A model generated the notes under the pieces. That model was not told the origin of the DNA. It worked only from the letters and a program-made list of their open reading frames with translations, and did no database searches. Both the position numbers and the translations under genes were made by a program. Shown in pieces: positions 1 through 64,000 of a DNA stretch of 64,000 bases. The DNA is from Quercus robur (Eukaryota > Streptophyta > Magnoliopsida > Fagales > Fagaceae), in NCBI RefSeq assembly GCF_932294415.1, contig NC_065542.1:50694942-50758941 (forward strand), written 5' to 3'. Within the stretch, counting starts at the first letter, position 1, and each line of letters begins with the position of its first letter.

Positions 1-120
1 TTTGAGGGGTAAATGACCAAAAAGGACAATGTATATATAAGGGAATTTATTTCATACTTTTTTTTTATGTGAGTTTGTTTCATACTTAAATCAATTACTT
101 CATCATACTTAAATCAATTT

Positions 121-370
121 TTCTCTTTCTAAAAAAATTATTTTTTTCTTACCAATATTAGCTAATAATAACCTACCACTTAAGATTTATTGTGAAAGTA
201 TTGTAAAACTATTGTGATAAAAATTATAGTAATTTTAATTTTAACATACTATTAAAATTATTTTTTTCTCTTTCTAAAAAAATTATTTTTTTCTCACCAA
301 TATTAGCTAATAATAGCCTACCTTAAAATTTATTGTAAAAATATTGTGAAAATATTATGATATAATTTCT
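121..370. repeat. Tandem duplication, about 145-bp period, AT-rich
   Basis: A block starting TTCTCTTTCT at 121 recurs at 266. Both copies carry the ACCAATATTAGCTAATAATA motif and then similar TTTATTGTRAAARTATTGT text. The second copy is slightly shorter and diverged. I see no coding signal in 1-400. Confidence 0.8.
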
Positions 371-548
371 TTTTTCTCCCTTTTTTTTTTCTCTCCACAC
401 ACGTGGCTCTACTTCCTTTTTTTTTCTCCTCTTTTTTTCTCATCCACCCACGTAACCACACTCTTTTCTTTTCCTTTTTCCTTCTTTCCTCTACCATCTT
501 CAGTCCAGAACATTCCCAGCTCTCTTTCTTTTCTTTTTCTTTTTTTTG

Positions 549-695
549 CCTCTTAGCACTTCAGTCTAGAACACAGCTCTGCTTCTTCTTCTTTTTTTTC
601 TTTTTTTTTTTTTTCCTCTTAGCACTTCGGTCCAGAACACAGCTCTGCTTCTTCTTCTTTTTCTTTTTTTTTTTTCCTCTTAGCACTTCAAATCG
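549..695. repeat. Short tandem repeat, units at 549, 615 and 676
   Basis: The motif CCTCTTAGCACTTC followed by a pyrimidine run recurs at 549, 615 and 676 (third copy partial). Unit lengths differ only by the T-run length. It sits in a pyrimidine-rich tract (about 370-760) that ends in a GAT/GAA trinucleotide repeat near 770-810. The open frames here are low-complexity Phe/Ser runs and are not credible genes. Confidence 0.75.
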
Positions 696-1139
696 GAACA
701 CATCGGAACCATCGGAACCAACGCCAGAACTCATCCTTTATTCTTTTTTTTTTCACACTCCAGAGAAGAAGATGATGATGATGATGATGAAGATGAAGAT
801 GAAGATGATTGAAGCATAAGGATTTTGGGATTTTGGGTTTTTTTTTTCTATGGATTTTGGGTTGATTTTGAGTTGGGTTTGGGATGGGTTTTCCGGATTT
901 GAGTTGATTTTAAGTTGTTTTTGTGTTGATTTTGAGTTATTTTTGGTTTGGTTTTGTTGATTCTGTGTTTGGAATATCAAAGGTTGAAATGGGTTTTGTT
1001 GATTGTGGGGGTAGACCGGTGAAGAAGCAGAGGAAGACGAAGAGGAAGAAGACGAAGAAAAAAGACACAGATGAGAGATGAGGGCATGAGAGAACTGATG
1101 GGTATTTCGGTATTTTTCGGGTTTGCAACGGTAATATAC

Positions 1140-1330
1140 AAAACGCGCATAGCGCGTTTTCATTTATGGACCCCTGAGGGTCCATAATCCCTTCCGCGTT
1201 TGTTCTCAGTTTTATCTCAATGCTCAAAACGCAACTTTTGCGTTTTGAGTTTACCAAATGCAAAAGTTGGTTGAGCTTTTTTCAGAACGCGCTTTTTGGG
1301 CTCAAAAAGCCGAAACAAACGGGCACTTAA
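1140..1330. other. Cluster of four perfect hairpins at a probable TE end
   Basis: Four perfect inverted repeats with 3-4 nt loops follow each other: 1140-1160 (9-bp stem AAAACGCGC), 1164-1187 (10-bp stem TTATGGACCC), 1223-1249 (12-bp stem CTCAAAACGCAA) and 1291-1310 (8-bp stem GCTTTTTG). The segment ends near 1328 with AAACGGGCACT, a terminus also seen at about 35194-35204. I read it as the end of a non-autonomous TIR element. The other end was not found, so the class is unassigned. Confidence 0.55.
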
Positions 1331-1339
1331 TAACACATA

Positions 1340-2450
1340 CAGTTATTTGTGTTATTAACTTATTATTGTTATAAGCTTAAGAAGCGAGAATGCCAAAAAG
1401 AAGTATATAAAAAATTGGTAAAATAAAAAAAAACTTTTCAAGAAGTTTACTTTTTACACACCACACATTAAACACAAAAACTGCACACACATACAGTGCA
1501 AATGATGAAATTTGTGGTCATAGACATGACAACTGAAAAATACAAGAAGCTTACTAAATTTCTTTGGTATACAGGCCATAAAATCAAAATTACACATTTT
1601 ACAGTTACAATAAAAGGATGGTTCTTCTCAAAAAACGAAGGAAAATTTTCTAATTCAAGGGGATTGAATGAAACTTCACCTATTGGATATGAGTTACTTC
1701 AGAACATGTATTAAAAGAACATAGAAGAAGCACAATTCATCAGACAGTTTTTCTTACCTTGCCAAATGAAAACTATTTCATTCTCATTCAATTCCAATGC
1801 ATCAATTTTACTAAAAAAAAAAAAATTCAAACTTACAATCAAAAAAAGATTTTATATACAAAATTGAATCTGGCTAAAGCTTCAGATTAGACCTAAAACA
1901 AAAATGAACCAGGAAATGTATAGCAAAATGAAGAAAATGAGAAATAATGTAATCAACACCTTCTGCTTTTTTAAGCCAGGGGTCTATTTTGAATCAAAGC
2001 CAGTTTGGCGTGATTCCAATTCCAAAGTATCCAAACCCTAGCCCCTAATTTATACTATTACTTGCTCTCTAAGCCCCTAAAACACTAGGACTACGCAAAA
2101 TTGGACTAATACTTTGTAGTCTCTCTACCAGTGAAGAGAATGACAGAGAAAACGAGAGAGACATTAGGACAATTTCAATTTTTTTTCTCGGGAAACAAAC
2201 AGAGAGTTAGATAGAGAGAGACCTGTAATCGAACGAAGAAGTGGAGGAGATGATATTTCCGACCACCATGCCCTTAGCTCGTCATCGGAGATGATATCGC
2301 CGCCCACCGTGCCTCAAATAGTCGCCGGAGCTAAGTCGTCGACCACCGCACCTTTGAGTATTCTGAGAGAGAGTTGGAGAGCTACGAATCCACGAGTTTT
2401 AGATCTGACTAAATGAAATGGTTTTCTCCTTTTATTTTTCAAATTATAGG
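1340..2450. other. Non-coding stretch, no gene recognised
   Basis: This is AT-rich DNA with scattered short open frames, the longest of 72 codons at 1496-1714, without recognisable motifs. From about 2200 the sequence becomes less AT-rich (GAGAGA runs and short GC-rich words) and may be internal CACTA sequence leading to the terminus at 2730. Confidence 0.4.
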
Positions 2451-2730
2451 CTTTATTTCATTGATTGAAAATTTTGGAATATCTTTATTTTGAGGATCGC
2501 GTGAAAGTGGTGCTGAAAAATGTAATATTTTGGAGCCAAAACTCTCGCGGGAATGCTGCTAAAACTGGTTCACATTTTTTTTAAAAACGGTTGTATTGGC
2601 TTATTTCAAGGGTTTTAATGAACCTTGAAATAAAGTTAGCCACACAAGTCTATTTTCAGAGCGTCTGTTTGGACCATTTTAGGAGACCCTTGGAAATAGA
2701 GGGTCGAAAAAAGTGAAGTTTTTTGTAGTG
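2450..2730. mobile_element. CACTA (En/Spm) transposon, one terminus
   Basis: The segment ends at 2730 with TTTTTTGTAGTG, the reverse complement of the canonical CACTA terminus CACTACAAAAAA. Inside it lie subterminal words such as AAACTTCACTTTTTTCGACC read on the minus strand. The opposite CACTA end was not found between 1 and 2450, so the element is truncated or starts outside the window. It abuts the outer edge of inverted-repeat arm 1. Confidence 0.7.
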
Positions 2731-2997
2731 ACGTACCCATACAAAATACTGAAAATAGTAGTAATACCAATCCTTTAAACAACTGTCAACGCAAACACAC
2801 AAGAAGATAAAGAATCCAATATATATAGAAAACATAATACAAAATCAAGCAAAATGCGCTTGAGAGTAATTAAAAACAATATATACAAGGCCCACAAATC
2901 CTTTTTGGCAACAAAAATTTATCAGGAAATCAAAAGATTCAGAAAACAATAGAAACGATGTTTAAAATAAGCCAAATTGAAGAATTAGAATACATAC

Positions 2998-3400
2998 CTT
3001 GGCCATCACTTATTAACATTGTATGCATTATAGGGACCAACGTTGGTTCAACTTGGACAAAAAGGTGAGGAAGCCTGCTGCTCATTGATTCAAGAATTGT
3101 GCTAATGGCACGCAAACAGCCAACTGCTGCCAAAGCACCAGGATCATCAGCTTCATCTTCAGCTTCAGCCGTGTTCATGCACCTCCAAAATGCAGCTGCC
3201 AGAATATTTATTAAAAAAAGAAGCTTTCAAGCACTTCTGAATATATGTGTAAAATCAAATGAAAATGGAGGCCAACAGTACCAAATTCTGTCAAAACCCA
3301 AGAGCATAAGGTTCCCAAACATGTCCCTATAGCCTCCAAAATAAAGGCAAGAACCTCATTCTCAACCCCATTCATAAGTTTAAAGAACTCTTGGTAGAAG
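2998..3400 (-). pseudogene. SAD2: SAD2-like importin-beta exons, arm 1 copy
   Basis: The reverse strand encodes two adjacent exons of an importin-beta-like nuclear transport receptor (SAD2, Importin-7/8 type). Exon D (2998-3195, 66 codons) is open, carries [20 protein letters not shown] and ends at GATGGCCAAG followed by GTATGT. The upstream exon C (about 3272-3400) reads [12 protein letters not shown], then drifts out of frame relative to the family sequence. The protein family has about 1,000 residues, so this is a small fragment. It is split from its upstream exon by an RTE LINE segment. It is almost certainly non-functional as an importin. Confidence 0.85.
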
Positions 3401-3629
3401 AAAATAAATATATTTATAGAACTCATTGAATAATTCTCATTGTTAGCAGAATTTTGCAAAGTTTCACAAAGCACATACCATAAGGAGTTGAGGAAGAATT
3501 GGACAGATTTCATTCAAATCTGCATTGTGAACAAAATGCAATCACTGTCAAGATAAGCAACATCTACACTAATGAAAAAATAAATATTAAGAAACACAGA
3601 AAAACACTCGCACACAGAGTGTAGCATAG

Positions 3630-4635
3630 ATTTCGTCCTTACTCAAAAAGTCGATAGTAGATGTAGTAAATATTGTAAGGTGATACCAAGAGAGAGTGTA
3701 GCCACCCAACATATGTGAGTGGTACTAGACATTTGTATTATAAGATGAACTATAAGAGACATTAGATAGAGAAACCCAAGAATAAGGTGGTAGGGTCTGA
3801 AGAGAGAAACAAGATGTGTTTGAAGAAAAATTATCAAATAAGGAAAGTGGGATCTAGCTGAAGATGTTAAGAAAATATGGAAAAAAATGGGTAGTTGTAT
3901 TTAAAGAGTGGTTAAAGAAATACTTGCAGAATCTAAATGATGAGGGCAACCGATTAAGGAGACTTGATGGTGCAAGATTAAAAAGAGACTCCCTAGATGT
4001 AGAGACAATATTTCTTATGAAAATTATAAATTGGCGTAAAAGGAAGCAAAAAAGGCTGTCCAAGAGGCTAAACTTAAGGCTTATGACGAATTATATAGCA
4101 AGTTGGGTACGAAGGATGGAGAAAATAATATTTATAAACTCGCTAAGACCAGGAAGTGGACGGGAAACTTGAATTAAGTAAAGAGCGAATCAAGAATAAA
4201 GATCAAAGAGTCTTAATAATGGAAAGGGAAATTAAAGAGAGATGTTGATAAAAATTTTAATGGAAGCGATACAAATACAATACATTAAAGCGAATTGAGA
4301 AGCCCATTTGAGGCTAGGAATCCTAGGTTTGTCCAAAGAATTAAAATGACCGAGAAAGGGACACATTGAGAAAGCTAAAGATAGGAAAAACTATGGGGGA
4401 CCTAATGAAATTACTATCAAAGTTTGAAAGTCCTTGGGTGATCTGGGTATACATTGATTGAAAAACCATTTCAAATTTGCAATAAGATCTTAAGTGTTGA
4501 AAAGATCCCTAGTGAATAAAGGAGAAGCACTCTTAACACCAGTTACAAGATTATCGAGGATATTCAAAACTGTACAAAAGTACTGCAGAATTAAGTTTAT
4601 AAGTCATACTATGAAACTTTGGGAGAGTGAAATCA
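3630..4635 (+). mobile_element. RTE-type LINE fragment inside arm 1
   Basis: Frame-shifted translation on the plus strand gives the region of plant RTE-type LINE polyproteins between endonuclease and reverse transcriptase: a VDVVNIVR-like stretch, AYDELYSKLGTKDGENNIYK, an RFVQRIK segment, SLGDLGIH and [20 protein letters not shown]. Several stops and frameshifts are present and the YxDD part is missing. The same fragment is present in reverse at 11730-12610, so it predates the inverted duplication. It lies between SAD2 exons. Confidence 0.7.
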
Positions 4636-4636
4636 T

Positions 4637-4830
4637 GTCAGCAGTCCTCAGACTGTATAAATCATCAATGATATCTGCAGCATAGCCCTTTCTCACATAC
4701 TCATGTGGGTCTTCATCCCAAAGCATTTGATCATTGTCATTGAAGCACACAAGGGGAAACACCATCTCAAAAAGAAGACTATCAAGTCAAGATTGGAGCA
4801 GAGTGTACATGGTATTCTTCAAGATACTGC
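4637..4830 (-). pseudogene. SAD2: SAD2-like exon ([12 protein letters not shown]), arm 1 copy
   Basis: The reverse strand reads [22 protein letters not shown] and then a short degraded tail, followed upstream by the conserved FEIVFP region in decayed form. This is an earlier exon of the SAD2/importin-7-like protein than the one at 2998-3195. The RTE LINE fragment lies between them. It matches 11519-11729 on the plus strand. Confidence 0.7.
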
Positions 4831-6690
4831 ATATATAATAAAAAAGAGTGGTTGCAAATGTTCTTGCCACAATAAACACTTAAAATTAAGTTTTAAAGAA
4901 AATACATATGTTATATATGCGACTTGAGTTTTGATTTTTGAAAAATTGTCAGCCGCTCTATCTCCATTCCCTGAGGGTTCAAATTATTAAAGAACTTTCA
5001 ATGAAGCACAAACAAAACTCTTGAAAATACCATGTTGACATTCAGTCAAATCTTAACAAATCTAACAATACAATCGTGTTTTCAAAACACGATTTCAGAA
5101 GCTGTTTGTTCGGTAGTGTGTAATTAGCTGAATGCAACAATAATTAGCACATAAGGAATACCAAAAAGAAAAACTAGATAGGAAGGCATAATTCTCTCCC
5201 ACTGAGGGTAAAAACTGAGCCAGGTCATCCCCTTCCAATCCAATCAAATCCTATAACAAATAAGGTTTGAAGTAGCAAGCAAAGTAAATAACCTAATCAG
5301 ACAAGAAAGTGACTCAATAAAACAAATAACATTGTAAAGAAAATTTTCTCAAGTCCCAGAGATACTACCATTTTGACTCTCAATTTCTTTCATAAACCTT
5401 TCTGCATGAAAAACATTCCAAGAACCAGGGGCTTGCCCTCAATATTCCATCAAAGAGGCACGCAATCGATAGAAATCCACTCATTGAAATGCAAGTAGCA
5501 CTAAACTTTATCCTCGAAGCTCAGAAGATTATATATATCCATTAAATATGAAAATTTATGGTAGAAAAAAAATTTGCTTCAATAATAAAGAATGATAAGT
5601 TGTTTCTCCATAAACAAATACAAATATTTAAGGGTTTGTTATCATTATTTCACATATTTTCCATCAACATCCATGGATGGTTTGTATTTATAATATTATA
5701 ATGAACAACTATGTTCACAAAATTTTGGACATTTAACAACTTAGAAAAAAAAAATTACCTAAAACAAGCTGACAACAAAAACTAAAAGTGATTTAAAAGT
5801 TTTGACACCCTTAAGCTCTTTCTTCATGGAATTTCTTTGTAATCTCTTAAAAGTTTTATTTATTTTAATCAGTGTATTACAAAGGCACTCAATAAGTCTT
5901 GAACTTTCACCTTCACCTTATTAATATAATGGATGATATAAGACTTGAGCTCAAGTCCACTAAAATCGTAATCTCAAAGTCATCCAAAGAAGAATTAAGC
6001 ATCTTCCTAGCTGATTTTAAGTTTTCAATGTTTGAATTCCTTCTCCTTCCTAAGTGTGATTGTTTAGGAAACATATTCAAGATTTCTTAGGGTCTATCTT
6101 TCTTAGTTTATTGTTATATTCTCTATATTAACACTGAACAGCCATCAAACTCATTCGAGATCAAATTTACCTGAACTCTTAAACATCAAACCAAACTTGA
6201 AGGCAAAACCCTTCAAGATCTCTTCAAGAACCCTAATTTAGTGATGAATTCCTGAAGATCCTACATCAAATTTGGTATTAAAGCCCACTAAAGCTTCTAT
6301 CCTAAATCATCCATGCTATTGAAAAGATAAAGATTGCAATTGAACAGCAACTCATTTGCACGGATAAAGAATAGATATATCAATTAAAAATCAAATGGAA
6401 CTAAGTACCTAAACATGTAAACCAACCAGAATGTAAAAACTTAAAACCATCCATGGTCAAGCAATTCATATTTGAAAAAATCTAGCCTATGTTTTAGTTG
6501 AATAGAACTGTACCGTGTTAAAGAAACAAATAGCAACTTCATCATACGATCTATTATTGATCTGAGTCTTCAATGACTGTGAGAAACAACTAACAGCAAT
6601 TTGAAAATGAGCTTCAACATTTAAAAAATAATAATAAATGAATCTTTATGAACAATGTCCCCACACCATTCATCATGCCAAAATACATCC
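4830..6690. other. Arm 1 interior, no gene recognised
   Basis: This is the part of arm 1 pairing with 7775-11520. I see short matches to the other arm but no family I can name. It holds the two empty sites: CTTGAACTT at 5897-5905 and ATTAAAGCC at 6277-6285. Short open frames (for example 5899-6090) are mirrored in the other arm at 8875-9087 and are probably not coding. Confidence 0.6.
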
Positions 6691-6704
6691 TTCTATCATC
6701 ACCT

Positions 6705-7735
6705 AGTGCAAATTAAATGGTTAGCAGTTTATGGAGCTGTCTGTATATGGATTGTGTGGCTTTGGATGTTGATCAAATAGCTAGTAGAGTATTGATTTTG
6801 TGGGACAGGAGGGTTTTTAAAAAGTTGGAAGTTTTGGTGGGTACATTCTTAGTGTCAGTTAAGTGGCAAGGTGTGGAGGATGATTTTATTTGGACATGCA
6901 CAGGGGTTTATATGGCCCAAATGATAACAGTGTAAAGGGACATATGTGGGATGAATTGGTTGGTATTCAGCAATACTGGAATATTCCTTGGTGTTGCATT
7001 GGGAATTTCAACATTGTTCGTTTCCTGAGTGAATAGAGGGGTGGTTCATATCTTACTCTAGCTATGGAAAAATTTTCAGAGTTCATTAAGGATCTTCACT
7101 TGATTGATTTGCCTTTAGAGGAAGGGAGATATACTTGGTCTAGTGGCACTTATTGACCTTCCATGTTTAGGATAGATAGAGCTCTAGTTTCACATGATTG
7201 GAAGGAACATTTTCCGGACGTGATCTAGCGGATTTTACCATGACCTGTTTTAGACCATTTCCCAATTCTTTTGGAGGTAGGGGTATGGCAAGGGGGAAGA
7301 GTCCTTTTCGGTTTAAGACGTGGTTGAAGACAGATGGTTTTATTGATAGACTTTCCCAATGGTGGAATTGCCATTCTTTCCCCCAGTACACCTAGTTATG
7401 TGTTTGCTAAAAAGTTGTAAGTTTTGAAAGAAGACATTATTTAGTGAAACCGTAGAGAGTTTGGCAATGTCAGCCATCAAAGGAAAGAATTATTGGGGGT
7501 TTTGGATTCATTAGATGCCAAGGAGGGGGATCTTGGACTCTTTTAGGTGGAGACCCATGAGAGAAATACGGTGAGGTCTCAAGCGGAGCATCTCCTTTCT
7601 CTAGAGGAGATCTCATGGAGACAAAAATTAAGGATGTTGTGTATAAAGGAGGATGATAATAATACTAAGTTCTTTCATGAGGAGGCTAACTCCCGTAGAA
7701 GGTATAACCATCTGAGTCTTGTCGCTCACATGTAA
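6705..7735 (+). mobile_element. L1-type LINE remnant (ORF2 endonuclease region) between the arms
   Basis: With frame changes and stops, the plus strand encodes the apurinic-endonuclease part of a plant L1 ORF2. Recognisable pieces are a GVYGPND-like word near 6907, a GNFN-like word near 7000, DLPLEEGRYTWSSGTY near 7110-7155, RIDRALVSHDWKEHFPD near 7170-7220 and LDHFPILLEVG near 7250. The linker WRQKLRMLCIKEDDNNTKFF follows near 7618-7680. At least six in-frame stops show it is dead. The reverse transcriptase domain is absent. It fills almost the whole spacer of the inverted repeat. Confidence 0.8.
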
Positions 7736-8196
7736 ATTTTCGTGTCGCTCACATGTAAATTTTCTTATCGCTCAGATGGAAGTGTGTATTTTGGCATGAT
7801 GAATGGTGCGGGGACATTGTTCATAAAAGATTCATTTATTATTATTTTTAAAATGTTGAAACTCATTCTAAGATTGTTGTTAGCTGTATCTTGCAGTCGT
7901 TGAAGGCTCAGATCATTACAAGATCGTATGATGAAGTTGCTATTTGTTTCTTTAACACTGTACGATAATGGTTCCGTTCAACTGAAACGTATGCTAGATT
8001 TTTTCAAATATGAATTGCATGACCATGTATGGTTTCAAGTTTTTACATTCTGGTTGGTAAATGTTTAGGCACTTGGTTCCATTTGATTTTTAATTGATCT
8101 ATTCTTTATCCATGCAAATGAGTTGCTGTTCAATTGCAATCCATATGTTTTCAATAGCATGGATGATGTAGGATAGAAGCTTTAGTGGGCTCCAAT

Positions 8197-8671
8197 CTAT
8201 GAAGCACGGGTGTGTTTCGGGACTCAGGTGCGGGTGCGGGACTCGGTAATTTTTGAAAAAGTAGGGTGCGGGTGCGGCAGGACTCGGCGATTAAAAAATT
8301 ATTAAAAATATTTTTATTTATATTTTCTATACATTTTTACTATTAAAATATTCTTAAAAAACACATTAATATACTTGATTCACAAAACAAAGAAAGAAGA
8401 AGGCAAGAAACACATCTGAGGTCAGAATTTCGGCTGCTCTAGCGAGTTTCAAGGCCGATTTCAGCCGTATCGGCCGCCGGCCAATACGACCCGATATGGC
8501 CGATACGGCCCGATTTTGGCCGAATTAGCCCGGTTCGGCGCGAATCAAGTCGAGTCGACGCGAATCCAAGAAAAAAAAAAAAAAAAAAAAACCCTCAGAC
8601 GCAGCACCGACGCACGGTCAATCGCGTCGGACTCCGGTGCGGCACCCTCCCAGCCGCATCCGTGCTTTCTA
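8197..8671. mobile_element. 475-bp TIR element, Mutator-like, 9-bp TSD
   Basis: The element is flanked by identical GGCTCCAAT at 8188-8196 and 8672-8680. Its ends are imperfect inverted repeats (CTATGAAGCACGGGTG against TAGAAAGCACGGATGCGG on the other strand). The interior is GC-rich with repeated GGCCGATACGGCC-like words and a poly-A run near 8572. The unoccupied site is visible in arm 1 at 6277-6285. A 9-bp duplication fits the Mutator superfamily. There is no transposase ORF. Confidence 0.85.
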
Positions 8672-9088
8672 GGCTCCAATACCAAATTTGATGTAGGATC
8701 TTCAAGATTTTAACACTAAATTAGGGTTCTTGAAGAGATCTTGAAGGGTTATATCTTCAAATATGGTTTTAATGTTTAAGAGTTCAGGTAATAAAAACAT
8801 TTGATCTTAAATGGGTTTGATGGTTGTTCGGTGTTAAAATAGAGAATATATCAATAAACTGAGAAAGATGGACCCTAAGCAATCTTGACTATGTTTCCTA
8901 AACAATCACACTTAGGAAGGAGAAGGAATTCACGCATTGAAAACTTAAAATCAACAGGGAAGATGGATAATTCTTCTTTGGATGACTTAGAGATTACGAT
9001 TTCAATGAACTTTAGCTCAAGTCTTATAACTTCCGTTATATTAATAAGGTGGAGGGTAGAGGGTGGAGGGTGAAGGTGAAAGTTCAAG

Positions 9089-9669
9089 CAAGGTTTTGAA
9101 ACCCGGACCGGACCGTACGGTCCAACAGGGAAAATCTCAAACCGCTCATCTTTGCGGTTCTTTTAGCTTCAAGAACCCCTCTATGTGAAAAAACAGGGAC
9201 CCGCACGAACTGCGGTCGGACCTCACGGTTCTGAGAACCGTGATCAAACCGCTTCTCATGGTTCCCTACTTCCCTTTCAATTTGAACCTTAAAAAAATAA
9301 AAAAATAAAAAAATAAAAAAATAAAAACAAAGAAAAACAAGCTTTAAATTCTGCTCCCTTCAGAGTAAAAGTTGATGGTGGAGAGGGCCGATTGCTGGAG
9401 CGAACGGTCTTTGTAGAGGAGATCGAAGGAACGAGGGATTCCGACGGAGGAGGAAGGATGGCTGCTGCTGAAGCTTGCGTCTGAGTCTCGTGATTGGTTG
9501 AATTAACGGAACTGCCATTTTTCCCCCTAAAAAATGGTGGTCCAAAAGAACCGGATCTGAAGTCACAGCTCACTATGGACTTCGTTCTTCACAGCGTAGC
9601 TCCACAGTGGACTAGATGACATCTTTACTTTGTGATTTTGGTCTAAGAGGAAAGAGGAACAAGAGATTT

Positions 9670-9748
<79 letters not shown>

Positions 9749-10451
9749 GGTTCTGCAAAATGGTGTTTGGGCAAGAGAGAAGCATTTTTTGTCTTGCAAA
9801 GGTAGTGTTGAATCTGTTGATACTTCATTTTTCAAAGCCACAATCAGATCAAATGCTCAAATGCCTAACAGCTAGCCACCTTGAAACTTTAAACATTGAG
9901 ATTTGGAATTATCATTTATAACCAGAGGACATGATTTAGTCTAACGTAGCTTTTTCAATTTTTTATTCTTTGCTTTAGTCATTTTTCTGGTCTACCGTAG
10001 CATCTTTTAATTTTTTATTCGTTTCTTTAGTCATGTCTTCTGTACGTGGTACTGTTTAGTCTATTTCTTGTTTTGTAGCCTAGGCGGATAGGCTGTTGTG
10101 GATGATAAATAGTTAAAATATTTTAATGGTATAAATCATGACTTTTAAAGATATTGTTAGGTTGATTAATGTACAAATTTATTAAAATATTATAAATGAT
10201 AAGAAAATATCTATTTAAAACCTATATTAAACTGTGAAAAATACATTTTATTTTTAGTAGTCTCTGAATACTTGAATTTCTTTAAATGTTTAGTCAAGAT
10301 TATTAATTTTTATGCATTAATTTTTATTTATTTCATATTAATTAATTATTACGTCATTACGGTTCGATCTCAGTTCAACCTCGATTTGACCTCAAAAACC
10401 TTGAACCTCTTTCTTTTACGGTTCAATGAACGGTCCGGATCTGAAAACCAT
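9089..10451. mobile_element. 1.36-kb TIR element, Mutator-like, 9-bp TSD
   Basis: It is flanked by AAGTTCAAG at 9080-9088 and 10452-10460. The ends are inverted: GGTTTTGAAACCCGGACCG on the left against GGTTTTCAGATCCGGACCG read from the right. The empty site is present once in arm 1 (CTTGAACTT, 5897-5905). The interior holds a long (GA)n tract at about 9673-9745 and no transposase, so it is non-autonomous. Confidence 0.9.
9673..9746. repeat. (GA)n microsatellite
   Basis: An uninterrupted GA dinucleotide run of about 36 units lies inside the 1.36-kb Mutator-like element. It generates long false Arg-Glu and Ser-Leu open frames on both strands. Confidence 0.95.
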
Positions 10452-11518
10452 AAGTTCAAGACCATTGAGTGCCTTTGTAATACACTGATTAAATAAATAA
10501 AACTTTTAAGAGATTGCAAAGAAATTCTACGAAGAAAGAGCTTGAGGGTGTTAGAACCTTTTAACCACTTTTAGTTTTTGTTGTTAGGTTGTTTTAGGTA
10601 ATTGCTTCTTTTCTTTTTCCAATGTGTTAAATGTCCAAAATTTTGTGAACTTCATTATAATATTATAAATTTAAACCATCCATGGATGTTGATGGAAAAT
10701 ATGTGAAATAATGATAACAAACCCTTAAATATTTGTATTTGTTCAGAGAGAAACAACTTATCATTCTTTATTATTAACGCAAAATATTTGTCTACCATTA
10801 TATTCATGTTTTATGGATATAATCTTCTGAGCTTCGACGATAAAGTTTAGTGCTGCTTGCATTTTTAATGAGTGGATTTCTATCGAATGCGTGCCTCTTT
10901 GATGGAGCATTGAGGGCAAGCCTAGTTCTTGGAATGTTTTTCATGCAGTAAGGTTTATGAAAGAGATTGAGAGTCAGAATGATATTATCTTTGGGACTCA
11001 AGAAAATTTTCTTTACAATTCACTTTTCAATGTTTTTGATTTATTGAGTGACTTTCTTGCCTGATTTGATTATTTACTTTGCTTACTACTTCAAACCTTA
11101 TTTGTTACAGGATTTGATTAGATTGGAAGCAGATGACCTGGCTCAGTTTTTACCCTCAGTGGGAGAGAATTATGCCATCCTATCTAGATTTTCTTTATGG
11201 TATTCCTTATGTGCTAATTATTTTTGCATACCACTAGTTACAAATTGCCGAACAAACAGATTCTGAAATCATGTTTTGATTGTATTGATAAATTTGTTGA
11301 GATTTGACTAAGTTACAACATGGTATTATCAAGAGTTTTGTTTGTGCTCCATTGAAAGTTCTTTAATAATTTGAACCCTAAGGGAATAGAGCAGTCGACA
11401 ATTTTTCAAAAATCAAAATTCAAACCACATATATAATATATGTATTTTCTTAAAAACTCAATTTTAAGTGTTTATTGTGGCAAGAACATTTATAACCCTC
11501 TTTTCTACTATATATGCA

Positions 11519-11729
11519 GTATCTCGAAGAGTACCACGTATACTCTACTCCAATCCTGACTTGATAGTCTTCTTTTTGAAATAGTGTTTCCCTTTATGTG
11601 CTTCTATGACAATGATCAAACGCTTTAGGATGAAGACCCACATGAGTATGTGAGAAAGGGCTATGCCGCAGATCTCATCGATGATTTATACAGTCCGAGG
11701 ACTGCTGACATGATTTCACTCTCCCAAAG
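11519..11729 (+). pseudogene. SAD2: SAD2-like exon A, arm 2 copy
   Basis: After a TTCTACTATATATGCAG acceptor the plus strand reads an importin-7-like segment: a decayed SISRSTTYTLL-like start, then FEIVFPFMCF, DNDQTL, a stop, and [12 protein letters not shown] followed by [10 protein letters not shown]. The stop at the position of a conserved Trp (TGG to TAG) and frame slips show it is a pseudogene. SAD2-type importins carry Ran-GTPase-dependent cargo through the nuclear pore; that role comes from the family, not from this fragment. Confidence 0.85.
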
Positions 11730-12610
11730 ATCTATAGTATGACTTCTAAAATAAATTCTGCGGTACTTTTGTACAGTTTTGAAACTAGGATAGTAATTTC
11801 AAACTTCGATGGTAATTTCATTAGGTCCCCCATAGTTTTTCCTGTTTTTAGCTTTCTCAATGCGTCCCTTATCTCAGTCCTTTTAATTCTTTGGATAAAC
11901 CTAGGATTCCTAGCCTCAAATGGGCTTCTCAATTCGTTTTAATGCATTGTATTTGTATCACTTCCATTGAAATTTTATCAATATCTCTCTTTAACGTCCT
12001 TTTGCTTTAATAATACTCTTTGATCTTCATTCTTGATTCACTCTTGACTTAATTCAAGTTCCTCGTCCACTTCCTGGTCTTAGCGAATTTATATATATTA
12101 TTTTCTCCATCCTTCATTCCCAACTTGCTATGTAATTCATCATGACCCTTAGTTTAGCCTCTTGGACAGCCTTTTTTGGTTCCTTTTACGCCAACTTATA
12201 ATTTTCATAAGCAATATTGTCTCTACATCTAGGGAGTCTCTTTTTAATCTTGCACCATCAAGTCTCCTTAATTGGTTGCCCACATCCTTTAGATTCTCCA
12301 AGTATATCTTTAACCACTCTTTAAATACATTGCTATATTTTTCCACATTTTCTCAAAATCTTCATCTAGATCCCACTTTCCTTCTTTGACAATTTTTCTT
12401 TAAACACGTCTTGTTTCTCTCTTCAAACCCTACCACCTCATTCTTGGGTTTTTCTATCTAATATCTCTTATAGTTCATCTTCTAATACAAATGTCTAGTA
12501 CCACTCACATATGTTGAGTGGTTACACTCTCTCGGTATCACCTTACAATGATTACGACATCTACTATCGACTTTTTGAGTAAGGATGAAATCTATGCTAC
12601 ACTATGTGTA
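11730..12610 (-). mobile_element. RTE-type LINE fragment inside arm 2
   Basis: This is the reverse-strand counterpart of 3630-4635: GNQLRRLDGARLKRDSLDVE, KIISWRKRNQKRLSKRLN and FIQRIKRTEIRDALRKLKTG are readable. It shows the same position relative to the SAD2 exons as in arm 1. It is broken by stops and lacks a complete reverse transcriptase domain. Confidence 0.7.
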
Positions 12611-12699
12611 AATGTTTTTCTGTGTTTCTTAATGTTTACTTTTTCATTAGCGTAGATGTTGGTTATCTTGACACTGATTGCATTTTGTTCACAATGCAG

Positions 12700-13220
12700 A
12701 TTTGAATGAAATCCGTCCAATTCTTCCTCAACTCTTTGATGGTATGTGCTTCATGAAACTTTGCAAAATTTTGCGAACAATGCGAATTATTCAATGAGTT
12801 CTATAAATATATTTATTTTCTTCTGCCAAGAATTCTTTAAAGTTTAAACTTATGAATGGGGTTGAGAATGAGGACCTTGTCTTTATTTTGGAGGCTATAG
12901 TGGACATGTTTGGGGAGGAGATGGCAACTAATGCTCTTGGGTTTTGCCAGAATTTGGTATTGTTAGCCTCCATTTTTATTTGATTTTACACATATATTCT
13001 GAAGTTCTTGAACTTTTTTTAATAAATATTATGGCAGCTACATTTTGGAGGTGCATGAACATGGTTGAAGCTGATGATCCTAGTGCTTTGGCTGCAGTTG
13101 GCTGTTTGCGTGCCATTAGCACAATTCTTGAATCAGTGAGCAGACTTCCTCACCTTTTTGTCCAAGTTCAACCAACGTTGGTCCCTATAATGCATACAAT
13201 GTTAACAAGTGATGGCCAAG
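12700..13220 (+). pseudogene. SAD2: SAD2-like exons B, C and D, arm 2 copy
   Basis: Three consecutive exons keep their splice sites. Exon B (12700-12741) follows ACAATGCAG and reads DLNEIRPILPQLFD before GTATGT. Exon C (12831-12956) reads EFFK, then a 7-bp insertion shifts the frame, then [20 protein letters not shown] and [16 protein letters not shown]. Exon D (13038-13220) is open, with [20 protein letters not shown], and is 15 bp shorter than its arm 1 partner because of an EDEA-region deletion. The order matches SAD2/importin-7-like proteins. The frameshift in C and the missing remainder make it a pseudogene. Confidence 0.9.
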
Positions 13221-13549
13221 GTATGTATTCTAATACTTCTATTTGGCTTATTTTTGACATTGTTTCTATTCTTTTCTGAATCATTTGATTTCCTGATAAA
13301 TTTTGCTGCCAAAAAGGATTTGTGGGCCTTGTATATATTGTTATCAATAAGTCTCAAGCGCATTTTGTTTGATTGTGTATTACGCTTTCTGTATATATTG
13401 GATTCTCTATCTTCTTGATTGTTTGCGGTTGACAGTTGTTTAAAGGATTGGTATTACTGCTATTTCGTATGGGTACATAATGGGTTTCAGTATCCTGTCC
13501 TTATGCCTTCACATGTAAACATACACAATCACTTTTGCGTAAAAGGTAT

Positions 13550-13741
13550 TAAAAAAAGAGAAGTTGTCAAGCACTTCTGAATATGTCTAAAATCAAATAA
13601 AAATAGAGGCTAACAGTACCAAATTCTGGCATAGCCCAAGAGCAAAAGGTGACATCTCCTCCCCAAACTAGTCCACTATAGTCTCCAAAATAAAGACAAG
13701 GTCCTCATTCTCAACCTCATTCATAAGTTTAAAGAACTCTA
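13550..13741 (-). pseudogene. SAD2: Third SAD2-like exon C copy
   Basis: On the minus strand 13620-13740 reads [20 protein letters not shown], then IVD, a stop, FGEEMSPFALG and LCQNL, followed by the intron start GTACTG. It is closer to the expected family sequence than either arm copy (NEVENE rather than NGVENE). It points opposite to exon C at 12831-12956, so it forms a second, smaller inverted pair. It ends abruptly at about 13741 where AUG3 intron sequence starts. Confidence 0.85.
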
Positions 13742-14029
13742 GAACCAGACTAATCAAATTTGCAGAGTTTAAATCAAAACTATCATAAAAGTGAACAAGT
13801 TTAAAATATATTCCATTTATCATAGCTTACATACCTCTAAATTTCTCGCTGAAAGACTATCGTCTAGATTTGTAAGGTGTCCATTGACAGTTGTAGAAAC
13901 TTGTGCCCAACTCCCTTGGATTAAAGATGAAGCCTGGTCAGTGAGCATATAAAATTGAGACTGAATATGCCTGAGTTGTTTCTGCAACTCTAAAGCTTCA
14001 GCTTTATATGCCAAAGTTGCGTCCCTAAA

Positions 14030-14740
14030 AATAAATTACAATTTTTAAGAATTTTTTAATTAAAAATATCGGCATTGGAAACAGAATACTAGAATTTCAT
14101 CATTACTAACCCAAATAATTCACAACAAATACATCAACAACAAAAAATTTCATCAGAAGCTAAAAGATAGAGGATTTGTCAAGTGCTGTTCCCAACTAAG
14201 TGAGGTAATAGAAGGGGTGGCTTGGATAAGGTTTTACCTTCAGCATTTTTTGCATTAAGTGGGCACACAAAATGTGTCATGTCATAATGAACCTAACACT
14301 ATGTTTAGTTGATATAATGAAGTGAAAACCAAATACAACCCAGAAGATAATCATTGAATTCAGCATCAAATTAAGACCGAGAGACATATCATCTATCATG
14401 ATTCAAACTCGCTAAAATTTCAATCGAAATGGATGGATTCTCCCCATTTTGATCAAAATGGGGGAAATGTTATAAGTTATGGAACGGCATTCTCCCCATT
14501 TCAATCCAAATGGAGGGATTATTTTTCACGGCTATGATTTGATTTCTTGGATTTAACAATGTACAAAAACGATGTGACACTTGTTACATCTTTAGATTCG
14601 TAATATTTAATAAAAACCATGAAATAAACCCATTTCAAATGGAGATGAACCTAATACAAAAATTATAGTTTAAACTTTAAAAGCCCTATCTAAAACATGA
14701 AAAAAGGCATGCAATAAATGAGCATTTGGATCACGTCCAC
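14030..14740. other. AUG3 intron 2 sequence, no separate gene
   Basis: This is AT-rich sequence between AUG3-like exons 2 and 3. It includes diverged direct repeats of ATTCTCCCCATTT near 14435 and 14490. No open frame of interest was seen. Confidence 0.5.
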
Positions 14741-14922
14741 GTTTGGATGTTTTGCGTTTCAGCCTTTTTTTTTTTTTTTTTGGACCAGCGCCTGGTGCAT
14801 TGTTCATGGGACATGAACAATGCATCAAGGCTTATGAACAATATTTTTAGTGTGAATAGAAATCAGAAATTACTTTTTTATTGTTTTCAGTTTTCAGCAA
14901 AATAAGCGGTATCCAAATGCGA
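14740..14922. mobile_element. Degenerate MITE (CGTTTGGATGTTTTGCG type)
   Basis: It begins with CACGTTTGGATGTTTTGCG and ends with GCGGTATCCAAATGCG, an imperfect inverted match. It contains a short palindrome, TGCATTGTTCATGGGACATGAACAATGCA, near 14797-14825 and a poly-T run. The class is uncertain (hAT-like). Confidence 0.4.
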
Positions 14923-14924
14923 GA

Positions 14925-15074
14925 AATTATTAGATACTCCTGGAGTACCATAAATGCGGACTCCCTCCTCTCACATGAATGATGGGTCCCACTAATTAAA
15001 TTCATGGTGGAACCTATCATTCATGTGAAAGGAGGGACTACGCATTTATGGTATTCCGGGAGTACCTAATAATT
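14925..15074. mobile_element. 150-bp foldback MITE with about 68-bp arms
   Basis: The left half (AATTATTAGATACTCCTGG... ATGAATGATGGGTCCCAC) pairs with the right half almost completely (GGTGGAACCTATCATTCAT... CCGGGAGTACCTAATAATT). Only a loop of about 13 bp stays unpaired. There is no coding potential. No convincing target duplication was found. It lies in an intron of the AUG3-like pseudogene, next to another degenerate MITE. Confidence 0.8.
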
Positions 15075-15861
15075 TTCCTCCAAACACACCCTAAATATGC
15101 ATATTTAACTGAAAAGGAAACTCTTCATCGAAGGCATATACTAGAACAACCACTATGATGCAAATTTGAAACCCTAGCCCCAAATATGTTTGATTTCATA
15201 CGTTTTTTGTCAAAAGAAGAGATAAATGTATAACAACCATGTTTTTATTGGTAAGTTATAGAAGCGGTGAGTGAATACCCAATATCTTTCTTCAACGCCA
15301 AAAAGTGCTTCCTTCCTGGTCTAGTAGAAAAGGCAAAAATGCTATCATCAAAAGCAAAGTCCAAGTCCTCTCTCCCTGTAATCACTCAAAAATTCAAATT
15401 CTGTGGAAAAGTGAAGTAAATAAAAGATGATGAAGAAGAAGAAACCTTAATTGAAAAAGGGAAAGGAGAGAGAGAGAGAGAGAGAGGACACTCTGCTCCG
15501 ACGTAACCCAATTCCCTTAGCAAAGAGCACACTCGACCTCCGGCCACTCTCTCTCTCTCCCTCTCTCTCTCTCTCTCTTCCTCTCTTTCTTTTGTTCTGT
15601 TTAAAGAGAGAGAGAAAAAGACAGAAAATTTGAATTGTGTTTTTTGCAACGGCTTTCTTGCTGTTATTTATTGGCCAACTCTCATGCTTCACTGACACAC
15701 ACACTCTTTGTGGTGGTGTGGTGTGTGGGTGCAATTTGCAAAACAAAATGGGGCTTTGCCAAAACCGTTTTGGTTTTGTTTTGTTGGAGTCAAAAGTGAA
15801 CGAATTTTTTTTCCATTTAACATTAGATTGCTAAGAATTTTGTTAGTTACCTAGTTTCAAA

Positions 15862-16624
15862 ACAAAGTGGAAAAATAGCATCTCGAGTTTCTAAAACTCG
15901 AGTTTTGGGCAGAAATCAAGTTTCTAATACTCGAGATCCTGAGCTATAAGCGGCTGACATGGATTTTTTTCCATGTGGAGCCACGTTGAAATCGAGTTTC
16001 TAAAACTTGATTTGTGATCATATTTCACCACAGCGTCCAGACCAGAACACTCTCGCACCCAAACATACAAATCCCAACCTAAGACAAGCACATACATCAC
16101 CATCGGCGAACCCATCGGTGGAGACTCCAGAACACTCTCACACCAAACATACAAACCCATCGGCGGAGACAAGCGTAGACATCAAAAAACCCATCAACGG
16201 AGACAAGCGCATCTCATTGGTGGTAGAAAACTCTCGTCTCCTCTCATCGGCAACCTCACTCAAGTTTCACTTCTTCTTCCTCACGATCTTTTGAGTTCTT
16301 CGTGCAAATCAAACACAGATTGTCCAATCACCCACTCAAATCTGTTCTTCCTCTATTCTTCGTCGCTGTTCTTTGTCGTCTAATCGTTATTCTTTGTCGT
16401 CAGATCGTTGGTTCTTTCTTCAGTTCTGTTGTTGTTGAATTACCAAAATCGAGTCTCAGATATTCAGTTTTGGCTTTTAGAACTCGAGTCTTTAAAACTC
16501 GAGATCTATGTGGCATTTTTTGTCCAACTCATCCAACAGAAGATTCGCAAAGTGAGTCTCTGAGACTCGAGTTTTAATATGGATCTCGAGTTTCTAAAAC
16601 TCGAGATGCTAGTTTCCTTATTCC
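15862..16624 (+). mobile_element. TIR element with CTCGAG-rich ends, copy 1
   Basis: The left end reads GTGGAAAAATAGCATCTCGA and continues with a CTCGAGTTTCTAAAACTCGAG palindrome. The right end mirrors it: CTCGAGTTTCTAAAACTCGAG, then ATGCTAGTTTCCTT. A candidate short target duplication TTTCAAA flanks it (15855-15861 and 16625-16631). There is no transposase. A second copy in opposite orientation lies near 32372-32885. The 95-codon frame at 16007 is internal and not convincing. Confidence 0.65.
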
Positions 16625-16639
16625 TTTCAAATGCATGTT

Positions 16640-17840
16640 AACTTACTACATTGTAGACCCTTACACAACTAATCTGCAAATATCCCCAAAGTGAACCCAT
16701 GATTTCTTGCTTTCCAAATTTTGAAAATATATATAAGAGCATGCATTCCTTCTTTTGAAATTTCAATTTCAATTTCAGTTTCAATTTCAATTTGGTGAGA
16801 GATTTCTTGTAATATTGTTTTGTATTTTTTTGAAGTACGTGTAAGTAAAAAAATGTGTAAAAATACGTGTAATGTTGTTTAAACATTGAAAACTGTTGTT
16901 TAAACAACGATAACAAACGGGCCCTAAAACTGTGAAATTTCAATTCAATTTCAATTTTTATGATTTAAATAAAGTGGGTATAGAATGTGAAGTAATAATT
17001 GCGTAACAAGATTTTCTTTTCCTTTTTCTTTTCTTTTTTTTTTTTTTTTTTTCAAATGGTGACTTATTTCATTTATCTATTTTTATACTAGTATTATTTG
17101 TGGAGACATTTTTTTTTCAGACTAATGTAGGGTTTTGCTTTGATGGATTTCTTCTTTTTTTTTTTTTTTTTTTTTTCTTTTCTTTTTGGATTTCCATATT
17201 GACCTTCGTTGAGCATGTAAATCTTGACTCTCTTTTTTTTTGAAGTTTTACTTATTTGTTCTCACAAATGTTGACAACCTTGGAAAACTTCTATTTTTCT
17301 TTTCATACAGCAAGTGTTAATTATTAATTGGATGTTCCTCCATTTGCTTCAATTTGATCGAAGTGGCAAAAATTATACTTGCTAATTTCTTTTTTAAAAT
17401 TAGCTATCAAAGATTCAAAAGCATAAAATGCTTACAAATTAATAAATTTCATATAAATTAACATGTACCTCATTCCTTTTCATTGTGTGTGTGTGTTTGT
17501 TTCTAAATAAAATAAAATAAAAAAAGAATAATTGTCTCACATTACTTAATAGAGTGTGTTCTTACTTTACCCTCCCTTAAAAGTTTCCATGACTTATGAA
17601 TTGTAATCTCATTCCATCTCCTTGGTATGTGCACCTATGTGATTGCTTCTAAAAAAATAAAAAAAAATAAAAACTAATAAATGCCATTTTCTAATGCCTT
17701 AACATATACAATCTAACATAAATATGTAAAAAATAAATAAATTTGTATTCTTGCATCCCAAACTTTCTAAATGCAAATGAAAATGAGTTTGTTTGGAAAA
17801 GAAAAAGAACATTTACTAAAGAGATTTAGTAATATATTTT
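16640..17840. other. AT-rich non-coding stretch
   Basis: It holds a TTTCAA hexamer repeat near 16760-16792, a probable TE end (AACAAACGGGCCC) near 16911, and several long T runs at 17035-17052 and 17155-17176. No gene was seen. Confidence 0.5.
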
Positions 17841-18026
17841 GGGTCATGCTAACGAGTGCCCTTAAAGCATTAGTTAACAATCCAGTTAAAGAAAGTTTTT
17901 ATAGGAAAAGATAAAAAAAGCAATTAATATTTTAATAGCTTTTTCCATTTTCCATAAAAGTGATGTCAAAACTTTCTTAAAATTGATTATTAACCAATGC
18001 CTTAAGGGTACTCGTTAGCATTTCTC
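17841..18026. mobile_element. 186-bp MITE, Mutator-like, 9-bp TSD
   Basis: It is flanked by ATATATTTT at 17832-17840 and 18027-18035. The ends are inverted over about 40 bp: GGGTCATGCTAACGAGTGCC on the left against GAGAAATGCTAACGAGTACC read from the right. It is non-coding. A 9-bp duplication and long TIRs fit a Mutator-derived MITE. Confidence 0.85.
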
Positions 18027-18396
18027 ATATATTTTTATAAACATATTTCTTAAATGTTCCCAAAATTAATGAGTTATACTCAGCAAAAATTGAATAATAA
18101 AAGAGCAAATGAGACACTAATACAAAATAATAGTTATACTTTAAAAGCAAAAAAGAAAAATAAAAAAGAAGATAAAATTGAAGGGGCCATTACCATAAAG
18201 TTTCTCATTATTTTTGTAATTTTTAGATTTTAATAAAAGGAGGTATTTTTGAAAAGGCAACAACTTATTGCACATATGATAACGTACATATCTTTACATG
18301 TGCCAAAAAAAAAAAAAAAAAAAAAAAAACACCTAAAATTATGACTTCTTGAATTAATGTCTATGATAAACTTCTTTTTAAAAGCTAGGGAACTAT

Positions 18397-18423
18397 GCTC
18401 CCCCCCCCCCCCCCCCCCCCCCC
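18397..18423. repeat. Poly-C tract
   Basis: A nearly pure run of about 27 C residues follows a poly-A run at 18306-18328. Long C homopolymers are uncommon in AT-rich plant DNA. Further examples lie at 46503-46519 and 62369-62386. Confidence 0.9.
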
Positions 18424-18762
18424 TTTCCATAGTTGATAAGGAGTATGAAGTTGGTGCAAAGAGTTATACGTTGATGATGAACGGTGTTAAGACAACAAGA
18501 GTACGGTGTGATCAATATCAACTTGTCAATCTTATCGCTATAGATGGGATCTACGACTACAGCTAATATAAGTTCAAATCTTTCAATCAGCAAAAAGAAA
18601 AAGGGAATCAAGCTGTTGACAAAGTAACATGTATAATATAAAAGTTAATGGACAGTTTTAGCTAACAAAAATACACTTCATTTGGGACTTTTCTTTCAGC
18701 GGTGACACCTAAGTTCATAAGTCAAAGAAATGGAGTAAAATCCAGGGTAGGCTCCCTAGAAA

Positions 18763-19368
18763 CAGGGGTGCCCAACAAATTTATAGGCCTAAGGCGATAT
18801 ATTTAAATGATACATTTTTGTTATCACTTAAATAATATTTAACAAGTATTTAATATCATAATTTTTTAAATAACAATTTTTTTTTTTTGGTAATATGCTT
18901 TTTTTGTGTGGAAAAAATACTAAAATTATAACTAATTTTACTACAAGAAAAACTTACAAACGATGTAGCAAAAATTGTGATTAGTGATACTTTAAGATCT
19001 TTTTTTGAGAAGGAATACTTCAAGAAGATAATAAGCAAGTATATGAATGATTGATATTAGGGATATTATAAATTTTACAACATTAGACTTACAAAGATGT
19101 ATCACCAATCACAAAAAGTAATTCAAAAATGCATTTAATAGATTGTTGATGTAAACAAATCATATTAATTGTCATATCAATTTGTAAAGGTTTTGAAGTA
19201 AAATTTATAGTATTTCTAGTATTTTCCTAAATGAATTATTTCTTGTGATTAGTGACACATATATTTGTAAGACTCATGTATTTAAAGTTGTATTATCTCT
19301 AGCATTACTTAATTCTTTGGAACTTCTTAAAACTGTAAAACTAATTTTCTTATGCTCTCTCTGTCTCG

Positions 19369-19434
<66 letters not shown>

Positions 19435-19511
19435 TTTTGTTTTTGGGGGGCCTTCTTTAGTAGGGGGTCCTAAGCGATGGCCTAAGTGGTCTAGGCTTAG
19501 AGCCAACGTTG
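18763..19511. mobile_element. 749-bp hAT-like non-autonomous element, 8-bp TSD
   Basis: CCTAGAAA flanks it at 18755-18762 and 19512-19519. The termini CAGGGGTGCCC and (reverse strand) CAACGTTGGC are degenerate forms of the hAT-type end CARNGTTGGC. It contains a compound (TC)n(TA)n microsatellite at about 19373-19428 and no transposase. Confidence 0.75.
19373..19428. repeat. Compound (TC)n(TA)n microsatellite
   Basis: A TC run changes directly into a TA run, inside the hAT-like element. The mirror arrangement (TA then GA) appears at about 46748-46830. Confidence 0.95.
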
Positions 19512-20211
19512 CCTAGAAATTTCCTCTACATATTATTTATGCTATAGTGGGTGCATTTAGCTTCATCTTAGATTAATTACAACACATGAGAGGGAGCTAT
19601 GCGACCAAAAGTTTTCAACATTTGATTTCTATTTCAGGTTAAACTTCTCTATGCATTGCATGACTTATCCATTAGTCTATGACTCTATATATAATTACAA
19701 GAGTCTTTATCAAGATTCTGCCATTTGTTAACTTTGGATAATCCACAACATGACACGTGGCATTAGTATGATTCATTGTGTGTTTATAAAAAAAAAAAAA
19801 ATTGATAATATTCATGTGTGCCTAGTAAATGTTTGTTTTTTTTTTTTTTTTTTTTTTTTTGAGTTTCAACCTATGATATCTACTCTTAAAAATTGTTTTT
19901 TATCATCAAATCAAGACACAAACACTAATTTAATATCAAATCGCTACAACTAAATTTAACCCAAAAATACTGGAAATTCTCTTAAATAAGACATTTAATT
20001 TGTTTCTTAATAAGACATTCACTATACAGCTAAAATGACTGGATGCACTAAATATTTTTATTTTTGAGAATCTAACGGAAGATTAAATATAGAATAAAAT
20101 TTAAAATATGTATTAAAATGTGAGTTCCAGTTAGCTCAACTGGTAAAGTCTCTGATAGTTGAATAAGAGATCTGGGGTTCAATCCCCGTCTACACCAAAA
20201 CTGATTGGTGT

Positions 20212-20855
20212 TGTATGGGTGCCAGGGCCCCAGGCCCATTGGGCCTGGGGACCTGACCTGGTAGCGTAGCCCATTTCCCATCCCCACTTTGAACCTATAG
20301 CCTCGATTCGAGCACCTTAGGGACAGAACTGGGCCTAAGAACCGAGATGAGACAACACCGTCTTGAACACCCACAACATGCCCCTTCTAGCCACCTTCAA
20401 CCTGGTCGAGGTATCATTGCTCGGAGATACTCTAACCGGTAATGCCTTTGAGAATATCGCTGCCGAGCAGGCCTTCAGAGGTGAGAATCAGTTCCAATGC
20501 CATTATCACTTTTCGACGGAGCACCCACTTAGGAATGATGGAATTGGACCCCCATTCGCACTAGTAAGGGGGAGTAATCATAACACCTACATTGATCGTA
20601 GCCTATAAATAGGAGAAGAGAATGAGGAATTGGGGGTTGGTAATTCTAGAGAGAACATTGAGAGAAGAGAGCAAGCACTCTAAGAGAGAAAGGTAGCGAC
20701 TATGTGAGGTAAAGAGAAGGGTTTGAGCAAACAGGAGTGTAGTCGAGTCTCAGAGTATAGGGCCACCCATAGTAGGAAACCCAAAACCCACAATACAAAT
20801 AGATTGTGAGCCCAAGTAGAGGCTGAACCCAATAACCATATTTTGGGTATGCACA
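20212..20855 (+). repeat. 5' LTR (644 bp)
   Basis: It starts TGTATGGGTGCC and ends GGGTATGCACA (TG...CA). A TATA box (TATAAATA) lies at 20604-20611. The following GAGAACATTGAGAGAAGAGA stretch is probably the transcribed R/U5 part. Confidence 0.95.
20604..20611 (+). promoter_or_regulatory. TATA box of the 5' LTR
   Basis: TATAAATA is preserved at the same LTR position in both copies (3' LTR at 30599-30606). It would drive genomic RNA of the element. Confidence 0.7.
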
Positions 20856-20857
20856 AA

Positions 20858-20875
20858 TGGTGCCATCTGTTGGGA
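20858..20875 (+). other. Primer binding site, probable
   Basis: TGGTGCCATCTGTTGGG begins two bases after the LTR end. Its TGGYGCC start is what a tRNA 3' CCA end would pair with in Ty3/gypsy elements. The tRNA used was not determined. Confidence 0.6.
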
Positions 20876-20989
20876 TCTCCTACGAAGCTATGGTTTTGCC
20901 AAGGCGCGCACGGAAAAATGTCTGGAGGACAATCAGGGAGCTACGTTGAACGTGGCTTTGGGAGATCTTCTCGGGGATCCACTTAGAGG

Positions 20990-22550
20990 GAAATGAGGCA
21001 AAAGGGACACGAAGACAGGGAGTATGAGGAGCAAGGGCAGTCTGGCCTTGGAGAGGGGTCGTTTCAAATGTACTGGACAATGTCCAGCGCTTTGAGGCGC
21101 AACTGTTTTGACATAAGGGATGAAGAGCTTGAGCAGAGGGATGAGAAACTTGAGCGTCTACGTAGGTTGGTGAGGGATTTGGAGTTGGAAGCAAGAGATA
21201 GGCATTGAAGAAGGAACCATGAGGAGCGAGGGGAAGGGTTGGCTAGTGTGGGGGGCCATCATGGAGCAAGGTCCCATCAATTTGGATCTCATCAGCATCG
21301 GGATCGCTTGCGAGAATATATAGACCGGGATTCGATTTTCCCAGAGGAGCAACGACCTCGGAATGCTGCCATGGACGCTATGAGCCGCGCATTACGCCGG
21401 GCCGCCCGATCACCATTCTTAAGGGAGATTGAACGGGCCCCTATGCTAAGCAAATTTACATGGCCATCGTTCAATTCTTACGATGGAAAGACGAATCCGG
21501 TAGAACATGTAAGCCATTATATTCAAATGATGTCTTTACACACTCATAACGACGCACTGATGTGTAAGGTATTTCCTTCAAGCCTTGGTCCCATTGCTTT
21601 GAGGTGGTTCAATGGGTTAAGGAAAGGCTCAATTCACAGTTTTCCGAGTTGATTCAAGAGTTTAGCGTTCGGTTCATGACCTGCAGCCGAGTTCCGCAGC
21701 CCATGGATGCATTGCTGTCAATGAAAATGGGGGCTGGGGAAACCCTCTACAACTACACTAATCGGTACTGGGAGCTGTACAACAAGATTGGCGGAGGTAA
21801 TAAAAAAATTACAGCGAGTACTTTTCGGATGGGATTGCCTGAGGATTCCGAATTGTGAGACTCATTGATAAGGAGGCCTCCCGAGGATATGAGGCAATTG
21901 ATAAGGCGTATTAAAAAATATAAACGATTGGAGGACGATCGGTTATAGAGCAAAGGTAAGGCCCCAGTCATAAATCATCCTCGACAGAGTGGTTTACAGT
22001 CAAGGCCTAGGAAGGACTTGAGGATTCAAGAGCCGGGGCCACAAATGGGGGAAGTGAATGTAGCCTTCAAGGAGCCGGTGCACAAGATTGTAGACTGAAT
22101 CAAGAATGAACTGTACCTCCGGTGGCCGAACAAGATAGGAGGTGACCCTTCAAGGAGGAATTAGAACCTATACTGTACTTATCATAAGGATAAGGGGCAC
22201 ACTACCAAACAGTGCAGAGTGTTAAAAAATCATCTCAGGCAGTTAGTGAAGGCGGGGTATTTAAAAGAGTTCGTGGTGGACCCAAGGAGTCAGGAAGCTG
22301 GACAGGGTGCTCGGCCTCATAGGAATCCCCTCCCACCCCCATTGGGAGTAATAGAGGTCATCCACGTAGCCCCAAAGGGCGCTCATATGTCCAAGAGGAG
22401 GGGGTGCTAGCAGTGGTATTGGCGAAAAGTAGCTCAGGTGAGCAACCTTCCGAGAAGAAGTTAAAGTACACACGGGAGCCCATTGCCTTCAATGATGATG
22501 ATCTGGAGGGCACGATTCAACCACACGACGATGCTTTGGTGGTTACAGCC
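20990..22550 (+). pseudogene. gag: gag region (decayed)
   Basis: Frame-shifted pieces of a Tat-type gag: an Arg/Glu-rich start near 21000-21200, a capsid-like segment at 21380-21860 (LREIERAPMLSKFTWPSF, then YDGKTNPVEHVSHY) and a modified zinc knuckle CTYHKDKGHTTKQC near 22170-22215. A frame change occurs near 21610, with stops near 21855, 21945, 22098 and 22163. Capsid protein packages element RNA; this copy can no longer make it. Confidence 0.85.
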
Positions 22551-22559
22551 TAAATAGAT

Positions 22560-22870
22560 GGTTTCATAGTAAAGAGAGTGCTGATAAATCAGGGAAGTGG
22601 TGCAGAGGTGATGTATCCCAACCTGTTCAAAGGGCTCGGCCTGAAGAATGACGATCTCTCCAAGTACGATACGCCCCTGATGGGGTTTGATGGCCGCATG
22701 GTGATCCTAGAAAGGCAGATCTCGCTCCCTGCGAACATGGAATGTAAGGAGGTAACGATAACATTCATAGGAGTCGCTTTTTTTTCTCCGTACACGGCGA
22801 TCCTTAGAAGGCCGTGGATTCATACAATGGGGGCTATACTGCCCACCCTGCATGTATAGGTCAAGTTCTG
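22560..22870 (+). pseudogene. Aspartic protease domain (inactive)
   Basis: The domain reads VLINQGSGAEVMYP, GFDGRMVILERQISLP and FFSPYTAILRRPWIH. The catalytic D-[ST]-G of retroviral-type aspartic proteases is replaced by NQG at about 22586-22594, so the enzyme would be dead even if translated. A stop follows at about 22858. Confidence 0.85.
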
Positions 22871-23159
22871 CACCGAGTAGGGTATTACCATAGTAAAGGG
22901 CAATCAACAAGTGGCCAGGCAATGCTTGATAGCCACAGTTGACTGAGGAATCAAGCAGAAGGAGTTGATCGAGGAGACTCCCTTATAGCAATTACAGGAA
23001 CCCCAATAGGAAGCAGGGGCTAGCCGTGCCAAGGACTTGGTAAGAGTAAGGATATTACTGGATGACAACAGGAGTTTTCTGATAGGAGCAAGTATGAAGG
23101 ACGAAGAGAGGGTAGAGTTGTTGCTGTTTCTTGTGCAGAATGTTGACATGTTTGCTTAG

Positions 23160-24062
23160 AGCCCGTATGAAGTGCCCAGGATGGACCCTGAGTTCATAGT
23201 TCACAAGCTCAACATGGATCCCTTGTACCCTCCCAAGAAATAGAAGCTGAGAAGATCAGCTAAGGAGCACATCGAGGCTGCCAAGTAAAAGGTCAAGAGA
23301 TTGAAGGAAGCCTGAGCTATAAAGGAGATATTCTTCCCGGAATGGCTCACAAATACCGTGCTGGTAAGAAAGAAGAATGGAAAATGAAAGGTCTGTGTTA
23401 ACTTCACTGACTTAAACTGAGCATGTTCGAAGGATCAATTTACCATGCCGACGATTGATCAGCTGGTAAATGCCACCTATGGGCACCCAAGGATTAGCTT
23501 TCCGGATGCTTTTCAGGGTTATCATTAGATTGCCCTAACTGCCGAAGACCAAGAGAAGACAACATTCATATCCCCTGATGCTAACTATCATTATACTATG
23601 ATGCCTTTTGGGTTAAAGAATGCCGAGGCCACGTATCAACGGATGATAACGAGAATGTTCAGAGATAAGATTGGACACATAGTTGAAGTGTACATTGATG
23701 ATATAGTGGTGAAAAGCAAGCGAGAGATGCAACATATTGATGATCTCAAAGGAGTGTTCGAAGTGCTTTGACAACACAAACTGCGCCTCAACGCCGATAA
23801 GTGTGCTTTTGGAGTAGGGGTTGGCAAGTTCCTAGGGTATTTGATCACTAATCGAGGAATAGAAGTCAACCCTGATCAAATTGGAGTAGTAAAACACCTC
23901 AAGCCGCTGAGCAATCCAAAGGAAATTCAAGTACTGACCGGTATGTCAGTTGCCCTCAACCGGTTTATTTCAAAATTTGTCGACCGATGCCGTCCATTTT
24001 ACCAGTTTTTGAAGAAATGGAAGGGGTTCCAATGGAACGAAGAGTGTGAAAAGGCTTTTTAG
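23160..24062 (+). pseudogene. pol: Reverse transcriptase domain (decayed)
   Basis: Readable from about 23180 (DPEFIVHKLNMD) through PTIDQLVNATYGHP, the substrate loop DANYHYTMMPFGLKNAEATY and the catalytic YIDDIVVKS motif at about 23692-23718, to FLGYLITNRGIEVNPDQIG and the connection region. The motif residues are intact, but stops occur at 23418-23420, 23526-23528, 23769-23771 and 24060-24062. Several of these are explained by CAG to TAG or CGA to TGA changes. Confidence 0.92.
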
Positions 24063-24440
24063 GATTTGAAGGAATATTTGATGCGAGCTCCTATGCTGAC
24101 AGCTCCCAAGTCGAGAGAAGACTTATACATGTACCTCTCGGTGTCCAAACATGCTGTGAGCGCCGTGCTTCTTAGAGATCAAGGCGTGCAACAGCTAGTA
24201 TACTATATCAGCAAAATTTTAGTCGATACCAAGACAAGTATTTGCCACTGGAGAAGCTGGTGTTAGCATCAGTCCACGTTATAAGGAAGCTACCCCATTA
24301 CTTTCAGGCTTATACTGTTTACGTATTGACCGAGTATCCACTACAGTTGTTATTAAAAAAGATCTGACTTCACAGAAAGAATAGTAAAGTGGGGGACTCG
24401 GCTAGGCTCTTTTGACATTTGGTACAGGCCTAGAAGCTCG
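24063..24440 (+). pseudogene. pol: First RNase H domain (gypsy type, decayed)
   Basis: It contains DLYMYLSVSKHAVSAVLLRD then QLVYYISKIL, the usual gypsy RNase H start after the RT connection. It then shifts frame near 24235 and continues as a degraded YPLQLLLKK-like segment. It is inactive because of the frame loss. Confidence 0.75.
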
Positions 24441-24509
24441 ATGAAGGGTCAAGTCCTCGCCAATTTCGTTGCAGAGTTTTCCCTAAGAGGGGGGATGGAG
24501 ATGATTTGC

Positions 24510-24880
24510 TTTATAGAGGTAGTTCCGTGGAAAGTATTTGTGGACGGTGCATCCAACGCATTAGGGGCTAGTGCAGGAATCGTGATCATCACCCCAGAAG
24601 GAATAAAATTGGAGCATTCCTTCAAGTTGGGTTTTAAGGCCTCTAATAACAAAGCCGAGTATGAGGCCCTGCTTGCCAGGTTGAGAGTTGTTTTAGATCT
24701 AGGCGCTAAGGAAGTAGAGGTCTACTCGGACTCTCGATTAGTGGTTAATCAAGTGCGGGGAAACTTTGAGGCCAAGGATCCCCAGATGATGGAGTACTTA
24801 TAGTTGGTAAAGCAAACTATAGACCGCTTCTAGAATGTGAGAATGGTTCAAGTGGCCAAGGGGCAAAACTGACATGCTGA
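24510..24880 (+). pseudogene. pol: Second RNase H domain (archaeal-type, Tat-specific)
   Basis: The sequence WKVFVDGASNALGASAGIVI, FKASNNKAEYEALLARLR and VEVYSDSRLVVNQV holds the catalytic D...E...D residues of RNase H. A second RNase H after the gypsy one is characteristic of the Tat branch. Stops at 24801-24803 and 24870-24872 are explained by CAG to TAG and CGA to TGA. Confidence 0.88.
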
Positions 24881-25099
24881 CTTATTGGCCACATTAGCGT
24901 CATCATTGACAGAGAAAACCCCCCGATTAATCAAAATCGAGTTGGTAGCAGAACCAAATATCAATGCAGGGATAGGTGTTTCACAAGTGACAACAACAGG
25001 ACCATGTTGGATGGATCCGATCATCGACTTTTTGGAGGAGGATCGAGTGCCAGCTGATGATAAAGAAGCAGAAAAAGTACGTCGAATAGCTGCTCGGTA

Positions 25100-26251
25100 C
25101 TAGTTATCAGCTAATCGAAAGTTGTATCAAAGATCTTTTGACGGGCCTTACCTACAGTGTTTGCACCCCAGTAAGATTGAAGAACTCCTGGCCGAGCTGC
25201 ACAAGGAAATGTGTGGCAGTCACGTGGGGGAACATTCTTTAGCTCACCAAGCAATGAATCAGGGATTTTGGTGGCCGTAAATGCAAAGGGATGCAACCAA
25301 ATATGCACGTAAATGTGAGCAGTGTCAGAAACACGTACCGATGATACACCAACCGGCAAGGAGCTTAAATCCCATTTTCAACCCTTGGCCTTTTGTGCAG
25401 TGGGGGCTAGATATCGTTGGTCCGTTCCCTCGAGCTACTAGAAATCAAAGGTTTGTTCTAGTAGCCGTAGATTATTTCACCAAGTAAGTGGAGACAGAGG
25501 CGTTGGCAAACATTCGGGATGTGGATGTTAAGAAATTTGTATGGAGAAACATAGTGACGAGGTTCAGGGTAACAGAGTCCCTAGTGTCAGAAAACAGGTT
25601 GCAATTTGACAGCAGGGCTTTCCGCGAGTTTTGTAGCAGCCTCAGTATCATAAACCAATATTCTATCCCAGCGTATCCGTAGAGCAATGGTCAAGTCGAG
25701 GCTACAAACAAAGTCATTGTGAACGAGTTGAAGAGGAGATTAGAAGGTGCTAAAGGTAGGTGGGTAGAGGAGTTGCCTAATGTGTTGTGGGCATACCGAA
25801 CAACTCCGAGGAAGTCCACGAGAGAAACTCCGTTCTCTTTGACATATGGAGCGGAAGCAGTTATACCAGCGAAAATAAACTTGTGCAGTGCCCAGGTTTC
25901 AAGATTTAACCCTGCCAAGAATTCGGAATTAATGCTAAAACAGTTGAACTTATTGGAAGAGCGTCAGGAATCAACGACTATACGGTTGGCTAAATATCAA
26001 CAAAAGCTTGCCCGGAGATACAACAAGGACGTAAAGAGACAGGAATTTTCCAGTGGGAGATCTGGTACTTCGAAGGGTAGTAGGGAATACACGAGATGTC
26101 AACACAGGAAAGTTAGCGTCGACTTGGGAAGGATCTTATAGAATCACTACCATTGTGGGCACAGGGGCATACTACTTGGAAGATTTGGACGAATGACCAC
26201 TCCCCTAGCCATGAAATGCCCACAATCTAAAGAAATTTTACCACTGATTAT
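25100..26251 (+). pseudogene. pol: Integrase domain (decayed)
   Basis: It has an H-H-C-C zinc finger (HKEMCGSHVGEHS... ARKCEQCQK), the core residues in WGLDIVGPFP and VAVDYFTK, and the Glu of NGQVEATNK. The C-terminal part is readable: ELPNVLWAYRTTPRKSTRET and a GDLVLRRVVGN stretch after a frameshift near 26050. Stops occur at about 25277, 25484 and 25680-25682. All three catalytic acidic residues survive, so decay is through stops and one frameshift. Confidence 0.9.
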
Positions 26252-26389
26252 CAATACACGAGGGTACGGGTTGAGTGTAATATTATATGTGTATATTATT
26301 AATTAATACAACAATGATGTTTATCCATGCAGGTGAATTTGTACTTATAATTTCATCTTTGTTAACTCATTAACTCCGGTCAACAAACG

Positions 26390-26960
26390 CGAGGAAACTT
26401 TATATCAAATTTTACTCTAAGGACAGAAACATGTTTCTCGGTTCGATCTTAATCTCCAGGCAGGTGGAAACTTTATGTCAAATTACTCTAAGGACAAAAA
26501 CCTACTTCTCGGTTCTATCTTAATCACCGGGCAGGTGGAAACCTTATGTCAAATTACTCTGACAGAAACCTGCTTCTTGGTTCGATCTTAATCACTGGGC
26601 AGGTGGAAACCTTATGACAAATTACTCTAAGGACAGAAAGCGGCTTCTCGGTTTGGTCCTAATCACTAGGCAGGTGGAAACCTTATGTCAAATTACTCTA
26701 AGGACATAAATCTACTTTTTGATTAGATCTTAATCGCCAGGCAGGTGGAAACCTTATGTCAAATTAACTCAGAGGATGATAACCTGCTTCTCGATTCGAT
26801 CTCAATCACCGGGCGGTGGAAATCTTATATCAGGTTACCCTAAGGAGCTTAAGGAGTGGGTGGAAACGTTTCGCCAGTTTACTCAAGTTAAAACCTGTTA
26901 CCTAGTTTAATTTTAATTGCTAGGAAAATGGGAACCACATTACAAGCTTTCCTAACGACT
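26390..26960. repeat. 71-bp tandem array inside the retrotransposon
   Basis: The anchor CAGGTGGAAA recurs at 26461, 26532, 26600, 26671 and 26742, with degraded copies near 26814 and 26859. The period is 71 bp (68 once). The unit includes TTATGTCAAATTACTCTAAG and a CTTCTCGGTTCGATCTTAAT core. It lies between integrase and the antisense ORF. Short tandem arrays in this position are known in Tat-branch elements. Confidence 0.93.
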
Positions 26961-27430
26961 AAAGCCCGGCCCATACATGTTTCATACAGCAACTGGGGAC
27001 CTAATGCCAGGGCTTTTTAAATGCGAAAGTTTGGCATTCATTCTCATTAAGTACACCAGCATACATCTAAGTCATTCATAATTGCCGAGTAGACACAGTC
27101 TTAGTACCAACTCTCCCTAGGCATGGAAGGCTCTGGTAAACCTTTTTGGGCATGGTCCTGGCCATTAAATAGGGGCAGCCCTTGACCGGACTACCTGGGC
27201 ATTCATAATAATAATCAACAAAAACAAATAAGGCACAGCATAGCAGTAACAATGTAGTAATTATTTATAAAAATAGCAAAATGTTCAATCATCACACCCA
27301 TAAGGCTAATCAAATAAGCCAAGCATAAAAGTAAATCATTGTTTTGTCGCCACAGCCTGGCGACTATGGGCAAACCAAATAAAAGCAATAAAAATTAACT
27401 AAGTAAAAAGGCAGATTTTGAATTCAAAAG

Positions 27431-29756
27431 TTAGGCAGCAGGATCAGTAGGCAAGAGGGGGGCTACGTCTTCAGTTTGCTGAACTATTGTGGGAGGTTGG
27501 ATTTGAATGCCCTTGAGATGGTCACCAGCACGGAGGTTGCTGATGACTTCCAAGTCAACTAACTCCATGTGGGAGTCAATTTCCTGCACCAGCTCCCTAA
27601 TGCTAGGAGTTTCTTTTTCGTCATCGGCATTTGAGGGATTCTGGATGGGGGGAGCGGGATTTAAGAAGGGGATCTGGTCGGGGTTCCTTAACGAAGAATC
27701 TTCAGGAACCCCCACAGCTTGCAGGGCGGCCAGCCACCTCTCCCCGAACTCGTGCCTCTAGGCTTGGTGGATGACAAGCTCCATAGAGTTTTCCGCGTCA
27801 GCAAAGCCTTCATTGTACCACTTGTTCTCACAAGCCTCCAAAGCTGCCTTCAGGTCGGCAATCTCATTAGCTTGTGCTAGATTCAGGCTCTCTACCTCCG
27901 CCAACTTAAGCTCCGTCCTCCCAAGCTTCATCTCCAGCTCTGCACTCCTTTTATCCATCAGCGCCCGGGCCTTCTCAGAGGCTTGGGCCTTCTTCTCAGC
28001 AACCTCAACAGCTTTTTTCTAGTCCTTCGTTGTGGCCTCCGCTACATCCTTGAGAGCCTTTTCTCATTTGGCGTCCTCAGTGGCCTCCCTCAACCTCTCA
28101 TCAATAAAATGGGTCAACTGCGCAACCTGGTTGCATAAAAGCCACAAGTGTAAAGAAAAAGGAAAATATATACGCTTCATAGTAAATGGAAGAAGGGTAG
28201 GAAGATGTGTTACTACTAAAGTATGCCACTGTAAGCGCTTGGCTAACGACTCATCATTCACACCCAAGAAGAAATGGACGTCTTCGGGCAGTAGCAATCC
28301 TTGGACCAGACTTTGGGCCACTTGCCCCTCTTTTCCCTGTGCCCACACCCTTATGCCGGTTGTTACCGGCAATGGCTCGCCACCAAGCGTGTAGGTGGTC
28401 CTGCCAGCCTGGCTCCTGCCGCGAAGAGGCGGCAATGTGAGACTCGACCTGTGTGGTTAGCTGGGCATCGCCACGGGGCTCTCAGATGGTAATCCCACTA
28501 GAAGCTTGGGGAGGAGCTTGGGGAGGAGTCCTTGATGGCGCGTCCCCTAAACCTGTAGGGGGTTACTCGGTTGTGCGTTACCTCTTCTGAGAACGGGCAG
28601 GGGGAGGAGGAGGAGGGGGAGTTGGATCCCTGCCCTGGGGTTCTTGCTCTTGGGCCACTGACCGAGCACCAGGCATAAATCGGTCAATGGTCAGTGCCCG
28701 TCTTGTCACCATTTCTTCTTCGCTGGAATCAGATTTGGCTACCAAGGAATGTACAGATTTGGCTGTCATCGGCTCAGTAACTTGCACCGGAGCTTCAAGT
28801 TCCCCAACAAGCACGTGAACTCTGCGACTTTGAGACACACGTTTGGCTAATTCGTTTCTCACCAGTGCAAGATCTTCTGCGGTAATGTATCTGGGGCCTA
28901 GGTCCTTAGCTTCATCAACTGTCAGGGAGGGTAGAAGAAAGTTGACGTGACAGATGTCAATGTACAACAGCAATAGGCTATCCACCAACAAAGCTGGCCC
29001 AAAGGGTTGCCAGGTAGTATAAACGGGATTGCAGCCGAGAATCAAATGCGATGCCCGGGGCTGCCAGTCGATGTGCACAAATATTTCAGACCGGAGTATG
29101 AAATTCAAGTCTTTCACATGCACTACACTAAGGTCTGGCTTGAACCTTTTTCTTTCTGCATCAAAACAACACAAAAGTTGGTTAGTGCCTATTTGAGCAA
29201 AATAATCAAGGGTAAAACATAATTAAAAAAGTACAAGATGCTTGGTACCGACCAACATCGCGTGGCGAAAGTAGACAGGGGAGCTCATTGGCCAATTGCC
29301 GCTCACCCGGACGAACTCTCCCGTTGAGTTTCTGTTAGAATCGGGCAGGCATGATATAAGTCGTACCCGCATGTCTCTAGTTTTTAAATAATAATCAAAC
29401 CTAATGTTTCTGCATAGACTATACATAAAGTTGATGTCGTGGTGGTTTAATTGCAACCTATATATTTGGTTTAGTCTACTGACACAACTCACAACTCGGT
29501 AAAAATTGGGGGGGAGTTGGTTGGGGCATAGGCCATAAAACCTAAGGATACCTATGATAAAAGGGTCCACGGGGAACCTAACCCCACCCTCAAGAATGGA
29601 CATCAAAGGAAAAAATGGTACATTGGGATTGGAGCGTCTATGGAGAGCAATATTGCCTTCGTGGCAGTAGGCGATATCAACGTCTCCAGGAATGCCAAAG
29701 GTTGCTCTAAAATCAGCCAAGGCTGCCTCAGACACAAGGAGGTGAGAATATCCCAT
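27431..29756 (-). pseudogene. Antisense ORF of the retrotransposon (Transposase_28 / putative gypsy-type domain)
   Basis: The minus strand encodes a multi-exon protein. Exon 1 (29249-29756) holds SILEGGVRFPVDPFIIGILR, FYGLCPNQLPPNFYRVV, then LQLNHHDINFMYSL, the plant 'putative gypsy type transposon' domain (Pfam Transposase_28 as I recall it). A GT-AG intron of about 93 bp (29156-29248) restores frame into ERKRFKPDLSVVHV. Then come a Pro/Ser-rich linker, a LLLPEDVHFFLGVNDESLA segment, a Lys/Glu/Ala coiled coil (about 27760-28065) and an acidic tail starting MGVPEDSSLRNPDQIPF. In-frame stops at 27758-27760, 28019-28021 and 28064-28066 make it a pseudogene. The function in Tat elements is unknown. 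Confidence 0.85.
29156..29248 (-). other. Probable intron in the antisense ORF
   Basis: Read on the minus strand the segment starts GTACCAAG and ends TTTTGATGCAG. Removing it joins HAMLV to ERKRFKPDLS in frame. A spliceable intron inside a retrotransposon is only expected if the antisense strand is transcribed separately from the genomic RNA. Confidence 0.7.
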
Positions 29757-30189
29757 TCCTAAATTCTAGAATGAAGAAAAATTGAAAGAAAAGGGAGGAG
29801 TAAAGAGAACTTACTTTGGGCTCTAGGAAGTGGTCTGGAATGGAGTGTTTACGTACAGGAGGAATATGCTCGGCAGAGAGGAAATTGAAGGGGAGAGGAT
29901 GCAAAGAGTGAAATGAACAAACTGTGGAAACTATTTATTGGCATGAAGGCATTTAATGAAAGAGGTGGGAAAACCCTTCTGGTTTCTGTTTGTAACTCCC
30001 ACACGTGTGGGCTCAAGCTACAAACTGTCAGATTATGACGACGATAAAATACAACAGGGTGGCATAGCGCTCATTTTGAGAAAGCATTAATGGCTATCTC
30101 GTCCATTTAGTAGCTGACAGTTGGGCTTCTCGAGGAGTCACTAGCACCACGCGGATTGTCCTTGATTCTCTTTCGGTAGCCGGGCACAA

Positions 30190-30205
30190 ATCAATGAGGG
30201 GCTAT
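30190..30205 (+). other. Polypurine tract, probable
   Basis: ATGAGGGG directly precedes CTAT and the 3' LTR start at 30206. This is where plus-strand DNA synthesis is primed in LTR retroelements. It is short and not perfectly purine. Confidence 0.55.
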
Positions 30206-30850
30206 TGTATGGGTGCCAAGGCCTCAGGCCCATTGGGCTTGGGGACCTGACCTAGCAGCCTAGCCCACTTCCTATCCCCACTTCGGACCTATAGCCTCAA
30301 TCCAAGCACCTCAAGGACCGAACTAGGCCCAAGAATTGAGACGAGACTGCATCGTCTTGAACACCTACAACATGCCCCTTCTGGCTACCTTCAACTTGGT
30401 TAGGGTATGATTGCTCGGAGATACTCTACCCAGTAGTGCCTTTGAGAATATCACTGCTGAGCAGGCCTTCGGAGGTGAGAATCAGTTCCAATGCCATTAC
30501 CACCTTTCCAACGGAGCACCCACATAAGAATGATGGAATTGGACCCCCATTCGCACTAGTAAGGAGGAGTAATCATAACACCTCTACTGATCCTAGCCTA
30601 TAAATAGGAGAAGAGAATGAGGAATTAGGGGTTGGTAATTCTGGAGAGAACATTGAGAGAAGAGAGCAAGCACTCTAAGAGAGAAAGGTAGTGACTCTAT
30701 GAGGTAAAGAGAAGGGTTTGAGCAAACAGGAGTGTAGTCGGGTCTCATAGTATAGAGCCACCCATAGTAGGAAACCCAAAGCCCACAATACAAATAGATT
30801 GTGAGCCCAAGGAGAGGCTGAGCCCAATAGTCATATTTTGGGTACGCACA
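30206..30850 (+). repeat. 3' LTR (645 bp)
   Basis: It is the same length as the 5' LTR within one base and carries the same TATAAATA (30599-30606). Differences from the 5' LTR appear denser in the first half than in the second, by eye. It is followed by the target duplication GGTGT at 30851-30855. Confidence 0.95.
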
Positions 30851-30961
30851 GGTGTCTTGGTATGATGATAAATAGCTTATCATCAGAAGCAAATGTCATA
30901 GGTTGAAACTCTTTCAAAAAAATATGTATTAAAATAATAATGTGTAATTTTGTGAAGTTTT

Positions 30962-31220
30962 AAAAACTTATAACCACCGCACACCCTTGGTGCGATGGTC
31001 ACTTCACAAGTATAAGTGCTTGTGGAGTGTGGGGGTAAGAGTTGAGGTTCAAATCTTCAAGAGGGAGCGTGTGCGATGGTCACTTCACAAGTATAAGTGC
31101 TTGTGGAGTGTAGGGGCAAGAGTCGGGGTTCAAATCTTTAAGAGAGAGCTTCACACACATATATATTTAGATTAGGTTAGAGTAGAATTCTATCTTGTAA
31201 AAAAAAAAAAAAAAACTTAT
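30962..31220 (+). mobile_element. tRNA-derived SINE with a tandemly duplicated promoter head
   Basis: A 10-bp target duplication (AAAAACTTAT at 30962-30971 and 31211-31220) flanks it. The head containing TGCGATGGTCACTTCACAAG and box B GGTTCAAATC occurs twice with an 81-bp period (box B at 31046-31055 and 31127-31136). The single tail reads TTAGATTAGGTTAGAGTAGA and ends in poly-A. A reverse-oriented tail fragment of the same family lies at 54550-54635. Confidence 0.85.
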
Positions 31221-31280
31221 GAGAAAATATTATATTGTAGATTGTAAATTACAAATAAACCAAAAAAAACTCTCCTAAAA

Positions 31281-31475
31281 AATCAAAACAAAAGAGAAGT
31301 ATTGAAAATTAGAATGGGCCTCATTTACGTGAAGACAGTATCTGTGATTAGGCCCATTAAATTAAACGTCTTCTCCCATCTCTCTCATTCTGTGATTTGA
31401 AAAAAACAAAAATATAAACAAAACAAAACAACAACCAAAAAAAAAAAAGGGATGATAAGGACTCGATTGGTATTT
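31281..31475 (+). pseudogene. Truncated copy of the small membrane-protein gene 5' end
   Basis: The segment reproduces the promoter, 5' leader and first codons of the gene at 34580. It has TGGGCC (31315-31320), GGCCCATTAAATTAA (from 31351), TCTCTCTCATTCTGTGATTTG, then ATGATAAGGACTCGATTGGT at 31452. Similarity stops right after that and the frame runs out. It is 3.1 kb upstream of the intact copy, in the same orientation. Confidence 0.85.
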
Positions 31476-31697
31476 GCGGGAAAGTCCGAGACTTTTCCTG
31501 ACATCAAGTACAAAAGTAAAATCAACCCTGTTAAAAGGCTTTTCTAAATCAATTTAATATTTCTATTTTTTTTTTCTTTCCCATTAATGGATGATTTCAC
31601 GGGCTGAGAACAGGTTACCTCGAATAAAACGTCCAGGAGTAAATGCAGCTTGCCGAGGTGTAATGAATTTAAGTAATAATTTTAGTCAATTAATAAG

Positions 31698-31862
31698 AGG
31701 ATTTTATTAATGTGTGTCCTAAGGACACATATTAATTTCTATTTTTGAAAAAAAAAATTTCAAGAATTAAAAAGGTAATAACAATTTTTTCAATTTTTAA
31801 GAAAATGTTTTTAAAAATATAAAATTTAATGTGTGCCTTAAGGATATACATTAACCAAACCC
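31698..31862. mobile_element. 165-bp MITE, hAT-like, 8-bp TSD (TTAATAAG)
   Basis: TTAATAAG flanks it at 31690-31697 and 31863-31870. Its ends are AGGATTTTATTAATGTGTG and, reversed, GGGTTTGGTTAATGTATA. Each end contains a near-palindrome around TTAATGTGT...ACACATTAA. A related copy is at about 45318-45487. Confidence 0.75.
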
Positions 31863-31869
31863 TTAATAA

Positions 31870-32370
31870 GAAGCTTTGAAATTGATTTGTATGAGACTTG
31901 AGAGAGACATTACATAAACTTTGGATGGCAATTGTTGTATGAGCTTTGACATTGCCGCTTGGACATCCTTTAATTCTTGAGGTTCTATCCTTAGCTCTTC
32001 TTTATACCGTTGGGTCTTTCAGAGGGAGGCATATTGGTTTCCTAATGTTTATTTTGGATTTTATAATAGATTCTTAATTCATAAAAATAAAAAAAATAAA
32101 AAATAAAAAATAAATTGAAAATATTACTAACATCTAAGAGCCATGTATCTTAAGTGACATTTTCTAGTGTTTTTAGTGAAGACTTTCAAGCTTCAAATCC
32201 TTGTTCCTTCGCTATCAACTTATTAAAAATAATACTAATAATAGAAAAAAGAATAAAATATTAACTAAAAAAAGGATTTTTTGGAAGAGTACTTTTTGCA
32301 GGGATATTTGCCATCTAGCATAAGTGCATAACTTTTAGAGATTATTTTGTTAGTAATCTTGGTTTTGAAA
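31870..32370. other. Non-coding stretch
   Basis: AT-rich sequence with A-rich simple repeats near 32085-32115. I see no gene or recognisable element. Confidence 0.5.
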
Positions 32371-32371
32371 C

Positions 32372-32885
32372 CATTTAAGAAACTAGTATCTTGAGTCTCT
32401 AAAGTTCGAGTTCGGTAACAAAATCAAGCCTTAAAGACTCGAGTTCTAGTGCTGAGGTGGAGCAATTTATCCACATCGAACTAGAATTTCTCAAACTCAA
32501 GTTCTATATAAGTATTTGAAGATGAAGATGAAGATGAAAAAGAACTAGATCTGAAGGAAGAAGAACTAGAACCGAAGGAAGAAGAAGAATAGAGAACACG
32601 ATTTGAAAAACGTAGATCTAAAGAAGAGAAACAAAGATCTAAAAAAGGCAGATATGAAGAGGCAGAACGATCTAAAAAACAAAAGAAGAATCTGCAGAAA
32701 TAGATGAGAAAGAAGAAGTGCAGAGGACAAAGAGGAATGGTCTGGAATGGTGGAACTCAAGTATTATAAACTCGAGTTCCACGTGGATAATTATTGTTTG
32801 TCAGCTCAGAAAGTCGAGCATTTAAGACTCGAGTTCTATCATGAAACTTGAGTATTAAAAACTTGAGATGCTATTTTTCCACATT
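32372..32885 (-). mobile_element. TIR element with CTCGAG-rich ends, copy 2 (inverted)
   Basis: It ends GAGATGCTATTTTTCCAC, the exact reverse complement of the start of copy 1 near 15867, apart from one G/A change. It begins AAGAAACTAGTATCTTGAG, matching the other end of copy 1. Internal CTCGAGTT and AACTCGAG words recur, and the middle is a GAAGAA-rich purine tract. It is non-coding. Flanking TTTTGAAAC / TTTTGCAAAC may be a degraded target duplication. Confidence 0.65.
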
Positions 32886-33309
32886 ATTTTGCAAACATCA
32901 CCACTAACAAAAATTCTTAAAAATTTAAGGCTAAATGGAAAGAAAAAAAAAAAAAAATCACTTTTTGCCTCTCCACTCTTCATGGAAAAAGTATGTCATA
33001 AGTTTGTCTTATGGAGTGCCCCTTTTGTATTTGCCCCCTTCGTATTTGGCGGGCCCACACACCTATGTTATTCACATTCCTTTGTTCCAAACACATCTTG
33101 AATTATTTTTTGCCTTTAAAAATTGTTTAAAATTTTCAGTTACCAAACACCCTAGAAAGTGATTTTATAGATAATGTGTTTTTAACTTTTCAAAAAGTTT
33201 GTCAATAGTCTTGTAGCTCAATTGGTATTTTATGACATTTCCAACAAACACCTCTCTCTATCTCTCATAAGTCTAAGCAAATCGGCACTAATGACAAACA
33301 GTGGAAGAC

Positions 33310-33525
33310 ATTAAGAGCCTATTTAGCATGTGATTATTTGCTTCAGCTTAATTTGATTTTTTAGCTTATTTTGGTACTGTTCATAGGTCTCATTGCACTT
33401 TTTGATACTATTCATAATTCTCATTGTACTATTCAGCTAGTTTTTAACCCTTTTTTTTTTTTTTTCTATACTTTTAGTAAAAAGTTTTTAGTTTCAGTTA
33501 AATAAGTTATTTCCAACGGACCCTG
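33310..33525. mobile_element. Degenerate MITE (hAT-like family)
   Basis: It starts GAGCCTATTTAGCATGTGAT and ends AACGGACCC after a poly-T run, with internal TACTATTCAT...ATTGTACTATTC repeats. This pattern is common to short hAT-derived elements. A relative lies near 56700-56905. Boundaries are approximate. Confidence 0.4.
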
Positions 33526-33599
33526 GAACCAATAGGATTAATGTTCATGGGTAAACCAATGCAATATATATTTTTATTTTAATTAATTGATTAGTTTGA

Positions 33600-34200
33600 G
33601 GATATTTTATGATTACTATTAGAGATGTTTGCGGTGTGGTTCAATACACTTTTAGGTTATTTTTAGTATCGCACTTTTGTGGTGTTTTTTGGCCAAAACC
33701 ATCATTGCACCGCACCTTAGTTTGTAATCATATGTGCAGTGCAGTTTGATGTGGTGTACAAGGTGTGTTTTGGGCTAGTATATTTTTCAAAATGTTATGT
33801 GCAATTACTAGTTTGCTATTAATAACCATGACAATACGACAGAAGCAATTTGTTTCAAAAACAATATAACATGAGCAACAAAAAAGTAGCACAAATATAT
33901 ACAAGACCAAAAAAATGAAAAGAAAATCCATGATAGATTGACAGTGAACTAAAAGTACCACAAATATACAGAAAATAAAAAATAATAAATCATGGCAATA
34001 AATCATACACAATTATATACGTTAAACAAATATAATTTGTAACACAAAAATGCTTAACAAGTAACGACCAAAAGGTCCATAATGGTGTACTATAAAATGC
34101 TGCCACTTATGTAAATGTGACTTTACTTGATATTTTTTATTTTTTATTTCTTGTGCTGATTAGAACATTGAGTCACACATTTGCATATGTGACATTGTTT
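33600..34200. other. Non-coding stretch with GCGGTGTGGT-type repeat words
   Basis: It contains TTTGCGGTGTGGTT, GCACCGCACC and GTGCAGTGCAGTTTGATGTGG words near 33625-33770, typical of degenerated TE ends. The frame at 33728-34012 is hydrophobic by composition and not a convincing gene. Confidence 0.4.
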
Positions 34201-34369
34201 CATTGGTTGAAATAATTTCTCAAATTTTAGACCGTCTTTTTAAAAAAAGAAAGGAAAAAAGAAAAAGAAAAAGAAAAAGAGAAAAACTCCTGAAAAACCA
34301 AAACAAAAGAGAAGTATTGATGTTCCTAAAAAAAAAGAAAAGAAAAGAAAATAGAGAAGTCTTGAAAAC

Positions 34370-34470
34370 TAGAATGGGCCTTTAAAAAAAAAAAAAAAAA
34401 GAGAGAAAAAGAAAATTAGAATGGGCCTCGTTCGGCTGTAGACAGTAAACTGTGCTTAGGCCCATTAAAT
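34370..34470 (+). promoter_or_regulatory. Site II (TGGGCC/GGCCCA) promoter elements
   Basis: Three GGCCCA-type motifs (34375-34380, 34422-34427, 34459-34464) lie 115-205 bp upstream of the ATG at 34580. Such motifs are typical of promoters of housekeeping and growth-related plant genes. No TATA box is evident. Two of the motifs are preserved in the truncated copy at 31315 and 31351. Confidence 0.6.
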
Positions 34471-34579
34471 TAATCGTCTTCTTCAATCTCTCTCATTCTG
34501 TGATTTGAAAAAACAAAAGCAAAGGAAAAGCAAAGCAAAGCAAAGAAGAAGAAAAAAGAAAAACTAGGAGGAGAAGAAG

Positions 34580-37500
34580 ATGATAAGGACTCGATTGGTG
34601 TGGTTGGGTCTAGGATTTTCAGTTACAGGAGCCGCAATTTCCCGGTTCATCTGGAGAGACTTGTGGGTTGATCGCTATGCTCTTCTCTCTGATGTAAGTA
34701 ATACTACTAACCCACTAACCAACCACACACCCTTATCAATTATATTCAACTCTAAGTGGCTGTTTTTTTTTTTTTTTTTTTTTTTTTTTGTGGGTAGGTG
34801 AAAGAACTTGATGCTCTGCAAGCCAGAGTGTCGGAGCTTGAGTCACTCTCTTATCCCAAATCAAATCCGGGTCAGGTAATTTTCTCCACTGTTTATTACT
34901 TTTGAACTTATATATCAATTTTTCCTTATCTGGGTTTTCATTAGAATTTTATTTTATTTAAGTTAAATATAAAAAGGATAGAACTTTCATCCAGACTAGT
35001 TTGAAAGAAAGTTCAAATGAGCATAAGTAGTCATGCAATTTTGTTTAAATGACTTTAGTATCTGTTTGGTACAACTTATTTTTACAGCTTTTTGAAAATG
35101 CGGTTGTTTGAAAAAAAAAAAATTTTCAAAAATTGTATGTAAAAAGAGTGAATGTAGCTTGAACAAGTGCGGTTTGATAACGTGTTAGTACTAAACGGGC
35201 ACTTAATGCTTCGTCTCACTAGAATTTGATGTGGACGATTTTATGAATCACAACATAAAGCCCTGACCAATTACATTTTTATTATTGAGCTCTTTGTTTT
35301 ACAATGTACCCATTAAATGGTATATATAGTAGGCTAATCCTAGACTAACTGTAAGGTTGCAGTAGTATAGTTAGGATTACGTGTACAATATTAGGACCGT
35401 AACTCTTGGTATGTTTCAATGAGGGTAATACAATGAATCTGGGCCCCAAAGTTGTATCTCTAACAGTGTTTGTGGAAATTTAACTTGGTATTGAGAGTAT
35501 GGTTTTAGTTAGGGTAGAATGGGGGAACTTAATAAATGTCATCAACCCCAATTAGTTGAAGAAGGATCCCTACACCAACCCTAAAGGCTTAGTTGATTTG
35601 AGGTTTTGTGATTTCATTTTCATTGTCAATTATTGCATTTGCTTCAATAGAGTGGTTTCACAATAACCATACTGTTTAGCATGCTTGTTGCAGTTCTAAT
35701 TCTATGGAGTAAATGCCTATGAATGTGCACAGTTAAGGATATGAATTGTTGCTTCAATATGAAAAGAAACGAATGAAGTTGGCCAGCATACTTCATATGA
35801 AAAAATTTGGCTAAGATGAAATGGTGACGTAGTCGCAAACGTTGGGTTATTTGATTGTGTCCTTTAAAGTTCATAGGAGCATACTATCACCTTGTTAAGA
35901 TCATGAAATTGTGCCATGGATGATCGTTTTTCTGTAATTAGACAGAAGTATTTATATTTTATTGCATTGGGCTTCAGTTAGTGAAGCCTCAACCCTTAGG
36001 ATATCACCATTGGTACCCAGTTTGAGATTTTCTAGTAACATCATCATGTCATTATCATACTCGAACCCAATTAGCTTTAATATCAAGACCGTAACTCAAT
36101 ACTTCTAAGTTGCAATAATGACACATATAATCAACTCCAAGAATTTTATAATTTATCATAATATCAGTAAACTCTGTCTATGTTTCTGTTTAGTGTTGAA
36201 TATTTGTTCATAGCTGTTCCCAAACCTAGAAAAGGGAGTAAGGTTCCGGTAGGTTGATGGACAACAAAGAATTTAGGCTTTTTTATGGCCAAGAGCTCTA
36301 GTTTGACTGGCACCTCCTCCCTTTGTAAGTGCTAGGTGGAGGGTAAGGTCATGGATTTAATACCCAATGGGTGCTTGTGTAACTTACCTGTCAAAAAAAT
36401 TTTAGTCACCTTATTGTGAATGGATCCACTAGAATTTCAATTATGGGGGTAACAAAGAGTATGAATTTTTGTAGTTTTCTTATTGGGACTAAGGCTTGGT
36501 TGTCATTTTTGAGTTATTATAACGTGAGTAGGTTTATAATCACAGTTGAAATAATTCGAATATTTTAATATCCACTTCAAAGCACCATATCTTTGAAAGG
36601 CAATGTAAATGCAAGTGTGTACGTTGTCTAGGTTATCAAAAATAATTAAATTGTGAGTTTTCATGTTGGGTTTAATTTTACTTGTTAAATCACTTTCATG
36701 TTTCTGTGTAATTGATTCTTTGACCTGATGCTTAACATTTGATCCCAGGATTCTAAAATTTATCAAATTCATGTTCTCTAATTTCCTGTATTCTACGTAT
36801 TGATAATATACACAGTTTTTGAATCCAAGTTCCTTGCAATGTTGGTCAAACTTTCACTGCCTAAGAGTATGCATGATTTTGTCCAATGTCATTTGGAATA
36901 TAGCGTGAATAATAGATTTCTAGCAGTGTAATGCTATGATAGATCATCCTCTTATTAGCTCTCTAGAAATATATTCGAAAGCAACTGCCTGACAAGAGCA
37001 GAGTTGCAAGAGATAAGGCAGTGTTGCATCAAGAGACATGATTGGTGATTGTGTAGAATGACAAAAGACCTTTTGTAAGGGAAAGGGAAAATTAAAAAGG
37101 CAGGGAAGGCGGGGGGGATGGGGGAGAGTAAAACACAATTATTGACACATTATCAGTCTTATTCTCTATATTGACATGGTCCTCCCTTTTTCAATGTGGA
37201 GTCAATGCAATGGCAAAGAATAGGGGCACCACCAAATGAGGAAGATCATTAGAACACAAAATAAATTATTACTGTTATATTTATTCTATGCAGCCATGGA
37301 AGATTTATTGTTAAAGGTTGAGTTATAAATATTATAGGGTTAAAATCGTTTTAATTTTACAAGTTATTGTTAGTTTGTAATCGGTGGCAGAACTGTAAGC
37401 TCTGCAATTCCTGTGAGTTTAGGTTATTTTGGTAAATTAGGTAGTCTAGAATTATTGAGTAGATTCTAACTATCTTATTTTTATTTCGTTTGTGTAATTA

Positions 37501-40500
37501 GACTTTTATTACCGTATTAGGTTTTTATTGTACTAGTCTAAGTAGGAGTCCTAATTCTCCTTGTACGAGAAAGAGTCCTTACATATTTGTGCTCAAAGTA
37601 CTCACAATGGATTGAGAGTTGATTACTACCTTCCTTTTCTTTTCTGTCACTCCGTTACTCTTCCTGTTTTCACAGTTGCTGTTCACAGCTTGTGGACAAA
37701 TTCAATCTCAATTTATTCTCTTGTTTGTAACCCTAAATTAAACATTTTCCCTTCCCTACCAAACCCTAGTCTTTCTTGGACCCTAAATTTTCTAAAGTTA
37801 AATGCTAAACCCACAAATTCTCCACAGGCAAACGTAGATAGATTCCTCCAATCTTTCCTATGTGTACCTTTTAGCGGCAAATCCAATTCCAAAATAAGAT
37901 CTTAAAATTCCATCATTGTTGATGTAAACCCATTGCATCTAGATCTTTCTCTCAAAAACTGAATCACAATAAAATTCCTAGCTAAACAACTTCCATTTGT
38001 CAAAGGCTTCTCACAATTCCTACTGCAAACCAACTCTCAGTTTATTGTCATTTGAGCCGTAAACTACATTTAATGCTCATAAAAAACAACCTTCACCATT
38101 AGGGTACAAACAAAAGACTGAGAAAACCCCTATTGCAACTTCTATCTTCTCAACCACTCTCTTATCCCACGTTAAAAGAACACACTCAGCAGCCCCAACT
38201 GCTGCATGAGCCTTTCATTCCACACAAGGACTGCTTCATGAGCCCCTGTGGTTTATTTTTGTCAGACCACAATCCACATCCCCCTTTCATTCCATCAACA
38301 ATCTTCGCACCACTAATTTCTTATCTAGATTATTCACCCCTGTACAATTCATGAAATCAACCTCAGCTTCATTTTGGACAAAGCAACAGCCTAGGGATCT
38401 TAGGGGCTCTTCTACTACCACCCTCCCTCCAAGCACCATAGTTAACAGAGGACACTAGGCTTCACAACTGCCTTTTGCCTATCACAAGAGCACCTTGCTT
38501 GGGGAGCCTCGAAAAAAGCCATCATTTGATCCTCAAATTCCTCAATTGAGACATCCATAAATCTACTAAAGCCTTTGACACGTTTTATTAGCCAATCAAA
38601 TACTTCCTCTCTTTCATTAACATTTAGTGGATCAAATTCATATGGTTCCTAAGAAACAGGTCTGGTTCCTTCCCCTCCCCCTCCCCCTCCCCCAAAATAA
38701 CTTCACCAAAGGGCACTAATTCACCACCAAGCACATGCGCATAATTGAAATTTTTTCCACTTTGAGCAATATTCTTTCCAACAATTTTTGTTTCATTATA
38801 CCACTGCACTTCCATCATCAATAAGTCAGAGTGAACAAGTGAAAGCATAACTTTCAAAGACCCCACATCCCCATTAACAGGTTCCTCCTTAAAACAACTC
38901 ACCGCATCTACCTTCAGGAGGACACTAGTCCCCACTTCTGTAGAATTGGGCAAGAAAAAATTTCTTGATTTGGGACCAACACCAAAGTCCCCTTCCTCAC
39001 ATTGCTCACTTAATCAAGCTTCTCACCTTCTACAGATTTCCCACCTTTTTTGCGTCCTCTATATTGGAGTATTACTTTATAAATCCTTGTCTGGAAGCAC
39101 TTGGGATTTGAAAGGCTGACCTTCTTCATGGGAATTTTCCCTATTCCTTGTTCTGGAATTTCCTTGACACGTAGAGATACTTCTACTTTGTTCTCATCTG
39201 AACTATTACTTTCAAACTCCCACTGGATTAAGTTGGTCTCCTATGCCAGTAGTGTAAGCTCTTTAGTTTTTAAGCCCGCTTTTAGTCACTGGTACTGTTG
39301 GGTCTTTCAAGACTTCTTTGGCTTCCACTGAGGGTTTTCTTCTTCCCTTTACTATCAAAAATTACATGGAGCATTTTAGTAAAATTTGAATACAAAAAAT
39401 AAAAATTCCCACTGCTATGATCATGCCTTTTTATTTTTTGATACTCAGATAAATAAGACAAAAATTCAGGAAGTTTTAAAACAAAATTGCTGATGTGGCT
39501 TAAATCCTGTAGTTCCTGTGATCATCACCTCTGATTACTCCTGTTTTGATACTGTATGGCATGAGACGCAGTGGTCTCTAACAGGCTCTAACACCTTCAC
39601 CAATGATGCTCCTCCTCCCTTCTTCCAGTAGCAAGCCATATGGTTATACCAGTTAGAACTTCCTAATGTAACATGAGTTTGTCGTCCCCACTGGCTTGTC
39701 GACAAACCATTGACCCTCTTCTCTTGGCAATGGCTAGTGTTGAATTTAGACCTGATTTCATTGCCAGAATTCTGGACCTGATTTCATTGCCCGAACCTTT
39801 CCTCTAAACTGCAAGCCATCACTGGACAAAAATTGAGTTCACTTCCAACTGAGCTGGTATGCCTTTTGGGATGCAAATATAACAATGTGAGCCTAACGTA
39901 GAACTTTGTAAGAAGAAAAACAAAGATTAAACCACTTATCAAAAAAAGAAAAATAAAGATTAAACCTAGTAGTCAAAACCTTGGCTTGCTTGGAGGTAGC
40001 ACAAACAAAAGAAAAGTACTATAAGTCAACGCCTAGCTTGATTGGAGCTGGGACCAGACCATGGAGACAATTTCAATAGAAACTTTAATCATCAAAATAA
40101 TCTCTCATAATAGGAGTACAATAGTTTGTTTATATAGACTACTGAACCCAAATTCAAATTGACATAGGAAAGGCTACTTATTTAATTACAAAAATAACCT
40201 TGAATCTAATAAAATAAACTACTAGGTCCTAATATAAAATACAATTTACCAATAAGAGCACAGGTGATTTGCAAAATATTATAAAACTAAATTAAAATAA
40301 ATATTTCTATGTGCCTCCCGCATCAGAACAATTCTGAAAATTTAGGAACCTACAGCTGCGATTTTCATGGTGAATAACATTAGTGAGCCCTTTACCCATT
40401 GCATACATGCTGGAGAACGATTTGATGCTCCAATCCTTTGCTGCCTATTCCACATTACTTGTAACACATCTCAATCCTTCCAATCCAATCCAAACTGAGC

Positions 40501-41638
40501 CCATGTATCATCATGCCTCAAGAATCTGATGAGGGTCAATTCTAAAACCTTTAACTTGGACCTCGAATGTCTTCAAATCAATCTTGATTAGGATCATGCC
40601 AAATTCAGCAGAATAATCAAGGAAGGTTTGAGAGAAAATAAAGTGCAAAATGAATTTGGTGTGGATTGGGTTTGATGTATGGTGTTTCTACTTTCCAGTA
40701 AGTTATGTAGTCTATTTAGGCGATTCACATGAATGCCAATGTGGCTATAATGATGGAGAGAGGTTGTTTCATTGGTGGTATGGGTCAAAAATCAATTGAA
40801 AACTTTCTGATTTTCTACAATCTTTTAGCTTTAGTTCTTGAGTTATATGTATTTGTTCATGTTTAGAGTGTTCATCATTGTCAACACAATGTTCTTCTTT
40901 TTCAATAAAATTCCTATTACCTATATAAATAAAAAAATCAATAGAAAACTTATTGCCCTAACACTCTATTTTTCCTGGAGAAATGCAGCAGCCGTTACCA
41001 AGTATATGGTATTAGATTTTAAGTATGTATATAAACCTTTTTAGAATATACTTTTGAATCTTTTTTTTTTTTGATTGGTAACTACACACGAACCTAGGGG
41101 TCTTGAACCACAACCTCACAATTTACCCTACTCTTACAAGGGAAGAAGATGCCATTTGAGCTAAAGATCATTGGCATAGGCTAATGTTGTGGTTGAAGTC
41201 TTTTCTTACACTTATTCTGTAAATTCAAGTTAACTGAGATGCTCTGGAGTACTAAAATTGTGTGATGCAAATGAACCCTCTGGTGTGATGCATAGGCTTA
41301 TCCTTCTTTGATTTTTGACAAATTATATATCCTTAAAACCTTGCAAATCTTGATTACTCACCTTTAGATCCCTAACATCCCTATGGCGAAAACCTTAACT
41401 CACTTTATTTGCACTTTAAAATAATTTTAGGTAAGTTAAACCAACTTACATTGAGGTTTTTATGGAATAACATTCCTTTCTTAAGGTTTGTATAAATGCA
41501 ATAGATAAGTCAATGTCGTCCCATGTCATGACTTAATTCCTTAATGGAATAGTCCATTTAAAAAATAAAAATACAAAAGATTCCTACTCATTTATACAAA
41601 CCTCAAGTGGGAGTGTCATTTTGTCCATAGTTTTGGTA

Positions 41639-41674
<36 letters not shown>

Positions 41675-43240
41675 GGGTAGTTAGGAAGTCATGTATAAAA
41701 TTATCTGCCACATTTATTCAAACCTCAAGAGGGTGTCATTTTGTTTGTAGTTTGAGGTGGAATGTCATTTGTGAAATCTCAATTTGGAGTAACCAATTAT
41801 TTATTATTGGTAATATTCAAACTTGAGGGTGAAGAAAAGTTGGAGACAAAGTTTATTTAGGGTGAATGATGGTATTTAAAGGAGAAGTACCTCCCACAAA
41901 TGAGTAAGAAGAGCTTTGCGGCACTTACCGGTATCCATGTTTTGCTTTTTGTAGCCATCACTAACTTGGGGTCACCTTGACTTTAAAGAAATGGAGAGAG
42001 AAGAATAATGATGGTTGCATGTGTGAGTGTTTAAATTCTTTTCAAGTCAAGTAATAACTCTTATGACTTTTAATAATGTAGCTTCCGTGTCTTTGGATGG
42101 AGTATTTTTTTCCCCACTTTTGTTGATGTGGGCTCTAATCTTGATATGGGAGTGGAGACAATTTTATTTTAAGAGTCAATTGTAATTTTTATTGATTTAT
42201 AATATTTGCAGGAGTCAAGGATGCTTTTGTAATTCTGATTTCTTAAGTCAAATCAGAATTTGGTTTTAGTCCTATTAGTCTATATATCATGCTCATACAA
42301 AGAGTTTACAGTTTGAGTGATAAAATTATTCTTTAGAATTTTCCTTCAATAACTCGATGCTGGTTCTAGGCACCCTAAATGCAGGTTCCTAGGTCTATTA
42401 TTCAATTTTGTTGTTTCATAAATTTTGGTTGTCTAATGTCAAGTTTAGGTGCTACTCTTCAATCTAATAAAGCATTCCTTGGCACTGTAAACTTTTGCAA
42501 TCATTTTTCAGAAAATAATGGTAATCTTATAATGAAAGAAGTGGTTAATAAGTGTATTGGTTGTGAAATATACCCGGATCAATGTGTTAATTCACATCTC
42601 CATGTTTTAGATGTCCTCCCTTTTAGCATAGTCTGAGTGGTTGGGATATTATGATATGCTTCAATCTTACTGTCCATATCATATGGTTTGTGATTTCTTT
42701 TCTTCAACAAGGTATTATTGGAGGTTTAGGCAGATATTAGGACACACGAGCTGTAATTTGGATTGAGATCTAGTACAATATGCAATACCTTCTTATCAGT
42801 TCAGATCAAAAGTTAAAAAGTTTATTTTTGATATCAAATCATTGGATCAAGGAAGTTAAAAAGGTAAAAAAGTCTAAAATTAAAAAAAAATTGAAAAAGT
42901 GGAAATGATGTGAGAGGGATTGCATGGAGCAATAGCTATTGCACCGGATCTCAATCCTTGTAACTTAGTGTAATAAAAGCAAATAGTCAGACATAGTACT
43001 GGGTACTTTTGCTTTAGTCCAATTAGAATAAATAATTTTGACAACATTGGACCCGTGGCCATATATTTAAAGAAATAAACTTGTCATTTTTTTGTTATAT
43101 CATTATCAAGTTTGGTGGAATTTGATCCAACCATTTTGGTCATCAATCTATTCATGGATAGCTCTGTGACTTGTCTGTGTCTCACTCTTGGAGACGACAA
43201 TGACTTGTGTTTCTGCTGTCCTTAGATTACCTTGTGTGTT

Positions 43241-43284
<44 letters not shown>

Positions 43285-43378
43285 GTTTTAGAATTGTTTT
43301 GTTGTATGTTCTCCATTTATTTTTGTAAAAGTGTTCTAATAACTGCATTCTCCTCTGTTTTGGCAGGCTGAAGGCTAG
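34580..43378 (+). CDS. Small predicted membrane protein, 67 aa, three exons
   Basis: Exon 1 (34580-34693) encodes MIRTRLVWLGLGFSVTGAAI then SRFIWRDLWVDRYALLSD and ends at GTAAGT. Exon 2 (34798-34875) follows TGGGTAG and encodes VKELDALQARVSELESLSY then PKSNPGQ before GTAATT. The proposed exon 3 (43367-43378) follows TGGCAG and encodes AEG and a TAG stop. Exons 1 and 2 are in phase 0. The protein has one hydrophobic N-terminal segment (about residues 6-24, ending in a Trp/Arg-rich patch) and a short coiled coil (about 39-53). I recognise it as a conserved plant protein of unknown function. The last exon is tiny and the second intron is about 8.5 kb, so the 3' end is the least certain part. Confidence 0.65.
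35056..35204. mobile_element. Short MITE (hAT-like ends)
   Basis: The left end AGTATCTGTTTGGTA and the right end, read in reverse, AGTGCCCGTTTAGTA are imperfect inverted repeats. The AAACGGGCACT terminus is shared with the hairpin cluster ending near 1328. It is non-coding. Confidence 0.55.
36285..36402 (+). mobile_element. tRNA-derived SINE
   Basis: It starts AGAGCTCTAGTTTGACTGGC (degenerate box A), has box B-like GGATTTAATACCC, and ends GTAACTTACCTGTCAAAAAAA. It is the same family as the reverse copy at 41061-41178, which shares the GTAACTTACC-like tail. A target duplication was not resolved. Confidence 0.65.
38400..39340 (-). mobile_element. LINE ORF1-like fragment
   Basis: On the minus strand the sequence reads LTLLA, VKEIPEQGIGKIPMKK, then with frame changes PNSTEVGTSVLLKVDAVSCF, KEEPVNGDVGSLKVML, WYNETKIVGKNIAQSGKNF, GGELVPFGEVILGEGEGEG and, in another frame, DWLIKRVKGFSRFMDVSIEE. 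This matches the C-terminal part of ORF1 proteins that precede L1 endonucleases in plants. Stops and frame changes show decay. Confidence 0.6.
41061..41178 (-). mobile_element. tRNA-derived SINE (reverse)
   Basis: On the minus strand it has box A TTTAGCTCAAATGG, box B GGTTCAAGACC, and tail GTAGTTACCAATC followed by a poly-A run (the poly-T at 41061-41072). It is similar in layout to 36285-36402. Confidence 0.75.
41641..41671. repeat. (TA)n microsatellite
   Basis: A pure TA dinucleotide run. It lies among AAACCTCAAG/GGAGTGTCATTTTGT words (41440-41790) related to the TIR element at 57633-58185. Confidence 0.9.
43231..43282. repeat. Compound (GT)n(GA)n microsatellite
   Basis: A GT run passes into a GA run just upstream of the last exon of the small membrane-protein gene. 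It explains the Ser-Leu/Thr-His frames seen on the other strand. Confidence 0.95.
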
Positions 43379-43700
43379 CTTTAAATCATGCTGAGATGAT
43401 TTTCATACATTCTAGCATGACTTGTTTGTTGGGATTCTTGTGATAAGTTGAAGATTGTTTCTCATGGGAATCTTTATGTACGATAAGAGGTGACCTAGAA
43501 ATCTTCACATGGCTGTTTTACTATTATCTTTCTGCCTTGGAAAAGTTAAAAGGCTCAAAGTTAAAAACTTTCTTTGTTGCTGTGCCATTTCCACATACTT
43601 TACACTGATTGCTACTATGTTCATCTTCCCTGTTTTGATGAACAACTAAAATTACATTTATAAGTGGCGTTTGTTCTGGAGGGGTATGAACAATTTGATG
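43379..43700 (+). other. Probable 3' UTR of the small membrane-protein gene
   Basis: The sequence after the TAG stop is T-rich, has no open frame, and is less repeat-like than its surroundings. A polyadenylation site was not fixed. Its status depends on exon 3 being correct. Confidence 0.3.
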
Positions 43701-44295
43701 AATCCTTCCAGTGATGCAGGATCCTTATATTCGGCACCCGATGACTACATCTAACTTAAAATTTAAGTTGGTTAAGGGTATATATATATATAAGGTTTTT
43801 TTTTTTTTTTTTTTTTTGGGGTGTTATAGATTAGGGCGGAATAATCTGAGTGAAGGGCCTGAAAGCTGAGATACAACAAACAGCTAGTAAAGGGAAATAA
43901 CGGCTTCATATATCTTAATGATGTGTTTAGATGGCAGGGGTTCGGACATGTGGATTTGGATTTGGGTGATTGAAATTTAAATACTTTGTTTGGATGTTTT
44001 AAAAGAAGTCAAAGATTTGCATTTGACGAATCCACCAAAGATTTTAAAACTTTTAAAATCATCGAATTTGAAATGATATCTAAAATCAATTAATTTAAAA
44101 TCATGGCATTTTAATTATATTAATTTAATATCCAAATCCAAATTCAAATTCAAGTTTTCAACACAACCTAAATATTTTCCACACATCATCACAATCCCAC
44201 AAGCATAAGTAATGTAAGCAATTAATGATAAGTAATCTCACAAAAAATACTTGTATACTTATCATCTATGGGTGATTGAATTATTGACCTGATAT

Positions 44296-44333
<38 letters not shown>

Positions 44334-44341
<8 letters not shown>

Positions 44342-44411
44342 AGACCTGATGTCAACAAATAGGATTATAGGAAGATGAGTTTTTCATGTGTTGCGCATAA
44401 ATTGTACATCA

Positions 44412-44465
<54 letters not shown>

Positions 44466-44538
44466 AGACCTGATGTCAACAAATAGGATTATAGGAAGAT
44501 GAGTTTTTCATGTGTTGCGCATAAATTGTACATCAAAC
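44334..44538. repeat. Exact 81-bp tandem duplication separated by (TA)n
   Basis: An 81-bp unit starting AAACTGAGAGACCTGATGTC and ending TACATCAAAC occurs at 44334-44414 and 44458-44538 with no visible difference. Each copy is preceded by a TA run, giving a 124-bp period. Confidence 0.95.
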
Positions 44539-44539
44539 A

Positions 44540-45300
44540 CTTTTACTGAATTGACAAACATTTCATTATTTCAAGATATAATATTTTAGTTCCTCAAAAA
44601 TAAAATTTAGATTTATTTTTAATTAAAGTCTGCAAATTTATTCTGAATATAATAGGAAAGTATGGATTTAGATTCGGTGTAATACCAATTATTCTACTTC
44701 CTCTCACATAAATTTTTATCATTTTTAATTTTTAACTTTAACTTTTTAATTTCTTTTAACTATTTTTCAACTTATTGTATTTAATGGTTGAAACTGAAAA
44801 TTACATTTTTCAATTTTTAATCTCAACTATTCATTATTATTGCATCAGATATAATACTCTAGATATTGCAATTAATATCAATCTGAAAAGTATTAACACT
44901 TACGTAAATTTACAGCATGTACTGGTGCTTTAAAGCATGTGCTGCTATCTAATCCAAAGGACACAATATGATATTTCTCAAAAGTTAAAACGATCTTTAC
45001 AACGGTCCAATGGGTCACACACGCTATAAATGAAGAGGCCTAATCAAATGCATCCTACTCGTCTCAAACTCTATTTCTTTTCAAATTAATCAAATAATTT
45101 TTTATAAGTTATTCATTTTATGTTATGGGACCTGTTCCCCACTTCCCCTAACATTGCTGATTGCTTCACCTCTACTCTTTTTCTTTTTTAATTAAAATTA
45201 TTGGTTACATCCATCAATCACTACTTATTTAAAAATTCTTTGCCATTTTTCTAAACAATTTGTATAAGAAAGTAATATCATAAATTATGAGTTGTATACT
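44540..45300. other. AT-rich intergenic stretch
   Basis: No gene, element end or repeat that I can name. Confidence 0.4.
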
Positions 45301-45317
45301 ATAGAAAAAACGGTAAG

Positions 45318-45487
45318 AGATTTTATTAATGTGTGCTCTTAAGACATACATTAATAAACTATTTTTTTAAAAAAAAAATTATGAAAAAATGATTCACTAT
45401 TTTTATAACTTTTTTAATTTTTTATAATTTTTTTTTTAAAAATAGATGATTAATGTGTACCCTAAAAGCATACATTAACTAGACCCT
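45318..45487. mobile_element. MITE related to the one at 31698
   Basis: It starts GAGATTTTATTAATGTGTGC and ends GCATACATTAACTAGACCC, with the same near-palindromic TTAATGTGT arms as 31698-31862. The interior is A/T homopolymer. The target duplication was not resolved. Confidence 0.6.
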
Positions 45488-46168
45488 TTAAAATATATAG
45501 GTAAGTTAGTATTGGAATTTTTTTTTAGCATACACAGATTTAACGGCTATTTATGTCCTTATTAAATAGCCTCAAGTTTTTGCTCATTTATTTATTTTAT
45601 CATTTGTCTTTAAATTTTTGGGTCTTGCTTTATTATTATTATTATTTATGGAAGCTTTCTAAACGATACATCAACATCTAAGACAAAACCAACACTTAGA
45701 AGGCAGTGCCTTCAAGGCACAGAGCAATGAAAAGTGGTGGGCTAATACTTAGCTATTGATCTTTTGCAATGTGTACTGCTAAAACTAGTTTGATCATCTA
45801 CTTGTAATGCTTGACTTGGGAAAAAGAACCATTATTTTCATGTCTTTATTGTTCTTAGCAAGAATTAAGGAATATGGACCACAAGCCCACAATCTGAGAG
45901 ATCTGTGACAGTAATGAAGTCAGACCCCACTTCTCTTTAATGATCTTTCTTTTTTGTGGAAAAAGAAAAAAGAAAAAAATTTGTCAATGAAATCATCCTA
46001 GCATCACAGTGACATGGGCCATTGTAAACTTACCTTTCAAAAATCAAAGGTCTTTTTTTTTTTTTTTTGAGAAACAAAAATCAAAGGTCAGCACCAGTTA
46101 ATAAAACAAAAGAGAAAATGACCTTCTTTTTTATTGAAATAGTAGGGGCCCTTTAAATTTCAGACCAA

Positions 46169-46169
<1 letters not shown>

Positions 46170-46214
<45 letters not shown>
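46170..46214. repeat. (AT)n microsatellite
   Basis: A pure AT run in intergenic DNA. A poly-A run at 46452-46466 and a poly-C run at 46503-46519 follow shortly after. Confidence 0.9.
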
Positions 46215-46219
<5 letters not shown>

Positions 46220-46745
46220 TTTAAAACTAATAATCCTAGCCAAAAAGAATTAAATTTGTTTAATGGATTACGTAAAGGGGATATAATTTTTTTTCCCTAT
46301 TTCTTTAAAGGTTAAACTTCCTCAATGTATGTAAAATCATTCTCAAATCTTTTAATTAATAATAAAATATTTACAAGTTAAGCTAAAAGACAACAACAAT
46401 CAAATGTCATTCGAGTAGGTTTACCAAAAGATTTGCTGATTCCATAAAATTTAAAAAAAAAAAAAAAAGTTTATTGATTATGTAAAGTACACATGATTCA
46501 TCCCCCCCCCCCCCCCCCCGGCGGCCTTTATATTGTTTGTGTTACTATTCATACACATGATTTGTACATAAAGTGCATTAATTATTCAAATGCTAACTCC
46601 AAATCAAATGCTTTATTTTCTATAAAAATGGATTTTTAAAACTATTTTACTGTAACAACTTGGGTAAAACCTGCGGGGTAGGGGTGGGATAGATTGAGGT
46701 AGGGATGGGTTGGAGTATTTTGCCATCTTTAATAAAGTGAAGTCA

Positions 46746-46747
<2 letters not shown>

Positions 46748-46792
<45 letters not shown>

Positions 46793-46793
46793 T

Positions 46794-46830
<37 letters not shown>
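46748..46830. repeat. Compound (TA)n(GA)n microsatellite
   Basis: A TA run, a short ATATAAGAG link, then a GA run. Inverse arrangement of the tract at 19373-19428. Confidence 0.95.
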
Positions 46831-46832
<2 letters not shown>

Positions 46833-46859
46833 TGAGTGTATTTTTAGATGTTAAATATA

Positions 46860-49800
46860 AAAAAATATTATAAATAAGATATGTGTAAAATATATACACA
46901 TACAAGGCTAAGAGGAGCGAGCAAAACCTGTCTCTATTCCGTCCCTTATACAAGACAGAAAAAACTTGCTCAAGACAAAGCAAGGTTGAATGAGTGAGGC
47001 AGAAAGGGAAATATTTATAATTTCCACTTATGATATCATTGAATTAAACATAAGAAGACTATATAAATTCATAAGAGAGAACTCATCAATTTGAACCATT
47101 TTAGTTATGCTGAATACCATCATTGATATAATTCTTTTATTAAAAATTGTGATTATAATCTAGATTGAACAATATTTTTTTCAATATTTTACTTTTCCCT
47201 AGTTTTTATTTTCATTAAAAAAAATTGTAAAAAGTCAAACTATACTTCTTTTTTGTGGATTACCATTTTGTTAGGTTATGTAGAACATGCATTAATTTGT
47301 GTCAAAGTGCTTTTCATATTTTTTTAAAATATTTATTTACTTCTTTTTTACTCTTTTTACTTGTCATTATCAATCTTCTTATTTTATTTATTTATTTTTT
47401 TTAATTCAATAGTTGGACGAGGATTCAACGTGAGAAACATCAGGAAATGCTAGTTCAACTCAAATTTTTTTTATTTTTTTGTCCACTTTTGAAGGGACGC
47501 TCTCAGCCCTACTATGAGGAAAGTGGCAACCAGAAGACTATTTTATCATTTTCTTCCTCTATACACATTTACATATGCTAATTGCTAACACATTGTAGAT
47601 TAGGTTCACATGCTCAGCTTTTAATGTACACACTCATTGCAGTGATAAAGCGCCGTGTCCCGTGGGCTAGCTAAGGTCAGAGGTCATAATCAAAACTACC
47701 CCTTTAGCTAAACCGTCAGTCAAATACTTTCATAGTTTCATGTCTTTTTCTCTAATCTGCCACATAGATAAACAGTACCTACCTAAGACAATCCCACCAA
47801 CTTTTCATCCTCTCAAATCATATAAACAACACCCTTCTAGAGCATGGTAAATTGCAATTGTCTATTTTAGGGGTTAAAATGTATTTATCTTTGCTTTTGG
47901 CCAACAATATATTGTATATGTAACTTTCCAAGTCTCTCCTAACCGATGCTTTTGAACTCAAAAGGTCAATTAGGAGTTTGAATCTCCTTATATAAAGGTT
48001 TAGAATCTTTAGATTGATCTTTCTTTAATTAAAAAAAAAAAAAAATGAGTGTTCAATGTTTTTTGAGCATTGGGTGTGTCTAATCCCTCTATCACACACA
48101 CACATTAGATAATTATAGGGTGAAATCTTTTTACTCCACAATACTGGTTAAAAGTTTTAAATTCATTCTCTCGTGAATTTCATGACGTTTGAAAACCACA
48201 ACCAATCCTTCGAAGTATGATTGAGGCTCTCGTTTAGTTTGAAAGTGAAAACAATTTAACCTAGTGGTCAAAGTAACAGAGAAAAATAGTGAGCAGTGAG
48301 AGTCAAAAGGCTCCATCATTAAGGGTGTGAAGAACAATATTTCTATCCCTTAAATACTACTACATAACGTTTTGTTTGTGAGAGGACAAGCTAACAACTG
48401 TACTGCAAAAGAAAGGCATCGATGTCCTTCCAAGTAATAAGGGCTTAGTCCATCCATCACATGGGAATCCCATAAAGAAAAGCAATGAGTTAGAGAAAGC
48501 AACAAAAGTTAGAAAGAATAATGAAATTGGAAGCACAAGTTTGGGGGGACCAGGATCAATGCATAGAGTGTGGAACCCTCTCTTTAGGACCCCAAAAAAT
48601 AAAAATAAAAATGAATACCAATTTGAATATATTTGGTGCTTATAAATTTATAATTGAGCTTAGTGTGACTTTAGTGCTAACTTTAGCCAATTGGGATTCC
48701 AGGAGAAAGCTCATCTACCCAATTCTCTTTTGACACTAAATCAGATCCGACAAACTAGAGAAATTTCCTACCAACAAGTTGACAAATTACATCAAATATT
48801 TGATCCTCATCCATCATCATGTATAGAGCATGGAATAAAGTATGGGTATATATTTGTACAAAAGTGATTAGTCATATAAACACCAAGAGATGTCCCTTTG
48901 TGGAAGTCATTATCAATAAGATGTCTATCCCTACTGATATTAACAAATGCATTGGTAATGGTGGGGCTGAGCGTGTAAATGGTTAAAGATCCAGGTCCTT
49001 TAAAAAGTCCATTACCTGACATGAGTGGTACCTAATCTTGCTGTCTTAACCTTGTCTTTAGTTTTGTGTGGCCCTCTCTTTTCCTTCTTTTTCTTCCTTT
49101 GTTTTGATACGTAAGTGAAAAGAATCTTAGTCCACATATTTTTCCAGCATTTATTAGGTTCAATTCAACATTGTTTTGAGTTGGCAGTTGAGTCAACTTG
49201 ATAGTCAGATTATCTTGAAACAGTGAAGAGAACATTAAAATGTTCACAGAGACAGAATTGGGTGACAGTTATGTGGTGGTTGGCAATTTTTGTCATTCAG
49301 GCTTAAGTTGGCAACCGTTTAAACTTTGACACAACCAGAATAAGGTTAGCCTAGAAGCTAGTAGCCGCAACATACCCATTTGGTGTATGAGGTTCAAAGG
49401 CACAAGATGGGATTGGGGTGGATTAATATCATTACTAAAATTTCACAACTGAATTTTGTGTAAGAGAGGTATTGGATACAAAAAAAGATAATGAATCCAT
49501 CACTTGCCAACTCTAGAAAGTTATCACCATCACATTGCATGAAATCACAGATTTGTTTCCATCTTAGAGAGCATAAAGGTCAAGCAAGACCCTTTTCTAG
49601 GAACTTAATAGAGATAGGATTAAACAGAAAGTGAGAGCAATAAGATTATACATAACTGAAAAAGAAACCACAAATAGGAAAACAAGAATAATTAAATCTC
49701 TTTTGAAAATTTTTCGATAATCACACATCCTAGAAAGTTTCATCAACCTAACCACTGAGACACAATAGACACGTATAATTAAAGTCTGAACAATCTCTAA

Positions 49801-49980
49801 GTATATAATAAACAATAATCCTAGAGAAATCAAGCCATTTTACACAAGCCAAAAGAAATTGGGAAGGAACAGAGATGGGCTAATGTAGATAAACCTCTTG
49901 TGATATCTTAAGTAAGGAGACAAGGATATTACAAACTCAGAATCCGGTATAGGAGAACCGCAGCAACAGGTTTAATCCTC
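46860..49980. other. Intergenic stretch, no gene recognised
   Basis: AT-rich DNA. A SINE-like box B (GGAGTTTGAATCTCC) followed by a poly-A run near 47970-48043 suggests a worn SINE. The short frames (48131-48337, 48521-48733, 49597-49833) match nothing I know. Confidence 0.4.
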
Positions 49981-49990
49981 AGCAAAGTGC

Positions 49991-52693
49991 CTATTGCCTG
50001 TCTTCTCCATTGTTGTATCCGTCATGGGGCTTCGTGGACTTGCTGGATTTCCTCCTCAAAACTACAAACCAAGTAATTGCTTCCAACAACAAGGAAATCG
50101 CACCCAACACAATGAGCACAATAACATAAGCAGATTTCCATTTCTTTGCAGGCTGCAAAATGTCATAACCCTTGAACAAATTGACGACACCAAGAATAAT
50201 AATGGTATATCCAATACCATGGTGGTAGATATTCCAATAAAAGCGGTACTTGTGATCTTTCTTTGGTCTTAAGAACAGTGCAAAAATCTGTAAAACCCAA
50301 ACAAAGAGTTTTCATCAGAAGAAAAAGAAGGAAAAGAAATGTCACCACAAGTTTCCAAATATATGCTCTCCATTTTACAACCAACAAGATGCATAAACAA
50401 AAAAATAAATAAAACAATTGTACACAACAAATTTCCAACCCTAAACGCTTAACCTACACAATGTATTCGATACAATAATAAAAAAAGATCAAAATCAAAA
50501 TAGAAATAATTTTTAATTACATATATCTTTCTAACAGAAAACTCCAACATCATTGATAATTCTTTGAGCCCCAACCTAAAAAGTGGATATTGTCCAAGTT
50601 CCAATTCAAAATTAACTTTCTCTAATTTATCTTCAAATTTTTTAGCATTTCACATTTTCAACATCCAAAAGCCTCATTAAGTCTCTTTATATTTATATCT
50701 CCAATACTCAGAAAAGAGTTTCAGTTTGATACTTATAAGACCCAACAAGTGACAGAATCAGCTAATTACAAGATAGCAAAAGATACATAAAAAAGACAGC
50801 CTGATTCCTAAAAACAACACTAAGTTTGCAAAAAAACATTACCTGCACAGTGGCGAAACAAAACAATGCAATTCCGATGTTACGATGATCCGTGTATATG
50901 ATTCCTTGTGACTGACCTCCAAGCTTAAGACCAGTTGCCCAGCCAGCCACCCCAATGGCATAAGCAGATACTTGACAAAAAGCATGAAGATAGAACCATG
51001 CCGGATCCGCAGACTCAAAAGTCCTCAAGTACCTTGCAATGATAGCTCCAACAGGAAACAGAATGCCCCAACTCACAACATTCAGTATTCCATGAATCTG
51101 ACACCCAAAAAGACAAAATAACATTCAACAATTTGTTGTACCGTATCACAAATATGCCTCCATTTTCCTTTACTTTCACATGGAAACAACAAACAGAATA
51201 AAAAAAATTAGAAACTAAACAAGCAAACAATCAAATGGTACGCCAAGCTTTATATTAAATCCAGTTCCAGTCAAGAATTATAAACAAACAAGAAGTTTTG
51301 AATTTTTCAGGGCTTTAATCAATCCAAGACTAATCAATTAAATTTTCTACATCCATCCGCTGCAAATTAAAGAAAGGTTAAAAGTCAATTTAGTCAATTA
51401 TTAAATCAGTGTTTCAGGTTTTATTTGGGTCAATTTAATCCTCATCAAAACTAGTCAATCTGGTCCTTCCGTCCAATTTGTTAATAAAAAAAATTGTTCA
51501 AACATTCTTTTTTCACTAAAAAATAACTGAAAAAAAAAAAATAAAAGGGATTAAACTTAAACAACTTCATTTTCTAACAGATTTGGATGGAATAACAAGA
51601 TTGATTCATTTTGATAAAGTGAGGAACTAAATTCACAAAAATTAAGCCAAGAGCCTTGTGGGTCAACTTGGCATCTCCTCGTTCAAATCCCCCACCCCCA
51701 ACTATTGAATTATAGAAGAAAAAAAAAATCACAAAAATTAGATCTTATGAACTAATCATGTGAAGAAATGGAATTTTACCATAAAAGATAATTTCTTTCC
51801 TTAAAAAACCCATTATCTTTTACACATCTTTCCTAAGGAAAAAAAAAAAAAAAAAAGAAGGAAAAAATTTCAACTTTTAGACACCCAAAACCTTATCCCA
51901 CAAACTACACCCAAATATTCCAACTTTTAAACAAACCCAGATGAATCACACAATTCCCAAACGCAGCCACAAACAAATTTCAAATTTCTGACAAAAAATA
52001 AAAGGAAAGAGAAACCAATCAAAATGATAAAACCATAATAAGAAACAAAATCAAACAGGTAATAAGAAAACTGACATTTTTATTCTTGGTCCTTGAACCC
52101 AGTCCACCAGAGGTAGAGGAAGTCTGGCCAGCAGTCAAATTGAGAGTGGACAAAGAAGCCTTATTGGCTGCACTCATCGCATGTATATCTGGTACACCAT
52201 TTGTAACAGATGGCCCCACCTGCCAAACCTGGTTAACAATGTCAGAGTTACCAGGGAGCTTCAACTTAGCAAAAAGCGTAATAGTTCCTCCTGATTCCTC
52301 AGCACTTAGGTCCCAAACCTCAAAGGAAATCTTGGACTCAGCGATAGAAGCAAAAGAGGTTATGTTATAGGTTTTAACAGTCATAGCACCACTGGATTTG
52401 AAGGCTATGAGGGCCTGAGCACCAAGCATGCCAGTCGCAGTTGGGTTTATGGCCCAAGCGACCCAACCATTGGTGCCTGCAGGCTGAGCCATGAAAGCTA
52501 TGGAGAGAGATGAATTGGCTGCGTTGAGAGTCCAATGGAGATAAGAGGAGAGGTGAGGGAGGTCTAGACATTTGGAATAGAGAGCGTTGTTGGTGAAGGT
52601 TTGGGAGGTACAGGTTTGGGCATGAGATGGTGAGATTAGGAGGAGAGAACAGAAGCTGAGAAGAAGAATCACAGAGGATTGATGAGAATCCAT
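49991..52693 (-). CDS. Cytochrome b561 and DOMON domain-containing protein, 389 aa
   Basis: Three phase-0 exons: 52076-52693 (206 codons), 50843-51097 (85) and 49991-50287 (98 plus stop). The start at 52693 begins [20 protein letters not shown], a signal peptide cut near residue 25 (SHA/QTC). DOMON spans about 45-165 ([33 protein letters not shown]). From I207 a six-helix cytochrome b561 domain follows; His 208, 244, 277 and 313 fit the b-heme ligands by spacing. The tail is basic and ends GYNNGEDRQ. Exon 2 starts after GGTGTCAG; exon 1 ends with a weak GTCAGT donor, the least certain junction. The family moves electrons across the plasma membrane, probably between ascorbate and apoplastic acceptors. 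The gene looks intact. Confidence 0.92.
51400..51645. mobile_element. Degenerate TIR/MITE in intron 1 of the b561/DOMON gene
   Basis: AATTTAATCCTCATCAAAAC on the left matches, in reverse, GTTTTGATAAAGTGAGGAAC-type words on the right. Further mirrored pairs are CTTCCGTCCAATTTGTTA and TAACAGATTTGGATGGAA. The ends are worn and no target duplication was fixed. Confidence 0.45.
51650..51730 (+). mobile_element. Worn SINE in intron 1
   Basis: It has box B-like CGTTCAAATCCCCC and the tail CAACTATTGAATTATAGAAG followed by poly-A. A sister copy near 58201-58285 shares the ACTATYGAATTATAAAA tail. The head is shortened. Confidence 0.5.
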
Positions 52694-52870
52694 TGATAGG
52701 GTTTGTGAGAACAGACAGAGAGAGAGAAAGAGAAAAACTAACGGCCACGTTTGGTGAAAGAAATAAGGCTGAGGCTGTGCCCGTGTGTGTGGCCGTGTCT
52801 CTGTCTCTGTCTCTGTGAGACGTTTGTGTCTGAATGTGGGCAAGGGGATATGGGGGTATAATATATGGAT
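52694..52870 (-). promoter_or_regulatory. 5' leader and TATA region of the b561/DOMON gene
   Basis: On the minus strand the 150 bp before the ATG are CT-rich (the GAGA/GTGTCTCTG tracts at 52715-52820 on the plus strand). They are preceded by a TATATTATA word at about 52856-52864. CT-rich leaders are common in plant genes. The assignment rests on position only. Confidence 0.45.
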
Positions 52871-53029
52871 GGTGAAAATTATATGGTACACTTCCAAGTA
52901 TAGCCATATCCCAAATAGGAATTTACAATATAGATTGTAGTAGGAATTTAAGCCAAGTAAGTTTAGGAATATACCCAATTTTATATACTTAATTACTACA
53001 TCAAGTTGCATCTGAACTGGCATCTTTCC

Positions 53030-54050
53030 GTGTACAAAGTGTCCAAGAGTTTAAAGAAAAAAAGTTTGAACGAAAGAATTAGCATCATATTGCAATTATT
53101 TCTAAAAAAAAAAAAAAGGTGAGGTGGATTACTTGACCTATGTGAAATTAGATTAATGATATTTACTATGATTAGTGAAGAAGAAGTAATATTCACTACT
53201 CATATTTTTTATATTTATTTCTCTAATTGAGAGATTTATTAATTGCGATCTTAATTTATATAGATACAATAGTTAAGTTAGATGTACTATAAATTTTACT
53301 ATGTAAATAAGTCTTACAAACGTATGTGTCAGTAATCACAAAAATAACTCAAATATTCATCTATTAGTGTCTTGTTGAAGTGCCAGTTTTTGGTAGCTTT
53401 AGTATTTTGCTAGATACAAATGGTCTCTTAGGAGCAAGAAATTTTCACAAATTATTCTATGAGTACAATGAAGTAGTACGTCCTCATCTTACATGATAGT
53501 GAGTTCTACTAATTAAAAATAAAGACAATTTAGAAGGGGAAAAAAATCAACTTGTTAAAGTAATCAATTGTGAATGATGAAAAAAAATAGTAAATTCATG
53601 TAAAATTAATTGTCCATCAATCATAATCACCCACACAACAAATTGTGCACAAAATTATAACAAGGATTATATTAATAAGACTTTTTGTTTTCTCTAATAA
53701 GATATATCGTTGAGACTTATTGTTAAATCTATGGTGAAGCTTAGCAAAAGAAATCTACGGTGAAGTTTGTTGCAAAGAAAAGGGGTGGCATCGTTCTCCT
53801 TCAAGAGTACACATAGGTAGATGTGATATGGGAAAAATGTATTTAGCATTAAATGATACCATGTCAGAGGTATTAAGATTTAATAAGTATAAAACATCTC
53901 TGCAAAAACAACAACTTACTAACAAATGAAAAATATGTGTTAGTGGGTAATTTTTTTGCACATATGTCTTTCATTTATTAGATTTTGATACGGATAACAT
54001 AATATCATTTGATACAAAATATTTTTCCATAACATAGAACAGAAAGGTAG
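53030..54050. other. Intergenic stretch, no gene recognised
   Basis: AT-rich. The 68-codon frame at 53755-53961 is unremarkable. No element ends were found. Confidence 0.4.
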
Positions 54051-54059
54051 AGAAACGAA

Positions 54060-54720
54060 AATTGTTTGGCAAAAAGCAATTATTTTATTTTATTTTATTT
54101 TAGTCTAAATTTAACAAAACTAAATTTTTTTTAAAGCTAATTTTTATATTTTAGTCACATCTTTAAATAGAAGCAACAAAAAATTATATTTTTCATCTCA
54201 TATTTAGCAGAAAGCAATGTCCATTTGGCAACAAGCTTTAAATATTTTGTCTTAATTCTATTTTTAAATTTAACAAAATTATTTTTTTTCTGAAAATAAA
54301 CTAACAAAATTAGATTTTGATACTTCATTAAGAAAATAAACGGTGTCCATTTGAAAAAAAAGCTTTTGCTTTTTTGTCATACTTATTTTTTAGAATTTAA
54401 CAGAATTAACTTTTTTGAAAATAAACTAACTCTTTTTTCCTTTTTGTTACCAAAAATTATATTTTTCATCATATATTTGGCAAATAAGTTATGTCCATTT
54501 GGCAAAAAAAAAAAAATTTGCATTTTTGTCATAATTCTTCTTTACTTTTTATTATACAAGATAGAAATTCAACTTTAACCTAATCTAATTGTAGATATGT
54601 ATAAAATTCCATTCTAGAAATTTGAACTCCGACCAAAATTAGCTTCTTTTTTTCCTTTCCCTTTTGTTTCTAAAAATTATATTTGACATTTTATATTTAG
54701 CCAATAAACCACGGAAAACT
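54060..54720. repeat. Diverged tandem repeat with GTCCATTTGGCAA words
   Basis: GTCCATTTGGCAA-type words recur near 54221, 54345 and 54495, with a shorter TGTTTGGCAAAAAGC near 54064. Each is followed by a TTTTGTCATAATTCT or AATTTAACAAAATTA stretch. AAAAATTATATTTTTCATC words recur near 54178, 54452 and 54674. The spacing is irregular, about 125-150 bp. Confidence 0.6.
54550..54635 (-). mobile_element. SINE tail fragment, same family as 30962
   Basis: The plus strand reads ATACAAGATAGAAATTCAAC, then CTAACCTAATCTAATTG-like text and TTTGAACTCCGACC. That is the reverse complement of the tail and box B of the SINE at 30972-31210. The upstream head is missing. Confidence 0.65.
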
Positions 54721-54759
54721 TAACAGACAGCAGAAGTTTATTATAGTAATTGCAATAAG

Positions 54760-56680
54760 TGTGGGATTTGTAGGTGGGTTATAAGTGGAAATAGCACATA
54801 TTATAGGTTGGCAGTTGGGCAGGTAGAGTGGGTGTGGTCTCTAGTACACTTCGGTTCACGAGTCTTTTATGAATGTGTTGCAATGATAATTATGTGGCAA
54901 TCTCATTTTTGTTGGGATTTTGCTCTCTTCAAATGTTGTTGGACTTTGTTTTTGTTGGGCTAAACAGTTTTGAGTCATCCTACACTGATTTTGTCTTTTC
55001 ATTCATAAAAAAATAAAAAATAAATATATTTAGTTATAGAATTACTAGCCTTATTACACACGTGTGTGATGAAACTTTTTTTTATTAGTGTATAATTTTT
55101 CTTTTTTAAATTTTTTTTTGATAAGTTTGTTTTGAAAACATAGATTAGTAAAAGAGTATCTTATTTTATAGATATTTTAAATGGAGTTTGAGATATATTT
55201 TTATCGAGTTATTCTCAAGTTTTCTCACTTTTAAACTTAAGGTTTATGGGTATTTCTAAATCACATAAAAATATAGTCCATAGAGGAGAATCCTTTTATA
55301 AATATTATAGATATTTCATTTTGTGGAAATTATAAAATTATAAAATAATTAAAATCTGTGTTTTAACTCCTGAGTCAATCTTTCTTAAAAAAAAAAAAAA
55401 TCCGGAGTCAATCATGTGAATATTTCAAGAGGGAAATATTTTTAATTCCCATTTAAATTTTATTCCTAAAAAATAACCTATTTAATTCATATTTTTTTTA
55501 AAAAAGAAGATATTATAACTTAATAGCTCCAAACAAATTCATCTAGTGATGTTACAAACACAACATAACAAATTTCACAATTACTGAGTTGACAGATTAT
55601 TGTTGATTTCCATATAAAAAATCTGATGTGAGTTGTTGTTGGCAGATTATTATTGGTTATGTCTACATAAAGAGATACCCTATTTATCACAACTTTATAC
55701 ATCATATTTTGTTGGGCTCCCTACTTGCTTCCTAAGGCGAAGATAGGAAATGTCAAGACATTCTCCAAACTCTTATTTTATTATTTTTGTGTCTTGGTAG
55801 TTAAAATAAAGAAAAATTGGTATTTCGAAAAGAAAGAAAAATAACAAAATATAAACAAAAAATAATATTTTAATAAAAAAAAAGAATAGAAAATTTGATG
55901 TAAATATTTTAAAAAATGATTAATTAAACTACGAGAAGTAGATCCCTACTTTTCAATTTTGGAAGACCAACGTGAATACTTATCAAGATTTACAAAAATA
56001 AGAGATTTAAGGAAGACTTTTATAAGATATTTTTAATATAGAAACTAAGATCTTTTTTTGTACTTATTCTAAATTTCATACAAGTTCAATTCATATTAAG
56101 GGGGCAAAACTCCTAAAAATTCTGATTTGATAGATAATATACACAAATAGAATACAGAATTCAGGTGATAACTCAATGATACCGACATTCTTATGATCTT
56201 CTAGGTATATGATAAGCAGATAAGAAAATATTTTTTAACTTGGATCCTTTAGAGTCAAGATTCATGACCGTATGACGCGGCAAAAAATTAGGAGGCAAGA
56301 TTCATGACAGTGTGGTCGAAATCTTTTGATTTAGTTTCTTTTAGTCTTTTTCTGCTTCACTGTTGAAAGAAACGAAATAAATTAAAGAAATTGTCAAATC
56401 ACTATTTTTAAGGGTTTTTTTTTTTTTTTTTTTTCTTAATTATAGATTGAGAAAGAATAGCTACAAAAGTGGTGACATGTGAGGTTAAAGATTAGCAACT
56501 ACCTAGGAACATTATGAAATTATGGGTCTCACTTATGAGAAAATGCCATTCATTTTCAAGATCAGAATGCAACGGCGGAACATTTGAAAATAGGCCTCAT
56601 TATTATCAAAAAGTATAAATAAATAAAATGGTGTTAGGCACCAAAAAATTTCACCCAATTTTCGACTCCCCTCCCACAAG
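54760..56680. other. AT-rich intergenic stretch
   Basis: No gene or named element seen. It contains A/T homopolymers and short direct repeats (AGGCAAGATTCATGACCGT-like near 56256 and 56295). Confidence 0.4.
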
Positions 56681-56689
56681 CTTTCACAA

Positions 56690-56905
56690 CACTTGGTGTT
56701 CCTTTGGGATCTGCTTATTTTGTTGAAACTAAAATTTTTTTGTTGAAAGTACAGTAGATAAAGGTAAAAGTTAGCTGAAATAGTACAGTAAGATCCATAA
56801 GTAGAATTAAAAAGTACAATGAGACCAATAAATAGTAATAAAAATAAATTAAATAGTAAAATAAGTTGGCAAAAATAATTTTTGCCAAAAACAAACTTGG
56901 TTTCA
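56690..56905. mobile_element. Degenerate MITE (hAT-like family)
   Basis: It starts near GGGATCTGCTTATTTTGTTG and ends GCCAAAAACAAACTTGG, with internal AGTACAGTAAGATCC and AGTACAATGAGACC repeats. It resembles the element near 33310. Boundaries are approximate. It underlies the 176-codon minus-strand frame, which I therefore do not call a gene. Confidence 0.4.
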
Positions 56906-57632
56906 ATACAATACAAATGTAAGAGGGGAAGCAAAAATTGTATGGAACTTTTGGTTACCTCCAATAGTTTCCTTGAAAACAACATACAAAACTTTATATT
57001 AGCGATTATTAAAAAGATTTGAGATTCTTTCAGGTCAACATATATAGTTTTCGGATTTTGCATTGCACATGAACTTTCGGGAAAAAAAAAATATTAATTA
57101 AAGTTACGAAAGAAAACAATCATATATAATTTTTTTTAAATAATAATTTTATGCTATTAGAATGTATTAAAAATATCTTGATAAATTCGTAACACATCAA
57201 ATATGATATAATATAATATTATCATAAATTTTTAGATCATGATTTATTTATTTATTTTATAGATATGATAGAATGTCAACCTATGGTGTCCATTTATGAT
57301 TATTACTCCTTATTATCAGATCAAAATATCAATTAATTTTTGGTATAGGTGAAATTCAAACCCTAAATCTTTTATTCGATAACAAAAGAATATACCAATT
57401 GACTATTTAGACCCATAGTTTTGTAAAATACTATGTATTTAAAATTATCATACTAAACCTAATGTATTTCTAAAAAAAAAAAAAAAAAAAGGCATTTCGA
57501 TAGATTTATTGTAAGACACAATTTAATATAACAAATAGTTGTCATTTGAGCTTTTTTGCTATAAAAGCATGCTGACATACCAAATTACATTAATTCTTGT
57601 CTTTATTTTCTCTTTTCTACATCATTATTTAT

Positions 57633-58185
57633 TATGGGGTAATTACACTCCTTTCACTTGAGGTTTGAGGGAATGAGACCCAACCCCAAACATGAATGGA
57701 AAAAACACTCCCTTCCTTGAGGTTTGAAAAAATTAACACTCCCCTCCTTTTGTTTATATTAGTAACGAAATATTCTAAATTTCTATAAGAATCTCTTTAC
57801 AAAAGTTTAACCATGGTTAATAAAAAAATAACTGTTAAATTTTGAATAAAAATACAAAATTTGTCTAGCACCAAAGTGCTTGCAACGGCAAATCTCCCCA
57901 TAACCCGTTGAAAAAAGAAAAAAAGAAAAAAAAAAGCCATACTTAATAATTTAAAATACACTTCAACTAAAATTTTAATATAATGAATTTTAATTTTGAA
58001 ATGGACGATGATTCTTGAAACTTGCCATTAAACAAAAGACAGGTTAGTACATAACATTTTGAATATTAATTTAACAACGTTTGGTCAATTGGATGTCAAA
58101 GGGGGAAAATTTTTTTTTCCTTCAAATTTGGGGTGGAGTGTAATTTCCCTAAACCTCAAATGAGGGGAGTGTTATTTTCCCTTTT
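57633..58185. mobile_element. 553-bp TIR element, Mutator-like, 9-bp TSD (ATTATTTAT)
   Basis: ATTATTTAT lies at 57624-57632 and 58186-58194. Inverted ends: GGGGTAATTACACTCCTTTC, then TTGAGGTTTGAGGG, against GGGAAAATAACACTCCCC, then TTGAGGTTTAGGG read from the right. Extra ACACTCCC/CTTGAGGTTTG words are repeated inside. It is non-coding. Related words occur at 41440-41790. Confidence 0.75.
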
Positions 58186-58200
58186 ATTATTTATAAGTTT

Positions 58201-58292
58201 GCTAAGAGCTTTATAGTGTAACTTGTTGGCGCATTAGGTTTAAATCTCCTTTCTCTTGTTATAACTATCGAATTATAAAATTAAAAAAAAAA
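58201..58292 (+). mobile_element. Worn SINE
   Basis: AGCTTTATAGTGTAACTTGTTGGC (degenerate box A), then GGTTTAAATCTCC (box B) and ATAACTATCGAATTATAAA followed by poly-A. The tail matches the fragment at 51650-51730. Confidence 0.5.
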
Positions 58293-58387
58293 ATGTTCAA
58301 TTTGAATAGAGCACATGAATTTACCGTGTGACATATTATGATTGTTTAAATTTTTAGATTTATTAACTAAAAGATTTTAATCATGTT

Positions 58388-59034
58388 TGTGGGGGGTAAG
58401 AGACCAATAGGCCCATGTCAATGTCTACATTGGGCCAGGGGCCCAACCCAAGGAAAAATCCCTCCTCGGCCATGGGGAGAATCCTCCTCAGCATGGATAT
58501 AGTCGAGGATAAAAGAAGCAACCTACCACTGGTAGTGACACTCCATATCGTTCTACAAAACAGGAAAAGTACTAAAGCAGAAAAGGACAACGGAGAAAAC
58601 GGAAGTGTCTAAGGGAAGGACTGCCATTATTGCATTCAGTGCCTTGTGCCTGACACAGCCATACTTCTCTGTCCTTACAACCACTCCCAACAACTGGAGG
58701 GAATGGCTGATAGGACAAATACCTACCCCAGGAACTCCATTCAAGAAAAAGAAAACTACTATAAAAAGGGAGTAAAGAGAGACAGAAGGGGCGGGGTGCG
58801 AAGACCCCCAACACACCAAAGGCACCAAAAAAGGCTCCCCAGGTTGTGCCGAGGACCAATCCACTCAGATGAACCCAGTTCGTCTCAACTTGACCGTAAA
58901 GAACACCGTGATGACCGTTGTCTATACCCTAAAACCTAGCTCTTTGGCCCACTCTCTACAAATTCATTATACCGGGCTCACTAGTTTAAGGTCCCACGCA
59001 TCTTAGACTAAGGCCTGAAAAACGTGACCCTACA
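58388..59034. mobile_element. Solo LTR, 647 bp, TSD ATGTT
   Basis: It starts TGTGGGGGGTAAGAG and ends ACGTGACCCTACA. It is flanked by ATGTT at 58383-58387 and 59035-59039. A TATAAAAA box lies at about 58760-58767. No internal retrotransposon sequence is next to it. Open frames on both strands inside it (up to 103 codons) are incidental. Confidence 0.85.
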
Positions 59035-59404
59035 ATGTTTTTTTGGGGTAAATTTTGTTTAATCATTTTCTATACTATTAATAAGAGGATTCCTCTGTTT
59101 CGTCTTTAATTTTTGGAGTACCAAAATATCCTCATACAAATTCTGAAATAACATACACTTTAATTTAATTTTTTTTCCTACAAAAAAAAAAAATGTTAAA
59201 ACAGTAATATTATCTCACCTACAAAAGGGAAAAAAATCGCTATTCTCACTACCAATTTGTATTCAAAATTTTGATTCCTATCTGTATTTGTTATTTATTT
59301 GAATTCAAATACTTCAATTATCTTTATAAAATAAAAACAAAATCACTTAAAAAAAAATCCATTACCTTTCGTAAAAACTACTCATTCTTATTTCGAAATT
59401 GCTA

Positions 59405-59406
<2 letters not shown>

Positions 59407-59459
<53 letters not shown>
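59407..59459. repeat. (TA)n microsatellite
   Basis: A long, nearly pure TA run, the source of the Ile-Tyr repeat frame. Confidence 0.95.
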
Positions 59460-59462
<3 letters not shown>

Positions 59463-59817
59463 AAATTCTTTAAAACATTCCAAAATTTGTGTTATCCAAA
59501 TTCTATTTAGTTATCACAAATCCTCATCCAACCACACTAACGTATATCATATTTCTTTTGTTCAAATCTCAAATATTTTTACTTATTACAATTCTTATTC
59601 CAATCAATAAATTCAAATGTCCTATTGGGTTTCAACTTCTTACGGTTCTCTATCTCATTTTTAAACATTATTACCTCCTTCTTTAAAAAAAAAAAAAAAA
59701 AAATACACACAATTATTTATATATAACTTTTAAGCATTATAACATTAAATCAAAAAAAAAAAAAAGAGCATTATTGTACGCATAAAGTGCACGTGACGAG
59801 TTTAGTGAAACAAGGCA

Positions 59818-60082
59818 ATAGGGGTGTGCAGAAAACTCACCGACCCGCCAAACCCAACTCGACCGGTTGGGTCGGTTTTTAAGGCTTGGTGGGTTGGGTT
59901 GGGTTACAATTTTTTTTTTTTTTTATAGTGGGCCGGGTTGGGTTTGGGTCATAAAATTACAAACCCACCAAACCCGACCCGACCCACCCGTATTTAATAT
60001 ATATTATATATTTAATAATTTTTTTTAAAAAAAAAAACCAGCTGTAGAGCAGCATTTCCTCAGTTCCTCCTACTAATACTAA

Positions 60083-60122
<40 letters not shown>

Positions 60123-61249
60123 GTAGGGACTGAAATTGTATTGATCTCAAAACCGGATTGGACTCAAACTCTAACGGCCCAAACAATGAATTTATAGAGC
60201 GTGGATAGAAGAACTAGATTTATTCCAGAAGAAAGACGATCAGACTTAACGATTCAAGTTGGTTTGATACGAATATGATTATTAAATTTATCCTCAGAAC
60301 AAACTAAGCTCTTTGTTTTATATGATTTTCTTCAAGACCTTAATTGTATAGAAGATCCAAATCCTCCCTTTCAGTGCGTTCTTCCAGGTTATATATTGCA
60401 ACATTCGTATCATCCTTACCACACACGTGTAGGTTAGATTTGGAGGACTCTTTCCTGTCCCATCTAACATCTCCTAGAACCATCAACCAGTGGCTGTAAG
60501 GCTGCTTGATCATTGTTCAGACATCATTTCCTCATTAATGCGGCCAGAAAGTTGGTTGAAAGACATTTAATGTGGAGGTAGCAGCTTTTGAAGATATTTG
60601 TCTACCTTTCTTTTCTTATCTCTGGTCCAATGCCCAACCCTTAGTTATGGTGTAACTTTAAAGTAAGTTTGTGACGGTATGACACTCAGATTTACCTCGG
60701 ACACATGTTGCCAAGGAGATTTTTGTCTTTGGACGCTTATTGGACCCATCTCACATTATCTCTATTCCTTTCTTAACTTTATTCCCTTCATAGCCTTATT
60801 TGGGCATCCTCGGATGGTCTAACGTCCTCGGACAGGGTCAGGGGCCTAGTTAATACTGCTTTTAATAAAACTTCCTAATGAATTGGCCCCCACAATAATT
60901 AATAAAAAATTTTAAATAACTAGTTCTTCCTATCCTATATAAAAGCCAATTAGTTCACACAAATCTTAATAAATTATTATTGTTGTTTAGTCATTACTGT
61001 TGTTTGCCTTTAAGGAGTTACATTGATACTAATCTTTAGGTTTTTTTAATATATTAATATTTTTTTTCTACTCAATTTAATAATAATAATAATTAAAATT
61101 TGTCAAACCCATGGGTTCAACCCGACCCATGTAGGTTGGGTTGGACTTATGTGATGGGTTGGATTGGGTTGAATTTTTTTTGACCCACCATGATAGGTTG
61201 GATCAAAAAATCATCTCAACCCAACCCAACCCGACCCATGCAGACCCCT
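59818..61249. mobile_element. hAT-like element, interrupted by a solo LTR
   Basis: Terminal repeats TAGGGGTGTGCA and, from the right, AGGGGTCTGCATGGGTCGGG are hAT-type. The flanks ACAAGGCA (59810-59817) and ACAAGACA (61250-61257) are an 8-bp target duplication with one change. The subterminal regions are dense in GGGTTGGGTT / CCCAACCCGACCC words. The interior is split by the solo LTR at 60122-60894. There is no transposase. Confidence 0.75.
60122..60894. mobile_element. Solo LTR, 773 bp, TSD ATAAT, inside the hAT-like element
   Basis: It starts TGTAGGGACTGAAATTG and ends GGCCCCCACA. It is flanked by ATAAT at 60117-60121 and 60895-60899. The two halves of the hAT-like element continue on either side. 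It does not resemble the LTR of the 20-kb element or the solo LTR at 58388. Confidence 0.85.
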
Positions 61250-61563
61250 ACAAGACAAATTGGTTTTATTGAAATACAGCCAGTCATGCTCTCATGCTCT
61301 ATGCAGTTTATACTTTATAATACTCTTCTACCAGAAAAAAAAAAAAAAAAAAAAAAAATAAAATAAAAATAAAAAATAAATAAAAATAAAATTTAATACA
61401 ATCTCTAAGATGATGTCAGCTTAGGTTAGCCTGGACGTCATCATCACGCAAAACTGACATCATCTCTTGATCCAATTCCCATACCGTTTATTTATTTTTT
61501 ATTTTTGGGGCGAATACATTCCCATACCATTTAATAAAGCTAAAATGTTGCAGAAAAAAGCTA

Positions 61564-61839
61564 CTCCCTCCGTCCCATTTTGTTTGTCCTGTTTAAAAAG
61601 TCAAACATTTTAAGGGAACATCATTTATTGTCTTGTCTACCTTATAAAAATGTATAAGTTTACAAAATTACCCTTAAATAAATTTATCAGTTTTTTTTTA
61701 AAAAAAGAGTTATTCTTAATGAGGCTTAGGGGTATAATAGGAACATTAGTAAATTAATAACTTTTATTTTTAGAAACAGGACAATATTTTGGGACATCCC
61801 AAAATAGAATAGAGGACAAACAAAATGGGACGGAGGGAG
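61564..61839. mobile_element. Stowaway MITE, 276 bp, TA target duplication
   Basis: Classic termini CTCCCTCCGTCCCATTTTGT and, from the right, the same sequence (ACAAAATGGGACGGAGGGAG), flanked by TA at 61562-61563 and 61840-61841. Stowaway elements are non-autonomous derivatives mobilised by Tc1/mariner-type transposases. It is non-coding. Confidence 0.95.
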
Positions 61840-61849
61840 TATTATAGAT

Positions 61850-62400
61850 CGGGGTGACTTCGTGGCATTATTGCGGGAACTGTGTATAAAATTAGATCGA
61901 GACGCATTTAAAGCTTTCGCTACCATATCCTGGTCTATTATGTCTCATCAAAACAAGATCATGCATGAATGTAAATAAATGAATCCGGATGTAGTGGCTA
62001 TCAAGCTCAGCAATTGGAACCATACACAAAAGTCTATATACACAAAATCGACTGACTTTAGTGTTAGATAAAAGAGTTTAGTCAAATAGTTGACACTGAG
62101 TTTAAATGAAGACTAATAAAAGCTTGCTGACTTATTTATTGTAAAAAATGTTATAAATTATTTGTGTACATGACATTGCGCTAAAATCAATTGTGATGTA
62201 GTAACTCATAAGGATTTATAACAATAATCATTTAAGTATCTGCTATATGCCTATATTTATTAATAAATAAATAAATAACAACTACTACGTTGCTACTGCT
62301 TCTTATTGACATTGAATATTTCATCTACCAAGTACACATCTTGATGAAACACCAAATCCAAACCCACCCCCCCCCCCCCCCCCCCCTAAAACCCCAAACA
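61850..62400. other. Downstream flank of the AIR12-like gene
   Basis: AT-rich; includes a poly-C run at 62369-62386 about 20 bp beyond the stop codon side of the gene. No other feature was recognised. Confidence 0.4.
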
Positions 62401-62402
62401 AA

Positions 62403-63524
62403 TCAAATCTCCAAAACAATCAAACTCCCAAGAATCACAACCAACCCCATGTAAAAACCAACACTGATTCTCCCTCCAATTCTTGTGCTCGCACTTTTCT
62501 TTTTACCAGCTGGTGCAGGAGCACCAGGCACAAGACCAGCAGGAGAAGGAGAAGGAGTAGGACTAGCAACACTCTGTGTCCCCAACAACTGAAGCATCCC
62601 TCTGGCATTCAAATTATCTAGATTCTTGTCGTGGGGAAGCGGCAATCCTTTATCGGTTATGCCTGGACCAACTTGCCAAATTTGGTTCACCTGTTTGATC
62701 AAAAACCAATTATAAATAATATATTAAAGCCGAATCACAAAATCAGAATCTAAATCAAATCCAAATTAGATTCTAATTGTAGTTTAATTTAAAATCAAAT
62801 ATCCATTTTAAATTTACTAATTTTGGTTCAAAATGACCTAGATAAGATCATGTTAGGTTACAATCTAGGTAGCACAAACATGAACACAGGTATAGGTACA
62901 ACACAAATATACGAGCAATTTCTGAAAAATTATAATATGGTACTATTGGTATGACATTGGATATGATACTCTAATGAAGTATCTGCACTTCCTAAGTTTT
63001 TATCAAGTTTGGTATCTTTAATTGGAGCTAAACTAATTCGAAGTAAATTGAATCGGATTAAACATTACCATCTTAGTCTTCTCTGGGAGCTTCCATTTCC
63101 CGAAAATTGTGATGTTTCCATTGCTTTCCTCGGCGCTCAAGTCCCAAACCTCGTATGACAGCTTGGTCCCCCACTTAGTTGCGTCGGCATAAGAAGTTAC
63201 GTTGTAGGTGTTGATGGTTATGTTGTCTTTGTGTTTGAAGGCTAATAAGGCCTGGGCTGAAATCATGGAGGGCTTTACTGGATTTATGGACCATGAAACC
63301 CAACCCTCTGGCTTTGATGGTGGGGCTGTGAAAGCAATGGACAATGTGGAATTGGTAGTGTTGTATGTCCAGTGAAGGTAGGCATTTAGGTATGAAAGAT
63401 CAGTGCAGTTTGTGTACACATTCTTGTTTATGTATTTTTGTGATGTGCAGGTTAGTGACTGATTACTTTGTGAAACCAGTAAAGCCAATGCTAAGATCAC
63501 CAATGTAAAACAAAGCCTTGCCAT
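62403..63524 (-). CDS. AIR12: AIR12-like GPI-anchored DOMON (b-heme) protein, 247 aa
   Basis: Two phase-0 exons: 63069-63524 (152 codons) and 62403-62690 (95 plus stop), with a GTAATG donor and an ATCAAACAG acceptor. It starts MARLCFTLVILALALLVSQS, a signal peptide ending near residue 22. DOMON covers about 24-165 ([45 protein letters not shown]). Met87 and His172 sit where AIR12's heme-binding Met and His lie. A Pro/Ala linker (PTPSPSPAGLVPGAPAPAG) leads to a hydrophobic C-terminus (GFYMGLVVILGSLIVL), fitting a GPI signal. Length equals known AIR12 proteins (about 250 aa). The family is a plasma-membrane-linked apoplastic b-type cytochrome tied to auxin and redox responses. There are several N-glycosylation sites (NTT, NST, NIT). 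It looks intact. Confidence 0.93.
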
Positions 63525-63625
63525 GTTATACTAAGGTTTTGAAGATACTCTACTGGAGAGTGGCAAGGGCAAGCTACTTTGGAGGAATATAAATTTATAA
63601 TTTTATGTAGTATATATATAAGTAT
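63525..63625 (-). promoter_or_regulatory. Core promoter of the AIR12-like gene
   Basis: A TATATATA word at 63611-63620 lies about 90 bp before the ATG on the minus strand, a usual distance for a plant TATA box and short leader. No other motif was assigned. Confidence 0.5.
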
Positions 63626-64000
63626 TTTAGATTGGCTATGATTTCTACCTCGATTTCTACCTCAAATGATGCATTTTTCTATGTATTTGGAAACTGTGCT
63701 GGCCAGGTTTCCTTGCCGAGTTTGAGTTTTGAGAATCCTCTGTATTTAGAAGAATATATAAATAGGTAGTGTGGATGACAAATGTCTAACACGTTTTTCT
63801 TTATATTAGGAAGTCCAATAAAATGTTATTTTATCTGTAAATCTGATCTCACTTCAGTTTTGTATGTAAATCTAAGATATAAAATTATAATTGTTATTAA
63901 TAAATGTTTATTATGATTTTATATATATAAATAAAGAATATTGGCATGTAAAATTATGAGAACTTAAAAAATATGTGACACTGTATTTTAAGTTTATATT
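63626..64000. other. AT-rich upstream DNA
   Basis: No gene or element recognised up to the end of the window. Confidence 0.4.

Follow-up and report, generated by a model that had tools for sequence, protein, structure and literature searches.

The stretch of Quercus robur DNA analysed here (the window, 64,000 nt) carries a long inverted repeat consisting of a left arm of ~4.0 kb on the minus strand, in gene orientation (2731-6717; self-BLAST, inspection and gene match), a spacer (6718-7774, plus strand) and a right arm of ~5.7 kb on the plus strand (7775-13477; self-BLAST and gene match). Self-BLAST of the window revealed the anti-diagonal in four pieces: 2753-4429 against 13465-11797 (90.0%, E=0.0); 4563-5906 against 11783-10452 (87.8%, E=0.0); 5910-6285 against 9055-8672 (87.8%, E=2.6e-124); and 6282-6697 against 8191-7775 (88.4%, E=5.5e-141). 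The outer ends of the arms, at ~2731 and 13477, lie beyond these pieces and were set by inspection, the inner end of the left arm (6717) was taken from its match to the SAD2 gene, and the match of the right arm to three other family copies continues to 13548. Over ungapped columns the arms were 91.5% identical (3,741 columns, 317 mismatches), and the long inverted repeat proposed in the sequence-only reading is real. The arms were related to each other by pairwise alignment in their outer part and by the BLAST pieces in the inner third. The extra length of the right arm comes from two later inserts that resemble transposons (8197-8671 and 9089-10451). Assemblies often go wrong at inverted repeats; however, arms that differ by 8.5%, two one-sided inserts, 0 Ns in the window and the presence of related fragments elsewhere on the same chromosome (C38) make a palindrome created by the assembly scarcely credible.

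Each arm is a chimera of SAD2 and Ku70 sequences in the order SAD2 intron, Ku70 exons, SAD2 exon 8 and part of exon 9, a LINE-like fragment, and SAD2 exons 12-14 (exon numbers are our own, from tblastn blocks). The Ku70 exon 2 region is located at 6511-6622 in the left arm (minus strand; Pfam Ku_N in the ORF at 6490-6645, tblastn and gene match) and at 7850-7987 in the right arm (plus strand; tblastn and gene match), while a Ku70 exon encoding residues ~229-249, with flanking intron, lies at 5072-5329 (minus) and 11034-11279 (plus), both identified by tblastn and gene match. Ku70 sequence meets SAD2 sequence at 5070-5072 in the left arm and at 11279-11283 in the right. SAD2 exon 8 and part of exon 9 follow at 4630-5070 (minus), where the intervening intron has been lost, and at 11283-11716 (plus), and both arms carry the same TGA stop where the SAD2 gene has a CGA codon. 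The LINE-like fragment (3632-4629, plus strand; counterpart at 11717-12589, from the arm alignment), which we tentatively take to be RTE from its motifs, overlaps a stretch (3626 to 3735 in the left arm) that matches many dispersed places in the genome. SAD2 exons 12-14 with their introns complete the arms at 2753-3631 (minus) and 12590-13519 (plus), again from tblastn and gene match.

The four joints are common to both arms to within ~10 bases, and both have lost the same SAD2 exons and carry the same LINE-like insert. The common joints, the CGA-to-TGA stop and the lost exons therefore place the death of the unit before the inverted duplication, and the joints, stop, lost exons and insert together form the pattern of inverted copies with lesions that predate their duplication. 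The earlier description of the arms, as SAD2 exons plus an RTE LINE fragment, held for both components (with RTE a tentative label from motifs) but was too narrow, as Ku70 exons are present in both arms as well.

The spacer consists of a dispersed repeat from 6718 to ~7720 (at least 41 matches listed, including the window itself; 40 of 255 candidate places scored), tentatively LINE L1-like by its motifs, followed by 23-bp tandem units at 7720-7778. The insert at 8197-8671 is flanked by the 9-bp repeat GGCTCCAAT, for which the left arm has one similar site with two differences, and is high-copy in the genome (at least 52 matches, with 40 of 916 candidates scored). The insert at 9089-10451 is flanked by the 9-bp repeat AAGTTCAAG, which has one site in the left arm, and is also high-copy (at least 58 matches, at least three others near full length, with 40 of 1,469 candidates scored). 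No good partner was found within 1-2640 for TTTTTTGTAGTG, a motif at 2719-2730 that adjoins the left arm and may be a CACTA-like end. Neither Rfam nor a tRNA scan gave any hit in the window.

A functional-looking SAD2 gene, which the sequence-only reading had supposed to exist elsewhere, is located on C39 (15494512-15508653), where the exons follow one another in order and cover the entire protein; its joined translation is 99% to Quercus suber SAD2. The Ku70 locus lies 26 kb from it on the same strand. Capture of unlinked genes by a Helitron or Pack-MULE was rejected for Ku70 and SAD2 (not for AUG3) because the two are neighbours on C39 and because inspection by eye of the arm ends showed no clear Helitron or Pack-MULE element ends.

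Further SAD2 and Ku70 fragments, introns included, occur together with AUG3 fragments at C38:55.144-55.348 Mb, all in a single orientation (27/27 tblastn matches on the plus strand) and among LRR frames (one frame tested by Pfam); no match to the LRR pattern that hits this cluster was detected in the window or in the 20 kb to its left. With several rearranged local copies on one chromosome among LRR genes, the cluster has the make-up of an oak tandem-like duplication block. Such blocks are described as complex, often locally rearranged, up to megabase scale, of varied ages, and enriched in resistance domains, LRRs among them (PMC9018854); the relatives on C38 likewise lie among LRR frames, whereas here the passengers are broken SAD2, Ku70 and AUG3 fragments, with one unit inverted head to head. 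In a tree of six sequences the two arms were sisters (100% ultrafast bootstrap), as expected of sister copies among the family members, and L011, L014 and L015 formed a separate clade (74%). A third unit at 13547-18586 (minus strand; gapped match), comprising an AUG3 fragment and then SAD2 exon 13, is inverted with respect to the right arm, which it adjoins at 13547/13548, and matches two units on C38, one at 55.16 Mb and, for less of its length, one at 55.18 Mb. Both this third SAD2 fragment and the AUG3/HAUS3 exon beside it had been absent from the earlier account. For AUG3, the best match beyond the window is at C38:48.42 Mb (92% over 662 bp). The locus belongs to a family of segmental duplications that has decayed and been rearranged.

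Between the arms, exons and introns have diverged equally (65/784 differences, 8.3%, and 142/1698, 8.4%, respectively; p=1.0), which is the neutral decay of an inverted-duplicated pseudogene. Compared with the gene, the arms showed 140/1568 differences in exons and 367/3396 in introns, the lower exon divergence being expected because of constraint on the gene itself. Neutral divergence of the arms is compatible with siRNA production and does not exclude it, since a hairpin does not depend on constraint at the coding level.

Polarised counts revealed an excess of CHG C-to-T changes on both arm branches (left, p=0.002; right, p=0.0005; pooled 22/236 vs 32/1314, odds ratio 4.12), in contrast to the stem before duplication, which had none (5/125 vs 28/669; arms against stem, z=2.51). 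This pattern would fit methylation that began with the inverted duplication, and the footprint on the arms could come from silencing of the dead copies, whether guided by siRNAs or of the ordinary kind. On the gene-plus-stem branch, C-to-T changes at CHG were not in excess (4/118 vs CHH 22/657), so no footprint of DNA-level silencing is apparent at the C39 genes. The small three-way controls gave CHG 7/183 and CHH 22/1146 when pooled (p=0.105). A local source of heterochromatin, in which siRNAs from the palindrome methylate the arms and perhaps their C38 relatives but leave the C39 genes untouched, would account for an excess that is found on both arm branches and is absent from the stem. However, dead repeats next to transposons are usually methylated anyway, and non-inverted copies pooled by pairwise comparison (six groups) also showed a CHG excess (58/496 vs 137/2622), to which a single copy contributed most (35/219 vs 61/1318); the remaining five together gave 23/277 vs 76/1304 (p=0.13). 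That single copy, at 55.29 Mb, had an odds ratio of 3.92, above either arm by the same pairwise comparison (left 1.46, p=0.38; right 2.57, p=0.003). We regard a local heterochromatin source as unlikely, although the contrast between arms and stem is suggestive.

The suggestion that a transcript across the spacer would fold into a long hairpin agrees with the geometry: in the arm-to-arm duplex, pairing is perfect over at least 21 nt in 50 runs, the longest of 71 nt, which is enough for dicing as in siRNA-producing hairpin loci, and to judge from the arm sequences a read-through transcript could form long, diceable dsRNA. Diced read-through RNA might then silence SAD2 (and Ku70) in trans, in the manner of persimmon OGI and poplar FERR-R. 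SAD2 exon 21-mers are present in the left arm (69/2,681), in the right arm (61/2,681) and in both (26); among the six Ku70 exon blocks read, one has 10/94 (left) and 6/94 (right) 21-mers in common with the arms, a second has 2/88 in the left arm, and the remaining four have none. Precedents are two inverted pseudogenes in rice separated by a loop of 1,283 nt (PMC2708354) and the chimeric, rearranged FERR-R (PMC7674411). The rice pairs resemble the oak locus in having two adjacent inverted pseudogene copies ~1 kb apart, but small RNAs have been mapped to them and their stems measure 154-185 nt (PMC2708354), whereas the oak arms are ~4 kb. FERR-R is likewise a chimeric, rearranged partial gene copy with the working copy elsewhere; unlike the oak locus, which lacks constraint, FERR-R and OGI are expressed sex regulators (PMC7674411). 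Against silencing of SAD2 or Ku70 stand the equal divergence of arm exons and introns and the lack of CHG decay on the gene-plus-stem branch; moreover, the arm matches span a small part of the gene, and the non-inverted cluster copies together hold more SAD2 exon 21-mers (380), though from several copies with wider gene coverage. The regulatory role once proposed, small RNAs directed against SAD2, is thus possible but unsupported, and trans-silencing by a transcribed hairpin appears decidedly improbable. More improbable still is a dual-target hairpin transcribed in some tissue, which would dampen SAD2/EMA1, itself a restraint on the miRNA pathway, as well as the DNA end-joining factor Ku70 and, if true, would represent a self-tuning small-RNA locus built from linked-gene fragments caught in a resistance-gene block. 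Titles and abstract openings on SAD2/importin inverted repeats, Ku70 pseudogene siRNA and Quercus hairpins contained no description of this locus.

We favour, with a probability of about 0.85, the view that a chimeric pseudogene unit, dead by that time, was duplicated head to head (as a fold-back) and has since decayed, and we infer that the pair plays no part in silencing either SAD2 or Ku70; on present evidence the locus is ordinary genome decay. SAD2/Ku70 material would have been copied from C39 to C38, in that probable direction, where the copies were presumably amplified in tandem and then cut by deletions. One unit would then have been copied in inverted form through a switch of strands within or next to the L1-like fragment that is now the spacer, and a second fold-back may have produced the junction at 13547. 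At the published rate, the inverted duplication would date to ~4.5 million oak generations ago, since when the arms probably drifted under CHG methylation, free of coding or target constraint, and appear to have gained the two transposon inserts.

Arabidopsis PAI1-PAI4 reportedly form a comparable arrangement, in which gene copies make up an inverted repeat and further homologues are unlinked to it; the oak locus differs in that the C39 gene-plus-stem branch bears no CHG footprint. The oak locus shows how pieces of linked housekeeping genes can reach a different chromosome, multiply there among LRR genes and end up as inverted repeats, and poplar FERR-R and the like are built of similar material. 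If transcribed, it would offer a natural test of trans action by a long genomic hairpin with 8.5% mismatch, and the CHG decay of its arms could date the onset of methylation.

The long inverted repeat proposed in the sequence-only reading was borne out by self-comparison of the window, in which the long anti-diagonal was present and paired a left arm at 2731–6717 with a right arm at 7775–13477 across a spacer at 6718–7774; the window has no Ns. The arms are 91.5% identical, 317 of 3,741 aligned ungapped columns differing, and share 50 perfect matches of 21 nt or longer, the longest being 71. SAD2-type exon remains, which had likewise been placed in both arms, were recovered there by tblastn using an importin probe that shares 99% identity with Arabidopsis AT3G59020, the homologue of SAD2. 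The left-arm translation of exons 8–9 matched an importin-7 structure at 1e-07, and that of exon 14 gave no credible match (exon numbers are our own, taken from the tblastn blocks). The content goes beyond the importin exons first described, adding Ku70 within the arms and AUG3 and a third unit beside them. Pfam detected Ku_N in the inner left arm, and Ku70 residues 55–88, about 127–158 and about 229–248 were matched in both arms. Mapped to the genome and read in gene orientation, each arm runs SAD2 intron, Ku70, SAD2 exon 8 and part of exon 9, an insert, and SAD2 exons 12–14, and four joints fall at the same places in the two arms, within about 10 bases. The claim of a shared RTE LINE fragment stood as far as a common insert, the start of which lies in a stretch matching many dispersed places; the name RTE is presumptive, being based on motifs, and four pieces of the insert compared with Pfam gave nothing credible.

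The genome searched (785.7 Mb, 42 contigs, with the window at C38:50694942–50758941) contains, on contig C39 (15494512–15508653, minus strand), a SAD2-type gene whose exons cover the complete protein. The protein that we joined from its exon translations matched 'importin beta-like SAD2 isoform X2' of Quercus suber from end to end at 99% identity, ahead of the next-best matches at 93%, which makes this the genome of an oak or of a very close relative. About 26 kb away on the same strand lie Ku70 exon blocks for residues 51–249 (C39:15464.3–15468.5 kb), the six main ones free of stops within those residues; an extra exon-like copy of residues 90–114 at this Ku70 locus (L036:3076–3002) has a stop, and the block that it matches (L036:1734–1603) is stop-free. 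For the AUG3 part, the best match outside the window was C38:48424937–48425604 (92%). An exon 8 codon that is CGA in the SAD2 gene is TGA in both arms, and both alike lack exons 10–11, the last part of exon 9 and the intron that separates exon 8 from exon 9; because the TGA, the missing exons and the joints are common to the two arms, the chimeric unit was already dead when it was duplicated. The frame IVISKSSKEELSIF...LLLPKCDCLGNI is open in both arms against the gene orientation (5896–6087, plus; 8878–9162, minus), and since about 6009–6311, which overlaps it, matches many dispersed places at about 69–80% identity, it is probably a repeat within Ku70 intron sequence.

In the right arm alone, two inserts lie between 9-bp flanking repeats (8188–8196/8672–8680 and 9080–9088/10452–10460), for each of which the left arm has a single site, the first with two differences. 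Both are high-copy in the genome (best 40 of 916 and best 40 of 1,469 candidates scored, respectively), and we take them to be Mutator-like in view of the 9-bp flanks and their imperfect terminal inverted repeats. Between 6718 and about 7720 the spacer consists of a dispersed repeat, presumably an L1, with 41 listed matches including the window (best 40 of 255 candidates scored); three spacer pieces compared with Pfam gave nothing. The sequence immediately outside the left arm, TTTTTTGTAGTG (2719–2730), resembles a CACTA element end, and a good partner end sought in 1–2640 was not found. The Jukes-Cantor distance between the arms, 0.090, corresponds to about 4.5 million generations at 1.01e-8 per generation, the rate given in PMC9018854.

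That the locus might supply hairpin small RNAs against SAD2, as the sequence-only reading suggested, is reasonable in kind by analogy: PMC2708354 describes inverted pseudogene pairs in rice whose transcripts can fold to hairpins, with small RNAs mapped and one loop of 1,283 nt; according to PMC7674411, poplar FERR-R, a copy that is both chimeric and rearranged, silences FERR through its siRNAs; and methylation is called invariable in hpRNA transgenes in PMC9263138. Silencing of SAD2 by this locus found no support, either in the divergence of the arms or in the branch leading to the genes. The arms differ from each other at 65/784 exon positions (8.3%) and 142/1,698 intron positions (8.4%; p=1.0), and these equal divergences show no constraint on the segments by which SAD2 or Ku70 would be targeted. 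Against the genes, 140 of 1568 exon and 367 of 3396 intron comparisons differed, the lower exon value being as expected if constraint acts on the genes alone. Among 2,681 SAD2 exon 21-mers, 69 are present in the left arm, 61 in the right and 26 in both, and the third unit holds 31; a 204-kb cluster of further SAD2, Ku70 and AUG3 fragments (C38:55.144–55.348 Mb) holds 380, which, as a sum over several copies covering more of the SAD2 gene than the arms do, shows nothing beyond the palindrome being neither the sole nor the largest store of SAD2-matching sequence.

Polarised C-to-T changes showed a CHG excess on the left-arm branch (CHG 9/118 vs CHH 12/657, p=0.002) and the right-arm branch (13/118 vs 20/657, p=0.0005), and none on the gene-plus-stem branch (4/118 vs 22/657) or the stem (5/125 vs 28/669), a pattern that fits methylation of the arms at CHG sites after they were duplicated, with no comparable silencing of the genes on C39. 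When each copy was compared pairwise with the genes, the odds ratio of CHG against CHH C-to-T was 1.46 for the left arm (p=0.38) and 2.57 for the right (p=0.003). The strongest CHG decay among the copies compared was in a long non-inverted SAD2 pseudogene near 55.29 Mb (offsets 150146–155543 of the cluster; CHG 35/219 vs CHH 61/1318, odds ratio 3.92, p=1.5e-08); five other non-inverted groups pooled gave 23/277 vs 76/1304 (odds ratio 1.46, p=0.13). Inversion is thus not needed for the mark, although this control is carried by one copy and the palindrome may add to it.

The cluster sequence is gap-free, all 27 of its tblastn matches (E up to 0.01) lie on the plus strand, and its fragments are ordered AUG3-SAD2 (twice), SAD2-Ku70-SAD2, SAD2-AUG3 and SAD2 alone, with LRR-like frames interspersed (31 pattern matches, Pfam being run on one frame). 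In a six-sequence tree of exons 13–14, the two arms were sisters (100% ultrafast bootstrap), and a separate clade united three cluster copies (74%). The third unit (13547–18586, minus strand), a gapped match to a cluster unit, adjoins the right arm at 13547/13548, a second fold-back-like junction. Most likely, the locus is a decayed inverted duplication that belongs to a rearranged family of segmental duplications and plays no part in silencing SAD2 or Ku70; the closest known kind is the rearranged tandem-like blocks of the oak genome outlined in PMC9018854.

A second palindrome occurs on the same contig at locus L012 (5153–7478 and 7676–10000, within C38:55.169–55.174 Mb; 197-bp spacer). Its arms span 2.3 kb or more and are 96.3% identical, more similar to each other than those of the SAD2 palindrome; it continues at 91% into the locus L013:1–1161 and has a 389-residue LRR frame, of which 341 residues were run against Pfam. 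Within the window, a direct repeat of about 646 bp (20211–20855/30205–30850, 90.2% identical) enclosing an RNase H/reverse-transcriptase-like frame marks an old LTR retrotransposon. Two DUF568-containing gene pieces lie about 10 kb apart (50765–53050 and 63036–63530), the first having a cytochrome-b561-like stretch that falls short of the Pfam cut-off, and at 44302–44538 a 113-bp stretch is repeated exactly in tandem with a period of 124 and AT tracts on either side.
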